IMG/VR virus record: IMGVR_UViG_3300018476_000196
Span: 1 to 28,331 of that record
From: a virus
DNA: 28,331 bases
Strand: one strand, 5' to 3'
Part shown: piece by piece, positions 1-28,331 of the stretch
How positions within the stretch are numbered: position 1 is the first letter of the stretch
Layout of the letters: each line of letters opens with the position of its first letter
Program-made: the position numbers and the translations under genes
Notes under the pieces: model-generated
Told to the model about the DNA's origin: nothing
The model's input: the letters and a program-made list of their open reading frames with translations, nothing else
Databases searched by the model: none

Positions 1-240
1 AAGTCGCTCTCGGCCCTCTCGGGGTCTGGGAGCTTCATCGGCATAATGAATAGCAAGTCAGCCCTATCAGCGCGAACCGCAGCTCTAGGCGCGCGCTACA
101 TCGGTGAGAATCCGACGCGGGCTGACGAACTCGACTCGGAGACAGGTAGAGCCTTGGATAGGCTGATCGTGACGGCAATTCGACAGAGCCAAGGATTGCC
201 TACACGTCGTCGGCGAACTCGTTACAGAGTTCCTAACTAA
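1..240 (+). CDS. 3' end of an unidentified gene, probably truncated by the window edge
   Basis: The reading frame is open from the first base to a TAA at 238-240, so this is probably the C-terminal part of a longer protein. An ATG at 46 would give a 64-residue product, but the nearest purine-rich stretch lies about 13 bases upstream, too far for a good ribosome site. The visible tail is basic at its end, with RRRR near residue 55 counting from ATG 46. I do not recognise a family. It is followed after 11 bases by the next gene, whose ribosome site is in the gap, so it belongs to the same late operon. A small independent gene starting at 46 is possible. Confidence 0.5.
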   Translation, partial: KSLSALSGSGSFIGIMNSKSALSARTAALGARYIGENPTRADELDSETGRALDRLIVTAIRQSQGLPTRRRRTRYRVPN

Positions 241-251
241 GGAGAAGTCAG

Positions 252-542
252 ATGTTTCAGGGATTCATCAGCAAGCGCACCGAGAAGCTAGTCGCGTCGG
301 CAGCTACCATCGAGGCCAACGCGGACATTCTCGTAATCACCGGGTCCGTGGCAATTGTCAACATCTTGCCAAAGACCTTCGGAGTGGCAAGCCAGAAGGT
401 CACCATCATTCCTCTGGCAGCGCTCACCTGCACGGCGGCTGGCAACATTGCGGTAGCGGTCACATTCGTTGTGAATCGCGCGCAGGAGTTGACCTTCAGC
501 AAGACGCAGAACAAGTGGTATCCCTCGATAGCGGCGGTCTAA
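252..542 (+). CDS. Small hypothetical virion-type protein, 96 residues
   Basis: A GGAGAAG ribosome site at 241-247 precedes the ATG by 4 bases. The protein is small and rich in Val, Ile, Ala and Thr in alternating hydrophobic stretches, which suggests a beta-sandwich, and it has few charged residues after the first 20. This composition is common in small head decoration or tail accessory proteins, but there is no motif that identifies the family. It resembles the 85-residue protein at 6869-7126 in size and style; I could not establish homology by eye. It sits one base before a large tail gene, so a structural role is inferred from context only. Confidence 0.7.
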   Translation: MFQGFISKRTEKLVASAATIEANADILVITGSVAIVNILPKTFGVASQKVTIIPLAALTCTAAGNIAVAVTFVVNRAQELTFSKTQNKWYPSIAAV

Positions 543-543
543 G

Positions 544-2418
544 ATGCAGAAGGACCACGTTCCGATTACAGTCGACAGCTTCCGGGGCACGTTTGACCGG
601 GGCGAGGATGATGTCTGTCCGGGTGACCACTTCCTCGACTCGTTGAACGTCGTCTACACGGAGCATGGAGTCGAGACTCGGAAGGGGTCCATCGAGCACT
701 TTCCTCTCGCTGGCATTCGAAGGATAGCATCCTACAAGAGGATTGGTGAGGCGGATCGGTTGCTCATTCTGGATAGCGCTGGAAGCATCTGGGATTCAAC
801 CAGTCTCGCATCACCAATCCTCACTATCGTTGGGATGACTGATTTCGGCATGGTGTCGCTTTACAATCGTGCCTACATCACTCCACACAACAGCAACAAG
901 GGATTGCCTGGCCAGAAAGTCTACGTCTATGAGGGGTCGGGCACTGCACGTCCAGCAGCAGGAGTTGCACCTATCGGTCCTCCGATGGTCGTTGCTACCT
1001 CAGCGACTGCTGGAAGCATTGAGATTGGAAAGCATCTCTTTGCAGTAGCCTACGAGACCATCTCGGGATATCTTACACAGCCCGGACCAGCGACGTTTAC
1101 TCTCTACGATGCGCCCGGAGCTAAGAAGGCCAACATCAGTAACATCCCGATTGGCCCTGCCGGCACTGTCGCGCGCGTCCTCATGGCAACGAAGAAGCTC
1201 GCAACCACCTACGCAGGTGATGCTAAGAATCAGGAGTTCTTCTCTATCCCGAACGGACGCATCGGAGACAACAGCACGACGGTCTTGACTGTCGACTTCT
1301 TCGATGCTGACCTTCAGGCCGGTGTTGACTACCTACTCGACCAGATGACCGAGATTCCCGCAGGCGTGGGCATTGGAGTCTACAAGAGTCGCCTCGCCGT
1401 GTGGGGAACAGACACCAACGAATCTGCGGTCTACTTCTCCGAGCCAGGACAACCCGAATCGTTCTCGGCAACAGAGGGATTCGTTCTTGCGTTTCCTGGA
1501 GATGCCTCCGGAGGAGTGAAGAACTGCGTGGAGTTCCGCTCCCAATACTATCTACTCAAGGGTGGCGGTAAGACTTACGTCACCAACGAAATCGCAGACT
1601 CTCCGGCCTTCTGGGAGGTCACGAACGTCGACCTGAGCATCGGAGCAGAGTGCCACTCGGTGGCCAAGGTGATGGACCAGAATGGTGCGGCGCTGGACAA
1701 CTTCTTCTCGGCCGACAGGTCTGGACTCTACCTCTTCAATGGGACGTTCAGCAACAATGAACTCTCCAGAAAAATCTCAGACATCTGGCGTCGGGTCACG
1801 CGTCTTGCGCTTAATCAAGTCGAGATTGTTTATGACCCGATTAAGGCACTTATCTATTGTGCTGTTCCTATCGACGGCGCTGATACTCCTACTCACCTTC
1901 TTGTGGGCGATGTAGACGATGGTATCGACCCAGACAACATTCGCTGGACCATGTGGAAGTTCCCGAAGAATCCTACAAGTATTGTCGTTGACCTGAACTC
2001 CCTGACCAAGCGGACACAGTTCCGTTTCGGGTCGAGGCAGGATAACGTCTACGGTTACGACGAGAGTGCGCTGGATGACTTCGGAACGGCAATCGAGAGC
2101 TTCGTTGAGAGTGCTCTCTTGCCTCCCGATGCGCCTGAAGCTGACCCTGTCATCTATCAGTTTGGTCATTTGCAGCTTCGGGCGAAAGGCAACGGGGCAC
2201 TCAACATCACCATCTCAGGGATTGATCGGGCGCGCTCCTTGCAGCCAGCCGGTATCGCTCTCACAGCACAGCCCGGTCGAACTCTGGAACGCATGCTGAA
2301 CTTCCAAGACGAGCGTGCATCGGTGAAGCTCCAAACGCATGGCTTCACTGACCACTTCCAACTCACAAGGTTCAAGCTCTACGCCACCTTGCTTTGGACT
2401 GGCCGTGTGAACGTCTAA
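544..2418 (+). CDS. Tail nozzle-like or stabilisation-type virion protein, 624 residues
   Basis: The N-terminal region follows the pattern seen in podovirus tail nozzle and stabilisation proteins: a Phe-Arg-Gly start, a Pro-Gly-Asp region, then a Leu-Asn-Val-Val segment and an Arg-Lys-Gly-Ser turn at about residues 12-50. The rest is rich in short beta strands and Gly/Asp turns, as in beta-propeller tail proteins. Such proteins attach below the tail adaptor and close or extend the tail tube. The stop codon overlaps the next start as TAATG at 2416-2420. The start has only a weak purine-rich site upstream, so translation may depend on coupling to the gene ending at 542. The family assignment is by pattern, not by search; a general virion protein is the fallback. 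Confidence 0.65.
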   Translation: MQKDHVPITVDSFRGTFDRGEDDVCPGDHFLDSLNVVYTEHGVETRKGSIEHFPLAGIRRIASYKRIGEADRLLILDSAGSIWDSTSLASPILTIVGMTDFGMVSLYNRAYITPHNSNKGLPGQKVYVYEGSGTARPAAGVAPIGPPMVVATSATAGSIEIGKHLFAVAYETISGYLTQPGPATFTLYDAPGAKKANISNIPIGPAGTVARVLMATKKLATTYAGDAKNQEFFSIPNGRIGDNSTTVLTVDFFDADLQAGVDYLLDQMTEIPAGVGIGVYKSRLAVWGTDTNESAVYFSEPGQPESFSATEGFVLAFPGDASGGVKNCVEFRSQYYLLKGGGKTYVTNEIADSPAFWEVTNVDLSIGAECHSVAKVMDQNGAALDNFFSADRSGLYLFNGTFSNNELSRKISDIWRRVTRLALNQVEIVYDPIKALIYCAVPIDGADTPTHLLVGDVDDGIDPDNIRWTMWKFPKNPTSIVVDLNSLTKRTQFRFGSRQDNVYGYDESALDDFGTAIESFVESALLPPDAPEADPVIYQFGHLQLRAKGNGALNITISGIDRARSLQPAGIALTAQPGRTLERMLNFQDERASVKLQTHGFTDHFQLTRFKLYATLLWTGRVNV

Positions 2419-3911
2419 TGGCTGTCACACGAATCACCACGTTCGCCTCGCTGGTTGAAGGATACCAGCATACTGATCCAAAGCTGTATCAGATATTGCA
2501 GGCGTTCGTCCAAAGCATTGGTGAGCTGCAAGCGGAAGTTACACCGCTCACCCGTATCATCACGGACACTGAGGGGACGATTGGTGCTATTCCGACATCG
2601 CCAACGTCCATCGGTTACGAGATTCTTCAGAAGGCAATTCTCAGGATTTATTGGTCCGGTGCTACCAACGCCGCGTCATACGAGGTTCGTAAGGGAACGG
2701 TCTGGGATACTGCGTTTTTCGTCGCTGCTACTCCCCAAACGGAAGTTCGACTTGATCCGATTCTGGTGGGTAATCATACGTATCTGGTCAGGTCTCGAAA
2801 TGGACTGGGAGCTTACTCGACGGCCTATCTGGCAGTCCTCGTAACGATTCCGTCTATTCCGGCACCGATGATCAACGCACAGGTCATCGACAACAACGTC
2901 CTCCTGCGCTACTCTCGACCGAATTCGACATGGAGAATCAATCACTATGACGTCTTCCGAAACAACGTCACGATTGGTTCTATCGCGGGTGAGTTCTTCG
3001 TGTGGTTTGAGGCAGCAGCAGGGACGTTCACGTATGGTGTTGAGGCTGTTGACATTGCCGGGAACCGGAGTCCAAGAGCATCGGTTAGCGTCGACGTCAG
3101 ACAGCCTCCCGACTTCGAGCTGGAGGATATACGTCATTCGCTTCTTGCTGGTTATCGTGTTAACGCTCTAATCTATGGTGAGCCTGCACTTGGTTGGGAC
3201 TATACCGATGCGCAAGGTTGGGCGACCACGGACTACGTTTGGTTCGCTGGCAACACTGGTAAGCTCCTTGTCTGTGTGGACGAGGACGACACATGGTCCA
3301 CGCACTTCACTGAGGACGGCTGGGACCAGCCATCAGACCAGACGACTGCTGGCTTTCCAATCTACATCCAGCCCGGTGCTCTGACTGCACTCTATCGGGA
3401 GACCATTGATTACGGAGGCGTCTTCAGTAACGTCATCATGAACGTGAGCTGGCTACTTCAGCAGCTGACGAATCTGGGAATAGTCAGTGTGGTGCTATCT
3501 GTAGAAACTTCTATAGACGGCGTTACGTGGTTACCTCCCATTAACGGCGCATCGATTTTCGTTGAGAGCTTCCGATATGCCCGACTGACTTTCAACTTTA
3601 CGTCGAGTAATACGAAAGCTCTAGCAATATTTTCTGATCTGACGATATCCCTCGATGTCAAGAAAGAGCTTGATTCGGGATTTGTGACAGCCTTGGCAGC
3701 CGACGTGGGCGGAACTCAGGTCGTATTCAACAAGGACTTCAAAGACGTCGACTCGATAACGGTGTCTCCGACAAAGAGTCCAGAACCGCTCAATGCTATC
3801 TACGAGTTCATAGACGTGCCGAATCCGACAGAGTTCAAGGTGCTCGTCTACGATAGCATTGGGACACGAGTCAACTGTGTCTGTAGCTGGAAAGCTCGAG
3901 GAATAGTCTAA
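2418..3911 (+). CDS. Tail protein with fibronectin type III-like domains, 497 residues
   Basis: I chose the ATG at 2418, which shares one base with the upstream TAA (TAATG); an upstream in-frame start at 2394 would intrude into the previous gene. After a helical N-terminal 50 residues there are two Ig/fibronectin-like beta-sandwich stretches, roughly residues 65-145 and 150-235. They are recognisable by Trp/Tyr core positions and Tyr-x-Val-Arg strand patterns, such as ASYEVRKG and YLVRSRNG. The C-terminal half is beta-rich and includes a segment resembling a carbohydrate-binding jelly roll. Fibronectin-like domains are widespread in tail tip and fibre proteins and aid weak carbohydrate binding. 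The next gene is again coupled by TAATG at 3909-3913. Exact position in the tail is unknown. Confidence 0.75.
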   Translation: MAVTRITTFASLVEGYQHTDPKLYQILQAFVQSIGELQAEVTPLTRIITDTEGTIGAIPTSPTSIGYEILQKAILRIYWSGATNAASYEVRKGTVWDTAFFVAATPQTEVRLDPILVGNHTYLVRSRNGLGAYSTAYLAVLVTIPSIPAPMINAQVIDNNVLLRYSRPNSTWRINHYDVFRNNVTIGSIAGEFFVWFEAAAGTFTYGVEAVDIAGNRSPRASVSVDVRQPPDFELEDIRHSLLAGYRVNALIYGEPALGWDYTDAQGWATTDYVWFAGNTGKLLVCVDEDDTWSTHFTEDGWDQPSDQTTAGFPIYIQPGALTALYRETIDYGGVFSNVIMNVSWLLQQLTNLGIVSVVLSVETSIDGVTWLPPINGASIFVESFRYARLTFNFTSSNTKALAIFSDLTISLDVKKELDSGFVTALAADVGGTQVVFNKDFKDVDSITVSPTKSPEPLNAIYEFIDVPNPTEFKVLVYDSIGTRVNCVCSWKARGIV

Positions 3912-5005
3912 TGGCAACTCGCTGGATGAAGTGGAATGAAGGCACGCACATCTTCGAATACTCGACGGATGGCATCACCTTCAACCCACTCCCACTGGAC
4001 GCGAGCATCCTCACGCAGGGGGTCATCGACCCTGCTCGTCTACCTCCTGGTCTGCCTAATCTGGGTGGCGACAACGTCTATACTGGTGCCGTCCCAATCT
4101 CTTTGGAGAACGCTGCACCATTTCTTCAATACAAAGAGACTGACCAAGCTGCTGATCAGAAGATAGCACGTCTGGCTGTGGATGGTGGAAGTTTCAAAAT
4201 TCAGAGCTTGACAGATGCGCTCGTTGCTACTGATTTGCTTGTGTTGAACAAGAGCGGCGGCTTAGTTATAACATGCAGTGCTGGACAGAACCATTACTTC
4301 CTGTTCAATAACAACGCAGCTATAGGGGCCACGATAAGGAACTCAAATGCTGGAATATCGGCGTCAGCTGAGTTAAGTCTCTTTAACGATGCTGGTATGA
4401 GAGGGTTGCTAAAGGTATTCTCCTCTGCTCACTCTAGTGCATTAGCGAGAGATTCTTTCCAAGCGATTGGTTATGGCGCTGGTGGACTTCAGTTCTGGGC
4501 GACTGATGCTGCTGCCTCCATCAGTTTTTTCACAGCTAGCAATACTAATCCGAGACTGGTTATCAATGCTGCTGGCAATGCAATCTTCTCTGGGAATATC
4601 GTTGAGCAAGGCCGAGCCGCGGCAATTGGTTATTGGATAGCTGTTCCATACAGTGCTGCTACCTATGGAGCTAACGCTGGAATCTGGACTGTTCAGTCAA
4701 GTGACCAGAATACTTACAGCTACATGCTGCTTGGTAAGACATTCTTCTTTGATGTTAGAATCATCAATTCGTCCACTGGCGCTGGCATGGGCACGGCATT
4801 GACCATGACTTTGCCATCAGTCATTGCATCAAACGTAACATCAGGAACTTATCATTTACGAGAGGGTGCAACACAAGAGATTGGGATGTGGCACGTTTCG
4901 GGGTCTACACTTAACTTCTTCAGGAGTAGCTATCTTACTGCGCATGTTAGCAGTCAGGCTGATGCTGTTGACATTCGTTGCACTGGATTCTTCCAGATTA
5001 ACTAG
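3911..5005 (+). CDS. Tail fibre-type protein, 364 residues
   Basis: Translation starts at an ATG overlapping the upstream stop. The N-terminus (WMKWNEGTHIFEYSTDG) is an attachment-style domain like those seen before fibre shafts. The middle is rich in Ala, Asn, Ser and Gly with repeated short strands, for example NAAGNAIFSGNI, which is typical of fibre 'pyocin knob'-like and shaft segments in phage tail proteins. The C-terminal part is aromatic and beta-rich and could be a receptor-binding tip. The base composition is slightly richer in A and T than the neighbouring genes, as often seen in exchanged fibre modules. No chaperone or peptidase domain is visible. Receptor recognition is inferred from the position among tail genes. 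Confidence 0.65.
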   Translation: MATRWMKWNEGTHIFEYSTDGITFNPLPLDASILTQGVIDPARLPPGLPNLGGDNVYTGAVPISLENAAPFLQYKETDQAADQKIARLAVDGGSFKIQSLTDALVATDLLVLNKSGGLVITCSAGQNHYFLFNNNAAIGATIRNSNAGISASAELSLFNDAGMRGLLKVFSSAHSSALARDSFQAIGYGAGGLQFWATDAAASISFFTASNTNPRLVINAAGNAIFSGNIVEQGRAAAIGYWIAVPYSAATYGANAGIWTVQSSDQNTYSYMLLGKTFFFDVRIINSSTGAGMGTALTMTLPSVIASNVTSGTYHLREGATQEIGMWHVSGSTLNFFRSSYLTAHVSSQADAVDIRCTGFFQIN

Positions 5006-5013
5006 GAGACACC

Positions 5014-5295
5014 ATGTCACTTCAGTCTGCTCACGAACTCACGCTTGACTCCAATTTCAGGGGACGAGTGACTCTCGCACTAGCATTCGTCTGCAGGAAG
5101 ATTGTGGACGAGAATACTCAGACGGACGAAGGACAAGCTCGGAAGTTTCTCGCACAGGAGATTCTCCACAACATTCCACACTATTCCGAGCGCGCGTGGC
5201 CACTCATCGCTGCCGACTCGCAGATTGACAGTTCGTCGAGTGACGAGCAAATCGTCATTTCCGTTCGCAAGGCCGTCTACGCACTCGTCCGATAG
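5014..5295 (+). CDS. Small hypothetical protein, 93 residues
   Basis: A TAGGAGACACC ribosome site ends 1 base before the ATG, with GGAG about 6 bases away, and part of it is the stop codon of the fibre gene. The product is mostly helical with balanced charge, a single Cys and a Ser/Asp-rich loop near residues 70-76. There are no membrane segments or signal peptide. Similar small proteins are common between fibre genes of podoviruses and are sometimes virion accessory or assembly factors. I do not recognise the family and offer no function. Confidence 0.65.
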   Translation: MSLQSAHELTLDSNFRGRVTLALAFVCRKIVDENTQTDEGQARKFLAQEILHNIPHYSERAWPLIAADSQIDSSSSDEQIVISVRKAVYALVR

Positions 5296-5304
5296 GAGTC
5301 TCCG

Positions 5305-5514
5305 ATGCCGCTGAACGTTGACGTAAGCCAGGCCCTCATGTTGTTGGGCCTCAGGACTTTGGAGCTTGAGCAACTCCGCAACCAGTGCGAACTGGTATCC
5401 ACTGAGTTCAACAGATTGCAGGAAGAAAACCAGATTCTCAAGAGTCGAGTTGCAGAGCTTGAGATTAGACTGGAGCCGGGACTGAGGGAGGTTGCGAGGT
5501 CAATCAATGGCTAA
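5305..5514 (+). CDS. Small coiled-coil protein, 69 residues
   Basis: An AGGAGTCTCCG ribosome site precedes the ATG. From about residue 14 the protein follows a leucine heptad pattern (LRTLELEQLRNQ, then RLQEENQILKSRVAELEIRL) and is predicted to be a continuous parallel coiled coil, so it is likely oligomeric. Its last 8 bases overlap the next gene's start (ATGGCTAA at 5507-5514). Short coiled-coil proteins in this position may act as fibre assembly factors, or as trimerisation elements or collar components, but nothing here decides between them. Confidence 0.7.
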   Translation: MPLNVDVSQALMLLGLRTLELEQLRNQCELVSTEFNRLQEENQILKSRVAELEIRLEPGLREVARSING

Positions 5515-5971
5515 CTGGGCACTGCCGACAATATCGAGTCTCTATACCGACTTCGTTGCGGAGGTCGACGCACGCCTCAACGACTCGGCTCAGATGTTCT
5601 CGGGCGGGCCAACCAATCAACCTATTGGTTCCATCCGATATCAACGCTCGACGAATCTGCTTCAGGAGTGGGACGGAGCGCAGTGGGTTAACAAAGTCAT
5701 CTCGGTAGCTGGTGGTGGAACAGGAGCGACTACGCCTGGCGGAATCGTAGCGAGCCTGAATCTCGGGACGATGTCTGCTCAGAACTCCAATGCAGTTAAC
5801 ATCACTGGCGGCTCTCTCACAGGCATCACTGGTCTGAGTCTGATTGGTGACCTGACATTCGTAGCGGACAATGCCAGCAAGATCGGAACGAACGCGAATC
5901 GAGCATCAACAATCTACGTTCGGTCGGGCCTCGTCATTCCTGTTGGCGCTGATAAGTTCGTATCGAGCTAA
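5507..5971 (+). CDS. Tail fibre/collar-type protein, 154 residues
   Basis: The start was set at ATG 5507 because GAGGT lies 6 bases upstream; a TTG at 5492 is in frame but has no better ribosome site. The centre has the segment VAGGGTGATTPGG, then LGTMSAQNSNAVNITGG and LTGITGLSLIGD. This Gly-Gly-Thr-Gly-Ala plus Ala-Gln-Asn-x-Asn-Ala-Val-x-Ile-Thr-Gly-Gly pattern is a well-known signature of tail fibre shaft proteins of many tailed phages. The protein is short for a fibre and probably forms a small trimeric shaft or tip. The TAA overlaps the next ATG (TAATG at 5969-5973), so it is translationally linked to the HxD-repeat protein. Confidence 0.75.
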   Translation: MANWALPTISSLYTDFVAEVDARLNDSAQMFSGGPTNQPIGSIRYQRSTNLLQEWDGAQWVNKVISVAGGGTGATTPGGIVASLNLGTMSAQNSNAVNITGGSLTGITGLSLIGDLTFVADNASKIGTNANRASTIYVRSGLVIPVGADKFVSS

Positions 5972-6864
5972 TGGCTAAAGTCCCAGGTAGCCTTTGGATA
6001 GAATCTCAGTATCTCCATTTCGTTGCCGCAGATGGCAGTGAGTGGAGGTATTGGGGAACTGCTGTAGGAGCATCTTCTGCATTGGCAGGTTCTCTCTGGG
6101 TTGAGGACGACTACTTATATTACGTCGATGGGACTGGTAACGAACGTCGAATCCTTAATACATTCATCAAGACAACAACAGGAATCGAAGGCAGTGTTTG
6201 GGTTGATAATCAGAAGCGTCTCTCTTGGCTGGCCTCTGACCGGGGCCATCGACAAGGGCACATTGATGTGGCTCACGTGGACCACACTGATGCTACTCAT
6301 ACTGATTCGAGTCATGGTGATTTGGCGCACACAGACATTACACACTCCGACTCTGCACACACTGACCATACTGACAATACTCACAGTGATGTTGCTCATT
6401 CTGATGTGACTCATATTGACCATACGGATAACAAGCACAGCGACCTCTCGCATTTGGACACGCATACGGATGTATCTCACTCAGATAGTCATGGGGACAT
6501 AGCTCACGCAGACCTTACCACTGGTAGCATTCCGCATCAGGACCATTATGATGGTCCAGGTCATGCGGACTATCCCGGCAGTATCAATCACACCGATACG
6601 CCGCACACGGATAGCCACAGCGACGTGGCGCACTCAGACGTAGCACATTCTGACCGGGCGCATTCCGATCACACGGATAACGACCACGATGACACGGCTC
6701 ACAAGGATGTGGCTCACAACGACGTGACGCACAATGATCATAGCGATGGTCATGGTGATACACCATTCAATGACGTAGCGCACATCGACCAGGCGCACAC
6801 TGACGCAGGGCACAACGACCACGGTGACACACCGTCTCAAGCGCAACCCGAGTTTGTGGAGTAA
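5971..6864 (+). CDS. HxD-repeat protein, probable virion protein and possible radical SAM substrate, 297 residues
   Basis: Residues 6-26, 40-60 and 74-94 form three imperfect repeats with a Gly-Ser-(Leu/Val)-Trp-(Ile/Val)-(Glu/Asp) start. From residue 97 to 286 I count 39 His-x-Asp motifs. They are spaced mostly 5 residues apart, with 3-residue steps interspersed (HSDVAHSDVT, HIDHTDNK). The middle residue is usually Ser, Thr, Gly, Asn or Val. There are no Cys residues. The gene lies after tail fibre genes, is coupled to them by TAATG, and is followed by a radical SAM/SPASM enzyme that carries the same motif. Possible roles are a metal-loaded trimeric needle, a pentapeptide-type beta-helix, or a precursor of side-chain crosslinks as in His-Xaa-Ser systems. 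The structural role is inferred from context; I know no named family for it. Confidence 0.85.
   Translation: MAKVPGSLWIESQYLHFVAADGSEWRYWGTAVGASSALAGSLWVEDDYLYYVDGTGNERRILNTFIKTTTGIEGSVWVDNQKRLSWLASDRGHRQGHIDVAHVDHTDATHTDSSHGDLAHTDITHSDSAHTDHTDNTHSDVAHSDVTHIDHTDNKHSDLSHLDTHTDVSHSDSHGDIAHADLTTGSIPHQDHYDGPGHADYPGSINHTDTPHTDSHSDVAHSDVAHSDRAHSDHTDNDHDDTAHKDVAHNDVTHNDHSDGHGDTPFNDVAHIDQAHTDAGHNDHGDTPSQAQPEFVE
5986..6252 (+). repeat. Three imperfect ~21-residue coding repeats at the N-terminus of the HxD protein
   Basis: The translated repeats begin PGSLWIESQYLHF, AGSLWVEDDYLYY and EGSVWVDNQKRLS and recur every 34 residues. They end with a basic residue or pair (EWR, ERR, GHR). The DNA copies have diverged, so this is a protein-level repeat. 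They may form one subdomain for virion attachment. Confidence 0.75.
6259..6828 (+). repeat. HxD tandem coding repeat array (39 motifs)
   Basis: The repeat is conserved in protein but not in DNA: His, Asp and the middle residue use different codons from unit to unit (cac/cat, gac/gat, tca/tcg/agc/agt). This indicates selection on the His-x-Asp spacing rather than a recent DNA expansion. Typical units are HSDVA, HTDIT and HSDLS. The array pauses near residues 181-207, where Gly/Pro-containing linkers occur. Confidence 0.9.
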
Positions 6865-6868
6865 CGAC

Positions 6869-7126
6869 ATGCCAACAGAAGCTCTCGTTTACGGTATCCC
6901 GAATCTCATCGCCGACACAACAGTCAGGGCACTCCCGGCTGGCGGTGGTCGCTTGTTCGTTACAGGCGCGGCCACGTCCATCGATTTGGCGAACGACCTG
7001 GCAATGACGAGCGCGAAGAACGTCGCGGCTGCTGGCGGTGCGTTCCTTGCACCCGGCGACTTCGTGTCTGCCGGCTTCATCCGTGTCAACGGTGGCTCCG
7101 CGACGGTTCGTATCACACGGCCATGA
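6869..7126 (+). CDS. Small hypothetical virion-type protein between the HxD gene and the radical SAM gene, 85 residues
   Basis: The start was set at ATG 6869, with GGAG at 6858-6861 seven bases upstream; a farther in-frame start would overlap the HxD gene by about 40 bases. The product is rich in Gly, Ala and Val, with alternating hydrophobic residues and no Cys, consistent with a small beta-barrel or beta-sandwich. It resembles in style the 96-residue protein at 252-542. Its stop overlaps the start of the radical SAM gene as ATGA at 7123-7126. It could be a minor virion protein, or a carrier or partner for the maturase; it has no obvious peptide-recognition (PqqD-like) winged helix. Function unknown. 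Confidence 0.7.
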   Translation: MPTEALVYGIPNLIADTTVRALPAGGGRLFVTGAATSIDLANDLAMTSAKNVAAAGGAFLAPGDFVSAGFIRVNGGSATVRITRP

Positions 7127-8319
7127 GCGTAGAGCTGAATCCGTCCGGCGTCGCTTGCAATATCGGCTGCGTGTATTGCTACGAGAATCCCATGCGGGAC
7201 GCGAAGAACGTCAACGTCCCATGGAACTGGGAGAAGGTGCGCGCTGCTCTTGACAAGGAAGGAGAGTTCTCTCTGCACGGTGGAGAACCCTTTCTCGCGC
7301 CTATCAAGCGTGTCGAGCAGGCACTCAAATACGGCTTCGAACGTCACGGAAAGACTGGCGCACAGAGCAATGGGATACTCATCACGGAGGAACACATTGC
7401 TCTATTTAAGAGATATAATACGCATATCGGTATCTCATGCGACGGCCCGGAGAGATGCTCTGATGCGCGTGCGGCAGGAACGCAGGAAGAAACTCGCGCA
7501 GCAACTAAGAAGACAACGAGCATTATCGAGAGACTCCACGCCGAGGGACTCGGAGTCTCCATCATCACAACCCTCTGGAAAGGTAATTGTGATGAGGAGT
7601 CGTTTCGGATGCTCTGCGACTGGTTCCTCAGATTAGACAAGCTCGGGTTGAGGTGGGTGAACTTGCACTACTTGGAGGTTGACGGAGACAAAGCTTCTAA
7701 ACTGCGTGTCGATATGCCGCTCCTTATCGACCGAATGAAGCAGCTCATGTCCCTTGAGAGGCAGTTCACCCATCTCAAGTTTAACAACTTCAGGGAATAC
7801 AAAGCCCTGCTGCGGCGCTCGAACGAGAGCGTCAACTGCATCTGGCATGCCTGCGACGTCCTGACGACTCCTGCAGTTCAGGGTATCAACGGGCAGGGCG
7901 AGAAGACGAACTGCAATCGCACGAACAAGCAGGGAGTCGATTGGGGCAAGGCTGATGAGGGTGGTATTGAGAGGCAACACGCCCTCTACAACACGCCCTA
8001 CAAGTATGGTGGCTGCAAGGGTTGCCGCTTCTTCCTCATGTGCAAGGGCGAGTGTCCCGGCACTGGACTCGATGGTGACTTCCGCAATCGAACGGAGCAT
8101 TGCGAAGTCATCATGGCGATATTCGAGCATTACGAGAACCTGATGCTGGAACTCGGAGAAATGCCAGCGTCACTACATCCTGACCGAGAGCGGTGGGAGC
8201 GTGAGTTCTTCAACAATCCGACGCGGTCTATGTCGGCTCATGGTGACTCTCCGCATGGAGATTCACATGGTGACCACAACGATTCACGTGTGCAAGCAAT
8301 AGCAGAGGTGAGACGATAA
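7123..8319 (+). CDS. Radical SAM/SPASM enzyme, peptide maturase-like, with a C-terminal HxD tail, 398 residues
   Basis: The N-terminus has the radical SAM signature C12-x3-C16-x2-C19 (CNIGCVYC), followed by a GGEP SAM-binding motif at 53-56 and SCDGP at 105-109. The C-terminal half has a complete SPASM arrangement: C244-x14-G-x4-C264, then C298-x2-C301-x5-C307-x3-C311 and C327. This implies two auxiliary 4Fe-4S clusters. Radical SAM/SPASM enzymes typically modify peptides or proteins (PqqE, anSME, His-Xaa-Ser and cyclophane maturases). Residues 373-387 contain HGD, HGD, HGD and HND, the motif repeated in the protein encoded at 5971-6864. Translation is coupled to the previous gene by ATGA and to the next by TAATG. 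The class is certain; the substrate and reaction are inferred. Confidence 0.93.
   Translation: MSVELNPSGVACNIGCVYCYENPMRDAKNVNVPWNWEKVRAALDKEGEFSLHGGEPFLAPIKRVEQALKYGFERHGKTGAQSNGILITEEHIALFKRYNTHIGISCDGPERCSDARAAGTQEETRAATKKTTSIIERLHAEGLGVSIITTLWKGNCDEESFRMLCDWFLRLDKLGLRWVNLHYLEVDGDKASKLRVDMPLLIDRMKQLMSLERQFTHLKFNNFREYKALLRRSNESVNCIWHACDVLTTPAVQGINGQGEKTNCNRTNKQGVDWGKADEGGIERQHALYNTPYKYGGCKGCRFFLMCKGECPGTGLDGDFRNRTEHCEVIMAIFEHYENLMLELGEMPASLHPDRERWEREFFNNPTRSMSAHGDSPHGDSHGDHNDSRVQAIAEVRR
8239..8283 (+). repeat. HxD motif cluster in the C-terminal tail of the radical SAM enzyme
   Basis: Four HxD motifs occur at residues 373, 378, 382 and 385 of the enzyme, just after its SPASM domain and near its C-terminus. 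Their spacing (5, 4, 3) and middle residues (Gly, Asn) match those in the repeat protein encoded 1.4 kb upstream. Confidence 0.85.
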
Positions 8320-9653
8320 TGGAAGCGGCATCGTTCAGATTGGAAGATTTCACTCGGATGCAATGGGCACCGTCCGCTCGCTTAGTCTGGGAGCCACGCT
8401 TCCAGCAGGTTTCTCGCTCATGGCAGCAAATCGAGATTGAACTCGTGGGTGCTGGTTTCAAGGCTGGTGCATTGCTTGTCGTCCCTCCGGAACGTATGGC
8501 TGATGTATCCCGTCTGGCCAGCACCCATGGGCTTGTGGCGCTTGTGTTGAGTCAGGAAGGCAGAAATGACCTCTCCTATGCCGCCACTACCCAAGCCTTT
8601 GTCCCTGGTGGCCCGTTCAACTACCGAGTCGCCATCTGCAAAGCCAACGTCACCAACCTCTGGATTACAGCCTGGGCCAATTCCGACGACGAAGAAATCG
8701 GTGTCCTCTTGGGATATCCTGCGTGCTGTCGTCGATTCTTCAAAGATACCTGGGTGGCGAAGGGGATGATAGACACCACCTGGGAGCAGGCGCTCGGAAC
8801 CGTGGAGTCTGAACCCGGCGATGTTATCTCTGTCAAGCCTGACCCTGCTTGCAACGTTACTCTGCGTCATCTCGGCTTGCGTTGGGTGTCTCATCTGCCT
8901 TGCAGCTTCAAGTGTAGACCGACAAGAGAATACGTTGAAGGGGCCTCCAAGCTCATCAGAGCGAACTACTTCGAGCAGTATCGAACCCTTAGTGAGGCCC
9001 TACAGTGGCCTGTGAAGTGGACGGCGCTACATGGTATCGCGGAGATAGTGACACCGGTGTGCCGCATCATCTCGCGGACTGACGCGACCTATACCAAGAA
9101 TACCATCCTTCAGCAGGGCACGCTGTATCCTGACGAGGGTGCGAGAGGCAACGAGTTCCCCTTCAGGAACGCTACGAAGAAGGTCAAGTTCCTGACCAAG
9201 GATACGTGGACTCTGAATGGCTTCGGGAGCTATGAGGCCATGTGCGCGGCCCACAATCTCGTATTGGCAGCAGCCAAGGATTGTCGGGGTCAGTCAATCA
9301 TCGACCTTGGTTGCGGCACTGGTGAGCTGCTGAAGATTTACAGAGGCATCGCTGCCGAGCTGCACGGTATCGAGAACAACGACGAAGCCTATCAGAAGGC
9401 CAAAAAGATTGCCAATGTTCGCTGTATGAACATATTCGACCCTCGTGTTTTCGACAGGAAATACGATGTGGCGTTCATCTCTGTGCAACGGTTCATGGAG
9501 GCTCCGAACCGTGAGCAGTTGCTAACGCAGCTCAAGAACTGGACACGAGCGACGGTCTTCTACTCGTATGGGGAGATGGAAGGATGGAAAGCTATCGGGC
9601 AAACTCCGGACCTCCTCATCGGAGCGAACTCCGCTCAGCGAGTGGACTGGTAG
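8319..9653 (+). CDS. Fusion of a Cys-rich domain and a class I SAM-dependent methyltransferase, 444 residues
   Basis: Residues 1-240 include GYPACC at 132-137, C178 and PCSFKC at 194-199. This GYPxCC plus PCSxxC pattern is reminiscent of the uncharacterised DUF483 family, and four or more of these Cys could bind a metal. Residues 300-444 are a Rossmann-type methyltransferase with motif I DLGCGTGELL starting at 329 and an acidic end of strand 2 (HGIENND, 349-355). The gene begins at an ATG overlapping the radical SAM stop, with GAGGTGAGA upstream. Coupling to the radical SAM gene suggests it acts on the same target, perhaps adding a methyl group to the modified virion protein. An alternative is a small-molecule or nucleic-acid methyltransferase. 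The methyltransferase class is clear; the Cys-domain label is tentative. Confidence 0.8.
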   Translation: MEAASFRLEDFTRMQWAPSARLVWEPRFQQVSRSWQQIEIELVGAGFKAGALLVVPPERMADVSRLASTHGLVALVLSQEGRNDLSYAATTQAFVPGGPFNYRVAICKANVTNLWITAWANSDDEEIGVLLGYPACCRRFFKDTWVAKGMIDTTWEQALGTVESEPGDVISVKPDPACNVTLRHLGLRWVSHLPCSFKCRPTREYVEGASKLIRANYFEQYRTLSEALQWPVKWTALHGIAEIVTPVCRIISRTDATYTKNTILQQGTLYPDEGARGNEFPFRNATKKVKFLTKDTWTLNGFGSYEAMCAAHNLVLAAAKDCRGQSIIDLGCGTGELLKIYRGIAAELHGIENNDEAYQKAKKIANVRCMNIFDPRVFDRKYDVAFISVQRFMEAPNREQLLTQLKNWTRATVFYSYGEMEGWKAIGQTPDLLIGANSAQRVDW

Positions 9654-10027
9654 TCAGGCGATACATTCCTAGCGATCTGGCGAAGATTGACGAGCTGTGG
9701 CAGAAACATCACTCCGCAGCATTCTCGTTACCGAGGCTGACACCGTCGCTTATCGACTGCGTAATCGCCGACGACGAAGGCATCATAGCGTTTGGTAATC
9801 TAAAGGTCTACGCCGAGACAGTCATGGTCATGGACCACGATAGGTCGGCAAGGCTCAGAGCTAAAGCGTTCCGTGAGATAATGCCGGTGGCAATCATGGG
9901 GGCGCAACGTGCAGGGATTCATGAAATCCATGCCGTTACACAGGATCCGGATTTCGGTGTCGTCATGCGGAAACACTACGGATTCCGAGATGTTCTCGGT
10001 GAGCATCTTGTGAAGGAGGTAGAGTGA
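9584..10027 (+). CDS. GNAT-like acyltransferase, 147 residues
   Basis: From residue 22 the protein reads like a GNAT fold: an initial strand (LVVRRYIPSD), a helix, a substrate-binding strand region, a beta4 strand at about 67-80, a helix with R-x-x-x-A-K-A at about 88-95 in place of the usual acetyl-CoA loop, and a C-terminal MRKHYGFRDV segment (a typical GNAT end). The acetyl-CoA loop is divergent, so activity is not assured. The start at ATG 9584 overlaps the methyltransferase gene by 70 bases but has GGGGAG eight bases upstream; no other ATG, GTG or TTG precedes the conserved strand. Small GNAT-like proteins are common near phage structural genes. In this place it may be a third modifying enzyme in the cassette. 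Confidence 0.6.
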   Translation: MESYRANSGPPHRSELRSASGLVVRRYIPSDLAKIDELWQKHHSAAFSLPRLTPSLIDCVIADDEGIIAFGNLKVYAETVMVMDHDRSARLRAKAFREIMPVAIMGAQRAGIHEIHAVTQDPDFGVVMRKHYGFRDVLGEHLVKEVE

Positions 10028-10170
10028 TGGTCACCGTTACAATCATCCTTCTTCTCTGCGCGATCGTTTCCCTTTTGGCACACGCGATGAAGCCCAACAC
10101 GGTGCCCCTTTGGGTGTCCGTGCTGTTCGTCATTGTGGCGATGCTCATCACCGTTCTGCCGATTAAGTAG
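10027..10170 (+). CDS. Small two-helix membrane protein, 47 residues
   Basis: The ATG overlaps the GNAT stop (TGATG at 10025-10029) and an AAGGAGGT site lies just upstream at 10013-10020. The protein is almost entirely hydrophobic, with predicted membrane helices at about residues 3-20 and 26-45 separated by HAMKPNT. It ends in a single Lys. Size and topology fit a small holin or pinholin-like protein, or another inner-membrane peptide. There is no endolysin or spanin next to it, so a lysis role is only a possibility. The next gene follows after 9 bases. Confidence 0.7.
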   Translation: MVTVTIILLLCAIVSLLAHAMKPNTVPLWVSVLFVIVAMLITVLPIK

Positions 10171-10179
10171 GAGACTGAC

Positions 10180-11571
10180 ATGGGAAGCGGCGGAGCTGCA
10201 AAGAAGCAAACGAACAAGATGATTGCGGACCAGAGTGCCTGGGCGAGGAAGGGTGCCGACGCTTACAATGCGGTTGCACAGCCTCAACAGCAGCAAGCCG
10301 TAAATGCTGCAAACAACATCCAGCAGGCCGCCTTTGACAACTTCAACAGAGTTGGTCAGGGTGCTGGCTGGATCGACCCATCCATCCGCGACAAGTATCT
10401 CGCCAACCTCGGCTATGGTAGCGCTCCTGGCACTGCTGGAGGTAGCGGTGGCGGGACGGTCATGCCGAAGTATGGCAAGGTTAGTGGACTCTACAATGAG
10501 TTCGCTAGCAAGGGTGGCGGTGTCGATGCAGCCCCCATCAGAGCGGCGATGGCAGGGATGCGCTCGGTTGCTGGCGATGGTGGTTGGTCACCCGAAGCCC
10601 AAGCGAAGCAGAATGCTCTCATCGCTCAGATGGAAGAGATGGGCCGCACGGGTGGCCTTTCCGCTGAGGACATGGCTCGGATGCGTGGCGGTGGTGTCTT
10701 CGAGGAATTCCAGAAGACAGGCGGCTACACGCCTGAGCAAATCTCTGACCTTCGTGCGCGTTCCAACAGCACCCTCCCAGCCTTCTACGACCAAGTCCGA
10801 CAGGGACAGAATCGTATGGCGAGCATTCAGGGAGGCAACCCGCAAGCCTCGGCTGCAATGGGTCTCAGACTGGCTCGGGAGCAGGCGAAGGGGATGCGTG
10901 AGCAGAGTCTCGATACTGAGCTAGGCTTGAATGAGCAGATTCGAACTGGCCGTCAGTGGGGTGCTGAAGGTGGTGCTCAGGCTGAGGGTGCGCTCCAATC
11001 CCTCCGAACTGGCAACATGATTCAGGGCCAGCAAGGTGCTGCCGGCACTCGTGGCGACATGCTCAACAGCATCGCCCAGAATCGGACTGCTGCATCGTCA
11101 GGCTGGACACAGGGCGAGCTTGGCCTCGGTGGCCTCATTCAGGAAGGTCGCCAGTTCGGGACCAAAGGTCTGGAAGGCATCGCCGACAAACAGGCCGCGG
11201 CCGCTCGGGCAGGCTCAGCGTCTCGTGCGGCGTCCAACGCACAGCAGAGAGCTGGACTCCAGTGGCTTGCGAACTTCGAGGCTGGCAACACAATGGATGC
11301 TGGAGGTGGCATGACCGACCTCTATCGCTCCACGCCAGGCGAAGTCAATATGTGGAATCAAGCACTCCTTGGCAATCGCGGCATGAGCATGAATGAGCAA
11401 GGTCAGGCCGTGGACCAGAGGATGGCGAACAACCCACAGCGTGATTGGATGTCGACTGTCGGTGGCCTCGTAGGAGCCGCCGCAGGAGGCATGACCGGAC
11501 TCGGCGCGCTTGGCGTCGGAGGCGGTAAGAAGAACTACGGAGTCAATCCGGCTACCGGGAGACCATACTAA
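10180..11571 (+). CDS. Putative internal virion/DNA-ejection protein, Gly/Ala/Gln-rich, 463 residues
   Basis: A TAGGAGACTGAC site precedes the ATG. The protein starts MGSGGAAKKQTNKM and has a Gln/Ala/Asn-rich helical N-terminal region, a glycine-rich stretch near residues 85-100, and long Ala/Gln/Gly/Arg helical repeats through residue 400. A glycine-rich hydrophobic segment follows (VGGLVGAAAGGMTGLGALGVGGG, broken by polar residues at its edges). No Cys is present. This composition and the position before two more large Gly/Ala-rich genes match the internal or ejected proteins of podoviruses, which leave the capsid with the DNA and form a channel. It ends in TAATG with the next gene. Function is inferred from composition and context. 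Confidence 0.6.
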   Translation: MGSGGAAKKQTNKMIADQSAWARKGADAYNAVAQPQQQQAVNAANNIQQAAFDNFNRVGQGAGWIDPSIRDKYLANLGYGSAPGTAGGSGGGTVMPKYGKVSGLYNEFASKGGGVDAAPIRAAMAGMRSVAGDGGWSPEAQAKQNALIAQMEEMGRTGGLSAEDMARMRGGGVFEEFQKTGGYTPEQISDLRARSNSTLPAFYDQVRQGQNRMASIQGGNPQASAAMGLRLAREQAKGMREQSLDTELGLNEQIRTGRQWGAEGGAQAEGALQSLRTGNMIQGQQGAAGTRGDMLNSIAQNRTAASSGWTQGELGLGGLIQEGRQFGTKGLEGIADKQAAAARAGSASRAASNAQQRAGLQWLANFEAGNTMDAGGGMTDLYRSTPGEVNMWNQALLGNRGMSMNEQGQAVDQRMANNPQRDWMSTVGGLVGAAAGGMTGLGALGVGGGKKNYGVNPATGRPY

Positions 11572-12755
11572 TGGGCCAATACTACGAGCAAGACTCGTTC
11601 TTCCCGAAGCGTAGAAGTCGGGTAGACGAGGAAGGGTTCGGCTCGATCAACTTCGGTGCTCAGGATGACTACAGCCAGCCATCCCTGACCGACTGGCAAG
11701 GGCAAGCTGAGGCGATGGAGCCTCGTCGAGACCCAATGCAAGGCTTCATGGATAGCCTCCATGGAGCTTACGGGAAGACACCTGCGCTCGACACATATCG
11801 TAGCTACCTCAGCAACTCACCGCAGGCAGCCGACTATGCACCGGGCAAATGGGACCGTCTGGCGGCTGGTCTTGGTGGTATCGCTGCTGGACTCAGGAAT
11901 CCTGCTGAGGGAATCAAAGTCGCTCAGGGCATGAACAGGTCGAAATACGACACGGCTCTGAAGGACTACTACGCTCAGGCAGCGCCTCTCAAGGAAGCGG
12001 CTGGCATCGAGCGCGAAAGTCAGCAAGACAGGATGAAGACTCTCATCGACGCCCAAAAGCAGAGACAGGACTACCTCAACTACGCGCGCAATCTGAACAA
12101 GGACGACCAGGATTATCTCATCGCCACGGGCAAGCTCAAGGTCGACCAAGGCCAGCTCCAGCTCAACACGGACAAGTTCGGCTACGACAAATTCGATGAT
12201 ACTCGAAAGTATGGCCTTGATGCTTGGAAGGCTCAGCACGACGTCAATCAAGGTTATGGAAGACTCGGTGTCGATCGGACGAATGCCCAGACCAATCGGA
12301 TGGATACCGAGTCGAACATCGGTCGCCGGAACTTCCTGAACGAGAACGATGCTCGGACCACTTCGAAGTTGGATGTTGTCTCTGCTGGGGACATCAGCAG
12401 GGCCGAGCAGGATACTCTCAGGCTCATGAAGGGCGACTATCCAGAGGGGACAATCGTAGCTGACCCTGACAATGGCTTCTACGTGAGTTCAACTGCTGAC
12501 CCTGAGACTCGTCGAATCATCCACGAGGAAATGGCGAAGCGAGCCAACTATCGAGCCAAGACCGGCAACATCTCGTTCGACCCCGAGGCTGGCAGTCTAC
12601 AGGACTACACGCCACGCAATCAGCCGGAGCCTGACTTCAGACTCGATACCTTCAGGCCGAATCTGTATGGGCCTTCGGAATTCCAGCTGAACCCGAACCC
12701 TGCTACGGGCGGTGGACGTCGGCCGGGTAGCAAATATGGCGGGTCGAGGAGATAG
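11571..12755 (+). CDS. Putative internal virion protein, 394 residues
   Basis: The ATG shares a base with the preceding TAA. The N-terminal 110 residues are hydrophilic with a Gly/Ala-rich helix (LAAGLGGIAAGLRNPAEG). Residues 115-260 are charged, helical and Gln/Asp/Lys-rich, with a repeated pattern of Leu-Asp-Gln/Tyr-Gly-x-Asp-Lys. The C-terminus is Pro/Arg/Gly-rich and unstructured. This type of protein is seen as the second member of three-gene ejection-protein sets in podoviruses. It has no Cys and no enzyme motif. Two bases separate its stop from the next ATG, and GAGGAGATAGTC acts as the ribosome site. Confidence 0.6.
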   Translation: MGQYYEQDSFFPKRRSRVDEEGFGSINFGAQDDYSQPSLTDWQGQAEAMEPRRDPMQGFMDSLHGAYGKTPALDTYRSYLSNSPQAADYAPGKWDRLAAGLGGIAAGLRNPAEGIKVAQGMNRSKYDTALKDYYAQAAPLKEAAGIERESQQDRMKTLIDAQKQRQDYLNYARNLNKDDQDYLIATGKLKVDQGQLQLNTDKFGYDKFDDTRKYGLDAWKAQHDVNQGYGRLGVDRTNAQTNRMDTESNIGRRNFLNENDARTTSKLDVVSAGDISRAEQDTLRLMKGDYPEGTIVADPDNGFYVSSTADPETRRIIHEEMAKRANYRAKTGNISFDPEAGSLQDYTPRNQPEPDFRLDTFRPNLYGPSEFQLNPNPATGGGRRPGSKYGGSRR

Positions 12756-12757
12756 TC

Positions 12758-15700
12758 ATGCCTCAAGGACCGATCGGAAGGTATTACTGGGAGGACCACA
12801 ACACCGGCGAGTCTGGTGAGATGCCGTGGTCCGCCGACCGTGATCCCACAGACTACGAGATTGACTCCTTCAGGGCTCGAAGCTCGACTCCTGACACGAG
12901 CACTTTCGGAGGCTGGTTGAGCGACAAGCTACCGGACCCTGTCGAGCACGCATGGGAGTGGGCTAACAAGCCTATCTCCGATGCCCCGTCTCGATGGGCA
13001 CGGTCGCTACAGGACTACATCCCCAAGGAGCTTGGACTTGGTGCGGCGCGCCCTGCTGCCCAGTTCATAGGGGATACTGCATCCTCCATGACCTCACCCT
13101 TGAACCTCGCTCTAACTGCCGTGTCAGGTGGTGCGTGGGGAGCAGGACGTCTGGGCCTTGCTCGGACTGCCGGAGCACTGAGCGGCATTGAGATGGGTGC
13201 TGGTGCAGGTCAGGTTGGTCTTGGTGGCTACCATCTAAGCCAGGCCGATACCATGCCCGAGGCTGCCGGTGCTGGTCTTGAGATGCTGTTCGGTGGTCTT
13301 GGTTATGCAGGTGGCAAGGCTGGACGTGCAGCACATGCCCCTGATGTCCCAGGACCGATGCCAGACCCATTCGCTACGAAGCCAGGAGTCATTGACAATC
13401 CGGCTCGAATGCTTGGTCCCGGTGCGCGATTTGAGGGTGGTCCCGGAGGTATTGGAGAGATTGCTCCACCCCCACCTCCACCTCCTCGTCCACCGAGAGA
13501 ATCGTTTCCGACACAGCGCGGAAGTCTTGACTCAGTCGCTCCAGAAGGGACGCAATTCGGTGGCGGCGTAGTAGACCCAGCAGACCCGTATCTCGGGGCA
13601 GGACTGGGCACAGGCGAAGTGCCAAGTGGTGGAATTGAAATTGCTGGACTGGGTGATGTTGCTGCACCCGAGCTACCTCTGCAACAGCCCGTCCACCCGC
13701 GTGGGCCATCTGCACTAAGACCGTTCGAGCAGGACGCTGGTATCTGGCAGCAGATGAACGAGCCCTTGCCCGGACAAGCAGCCGACCTCGGTGCCCTTGA
13801 GCCTCCAGGACCCGTCCGACCAGCACAGGATTTCTGGCGTGAGGAGATTGGTCGACCACCCGAAATGACTCCGGGTCCGGTCGATACTCCACATCCTGCT
13901 GACCTCGCAGCGGTGACAGACGATATCGAGCTTAGCCAGCGTGGTGTCCCTGACGTCGATTCTCCTGCCCTTCAGGAAGCAACTGTTGCAGCAATGGCTG
14001 CTGAGGAGGCAGCACCTGCTCCAGCCGGCCCACGTGTCGGCCAACCGCCCGCACCTCGCACGGCTGCTGAAGCACAGGCATACGTGCAGAGTCTGGGTCA
14101 GCGACCTGAACTTCCGACTCCGATAGTCCCACCTGCACGGGATGCACTAGCTCGTGTAGCAATGGTTGCAGACCAACCGACAACTCCGAAGCCACTCGTT
14201 CGTCCAGCGAAGCCCAAGGCTCCAACACCCGACCGGATGCTGACGCTTGGTCGAGGTGTGCATGATGCCGTTAGGGTGACATTTCCCGACAAGCTTCATG
14301 CCGACCTCTTCTCTGCTTTCGGGAGGATGAAGAAGCAGATACGGGGTGAGAAAGCTATTTCCCCTGACTTCGAAGGTTTGGCTGCACGGATGGGGATGTC
14401 TGTCAAGGAAGTTTCACGCATCGCCAGTGAGTATCGTAACAAGATACTCGCGATGAAGAATGAGCTTCCTGAATACGCCCCTGAGGGTGATAACGTCCTC
14501 CACATGGAGGCTCCACACTGGGGTGGTAAGGCAGCCGAAATGGTGCCTGCTGCTCCTGCACCGCCCCCGGCTCAAGTTCCTCCGACGCCACCTCCATCTC
14601 CAGCTATCGGTCCCGGGAAATTGAGGATTCGTAGCGAGGCCACTATGGAGGGTGGCAATCGTGTATGGATTAACGATGAAGAGTTCACTAACAGATTCGG
14701 TCCCGGTGGACCAACTCAGCATGATATTCAGCGACTTCATGCACAGGCGAGAGATCCTGCATCGTTCAGGAGATTGGCCGAACTGAAGGGTGAGGAATAC
14801 ATAGACTTTGCTCCTCCCCTACAGCCAGAACTGCCGCCTCCTGCTGCGCTGAAAGCTGAACTGAAATCTCTCGGGGCCGCGCCTGAGAAGCCAAAGGTCA
14901 CGCAGACAGCAACTCGGCCCAAGAGCAAGTCGGTTCGTGTAAGCGCAATCATGGACGAGTTGGTAACTCTCGGACCGGCCGAGATGCAGGCAATCTCCAA
15001 TGACCCGGCACGTCTCCTCGCTACTGCGAAAGCTGCTGGAATCAAATCCACGACACTCAAGTCTGCTATGCAGGAGTGGTTCCAGAAGATAGGTGGTCCT
15101 GAGACTGGCGGCTTGAAGGTCGGCCCAAGCGACAAGAGAGTTGCGCAAGTAAAGGAGATGAAGTCCAACATACAGGAGTGGTTCAAGACGGCAGGTGGCT
15201 CTGAGAAGGGCGCTCTTGGCCTCCCGAGCAAGGCTCAGCTGCAAAAGGGATTTGAGAAGTCCTTCGACGTTGCTAACTCGCTACGCATGACATCACTCCT
15301 CTCTGGTCTCGCGCCAGCCAAGTCTTTCGCTGGCAACTTCGGAGCACATCTTGCTGCTGCATTGGAAGGCAGGACACTGAAGCCGCTCAAGGTTCTCGGC
15401 AACATGAAGGCCATCTCACGAGACCTCAAATCCGGGTGGCAGGCAGGTGCGAATCCAGCTCTGACTCAAGGATTCAACAAGGCCAATCTACCAGGGCGCG
15501 CGATGGGAGCGGGTGACTTCGCGGGCATCGAGTCTCTCAAGCGTGCTGGCCTCAGTGAGAAAGATGCCAAGGAACTCATGTTGACTGGCGCCAACCAGAT
15601 ATCCTCATGGTGGCCGCTGGAGACTCGGCTTGGCAAGCTCCTAGTGCCGTTCAGGACGACACCATTTAATCAGTTCGCACAGGGAATCACGAGGTGGAAG

Positions 15701-16057
15701 AAGCATCCTGATGTGGCTGCTGCTGCTATGATTCTTGGAGGGATATCAGGGGCGAATGTAGATAGCATGGAAGGTATTAGTATGATATCGGCTTTTGCTG
15801 GTCCATACGCAATACCGTTCCTGGTTGGTGCGTGGGCTGCGTCTGGCAAAGCTGAGATGCTCAACCAGATATCGCCGATGCCAGAGTGGGGTATCACCAA
15901 GACGATTACCAATCCCTTTGGAGCATTCACGGAATCTCCTGGAAAGAGATGGTTCCGTCCGGGGCTTGGCTTTGGTGCAAAAGCTGAAAAAGAGAAGAAG
16001 CGGGAGAATCTGGAGCGACGTCGAGCAAAGCGGAGGGCCGCAGCGGGTCTTGACTGA
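12758..16057 (+). CDS. Large internal virion-type protein, 1099 residues
   Basis: This is the largest gene. Residues 100-200 have Gly/Ala-rich helices (LTAVSGGAWGAGRLGLA, GAGLEMLFGGLGYAGGKAG) that could insert in a membrane. Residues 200-620 are proline-rich and probably disordered, with seven consecutive prolines near residue 240. Residues 740-830 have a helical pair repeat (MQEWFQKIGGPETGG and IQEWFKTAGGSEKGA). The C-terminal 200 residues hold a Pro-Phe-Arg-Thr-Thr-Pro-Phe-Asn-x-Phe segment followed by a hydrophobic region and a strongly basic end. The P-F-x-x-T-P-x-N-like segment is also seen in large phage internal or polyvalent proteins. It ends the plus-strand operon 17 bases before a convergent gene. 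I see no transglycosylase catalytic motif. DNA ejection is inferred. Confidence 0.65.
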   Translation: MPQGPIGRYYWEDHNTGESGEMPWSADRDPTDYEIDSFRARSSTPDTSTFGGWLSDKLPDPVEHAWEWANKPISDAPSRWARSLQDYIPKELGLGAARPAAQFIGDTASSMTSPLNLALTAVSGGAWGAGRLGLARTAGALSGIEMGAGAGQVGLGGYHLSQADTMPEAAGAGLEMLFGGLGYAGGKAGRAAHAPDVPGPMPDPFATKPGVIDNPARMLGPGARFEGGPGGIGEIAPPPPPPPRPPRESFPTQRGSLDSVAPEGTQFGGGVVDPADPYLGAGLGTGEVPSGGIEIAGLGDVAAPELPLQQPVHPRGPSALRPFEQDAGIWQQMNEPLPGQAADLGALEPPGPVRPAQDFWREEIGRPPEMTPGPVDTPHPADLAAVTDDIELSQRGVPDVDSPALQEATVAAMAAEEAAPAPAGPRVGQPPAPRTAAEAQAYVQSLGQRPELPTPIVPPARDALARVAMVADQPTTPKPLVRPAKPKAPTPDRMLTLGRGVHDAVRVTFPDKLHADLFSAFGRMKKQIRGEKAISPDFEGLAARMGMSVKEVSRIASEYRNKILAMKNELPEYAPEGDNVLHMEAPHWGGKAAEMVPAAPAPPPAQVPPTPPPSPAIGPGKLRIRSEATMEGGNRVWINDEEFTNRFGPGGPTQHDIQRLHAQARDPASFRRLAELKGEEYIDFAPPLQPELPPPAALKAELKSLGAAPEKPKVTQTATRPKSKSVRVSAIMDELVTLGPAEMQAISNDPARLLATAKAAGIKSTTLKSAMQEWFQKIGGPETGGLKVGPSDKRVAQVKEMKSNIQEWFKTAGGSEKGALGLPSKAQLQKGFEKSFDVANSLRMTSLLSGLAPAKSFAGNFGAHLAAALEGRTLKPLKVLGNMKAISRDLKSGWQAGANPALTQGFNKANLPGRAMGAGDFAGIESLKRAGLSEKDAKELMLTGANQISSWWPLETRLGKLLVPFRTTPFNQFAQGITRWKKHPDVAAAAMILGGISGANVDSMEGISMISAFAGPYAIPFLVGAWAASGKAEMLNQISPMPEWGITKTITNPFGAFTESPGKRWFRPGLGFGAKAEKEKKRENLERRRAKRRAAAGLD

Positions 16058-16074
16058 GGCCCCCCACCTGTTGT

Positions 16075-16305
16075 CTAGGTTCCGTTGAACTGCTGCTCCT
16101 TGGCGACAGCTGTGTTCGCCCAGTGCATTGCCTCCTCGAGTTTCGTGAAGACCAGTGCCTTTTCACGACCCTCGGGGAGGTGGTTGTTCATCCACAGTGC
16201 CACACTGAGGAACTCGTCACGAATGGCCTCGTGACCTTCCTTGATGTGCTCTGCGGTGGGCGGGTGGTGCATGAAGCTGTCCCTCAACTCGTCATCTGAT
16301 CGCAT
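16075..16305 (-). CDS. acb2: Acb2-family anti-CBASS cyclic-nucleotide sponge, 76 residues
   Basis: The sequence matches the Acb2/Tad1 hairpin pattern: HHPP at 13-16, IKEGHEAIRD at 21-30, then PEGREKALVFTKLEEAMHWA (44-63) and NTAVAK. This His-Pro-Pro, Ile-Arg, Pro-x-Gly-Arg-Glu-Lys-(Ala/Ser)-Leu, Lys-Leu-Glu-Glu-Ala-Met-x-Trp-Ala-Asn layout is characteristic of the family. Known Acb2 proteins assemble as hexamers and sequester the cyclic di- and trinucleotides that activate CBASS effectors, so host antiviral signalling is blunted. The length is near that of other members. The ribosome site AGGGG lies seven bases before the ATG, within the upstream gene's end. It is the last gene of the minus-strand run. 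The family call is strong; activity and ligand range are inferred. Confidence 0.82.
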   Translation of the reverse strand: MRSDDELRDSFMHHPPTAEHIKEGHEAIRDEFLSVALWMNNHLPEGREKALVFTKLEEAMHWANTAVAKEQQFNGT

Positions 16306-16308
16306 GTC

Positions 16309-17490
16309 CTACCCCTTAAAGAAGTTTTCCACCAACTTGCCGCTCAGGATGTAGTAAGTGTCCCCGCCGCCCTCTGTGACCTTGATGGCTTTCTGTTGCT
16401 GCAACGACTCTGAGATTCGGTCCAAGTCGTAACTGTCCAGGTGGCCCCAGTATTTTGACAGTATCTCCGACTTAGACGCCGAATAGGTGGGAGGCCGTGT
16501 TAGCAACTCCTTTAGAATCATCGCAGTCTGAGGGCCGAGTGGATTCTTACCTGCACCCATCACTAGCCGCTTGAGACCCGGAACCGTCCTCCGGGCTTGG
16601 TCCAACGCTTCCTCTATATCCTCCTTTTCCAACACTAAGTCAAGCTTTCTCGACAGAGAGATAAGCATCGCTATCTTGAGGACTGTGTCATGAATCCTCT
16701 CAAGCGTCCCGGTATCGTCATCCGACGCCTGTGCGTTGAATTCGTTATACCACGCATCATACAGGTCTCTGCCCTCCTCGGACCAGGTGAACTCACCCTC
16801 GACTTCCTTGACCTTCTGGATATGGTCCGTGAGCTGCACAATGTCAAGAGACCCAACCGGCCGCCGCGTAAGCGAATTGACCCCGTTCTTCTTGTCAGCG
16901 TAGACGATAACTGTGCGCGCAACAAATCCACCACCAAGGGCATTGTCTGGGACTGCCTCCTTGAAATGAACTTCGTTACTGGCACCAAACATCGTAAGGC
17001 ATACATTCTTCAATTTCTCGTTCCCAGAAACCTTCGTCATGTTCGACCACCCATCAGGGTGATAGTGTCCATCGTAGAGGTCCGTGAGGATCGTAAGAGC
17101 CTGTTGGTCCTGGATGATGAATGACGCAAATTCTGAGCTGGAGAAATATCCTACAGAGTCGAGCAATGGTGCCCCACCCGGTATGGAATGTGCTGTAGCT
17201 AACTCACTGATGATTTTCTGAATCGAGGCGCGGCCCGATATCACCCGAGTTATCTTCGCACTGTTAACTAACTCCTTTGCAAGTGCTACAGGTATGCCCT
17301 TTCGTATCCCAGACTTCCCAATGAGCAGGATGTATAGGTTAGGATAGAGCTTATAGTAGAACTTGTCTAGGTAGACTTTGTTCCTGACGACTCCTGAAAG
17401 CGCTGCAAGCCCGGCCCAATAGAAATACTGCTTCGGACTTTCTGACTCCTTGGAGTAGTCAAGCACCTTCTCAAGCCAAGGACTCAGCAC
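16309..17490 (-). CDS. DUF3987-like replication ATPase/helicase, 393 residues
   Basis: I chose the GTG at 17490, with AGGTGG seven bases upstream; an open frame runs up to 17586 but would overlap the HNH gene fully in that part. The N-terminus (LSPWLEKVLDYSKESESPKQ, then YFYWAGLAALSGVVRNKVYL) is typical of DUF3987-type phage helicase/primase proteins. The P-loop GKSGIRKG at 58-65 has Gly instead of the usual Ser/Thr after Lys, a variant also found in phage members of this family. Downstream features include SSSEFASF and the CLTMFGASNE strand. The C-terminal 80 residues look like a winged helix. It follows the DNA polymerase and HNH genes, supporting a role as replicative helicase. Helicase activity is inferred. 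Confidence 0.72.
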   Translation of the reverse strand: MLSPWLEKVLDYSKESESPKQYFYWAGLAALSGVVRNKVYLDKFYYKLYPNLYILLIGKSGIRKGIPVALAKELVNSAKITRVISGRASIQKIISELATAHSIPGGAPLLDSVGYFSSSEFASFIIQDQQALTILTDLYDGHYHPDGWSNMTKVSGNEKLKNVCLTMFGASNEVHFKEAVPDNALGGGFVARTVIVYADKKNGVNSLTRRPVGSLDIVQLTDHIQKVKEVEGEFTWSEEGRDLYDAWYNEFNAQASDDDTGTLERIHDTVLKIAMLISLSRKLDLVLEKEDIEEALDQARRTVPGLKRLVMGAGKNPLGPQTAMILKELLTRPPTYSASKSEILSKYWGHLDSYDLDRISESLQQQKAIKVTEGGGDTYYILSGKLVENFFKG

Positions 17491-17794
17491 GACGACGCCA
17501 CCTGTGCTTTCTGCTTGCGTCCTGCATGTTATCGCTTTGGGTGCCCTCAAACAGATGTGTTTCTTCCACGCAAGCTGGATTGTCACACTTATGCAAAGCT
17601 AGATGCTGTAATGGCCTCCCCAGTTTCCGTTCCAAGATGACTCGACTTACCCTCAGAAACTTGCCTTCGACTCTGAGGTAAGCATATCCGCGTCCGCTCC
17701 GACCGGGCCAAATGAGACATCCGGCCTCATTCCTCTTACACCGGCCTAGCCATAGCTTGAGTTTGTCCTCAAGCAGTCTTGGCTTGTAGGCCAC
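17471..17794 (-). CDS. HNH endonuclease, 107 residues
   Basis: The GTG start at 17794 has a perfect AGGAGG six bases upstream. Residues 19-30 hold a Cys pair and the CLIWPG strand, and residues 66-93 carry the nuclease core ALHKCDNPACVEETHLFEGT followed by QSDNMQD. This includes His68, Cys70, Cys75, His80 and Asn88, the zinc-supported beta-beta-alpha-metal fold of HNH enzymes of the homing type. The gene overlaps the polymerase gene by 26 bases and the downstream ATPase gene by 20 bases. Such free-standing HNH genes beside phage polymerase genes are often selfish elements that spread by cutting related genomes. A host-directed or packaging role cannot be excluded but is less likely for this subtype. 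Confidence 0.88.
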   Translation of the reverse strand: MAYKPRLLEDKLKLWLGRCKRNEAGCLIWPGRSGRGYAYLRVEGKFLRVSRVILERKLGRPLQHLALHKCDNPACVEETHLFEGTQSDNMQDASRKHRWRRRAESLA

Positions 17795-20297
17795 GATAAC
17801 CTCCTATCTCAATTTCCTTTAGCTGACCATAGTTCGGGCCAACCTTCACCTCGCACGGGATTACGAGCTTGTCCCGTGATAGAGTGCAAAAGGTAAAGTC
17901 AATGGCGCGCTCAAAGGCAGGAATAGCAATCTGAAGATATTCGGCACGTCGATGCTTTGGCACGATAGCCAGCAAAGCGTCATGTGCCTCCAAGCATAGC
18001 CACTTCTTGGCCTCTGGTAGCTTGTCGACAATCTCTAATCCAGCCTTCTTTGTTTGGTCCGCGACGGTAGACTGTGGAATCTGAGCAAAAGCTTCTCGAA
18101 GTAGCTCGTCATTCCACCGGCTCAAGAACTGTCGACGACGCCCAAAAGGATTCACTAGCGTCATCATGTTGTTCAGGAGTGCTTGTTCAATTTCGACGTG
18201 GAAGACCTCCCTGATCGACGGGTTGTGCTGGTGGAACGCGTCGAGAATTTCACCGGCACGCCATTCCGAAATCTCAATGTCAATACCATACCGCTTCGCG
18301 TCCGTGTTGACAAGGAACATGAGGCGTCGTTTCCGCATACCATAGTTCCCAGCGTGGCGCGTAGTTTTGCCGATAAACCGTAGCTCCTTGCTAATTTTGT
18401 CAGGTGGGACGCCGAAAATCCACGAAGCTGTAAGCTTGTGAATATCCACTCTGCCAAACATGTTAAGAGTTGACTGGTCTCGGCCGAGGAGAGCAACAAC
18501 GCGCGCCTCCGCTTGGCTTTGATCAATCTCGATGAACTCCTCTTCTTCGCTTGTCTCAAAGATTTCACGGACTTCGGCTCCGTCTCCATACTTCGTTAAC
18601 GTCTGGAAAGCCAGCCCGATAGACTTCTTCTTGGTCTTCTTGCCTATCTTGACGGTGATAGTGGGTCTAACAGGGGCCTTCAGGAGGGAGTTGCTCGTGC
18701 GACCTGTCTCTGCACCTGCAATACGGACGGACGTTCTCATTCTACCATCGAAATCTGGCACTGCCAGGAAGTAGGTTCCGAGAGCCTTCTTCAGTCGACG
18801 GGTGAACAGGATTTGTTCGCAGGATGAACGTTTCCGAGCGTCCTTCTTGGCATGATTCGCTGCAAGTGCGATTATCGTTTCTTCATCAGTCGCATACTTG
18901 AAATACCTGTTGCCATTCTTTCCGACCATCCACTCCCCACGCTCGGGGAATCTCAGCTCCTTGTAAAGAAAGATAGCAACCTGCTTTGGAGAGTTGACGT
19001 TAATCTTGAACCCTGCCAGCTCCTCCATTCTCTTGTCCGCAGCTTCGACCTTTCCCTGGTATTCCTTGACGAGAGCTGCTCGCTTCTCCTTATTGATTGG
19101 AAGACCGACTCTCTCCATGTCCTTGTAGAAATGGTGTAGACGATGCACAAAACCAAAGTAGAAGGTATCGAACCAGTTCGGAAATCCGGAGACCTCGACA
19201 GTGCGCGCTTCTGCAAGACAGGCCTTCGCTGCCTCCAAAGTAACAGCAGCATCTCGCGCATTGTAGATAAGAAGGTCATCGATCTTCTGCTTTGCGAAGT
19301 TAAAGTCCTTACCCTCGTCCTTGTAGTATGGTTCTTCGGTATAAATGCTTGTGCTGAACCCGAGAGACTTCGGAAGCTCAGGATACAGGGTATGCATCAT
19401 GAGCATCAGGTCAGCGCGCACGTTACCGATAACGAAGCCGCAAGGCCGCTCTAACTTCTCGTGGTCGAACTTGAAGTTCTGGCCTATGACCTTCAAGTCT
19501 GTCCGTGCTAGGTGGCCTAGCAGGATACGCCACATCTGTGCTAGTTCATGCTGGACTATCCCTGTCTTGTTCTGCAGGGAGAACACGTCCAGCAACGGAA
19601 CAGAGACTCCGTGGTTCGGGTGGAACGACAGACCAATACAGACAGGTATCGCCCTGATTACTTCGATGTCGACCGAGAGGGTCTGGTGTCCCCTGTAGAA
19701 CTCGAAGAATCGCCCGAGAGCGACAGAGGACCTAATGATCTCTAGGCGCCGCCTCGGAGGCTTGTAGTCAGGATACCGACTGTGCGATACGGCTCGCTTG
19801 AAATCGTGCTGGATGTAGACACGAGCCGAAAAGTTCATAGCTCCGCCCGACCCTTCGCCTTCTCCGTGCAGGAGAGCCGCGGGATGGATGGTGCCGATGA
19901 CCTTGGTCTTAGCGTCCTTGCCGAGGATTACAGAACCACGCCACTTCTGTATTCCGTCCTTACCTGCAACCGCCTTGAGAGCTGTATTCCCGAGTGCGAG
20001 GATACAGTTTGGTTTGATAGCATTTATCTCAGTCCAGAGTTCTTTTTCACACTCCTCAAGACTGAGGCCCATCATGCCTATCTTCTTGATATCGTTCATC
20101 GGAGGCTGATACTTCACGACGTTCGTTATGTAGACTTCCGAACGGTGAATACCAGCCTCCGACAAGAACTCGTCTAACAGGTCTCCAGAGGGTCCAACGA
20201 AGGGCCGACCTATCCTGTCCTCGTGCGCACCGGGAGCCTCACCAACGAGCACGAGTCCATTCTCACCACGCCCCTCGCCTGGGACGTAGTTGCTCAT
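17769..20297 (-). CDS. polA-like: Uracil-DNA glycosylase-like domain fused to family A DNA polymerase, 842 residues
   Basis: Residues 1-170 match family 4 uracil-DNA glycosylase: GEAPGAHED at 19-27, GRPFVGPSGDLLD at 30-42, and HPAALL at 138-143. The Cys ligands of the family 4 iron-sulphur cluster are missing (VKYQPP where VKCRPP is usual). Residues 200-365 form a proofreading 3'-5' exonuclease with Asp210-x-Glu212, Asn274-x-Lys-Phe-Asp278 and Tyr345-x3-Asp349. The polymerase has TGRTSNS at 531, motif A D592-QSQAEAR, motif B R640-x3-K644-x3-H648-x3-YG and motif C H772-D773-A774. A UDG-like domain joined to a family A polymerase is known from SPO1-type phages. The ATG is coupled to upstream stops. 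The role is phage replication; the UDG part may act on, or only recognise, uracil or a modified base. Confidence 0.93.
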   Translation of the reverse strand: MSNYVPGEGRGENGLVLVGEAPGAHEDRIGRPFVGPSGDLLDEFLSEAGIHRSEVYITNVVKYQPPMNDIKKIGMMGLSLEECEKELWTEINAIKPNCILALGNTALKAVAGKDGIQKWRGSVILGKDAKTKVIGTIHPAALLHGEGEGSGGAMNFSARVYIQHDFKRAVSHSRYPDYKPPRRRLEIIRSSVALGRFFEFYRGHQTLSVDIEVIRAIPVCIGLSFHPNHGVSVPLLDVFSLQNKTGIVQHELAQMWRILLGHLARTDLKVIGQNFKFDHEKLERPCGFVIGNVRADLMLMMHTLYPELPKSLGFSTSIYTEEPYYKDEGKDFNFAKQKIDDLLIYNARDAAVTLEAAKACLAEARTVEVSGFPNWFDTFYFGFVHRLHHFYKDMERVGLPINKEKRAALVKEYQGKVEAADKRMEELAGFKINVNSPKQVAIFLYKELRFPERGEWMVGKNGNRYFKYATDEETIIALAANHAKKDARKRSSCEQILFTRRLKKALGTYFLAVPDFDGRMRTSVRIAGAETGRTSNSLLKAPVRPTITVKIGKKTKKKSIGLAFQTLTKYGDGAEVREIFETSEEEEFIEIDQSQAEARVVALLGRDQSTLNMFGRVDIHKLTASWIFGVPPDKISKELRFIGKTTRHAGNYGMRKRRLMFLVNTDAKRYGIDIEISEWRAGEILDAFHQHNPSIREVFHVEIEQALLNNMMTLVNPFGRRRQFLSRWNDELLREAFAQIPQSTVADQTKKAGLEIVDKLPEAKKWLCLEAHDALLAIVPKHRRAEYLQIAIPAFERAIDFTFCTLSRDKLVIPCEVKVGPNYGQLKEIEIGGYRGLQAKTA

Positions 20298-21028
20298 TTC
20301 AGTTGATGGACTGAGGGGCCATGTGGTGGAGTTGCTTCTCCAGCAGCCGCTTGCGCTCGGCCAAGTCTCTCAGCTCGACTCGGAGTCTCTCCGTCATGCT
20401 CAGATAGTGGGCGAACTTCTCCGAGCTGTATTCGAGCACCAGCGTCTTCGCCTCGATTTTCATCTTCACCTGGCGCAGTTCCGACTCGACCCTCTGGCCC
20501 CGATACTCCTCCGACTGTTCGATATGCATCTTGAATGTCCTGTTCTGCTTTCCTCATGACCTTGCTGACGATGTCGAGTGCCTTGATGAGTTCGTCTTCC
20601 TCATGGTCCTCGATGATGATTGTGTCTTTCCCGTGAATGAACAGCGAATCCTGCAGAGTGCCCCACACGACAATCTGAAGGCCCAGCTCCATCGCTATCC
20701 CGAGCTCAACCCACTTCCCTGTGGAGAGCTTGGACAGATGGTAGCTGTTGACCAGGAGGAACACGTCGGCGCGGCAAATGTCCGTCCTGTCCAAGTTGAT
20801 GAAGAAGTCGTGACCCTTCTCTTTCAAGAGGTCATCTTCTTCGCCCTGACGAATCCACGTTGCCGTGTTTTCGAAGGGAACCTTCAGCTGTATCCGCTCG
20901 ACCAACTCCGCGATATCGTGGCGGTATTGGTATGACCCGGCGACGTATACCTTCATTTTGGGTTTGCCTCCCTGTTGTGGTCCGCCTTGACGGTCCCACT
21001 GTCGTTGAAGTTCTTCTTTCAGCGTCAC
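20294..21028 (-). CDS. Nucleoside 2-deoxyribosyltransferase-like protein with an overprinted C-terminal extension, 244 residues
   Basis: The core, starting at MKVYVAGSY (ATG 20956), has the nucleoside 2-deoxyribosyltransferase layout: a VYVAGSY strand, a Trp near residue 34, LDRTDICRADVFLLV at about 55-69, and GKWVELGIAMELG (residues 80-92) with the probable catalytic Glu. The family is usually about 140-150 residues, and the recognisable part ends near residue 143. The remaining 78 residues lie in the same DNA as a coiled-coil gene in another frame and look like non-selected translation. I give the GTG at 21028, which overlaps the previous stop as GTGA and has AAGGAGAAGG upstream; ATG 20956 with GGAGG ten bases upstream is an alternative. 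Likely roles are base exchange or hydrolysis of nucleotides. Confidence 0.72.
   Translation of the reverse strand: MTLKEELQRQWDRQGGPQQGGKPKMKVYVAGSYQYRHDIAELVERIQLKVPFENTATWIRQGEEDDLLKEKGHDFFINLDRTDICRADVFLLVNSYHLSKLSTGKWVELGIAMELGLQIVVWGTLQDSLFIHGKDTIIIEDHEEDELIKALDIVSKVMRKAEQDIQDAYRTVGGVSGPEGRVGTAPGEDENRGEDAGARIQLGEVRPLSEHDGETPSRAERLGRAQAAAGEATPPHGPSVHQLK
20299..20529 (-). CDS. Coiled-coil protein overprinted inside the deoxyribosyltransferase-like gene, 76 residues
   Basis: The ATG at 20529 has AGGA about 8 bases upstream, and the TGA at 20299 is one base before the polymerase ATG, so the gene fits the operon spacing well. The protein has heptads of hydrophobic residues with many Glu, Arg and Lys (RVESELRQVKMKIEAK, then RLRVELRDLAERKRLLEKQL) and is probably a dimeric or trimeric coiled coil. 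Its codons strongly prefer G or C at the third position, as in the neighbouring genes. The overlapping frame of the upstream gene does not, which argues that this is the selected frame. Function unknown; a polymerase accessory role is only suggested by position. Confidence 0.68.
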   Translation of the reverse strand: MHIEQSEEYRGQRVESELRQVKMKIEAKTLVLEYSSEKFAHYLSMTERLRVELRDLAERKRLLEKQLHHMAPQSIN

Positions 21029-22320
21029 GAAACCTTCTCCTTCGATGCCTTGATCTTGGCAAGCCGCCCTACGATTCCATCGTAGAACTGTTTGTCTCGC
21101 TCGATAACAACGTAACGTCTTTCGGATGTAGCACACGCAGCGGCAACAACACCACTACCTCCGAAGGGGTCGACGACGATGCTTCCTTTGAAGCAGCAGT
21201 CCTCAAGGAGGTCTTGGATGAGTCCGAGCGGCTTCTCATTGGGGTGGATGAGGTGAGCCGGTGGGACCTGTGGGAAAGGTTTGAAAGCCGAGATGTTACC
21301 AGTCCGAGCAAGAACCGGAGAACCCTTTGCCGCAACGAGAACGAACTCGAAGTCACGGTCATACTCCCAGGATTTGACACCGCGTCGGGAGAGGCTATTC
21401 TGCTTCTGCCAGAAGACAGGTGTCTTGGCAATCTTGAATCCAAGCTTCTCCAGCGCGCCGAGCCGGTGGACCTTCTGTCCCGCATCGTTGAGGTAGTCGT
21501 AACCACCGTAGTAGACGAAGTCGTCCACTGAAACGATTACGAACAGGAAAGCGTCGCTCTTGAGAACCCGCCACAACTGCTCGAAGACTGGCAGGGTTCG
21601 CTTGTCCACTGTCAGGCTGGGGTCGAAGAAGTTCAGCCACGGTGGGTCAGTGATGCACACGTCGAATGTCTCATCGGGGAAGTGGCTCAGGACCTCGGCG
21701 CTGTCTCCGAGATAGGCCTCATTGAAGCCTACTTCCATGTCCGTCATAGCTGCCATCGTCTCGTTCTGCATCCGACGCGCGGCGCTTCGAACCAACTTGA
21801 TTGCTGTCTTGCGGTCCTTGATGTTCTTCAACGACGGGTCATACTGCACAGCGCGTGCCAAGGACAAATCCTCACTGACTCCGCCGATGGAGAGACTCAA
21901 CTCGGATGCCGTTTCTCTTACGCCCCATACCTTCTCATCCTTCTTCGGACGTCCGACGCCTTCCTTCTTGCCATGCTGTTGCTGGCGAAGCTCATGGAGC
22001 TGCTGCACTAGAATGACAGCCTCATACCAGGGGAGGTTGTGACGATGGAGGTTCTCGTGGACCCTCATAATCTTGGCGTCGACGTCGTTCGGCTCCTTGA
22101 CCTCGGCGTCCAGCTCGGTCCAGCCCAATAGCTTGGCCGCTTCGAATCTCTTGGCTCCGGTGACCACCTCGTAGCCATCCAAGATATTGTTCAGCGGACG
22201 AACAATGATGGCGTGAAGTTGCCCTTGCTCTCTCAAGGATTCGAGGAACTCGTCCCGCTCTTTGTCGCTCTCCCACGACACTGGGATGTTGTTCTTGATA
22301 CGCTCTACAGGTATCTGCAT
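21025..22320 (-). CDS. ParB-like domain fused to DNA methyltransferase, 431 residues
   Basis: Residues 1-110 are a ParB/Srx-type nuclease-like domain: IPVERIKNNIPVS, a Gly-Tyr-Glu-Val-Val-Thr-Gly-x-Lys-Arg box at 49-58, and ENLHRHNLPWYE at 89-100. Residues 120-180 look like a helix-turn-helix linker. Residues 200-430 are a beta-class methyltransferase, with DPPW at 225-228 before HPNEKPLGL at 359-367 and DPFGGSG at 384-390. DPPW points to N6-adenine, with N4-cytosine possible. ParB-methyltransferase fusions are common in phages and probably modify phage DNA to resist restriction or mark it. The start is ATG 22320 with GGAG seven bases upstream. The GTGA overlap links it to the next gene. Confidence 0.9.
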   Translation of the reverse strand: MQIPVERIKNNIPVSWESDKERDEFLESLREQGQLHAIIVRPLNNILDGYEVVTGAKRFEAAKLLGWTELDAEVKEPNDVDAKIMRVHENLHRHNLPWYEAVILVQQLHELRQQQHGKKEGVGRPKKDEKVWGVRETASELSLSIGGVSEDLSLARAVQYDPSLKNIKDRKTAIKLVRSAARRMQNETMAAMTDMEVGFNEAYLGDSAEVLSHFPDETFDVCITDPPWLNFFDPSLTVDKRTLPVFEQLWRVLKSDAFLFVIVSVDDFVYYGGYDYLNDAGQKVHRLGALEKLGFKIAKTPVFWQKQNSLSRRGVKSWEYDRDFEFVLVAAKGSPVLARTGNISAFKPFPQVPPAHLIHPNEKPLGLIQDLLEDCCFKGSIVVDPFGGSGVVAAACATSERRYVVIERDKQFYDGIVGRLAKIKASKEKVS

Positions 22321-22337
22321 TTTATCTCCAAAGTGAC

Positions 22338-22370
22338 GGGGCTAGGATTCCTACTTGGTCACCCAGCCCC
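22338..22370 (-). terminator. Weak hairpin between the PEP-CTERM and ParB-methyltransferase genes
   Basis: GGGGCT at 22338-22343 pairs with AGCCCC at 22365-22370 around a 21-base loop. There is no clear run of T after it on the minus strand, so it may be an attenuator or a stabilising hairpin instead of a terminator. Confidence 0.35.
22348..22363 (-). promoter_or_regulatory. Shared upstream element, copy 1
   Basis: Read on the minus strand this begins GGTGACCAAGTAGGA. It matches 13 of 16 bases with the element at 23084-23099, and both lie shortly before a start codon (here 27 bases before the ParB-methyltransferase ATG). It may be a regulator site or promoter part. Chance is possible. Confidence 0.3.
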
Positions 22371-22376
22371 AATCAA

Positions 22377-23042
22377 CTAGCTACGCCGACGCAGACGACG
22401 CTTCGCTGCACCAGCAAGGCCGAGAAGGCCAGAGCCGAGCAGCATGAGCGAACCTGGCTCCGGGACTGGAGCCGTTTCCACCGTCGCGTCCGCCGTTCCC
22501 GTGAAGGAAGCAGTGAACGAGTCGATGGTGCCGCCCACGATGCTGAAGGGTGGGGTCACGTTGCTCAGCGAGAGGCTGAAGCTCATAGGGTCGATGAGCG
22601 TGACCGGAAGGTCCGTGAACAAATCGAGAGGCGACAGCAATGCTGTATTGGCCGTGAAGAGGGCACCAGTTCCCCCGTCGCCGCCCAATGCCAGAGCACC
22701 ACCGAATGTGCCACTCAGGTAAGAGAACGTCCCTGTCGAATCCGTCAGGTTAAACGTGCCCTCGTAGTGCTGAGTGATGATGATGCCACCGAGCAGAGTC
22801 GCTGCGTCGGTGCTCTCGGCTTCGAACGTGAACAGCGCATTCGGGTCCGTCGCGCCCGAGATGATGTTCGTGACCGAAACTGCGGTGGTCACATCCAGCG
22901 AAGTCGTCCCATCACCGTTGTTGACGGCAGTGAACGTGTTGAGTGAGCCAAGCTGACCGAACCCGACAATCTGGTCAGCGTAGGCCACGGTGCTGAGGAG
23001 CAGGACTGCGAACAAAGCAGCCCCAGTGCGCGCGAATCTCAT
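22377..23042 (-). CDS. PEP-CTERM exported protein, 221 residues
   Basis: The start was set at ATG 23042 (MRFARTG) with AGGAG eight bases upstream; a farther in-frame start would destroy the signal peptide. Residues 1-22 are a Sec signal peptide with Ala-Tyr-Ala before the likely cleavage site. The C-terminus is a textbook PEP-CTERM tail: VPEP at 193-196, a hydrophobic helix at about 198-213 and a basic RRLRRR end. Exosortase recognises this tail, cuts it and delivers proteins to the outer surface or extracellular matrix in Gram-negative bacteria. The middle is Thr/Ser/Gly-rich and beta-type, with few charges. No exosortase gene is present, so the host's would be needed. It lies between two hairpins and may be transcribed separately. 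The role may be to change the infected cell's surface. Confidence 0.88.
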   Translation of the reverse strand: MRFARTGAALFAVLLLSTVAYADQIVGFGQLGSLNTFTAVNNGDGTTSLDVTTAVSVTNIISGATDPNALFTFEAESTDAATLLGGIIITQHYEGTFNLTDSTGTFSYLSGTFGGALALGGDGGTGALFTANTALLSPLDLFTDLPVTLIDPMSFSLSLSNVTPPFSIVGGTIDSFTASFTGTADATVETAPVPEPGSLMLLGSGLLGLAGAAKRRLRRRS

Positions 23043-23061
23043 GTCTGTCTCTCCTATGCTC

Positions 23062-23071
23062 GGGTTAACCC
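23062..23071. promoter_or_regulatory. Perfect 10-base palindrome upstream of the PEP-CTERM gene
   Basis: GGGTTAACCC lies 19 bases before the start codon at 23042. It could be an operator half or a chance palindrome; no second copy was seen. Confidence 0.25.
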
Positions 23072-23083
23072 ATCCCACACTTT

Positions 23084-23099
23084 ATCTTATTTGGTCACC
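23084..23099 (-). promoter_or_regulatory. Shared upstream element, copy 2
   Basis: Read on the minus strand this begins GGTGACCAAATAAGA and lies 41 bases before the PEP-CTERM start codon. It matches the element at 22348-22363 in 13 of 16 bases. The A+T-rich TAAGATAAAG part could include a -10-like box, but I found no convincing -35 box at the correct distance. Confidence 0.3.
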
Positions 23100-23105
23100 T
23101 CCAAT

Positions 23106-23141
23106 AGAAAAAGGGGGCAGCCCCGGTCAAGGCCACCCCCC
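23106..23141 (-). terminator. Rho-independent terminator after the acidic protein gene
   Basis: On the minus strand a G/C-rich region includes GGGGCTGCCCC, a 4-base-pair stem with a 3-base loop, inside a longer possible G5/C5 stem. It is followed directly by CTTTTTCT. It lies just after the stop at 23160 and before the PEP-CTERM gene. Confidence 0.6.
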
Positions 23142-23159
23142 GTCCCGTCGTGAACCGGA

Positions 23160-23345
23160 CTACTGCTGGGCCGGCTTCTCGGTTTCCAGCTCGTCCAGGT
23201 CGTCGATGTTGTCCTCGGCGCTCTCCTCCGACGAGTCCGACTCCTGATCGTCGTCGTCGTCCGAGAGGTCCACGTTCGCCTCGGCTACGTCCTGGTCGTC
23301 CACTTCGTTGTCGTCGCCGTCCGGTCCGCTCATGAAATACTTCAT
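23160..23345 (-). CDS. Very acidic small protein, 61 residues
   Basis: The start was set at ATG 23345, with AGGAG six bases upstream; a GTG at 23348 is too close to that site. Of 61 residues, 26 are Asp or Glu and only two are Lys, with no Cys and almost no hydrophobic residues after position 30. The protein must be disordered or need a partner. It is the last gene before a terminator and follows the SSB-like gene. Similar acidic proteins can act as DNA mimics that block nucleases or DNA-binding host proteins, or as binding tails for phage proteins. That is a hypothesis based on charge alone. Confidence 0.75.
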   Translation of the reverse strand: MKYFMSGPDGDDNEVDDQDVAEANVDLSDDDDDQESDSSEESAEDNIDDLDELETEKPAQQ

Positions 23346-23414
23346 CACACGCTCCTAAAGGTTAAAGGTTTGCCCCGACTTCTCCACGGCTCGGGACCAC
23401 ACCGTCGTAACCCA

Positions 23415-23438
23415 ACCTCCCCAAAGGGGTAAGGAGGT
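23415..23438 (-). other. Hairpin between the SSB-like and acidic protein genes
   Basis: ACCT-CCCC-AAA-GGGG-TAAGG-AGGT forms a 4-base-pair inner stem with a 3-base loop, plus a 4-base-pair outer stem across a one-sided bulge. There is no clear T run afterwards on the minus strand, so it may be an RNA processing or stabilising element and not a full terminator. The rest of the 104-base gap at 23346-23449 holds a direct repeat (AAAGGTT twice, near 23357-23370). Confidence 0.4.
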
Positions 23439-23449
23439 AGGTGGGAGTT

Positions 23450-23890
23450 CTAGAAGTCGCCGCCCGGCACGTTCGATGCCTGAGCTGCGGCCGCTGCGAG
23501 GTCGGTCACCGGTGCCCAGTCCCGGATGTTGTTCGTCTTCCGGCCGTTGTATTCGCCCGGTTCCCAGAGGGCCAGCACGGTCTTGCCCTTCAGATTCGGA
23601 CCGAACACGAAGTCAGCACCCGCTGCCTCGTCGAGCTTGGTCCCGAGGATGGCTTCCACGAACGTCTGGGCCATCGCCGGATACTTCTCCGGGAACCAGG
23701 TGGTGGCGCGCGCACCTTCCGACGCACCCTCCATGCCCTCAACGTCAAGGACCACGTTGTTGCTCGATGGGTCCTTCTTGGACTTCTCGATGGCAACGTC
23801 GACGACCTTGCTCTGATACCAGCCGCCCTGCACAATCTTGTTGCGCTTGACGTCAGCTGGCGTGATTGTCATCCGAAGCGATTCAGCCAT
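23450..23890 (-). CDS. Phage single-stranded DNA-binding-like protein, 146 residues
   Basis: The ATG at 23890 has AGGAG upstream. The protein has a beta-rich core: IVQGGWYQSKVVDVAIEKSK, then NNVVLDVEGM, then ATTWFPEKYP, and a final KGKTVLALWEPGEYNGRKTN strand pair. It ends in an Ala-rich tail with a terminal PGGDF. The order of strands and the Gly-x-Tyr/Trp start resemble phage SSB-like proteins of the DUF669 type, which sit next to Sak4 genes. It would protect single-stranded DNA during replication or annealing. The neighbour is the Sak4-like ATPase 54 bases upstream. The assignment rests on pattern and context. Confidence 0.6.
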   Translation of the reverse strand: MAESLRMTITPADVKRNKIVQGGWYQSKVVDVAIEKSKKDPSSNNVVLDVEGMEGASEGARATTWFPEKYPAMAQTFVEAILGTKLDEAAGADFVFGPNLKGKTVLALWEPGEYNGRKTNNIRDWAPVTDLAAAAAQASNVPGGDF

Positions 23891-23944
23891 TGTTCTCTTC
23901 TCCTACACGTTAGAGATTTCGTCTTTATGACCCGTTCCGCAGCC

Positions 23945-24754
23945 TTACGCTGGTTGTTCGACCTCCGCATCTGCCGCTGCTTTCTCGGCCAGCTTGATGC
24001 CGTGTGCCTCGATGGCCGCTTTGACCAGAGGATACAGCCTCTTGTTAGTAATGTCGAACACGCCGGGGACAGGAAGCGCGGTCTTGGTCATGGCACGGCC
24101 ACCCGTCCAGACCAGTCGCTTCGAGTCAAGTTGCTCACCGTCGCGCTCGAAATGCCAGATTTCGTCGAAGTATGACGGTGCAATACTGGCGATCTTGTTG
24201 CCATATGACGCCATGCTCGTGTAACGCTTCGTCTTGCCGCCTTCATCCATCATCTTCTGGATGGGATGCGCGGTCACGATGATGTTGCACGGCAGTATCT
24301 TCGCGACGTCGAGAATCTGAGACAGACTCGTCGTCTCGCCGTTGTATTCATCGAAGCCGGGGATGGGGAGACCACTTAGGGTCTTCTTACCTTTGAAGTC
24401 GTCGAAGCCACCACGCACCCGAAGTTGGTAGGTGATAGCAGTGTTTGACATGTTCGTGAAGCTGTCGATGACTCCGGTGGCCCAGGGGCAACGGTCCTGC
24501 AGGTTCTCGAACTCCTGACAGAACTGAAGGAAGTCAATGATTCCCTTTGAAGGGATAGCCTTCGGCCCGACGGTGACGTAGCTGATGTCATCGTTGGGAT
24601 AGAAGAGCTTCAACGGCTTCATTCGACCATCAAAGTCCCAGAACCGGATAGGCTTCGGGAAGCTCCCTGCTGCAACGGACTTGCCGTCGCCAGTCGCACC
24701 GATGAACAGCGCCATGATGCGCTGCCCTAGGTCGATATCCTTCGTGTTTGGCAC
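23945..24754 (-). CDS. Sak4-like RecA-fold ATPase, 269 residues
   Basis: A GTG start at 24754 with AAGGAG nine bases upstream shares its first base with the previous stop (TAGTG). The Walker A is G19-ATGDGKS26, followed by SFPKPIRFWDFDGR, a strand that ends in acidic residues as in Sak4 proteins. The Walker B-like strand is ATGVIDSFTN at about 92-101. The strand CNIIVTAHP follows later (sensor-like). Sak4 proteins are short RecA-like single-strand annealing recombinases of phages; they often cooperate with an SSB and a Cas4-like nuclease, all of which are present here. The C-terminus is Ala/Glu-rich. The alternative is a general phage AAA ATPase. Confidence 0.82.
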   Translation of the reverse strand: MPNTKDIDLGQRIMALFIGATGDGKSVAAGSFPKPIRFWDFDGRMKPLKLFYPNDDISYVTVGPKAIPSKGIIDFLQFCQEFENLQDRCPWATGVIDSFTNMSNTAITYQLRVRGGFDDFKGKKTLSGLPIPGFDEYNGETTSLSQILDVAKILPCNIIVTAHPIQKMMDEGGKTKRYTSMASYGNKIASIAPSYFDEIWHFERDGEQLDSKRLVWTGGRAMTKTALPVPGVFDITNKRLYPLVKAAIEAHGIKLAEKAAADAEVEQPA

Positions 24755-24849
24755 TATTCAAATCTCCTTAGATGCCGTTGATACTTCCACTCTGAGATGG
24801 CCCATCGGATGTGCTCGACGAGCCACGATACGATGGGGATTCGAAACAT
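24754..24849 (-). CDS. Possible 31-residue peptide gene between the zinc protein and Sak4 genes
   Basis: The ATG at 24849 comes one base after the TGA of the upstream gene and has AAGGA about 8 bases before it. The TAG overlaps the Sak4 GTG start. The peptide starts MFRIPIVSWLVEHIRWAISE and ends with several basic residues. It looks like an amphipathic helix with three Trp. The exact spacing to both neighbours supports real translation, if only to couple the two genes. Function unknown. Confidence 0.5.
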   Translation of the reverse strand: MFRIPIVSWLVEHIRWAISEWKYQRHLRRFE

Positions 24850-24850
24850 C

Positions 24851-25219
24851 TCAGTGGTCCTTCTTCTTGTCAGTCTCGAACAAGGCATCGTCACCCATGA
24901 GTTCTTCGATTGTCATGGTTTCGAGTCGCTTCAAGTCCACAGGCTTGCTACTTGGCTTGGGTAGCTTGCTCTGATATGTCTTGGTGCAAGAGATGCAGTG
25001 TGGGCGCTTCATGTAGCGTTGTGCTCTCATGCGCGGAACCTTACACGTATCACCACACCTCCAGCACACCGTGTCACGACCTACCGCCTTTTCGGCTGGC
25101 AAATAGTGAGTGCAGTCTCCAAAGTCGCAAGCATAAACCAGATATTCCTTGTGGTGACCACCATCCCGCAAGATATACTTGTGGGTATGTTTAGCAGCAC
25201 CGCTTACTCGTTTCGCCAT
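24851..25219 (-). CDS. Zinc-binding protein, 122 residues
   Basis: The ATG at 25219 has GGAGG six bases upstream. There are Cys at 31, 36, 52, 55, 59, 75 and 78, in the pattern CDFGDC, then CWRCGDTC, then HCISC, together with several His. This is a double zinc-ribbon style protein. A Lys/Pro/Ser-rich linker follows and the last 25 residues are an acidic/basic helix. It lies between the Cas4-like nuclease and the Sak4 ATPase, so a role in recombination or transcription is reasonable but unproved. Confidence 0.7.
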   Translation of the reverse strand: MAKRVSGAAKHTHKYILRDGGHHKEYLVYACDFGDCTHYLPAEKAVGRDTVCWRCGDTCKVPRMRAQRYMKRPHCISCTKTYQSKLPKPSSKPVDLKRLETMTIEELMGDDALFETDKKKDH

Positions 25220-25231
25220 CGTACGCCTCCG

Positions 25232-26068
25232 TTACTCGTCCCTAGTGTGCGGAGACCAGGGCTTGCCTTCCTTGAACAGCATCGCCAGCTTGTGCTCCCG
25301 GACTTCGGGAATCGAACCACACACGGGCTGGAAGATGCAGCCGCCATACTTGTCGCAGCTCGTGTAGTTCATCGGGAAATATCCCTGATCCATCCACGAG
25401 ATGAGCAGATGCGAGTAGTAGATGGCGTCCTTCTTCCACTGTTCAAGGTGCGCCTTCTGATACGGCATCCGATACCGATTGAACCTATCCTTGGGAGCCA
25501 GAGTCTTCTGGAACCCAATCTTGTTCACGACGACGTGTGGGACATTCATCGCCCACGAGTAACCCATGAACTGAGTGCTCAGCAGAAAGGGTTGCTTCCT
25601 CATCCTGCTGGTCTTGTGGTCCACGATAGCTGCGCCACCCGGCGTCTGGGCCACCATATCGATGATGCCCTCGTAGATGACCCGAATCTGTTTCTCCTCG
25701 GATTCATATAGCACCTTGGAGAACACCTGCTCGACTTCGATGGGCACCCAACCATCTTGCTGGTAGTAGAGTGCGTAGGCACGATACTGCATGATGTTCT
25801 CTGCAACATCGCCCTGCGAGAGGTCCATTTCCGACGCCGCCTTGAGTCCAACCTGCACTGCCTCGTTGACGATAGTCCCGTATTCTGGCTTACGTCCTGC
25901 ACGAATCTGCGTGTAGTGATGCTTCAGCATCCGGTGCATGAGGTCGCCCTTCTCTAGGGCTTCCGCCTTGTGCTCCGGTTGCTTGTGCCGAACGAAACGT
26001 AGATAGGCCTTGTATCCACAGGCCATCACGTCGTTGAGCACTTGACTATCTATTGCTATCGTTCGCAT
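25232..26068 (-). CDS. Cas4-like PD-(D/E)XK nuclease, 278 residues
   Basis: The protein has Cys17 near the N-terminus, GDLMH at 41-45 (RecB motif I His), Glu113, Asp137 in EGIIDMV, and IVDHKTS at 148-154 with Asp150 and Lys152. A C-terminal C238-x5-C244-x5-C250 follows. Four Cys in this split placement bind a 4Fe-4S cluster in Cas4/AddB-type nucleases. The enzyme would resect DNA ends to provide the single strands used by the Sak4 and SSB-like proteins downstream. No Cas1 or CRISPR array is present. The only ribosome site, AAAGGAG, is 13 bases upstream, longer than usual; an in-frame stop prevents an earlier start. The reading overlaps the previous gene by 23 bases. Confidence 0.85.
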   Translation of the reverse strand: MRTIAIDSQVLNDVMACGYKAYLRFVRHKQPEHKAEALEKGDLMHRMLKHHYTQIRAGRKPEYGTIVNEAVQVGLKAASEMDLSQGDVAENIMQYRAYALYYQQDGWVPIEVEQVFSKVLYESEEKQIRVIYEGIIDMVAQTPGGAAIVDHKTSRMRKQPFLLSTQFMGYSWAMNVPHVVVNKIGFQKTLAPKDRFNRYRMPYQKAHLEQWKKDAIYYSHLLISWMDQGYFPMNYTSCDKYGGCIFQPVCGSIPEVREHKLAMLFKEGKPWSPHTRDE

Positions 26069-26228
26069 CTGCCTGTGTTATCTCCTTTGCTATCTCTGAC
26101 ACAAGGTCTGCCAAAGCGTGCGCCGCCTCATCTGCCGGGTCATCATGACCAATCCACCCGGCACGATTCGTGAAGTAGTGATCCAAAGCGAGAATCTCTT
26201 CTCGCGAAAAGATCAAACGGTATTCCAT
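26046..26228 (-). CDS. Small hypothetical protein, 60 residues
   Basis: I set the start at ATG 26228, two bases after the lipoprotein stop; there is no strong ribosome site, so translation is probably coupled. An open frame continues upstream inside the lipoprotein gene but lacks support. The protein starts MEYRLIFSREEILALDHYF and has an acidic, Ala-rich helix and no Cys. I do not recognise it. Confidence 0.55.
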   Translation of the reverse strand: MEYRLIFSREEILALDHYFTNRAGWIGHDDPADEAAHALADLVSEIAKEITQADANDSNR

Positions 26229-26230
26229 CG

Positions 26231-26689
26231 TTACGCCGAGTAAAGTCCGGACAGTGCAACCCGAGGATTCAATCCGGACGCGCTCGCCTCCCTGAAAAGT
26301 TCTCCGTTGACGATTATCTGAGCTTGAAGGACACCGAACCCGGTCGCCTGAGCATTCAGGACGATGAACAAGCTGTCGCGGAACGTCTTGGTGTTTGAGA
26401 ACCACGGCAGTGTAGAGAGCAAACGAGCGGTGCCCTCTTGAGTAGAACCGAACTGAATCTCCGCCCCATTCGTGCCGGGGTCGAAGATGACGTCGCCAAG
26501 CACACGGAACTCAATGGTTGTCGCCTTCGGTTCCGGGATTGGAGTAGGAGCAGTGGGCGGAGCTTCGCACTCCAGTAGCTGCTTCTTGCGTTCCTCAGCA
26601 CTGTCCGGTGCCGAGCCGCAGTCGAAACTGTCTGAGCAGGCACACGCTGCGAGAGGCAGCAGGCTGGCGAGAAAAACTCTACGTTCCAT
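26231..26689 (-). CDS. Lipoprotein, 152 residues
   Basis: The start was set at ATG 26689 with GGAG seven bases upstream. The N-terminus is MERRVFLASLLPLAACACSD: a basic n-region, a hydrophobic stretch and the lipobox L13-A14-A15-C16. RRVFL also fits the RRxFL part of a twin-arginine signal, so either Sec or Tat export is possible. Residue +2 is Ala, which favours sorting to the outer membrane. A Cys/Pro-rich linker leads to a beta-rich domain (TTIEFRVLGDVIF onward), likely Ig-like. Phage lipoproteins such as Llp of T5 block receptors and exclude other phages; this is a plausible role here. It lies in the early-type gene cluster beside zinc proteins. Confidence 0.8.
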   Translation of the reverse strand: MERRVFLASLLPLAACACSDSFDCGSAPDSAEERKKQLLECEAPPTAPTPIPEPKATTIEFRVLGDVIFDPGTNGAEIQFGSTQEGTARLLSTLPWFSNTKTFRDSLFIVLNAQATGFGVLQAQIIVNGELFREASASGLNPRVALSGLYSA

Positions 26690-26697
26690 GATATCTC

Positions 26698-27294
26698 CTA
26701 CCAGTTGTCTATATCGTCGAGCGAACCGGCATCCACCTTCGGTTTGCCCTCGTTGTCTGAGGTGCACTGACTGCACACATCGACGCCTTTGTCTACGCCC
26801 TTACCACAGACCATGCACGAGGGTCCGGACTTTCTCCGCGGCGCGCTCGATCGTGCAGGGTAATTGTTCACTCCGCGAACTTTAGCAGCCCAAACCGGGT
26901 CTATCTGTTCTCGAATCTGCTGCTCATCCCACCCGAGGATTGGCGCGGCCTTACGCACCCACCATTCCCTTGAGAGCTTCTTGACGAACTCCCACCGGCC
27001 AGCACAGACGTTGGCGTGGATGGTCGAGTTACGAAGTGAGGGAGTGACGAACATCTTCATGCCCTCGGCACACCCTTCACTGCATTTGTTGCTGTATCGC
27101 ACGCCGATTTCCGAGTCGAAGTCCTCACAGGTCAGCTCGATGTGGTGCACCGTGCCCGCCTGAGGAGTTTCGATGGCCTTGTGAATCACTGTCTCCACCT
27201 CGTCTTTTCGGCCACACCACCAGCAGGGCACATCGGCTGGCTGCTCGTTGCAGTGATGACATCCAGGGCGGCTGACTGGAGCTATCTCTCTCAC
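26698..27294 (-). CDS. Protein with several zinc-binding clusters, 198 residues
   Basis: A GTG at 27294 overlaps the previous stop (GTGA) and was chosen because the open frame further upstream lies inside another gene. There are C12-x2-C15 and C24-x2-C27 near the start, a CxxxC at about 76-80, and C160-x2-C163 with C174-x2-C177 near the end. A central Trp-rich stretch (EWWVRKAAPILGW) separates the two zinc ribbons. The C-terminus is acidic and ends LDDIDNW, similar in style to the acidic tip of SSB proteins that recruits partners. The stop codon TAG is part of the next gene's ribosome site. Likely a nucleic-acid or protein-binding factor; not recognised further. Confidence 0.7.
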   Translation of the reverse strand: MREIAPVSRPGCHHCNEQPADVPCWWCGRKDEVETVIHKAIETPQAGTVHHIELTCEDFDSEIGVRYSNKCSEGCAEGMKMFVTPSLRNSTIHANVCAGRWEFVKKLSREWWVRKAAPILGWDEQQIREQIDPVWAAKVRGVNNYPARSSAPRRKSGPSCMVCGKGVDKGVDVCSQCTSDNEGKPKVDAGSLDDIDNW

Positions 27295-27539
27295 AAACCC
27301 TTCTCGAAGCCGTAATTCAACGAGTGAACTAGACTCTTGAGATGCCACCGAACGTCGTTCCACCAAATGCACTGGTCACTTCCGCCGCCACACTGGTGGT
27401 AGGTCTTGAGATATTCCTCGTTCACCATCATCCGAGCCTTGACGATGCCATACTTGTGGATGAGATGTTGCATCGTGTCGCGAATCTTCTGCTCACGCAC
27501 GGTGTAGATGAATCGGAACGCGCCGTAACGCATTACCAC
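27291..27539 (-). CDS. Small hypothetical protein, 82 residues
   Basis: A GTG at 27539 overlaps the previous TAG (TAGTG) and has AAGG seven bases upstream; ATG 27533 is an alternative. The protein is basic with several Tyr, Trp and His residues and two Cys in HQCGGGSDQCIWW. The pair could bind a metal with nearby His. Not recognised. It is coupled by GTGA to the zinc protein gene. Confidence 0.62.
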   Translation of the reverse strand: MVMRYGAFRFIYTVREQKIRDTMQHLIHKYGIVKARMMVNEEYLKTYHQCGGGSDQCIWWNDVRWHLKSLVHSLNYGFEKGL

Positions 27540-27799
27540 TAACGAACCTTGGCCTTCCGACGCTGCCGAATTGTCCCGACAAGATTCATACGGGCCAGAC
27601 GCTCCGAGAGAGGCAAGCCCGTCGCCGAGTCGAGATTGAAGTAAGCCGACACAATCTCAGCGATGACCCATGAGATGGACTTGTTCTCCATCCGCGCAAT
27701 CTGCTGCAGACCGTGTTCGATGACTGGGAGCAGCCCCGACGGCTTTTGCAGCCGGGACACCCCCTTGATTCTTGGTTGAAAACGTCGACGTTGCGCCAC
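27539..27799 (-). CDS. Ribbon-helix-helix-like DNA-binding protein, 86 residues
   Basis: The GTG at 27799 has GGAGG six bases upstream, just after a terminator. After a basic N-terminus, residues 22-55 read like a CopG/Arc type fold: a short strand (GLLPVIEHG), helix A (LQQIARMENKS) and helix B (SWVIAEIVSAYFNL). The C-terminus is again basic. The position at the head of a gene run suggests it controls this operon, but the fold call is by eye and moderate. Confidence 0.6.
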   Translation of the reverse strand: MAQRRRFQPRIKGVSRLQKPSGLLPVIEHGLQQIARMENKSISWVIAEIVSAYFNLDSATGLPLSERLARMNLVGTIRQRRKAKVR

Positions 27800-27816
27800 C
27801 GTTCGCCTCCTATTAG

Positions 27817-27845
27817 AGAAAAGTGGGGAGTGTCAGCGACTCCCC
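27817..27845 (-). terminator. Rho-independent terminator between the CxxC protein and RHH-like genes
   Basis: On the minus strand GGGGAGT pairs perfectly with ACTCCCC (27825-27831 with 27839-27845) around a 7-base loop, and ACTTTTCTC follows directly. It ends the transcript of the two genes to its right and lies only 18 bases before the RHH-like GTG. Confidence 0.78.
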
Positions 27846-27854
27846 GTCAAGGGT

Positions 27855-27883
27855 GTTCTATCCACGGGGTGATGACGGTTCAA
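27855..27883 (-). promoter_or_regulatory. Possible sigma-70-type promoter for the RHH-like operon
   Basis: On the minus strand TTGAAC (27878-27883) is followed after exactly 17 bases by TAGAAC (27855-27860). Each box matches 4 of 6 consensus bases. Transcription would start close to the terminator hairpin, which would then lie at the 5' end of the RNA; this makes the call doubtful. I see no gene in the 118 bases between 27800 and 27917. Confidence 0.25.
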
Positions 27884-27917
27884 CGGCCTAAGCCTCCCCA
27901 TCAACCCTCCGCACCCT

Positions 27918-28160
27918 CTATCCCGAAGCGTCCTCCGGGCTGGTCTGGTCAGGATGGTCATCCCACTCGACTGGGTTATGATACTCCTGAAGCTCTGCGA
28001 GGTGAATCTCAACCCGCACCTCAAGGTCTTCCGTGGGACCGACCATGATGTCGGTCATCTTTCCACAGACCGGACAGGGAATGTCATAGAACTTCATGTT
28101 CATGCCACTCTCTGCCATGATAGCGGTGAGTTTCTCGTTGAGAACGACGCCTTTGATCAT
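27918..28160 (-). CDS. Small CxxC protein, 80 residues
   Basis: The ATG at 28160 overlaps the previous stop as ATGA, which decides the start over a TTG 12 bases upstream. The protein has one CPVC pair at about residues 29-32, with the surrounding YDIPCPVCGKMTDI strand typical of a small zinc knuckle; a second pair is absent, so zinc would need His ligands or a dimer. The C-terminal third is acidic with His/Asp residues. It is followed by a terminator. Not recognised. Confidence 0.65.
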   Translation of the reverse strand: MIKGVVLNEKLTAIMAESGMNMKFYDIPCPVCGKMTDIMVGPTEDLEVRVEIHLAELQEYHNPVEWDDHPDQTSPEDASG

Positions 28161-28331
28161 TTGTAATTCCAACGCTTGTTGCCAGCCTTCCAGATGGCAT
28201 CGGCGAGCGCGCGCATCAGAGAGGCTTCATCCCAATCTAGCTCCTTGTTGTCCAAGGTGCTCTTGTTTGCAGCTCGCTTGCCCTCGACCATCTCCCCGAG
28301 GAACTCGTCAATCGTGCCGAGCGCCGTGAGG
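28157..28331 (-). CDS. 3' part of a gene cut by the window edge
   Basis: On the minus strand the frame is open from the window end to a TGA at 28157-28159 and encodes at least 57 residues, ending AIWKAGNKRWNYK. The part seen includes TIDEFLGEMVEGKRAANKST and a helical ASLMRALADAIWKAG stretch. Its stop overlaps the next start (ATGA), so it is the upstream member of that small operon. Not recognised; the N-terminus is outside the window. Confidence 0.6.
   Translation of the reverse strand, partial: LTALGTIDEFLGEMVEGKRAANKSTLDNKELDWDEASLMRALADAIWKAGNKRWNYK

Follow-up and report, generated by a model that had tools for sequence, protein, structure and literature searches.

Gene content and setting of the cassette

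What does a radical SAM enzyme do in the tail region of a phage genome, beside a gene for a protein crowded with His-x-Asp (HxD) motifs? The question is raised by a cassette in a 28,331-nucleotide stretch of viral DNA (IMG/VR record IMGVR_UViG_3300018476_000196; hereafter the window), in which five forward-strand genes encode an HxD-array protein, the proposed substrate (5971..6864, 297 aa), an 85-aa protein with no assigned function (6869..7126), a radical SAM/SPASM enzyme, the proposed HxD maturase (7123..8319, 398 aa), a DUF483-like/methyltransferase fusion (8319..9653) and a 147-aa protein (9584..10027). An earlier reading of the letters without database searches (the sequence-only reading) had described five genes joined by short gaps or overlaps, which the sequence-verified coordinates bear out: the junctions, read from the sequence, are TAATG/ATGA overlaps or 4-nt gaps, and the last gene shares 70 nt with the fusion gene. 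Of the five-gene cassette that it proposed, the core (HxD substrate, radical SAM enzyme and DUF483) stands, while the methyltransferase and the last gene are optional and the 85-aa protein has homologues in the closest relatives only (55-58% identity). It had also placed the genes in a tail and internal-virion operon. The tail part holds, with a tail or host-specificity protein in the same region (2418..3911, forward strand; phrog_1727, E=2.4e-12), whereas the internal-virion part is matched only weakly (12758-16054). Directly upstream of the HxD gene lies a gene for a tail-fibre-like protein of 155 aa (5504..5971, forward strand), which is kept 5' of HxD genes in related phages.

HxD arrays and their motif code

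The repeat protein contains 39 HxD motifs in 297 aa, as counted earlier, and this is far above the number in 5000 residue shuffles (mean 6.6, maximum 15). It is built of a beta module of about 100 aa (GSLWVE..YVD..G.EW x3) followed by a 197-aa C-terminal array (6271..6838, forward strand) with 38 HxD, in which all 38 His are within HxD and one in-register variant is FND (PFNDVAHID). Across loci the arrays are mostly C-terminal and follow N-termini that are unrelated to each other, on tail-region proteins of about 130-1480 aa that carry other N-terminal domains; one array lies within a J-like tail fibre (phrog_31, E=2.7e-47), and the phiLo array proteins match those of other phages only in the array part of Cumys and phiMa. 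Microsatellite and wrong-frame artefacts (HADWRHSD, TAHTDTAHTD, HRHSD and others) were numerous among the raw pattern matches; they were removed by pentad diversity and reused as controls. That the arrays as a whole are such artefacts was rejected, as the irregular arrays are separable by the same measure.

The code of the arrays is aromatic-x-Asp. Within arrays, the share of residues with Asp at +2 is 85% for His, 39% for Tyr, 33% for Trp and 25% for Phe, compared with 2-9% for other residues (Phe, Tyr and Trp against the remaining residues, p~1e-205). Outside the arrays of the same proteins, aromatics reach 8-12%, and aliphatics and Ala 6-8%. Where His was replaced in strict register, the replacement was Tyr or Phe in 20 of 22 cases; a change from His to Phe requires two base changes. 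Such a code, with aromatics enriched two residues before Asp, matches by analogy the substrates of known three-residue cyclophane-forming enzymes (triceptide/3-CyFE systems; aromatic-x-X3, with X3 such as Asn or Asp) and not a metal site, and it suits the cyclophane guess better than the HxD repeat by itself had done. In the rings made by known 3-CyFEs, His is bonded through C2 to the Cbeta of Ala or Arg and Tyr through C3 to that of Asp; Trp is linked to the Cbeta of Asn or Asp and Phe to that of Asn or Ser, and ScaB accepts Tyr in place of His (PMC11002830). Crosslinking at His-x-Asp was not found in the literature searched.

Co-occurrence of enzyme and arrays

In numerous uncultured phages, and in three Thermus phages that have been cultured, the enzyme and DUF483 almost always adjoin an HxD-array tail-region protein. 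Co-occurrence in other phages had been set beforehand as a test of the sequence-only reading, and it was seen in both directions. When the survey started from the enzyme, an ORF with at least 8 HxD was present in 51 of 55 non-redundant phage loci, immediately upstream of the enzyme in 38 of the 51. When it started from the arrays, blind to the enzyme, the enzyme was found in 31/40 irregular-array loci and 1/80 controls (p=1.6e-19, with counts de-duplicated and related sequences then taken as independent). Nine of the 40 array loci were without the enzyme, most of them on contigs that are cut, and of these two had it just beyond the locus, one elsewhere in the record and one as a truncated copy at the locus end; the apparent exceptions L011, L105 and L087 were settled by whole-record search, and at L091 the contig end cuts the locus. 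The array-bearing fragments L030, L059 and L081 had no enzyme within 36-78 kb, and no array was seen at the enzyme loci L181 and L212 and the bacterial L145 and L146.

In INPHARED (50,697 phage records), HxD-array matches and close enzyme homologues (43-44% identity) were limited to Cumys, phiMa and phiLo. Relatives of the window were picked via the DNA polymerase or tail gene, the alignment of the N-terminal module being too divergent to serve, and of these 10 records (mostly fragments) four had both genes and six had neither. Among 201 sampled genomes of the family of Aquimarina, only the Aquimarina genome itself had the enzyme.

The SPASM enzyme and its partners

The enzyme has a radical SAM domain (Pfam PF04055, E=1.9e-12) and the Cys motifs of SPASM maturases (CxxxCxxC, then C..GxxxxC, CxxCxxxxxCxxxC and a last C), with a repetitive candidate substrate gene nearby at the 51 array-bearing phage loci. 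The claim of a SPASM enzyme with all expected Cys was right: C12/C16/C19, C239/C244/G259/C264, C298-x2-C301-x5-C307-x3-C311 and C327 are invariant in 29-31 diverse homologues. The Cys pattern is anSME-like, with two predicted auxiliary clusters, and the structural model is closest to the solved anSME structures 4k36-4k39 (TM 0.61-0.69) and the RiPP maturase ChlB. The best NCBIfam scores are mixed and none reaches its cut-off, with the cyclophane former DynA at the top (70), followed by a sulfatase maturase (68.5) and AmcB (65.9, cut-off 425); the cyclophane-maturase models YhhB (46 against 445), GrrM (45 against 310) and FxsB (28.5 against 370) are not passed either. Homology therefore leaves the chemistry unfixed. 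An anaerobic sulfatase maturase was rejected (TIGR03942, 68.5 against 349 bits): anSME oxidises a single Ser or Cys of a sulfatase, whereas no sulfatase is visible among the examined ORFs of the window.

The enzyme also carries an HxD tail of its own (8239..8283, forward strand; residues about 373-387, SAHGDSPHGDSHGDHND), predicted to be disordered, which the sequence-only reading had overlooked. This tail is kept in most phage homologues and missing from most bacterial ones.

Directly after the enzyme gene, DUF483 was found in 65 of 69 loci, and at L136, L140 and L142 the two are fused in one protein. What had been called a Cys-domain/methyltransferase fusion is indeed a fusion, and its Cys domain is DUF483-like: the N-terminal half (residues 1 to about 290) scores 19.9 bits against Pfam DUF483, under the 25-bit cut-off, with invariant Cys 136/137, 195 and 199 and a conserved His238-Gly239. 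The Cumys homologue of this half bears a DUF483 annotation. The structural model of this half is confident, but its top 50 PDB matches are methyltransferases at low query TM, which gives no fold assignment. The C-terminal half (residues about 300-444) is a class-I methyltransferase (PF13649, 1.2e-6), an optional fusion that is lacking in the Cumys, phiMa and phiLo proteins. The 147-aa product of the last gene matches no Pfam, NCBIfam or PHROGs model, and the suggestion that it is a GNAT-like acetyltransferase found no support in them; its relatives (32-80% identity) lie downstream in about 20 loci.

Proposed mechanism and alternatives

We consider it likely that the SPASM enzyme, with DUF483 as its partner, acts repeatedly on the aromatic-x-Asp/Asn motifs (mostly His-x-Asp) in the C-terminal array of the tail-region protein of the same operon and crosslinks them, most likely as cyclophanes. 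A 5'-deoxyadenosyl radical would remove a hydrogen from Asp Cbeta, the Asp carbon radical would attack the imidazole (or phenol, phenyl or indole) two residues before, and the auxiliary clusters would accept the electron, giving a three-residue cyclophane and a change of -2.016 Da per motif. Each tail protein may receive about 12-90 such rings. With dozens of them, a protein tail that is rich in His and Asp and otherwise disordered would become a distal tail element that is stiff, resists proteases or is chemically altered in some other way. The enzyme probably uses its own HxD tail for docking, as a substrate or pseudo-substrate that is part of its chain, and the fused methyltransferase, if present, may decorate the product. 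The anatomy of the cassette, the association, the motif code and the class of the enzyme are established by the sequences. From them we infer, with good support, that the modification takes place, as well as its chemistry, virion location and role; by it the phage probably rebuilds its own candidate tail proteins chemically.

Other SPASM chemistry on the arrays (oxidation or desaturation, epimerisation, a His N-Cbeta or ether link) is unlikely, even if the nearest solved structures include the Ser/Cys-oxidising anSME besides ChlB, DynA tops the family scores and C-N links are among the products of dynobactin-type enzymes too (PMC11002830). The motif needs no Ser or Cys, and His is replaceable by any aromatic, even Phe, which has neither ring N nor OH, with Asp or Asn at i+2; because of this, C-C cyclophanes fit best. 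HxH iron sites occur in fibre tips, both His and Asp bind metals well and the arrays are carried by tail-region proteins, which could suggest unmodified metal-binding or structural fibre repeats and an enzyme that acts elsewhere. We regard this as very improbable, as the array adjoins the enzyme near-obligately and Phe, Trp and Tyr replace His, rather than Cys, Glu or Asp.

A marginally weaker candidate is that HxD serves as a docking tag, by which the enzyme tail and the array would hold on to one another or to DUF483, the enzyme's real target being a small molecule or some other protein. The conservation of the enzyme tail in phage homologues (at least two HxD in 64 of 86 examined tails) and its narrower motif set (HGDxPHGD.HGDH[TW]D) would suit a tag. 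Yet a tag would have no need of an aromatic-x-Asp/Asn code repeated dozens of times, and nearly all bacterial homologues are without the tail and still adjoin HxD-rich proteins. Least credible of all is that the radical SAM and DUF483 module modifies DNA, as was suggested by Kolesnik et al. 2024 (PMC11437467), who noted that some cyanobacterial homologues are near deazapurine genes; the third conserved gene encodes the HxD-array protein, the enzyme bears the same motif, and its fold family is that of peptide- and protein-modifying SPASM enzymes.

Relation to known systems

Crosslinking of the arrays as cyclophanes would resemble triceptide/3-CyFE systems (XncB, OscB, MscB, YxdB, HaaB, YhhB) in the SPASM radical SAM enzyme and the code of an aromatic followed at i+2 by Asp, Asn or others. 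Those systems, however, act on short leader-bearing RiPP precursor peptides, whereas the arrays here are long C-terminal parts of whole proteins, and a DUF483 partner and a motif on the enzyme are additional. The His-Xaa-Ser (Hxs) system also pairs a His-x-polar repeat protein with radical SAM, but the window has Asp instead of Ser, one maturase was found and it is phage-borne; membership with HxsB and HxsC was rejected (HxsB, 22.8 bits; cut-off 370). For a single SPASM enzyme that works on many repeats along one chain there is a precedent in TvgB and its substrate TvgA, although the reaction there is Val cyclopropanation of TVGG peptide repeats (PMC9062424).

Whether the distal domains of tail proteins in phages, and in some bacteria, receive tens of cyclophanes in tandem at His(Tyr/Phe/Trp)-x-Asp from a self-tagged SPASM enzyme and a near-obligate DUF483, as a previously undescribed polycyclophane virion material, is in our judgement evenly balanced. 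If true, radical-SAM crosslinking would no longer be limited to small peptides and would include the long arrays of phage tail proteins, a function would be suggested for DUF483, phages would remodel their own host-contact proteins and the published DNA-modification guess would be corrected. Stable protein materials built on cyclophanes would be obtainable from the arrays as well, together with an enzyme acting at many sites.

Our literature search for HxD repeats in phages, or for tail maturation by radical SAM enzymes, found nothing. The earlier statement that no such phage system is described was nearly right: the gene trio had been reported in the Thermus phages Cumys and phiMa as an 'rSAM module' (PMC11437467), in a description from which the repeats are absent and which never mentions histidine. 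The enzymes of these phages are 43-45% identical to that of the window, and radical SAM, DUF483 and HxD-array protein are homologous; the window has the methyltransferase fusion and two small genes besides. In Cumys the trio consists of Cumys_13 (the HxD protein, 54 HxD), Cumys_12 (radical SAM with HxD tail) and Cumys_11 (DUF483). Since Thermus thermophilus HB8 serves as a culture host for Cumys, phiMa and phiLo, the system is open to immediate testing.

The HxD-array cassette

Five tightly coupled genes span positions 5971-10027 of the window, a virus contig of 28,331 bases, in the order His-x-Asp (HxD) array protein, 85-aa protein, radical SAM/SPASM enzyme (7123-8319, + strand), fusion of a DUF483-like protein and a methyltransferase, and 147-aa protein. 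They are placed after tail genes, including phrog_1727 "tail protein and host specificity" (2418-3908), and a 155-aa tail-fibre-like gene also precedes them. The array protein holds 39 HxD motifs, whereas shuffling its residues yields a mean of 6.6 and a maximum of 15; in its array region each of the 38 His belongs to an HxD. The Cys set of the enzyme is complete for three clusters and invariant among 29-31 diverse relatives. The coupled genes, repeats and Cys set noticed in the sequence-only reading were thus confirmed. That reading overlooked that the enzyme ends in an HxD array of its own, which is predicted to be disordered and probably serves the enzyme either as an integral substrate or for docking; at least two HxD were present in 64 of the 86 tails examined, and nearly all bacterial homologues are without it.

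DUF483 follows the enzyme in 65 of 69 non-redundant loci, and radical SAM-DUF483 fusions were found in three loci (L136, L140, L142). With its invariant Cys pair and further Cys, DUF483 may be a substrate handler or co-factor protein for the enzyme. The methyltransferase half of the fusion is optional, and its nearest folds include, as a generic match, RiPP methyltransferases (plantazolicin, cypemycin).

Co-occurrence of enzyme and arrays

Enzyme-first scans of IMG/VR and three Thermus phages gave 55 non-redundant loci, 51 of them with an ORF of at least eight HxD, which in 38 lay within 100 bp upstream of the enzyme on the same strand. Among the four loci without such an ORF, one (L172) is cut and another (L156) shares 88% identity with phage phiLo, whose arrays are distal; for L181 and L212 no explanation was found. 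A scan that started from the arrays and took no account of the enzyme gave 40 irregular arrays; 31 of these had the enzyme in the same locus, whereas just one of the 80 controls, which were low-complexity or wrong-frame hits, had it (p=1.6e-19; this and the motif p-values ignore shared ancestry, the arrays being de-duplicated and the effect large). The single positive control (L056) is a 45-HxD array narrowly below the diversity threshold. As for the nine array exceptions, the enzyme lies just beyond the fetched stretch (L011, L105), elsewhere in the same record (L087) or as a truncated copy (L099), L091 is cut, and L103 was rejected as an artefact; in the L087-related fragments L030, L059 and L081 no enzyme was visible. 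The proposed co-occurrence of radical SAM and HxD genes was therefore borne out from both directions.

Among 50,697 phage records the close enzyme homologues were those of Thermus phages Cumys, phiMa and phiLo (43-44% identical), and matches to the Cumys array were confined to the same phages. In Cumys and phiMa the enzyme gene comes directly after that of a protein lacking annotation (54 or 53 HxD), and DUF483 is the next gene. In phiLo there are two HxD proteins, phiLo_136 and phiLo_137 (L234:3574-7368, phiLo 143573-147367), both annotated as hypothetical; one has 90 HxD and the other 72 within the fetched stretch. Their genes lie a few kb from the radical SAM gene, on the opposite strand. 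A 2024 paper (PMC11437467) presented the gene trio as an "rSAM module" and guessed at DNA modification; its text makes no mention of histidine.

The enzyme also occurs in bacterial genomes (Aquimarina, Mucilaginibacter, Owenweeksia and others), where it adjoins proteins of about 900-1040 aa; in six of these 68 of 100 His in the C-terminal 190 residues have Asp at +2. These bacterial loci form a branch of the system outside phages. Loci L133, L137-L139, L141, L143 and L144 (mostly Bacteroidota) combine an approximately 900-aa protein having an HxD-rich C-terminus with radical SAM and DUF483, and in L138 a 489-aa P-loop protein follows the set.

Motif code and proposed function

Pooled over 85 array proteins, Asp stands at +2 of 85% of His, 39% of Tyr, 33% of Trp and 25% of Phe, with 2-9% for each other residue, and Asn at +2 of another 10% of His. 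Elsewhere in these proteins the Asp values are 8-12% for aromatics and 6-8% for the aliphatics tested, and in the bacterial C-terminal regions the preference is confined to His. In the strict five-residue register 20 of 22 His replacements are Tyr or Phe. Phe costs two base changes, and apart from Tyr no residue one base change away from His (Asn, Asp, Leu, Pro, Arg, Gln) is among the replacements. Asp is replaced mainly by Asn and Glu; His counted there may be two-register overlap. The code thus calls for an aromatic ring at i and Asp or Asn at i+2. The same substrate logic holds for SPASM enzymes forming three-residue cyclophanes, whose established bonds are Tyr-Cbeta(Asp), His-Cbeta(Ala/Arg), Trp-Cbeta(Asn/Asp) and Phe-Cbeta(Asn/Ser) (PMC11002830). 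A metal site would not follow this logic.

The enzyme demonstrably belongs to the SPASM class, its fold being closest to anSME and ChlB. Together with the enzyme-array association and the aromatic-x-Asp code, this supports the earlier suggestion that the phage modifies its own repeat protein. It is very likely that the enzyme acts on HxD arrays, and cyclophane formation is the reasonably probable chemistry, in which each HxD-type motif would be crosslinked with the loss of two hydrogens.

The arrays are mostly C-terminal, on N-termini unrelated to one another: an approximately 100-aa beta module in the window, large tail-region proteins elsewhere, a protein with tail-fibre matches in L021. In L055 the array lies inside a J-like tail fibre (phrog_31, E=2.7e-47). 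A transferable C-terminal segment borne by many carriers is the pattern expected of a modified display element, and a virion or tail role of the modified arrays is predicted as likely. The benefit to the phage might, as a guess, be stiffness, protease or heat resistance, or receptor contact.

In L192 (9744-11618) a 625-aa array protein downstream of the enzyme mixes HxD with many HTxTP/YxHTP units. A collagen-like 368-aa family (L087:629-1732, L059, L030, L081) has a looser C-terminal HxD array and no adjoining radical SAM gene; in the L087 record, about 51 kb separate it from the enzyme and a second array (L147).

Elsewhere in the window, all on the minus strand, are a uracil-DNA glycosylase domain fused N-terminally to a family A DNA polymerase (17769-20297; Pfam UDG 4e-26, DNA_pol_A 3e-37), a nucleoside 2-deoxyribosyltransferase-like protein with a match below the Pfam cut-off (20294-21136), and a DNA methyltransferase fused with a ParB-like domain (21025-22320). 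A PEP-CTERM sorting-signal protein (22377-23078; PF07589, E=1.9e-6), unusual phage cargo, gives a hint of the host type.
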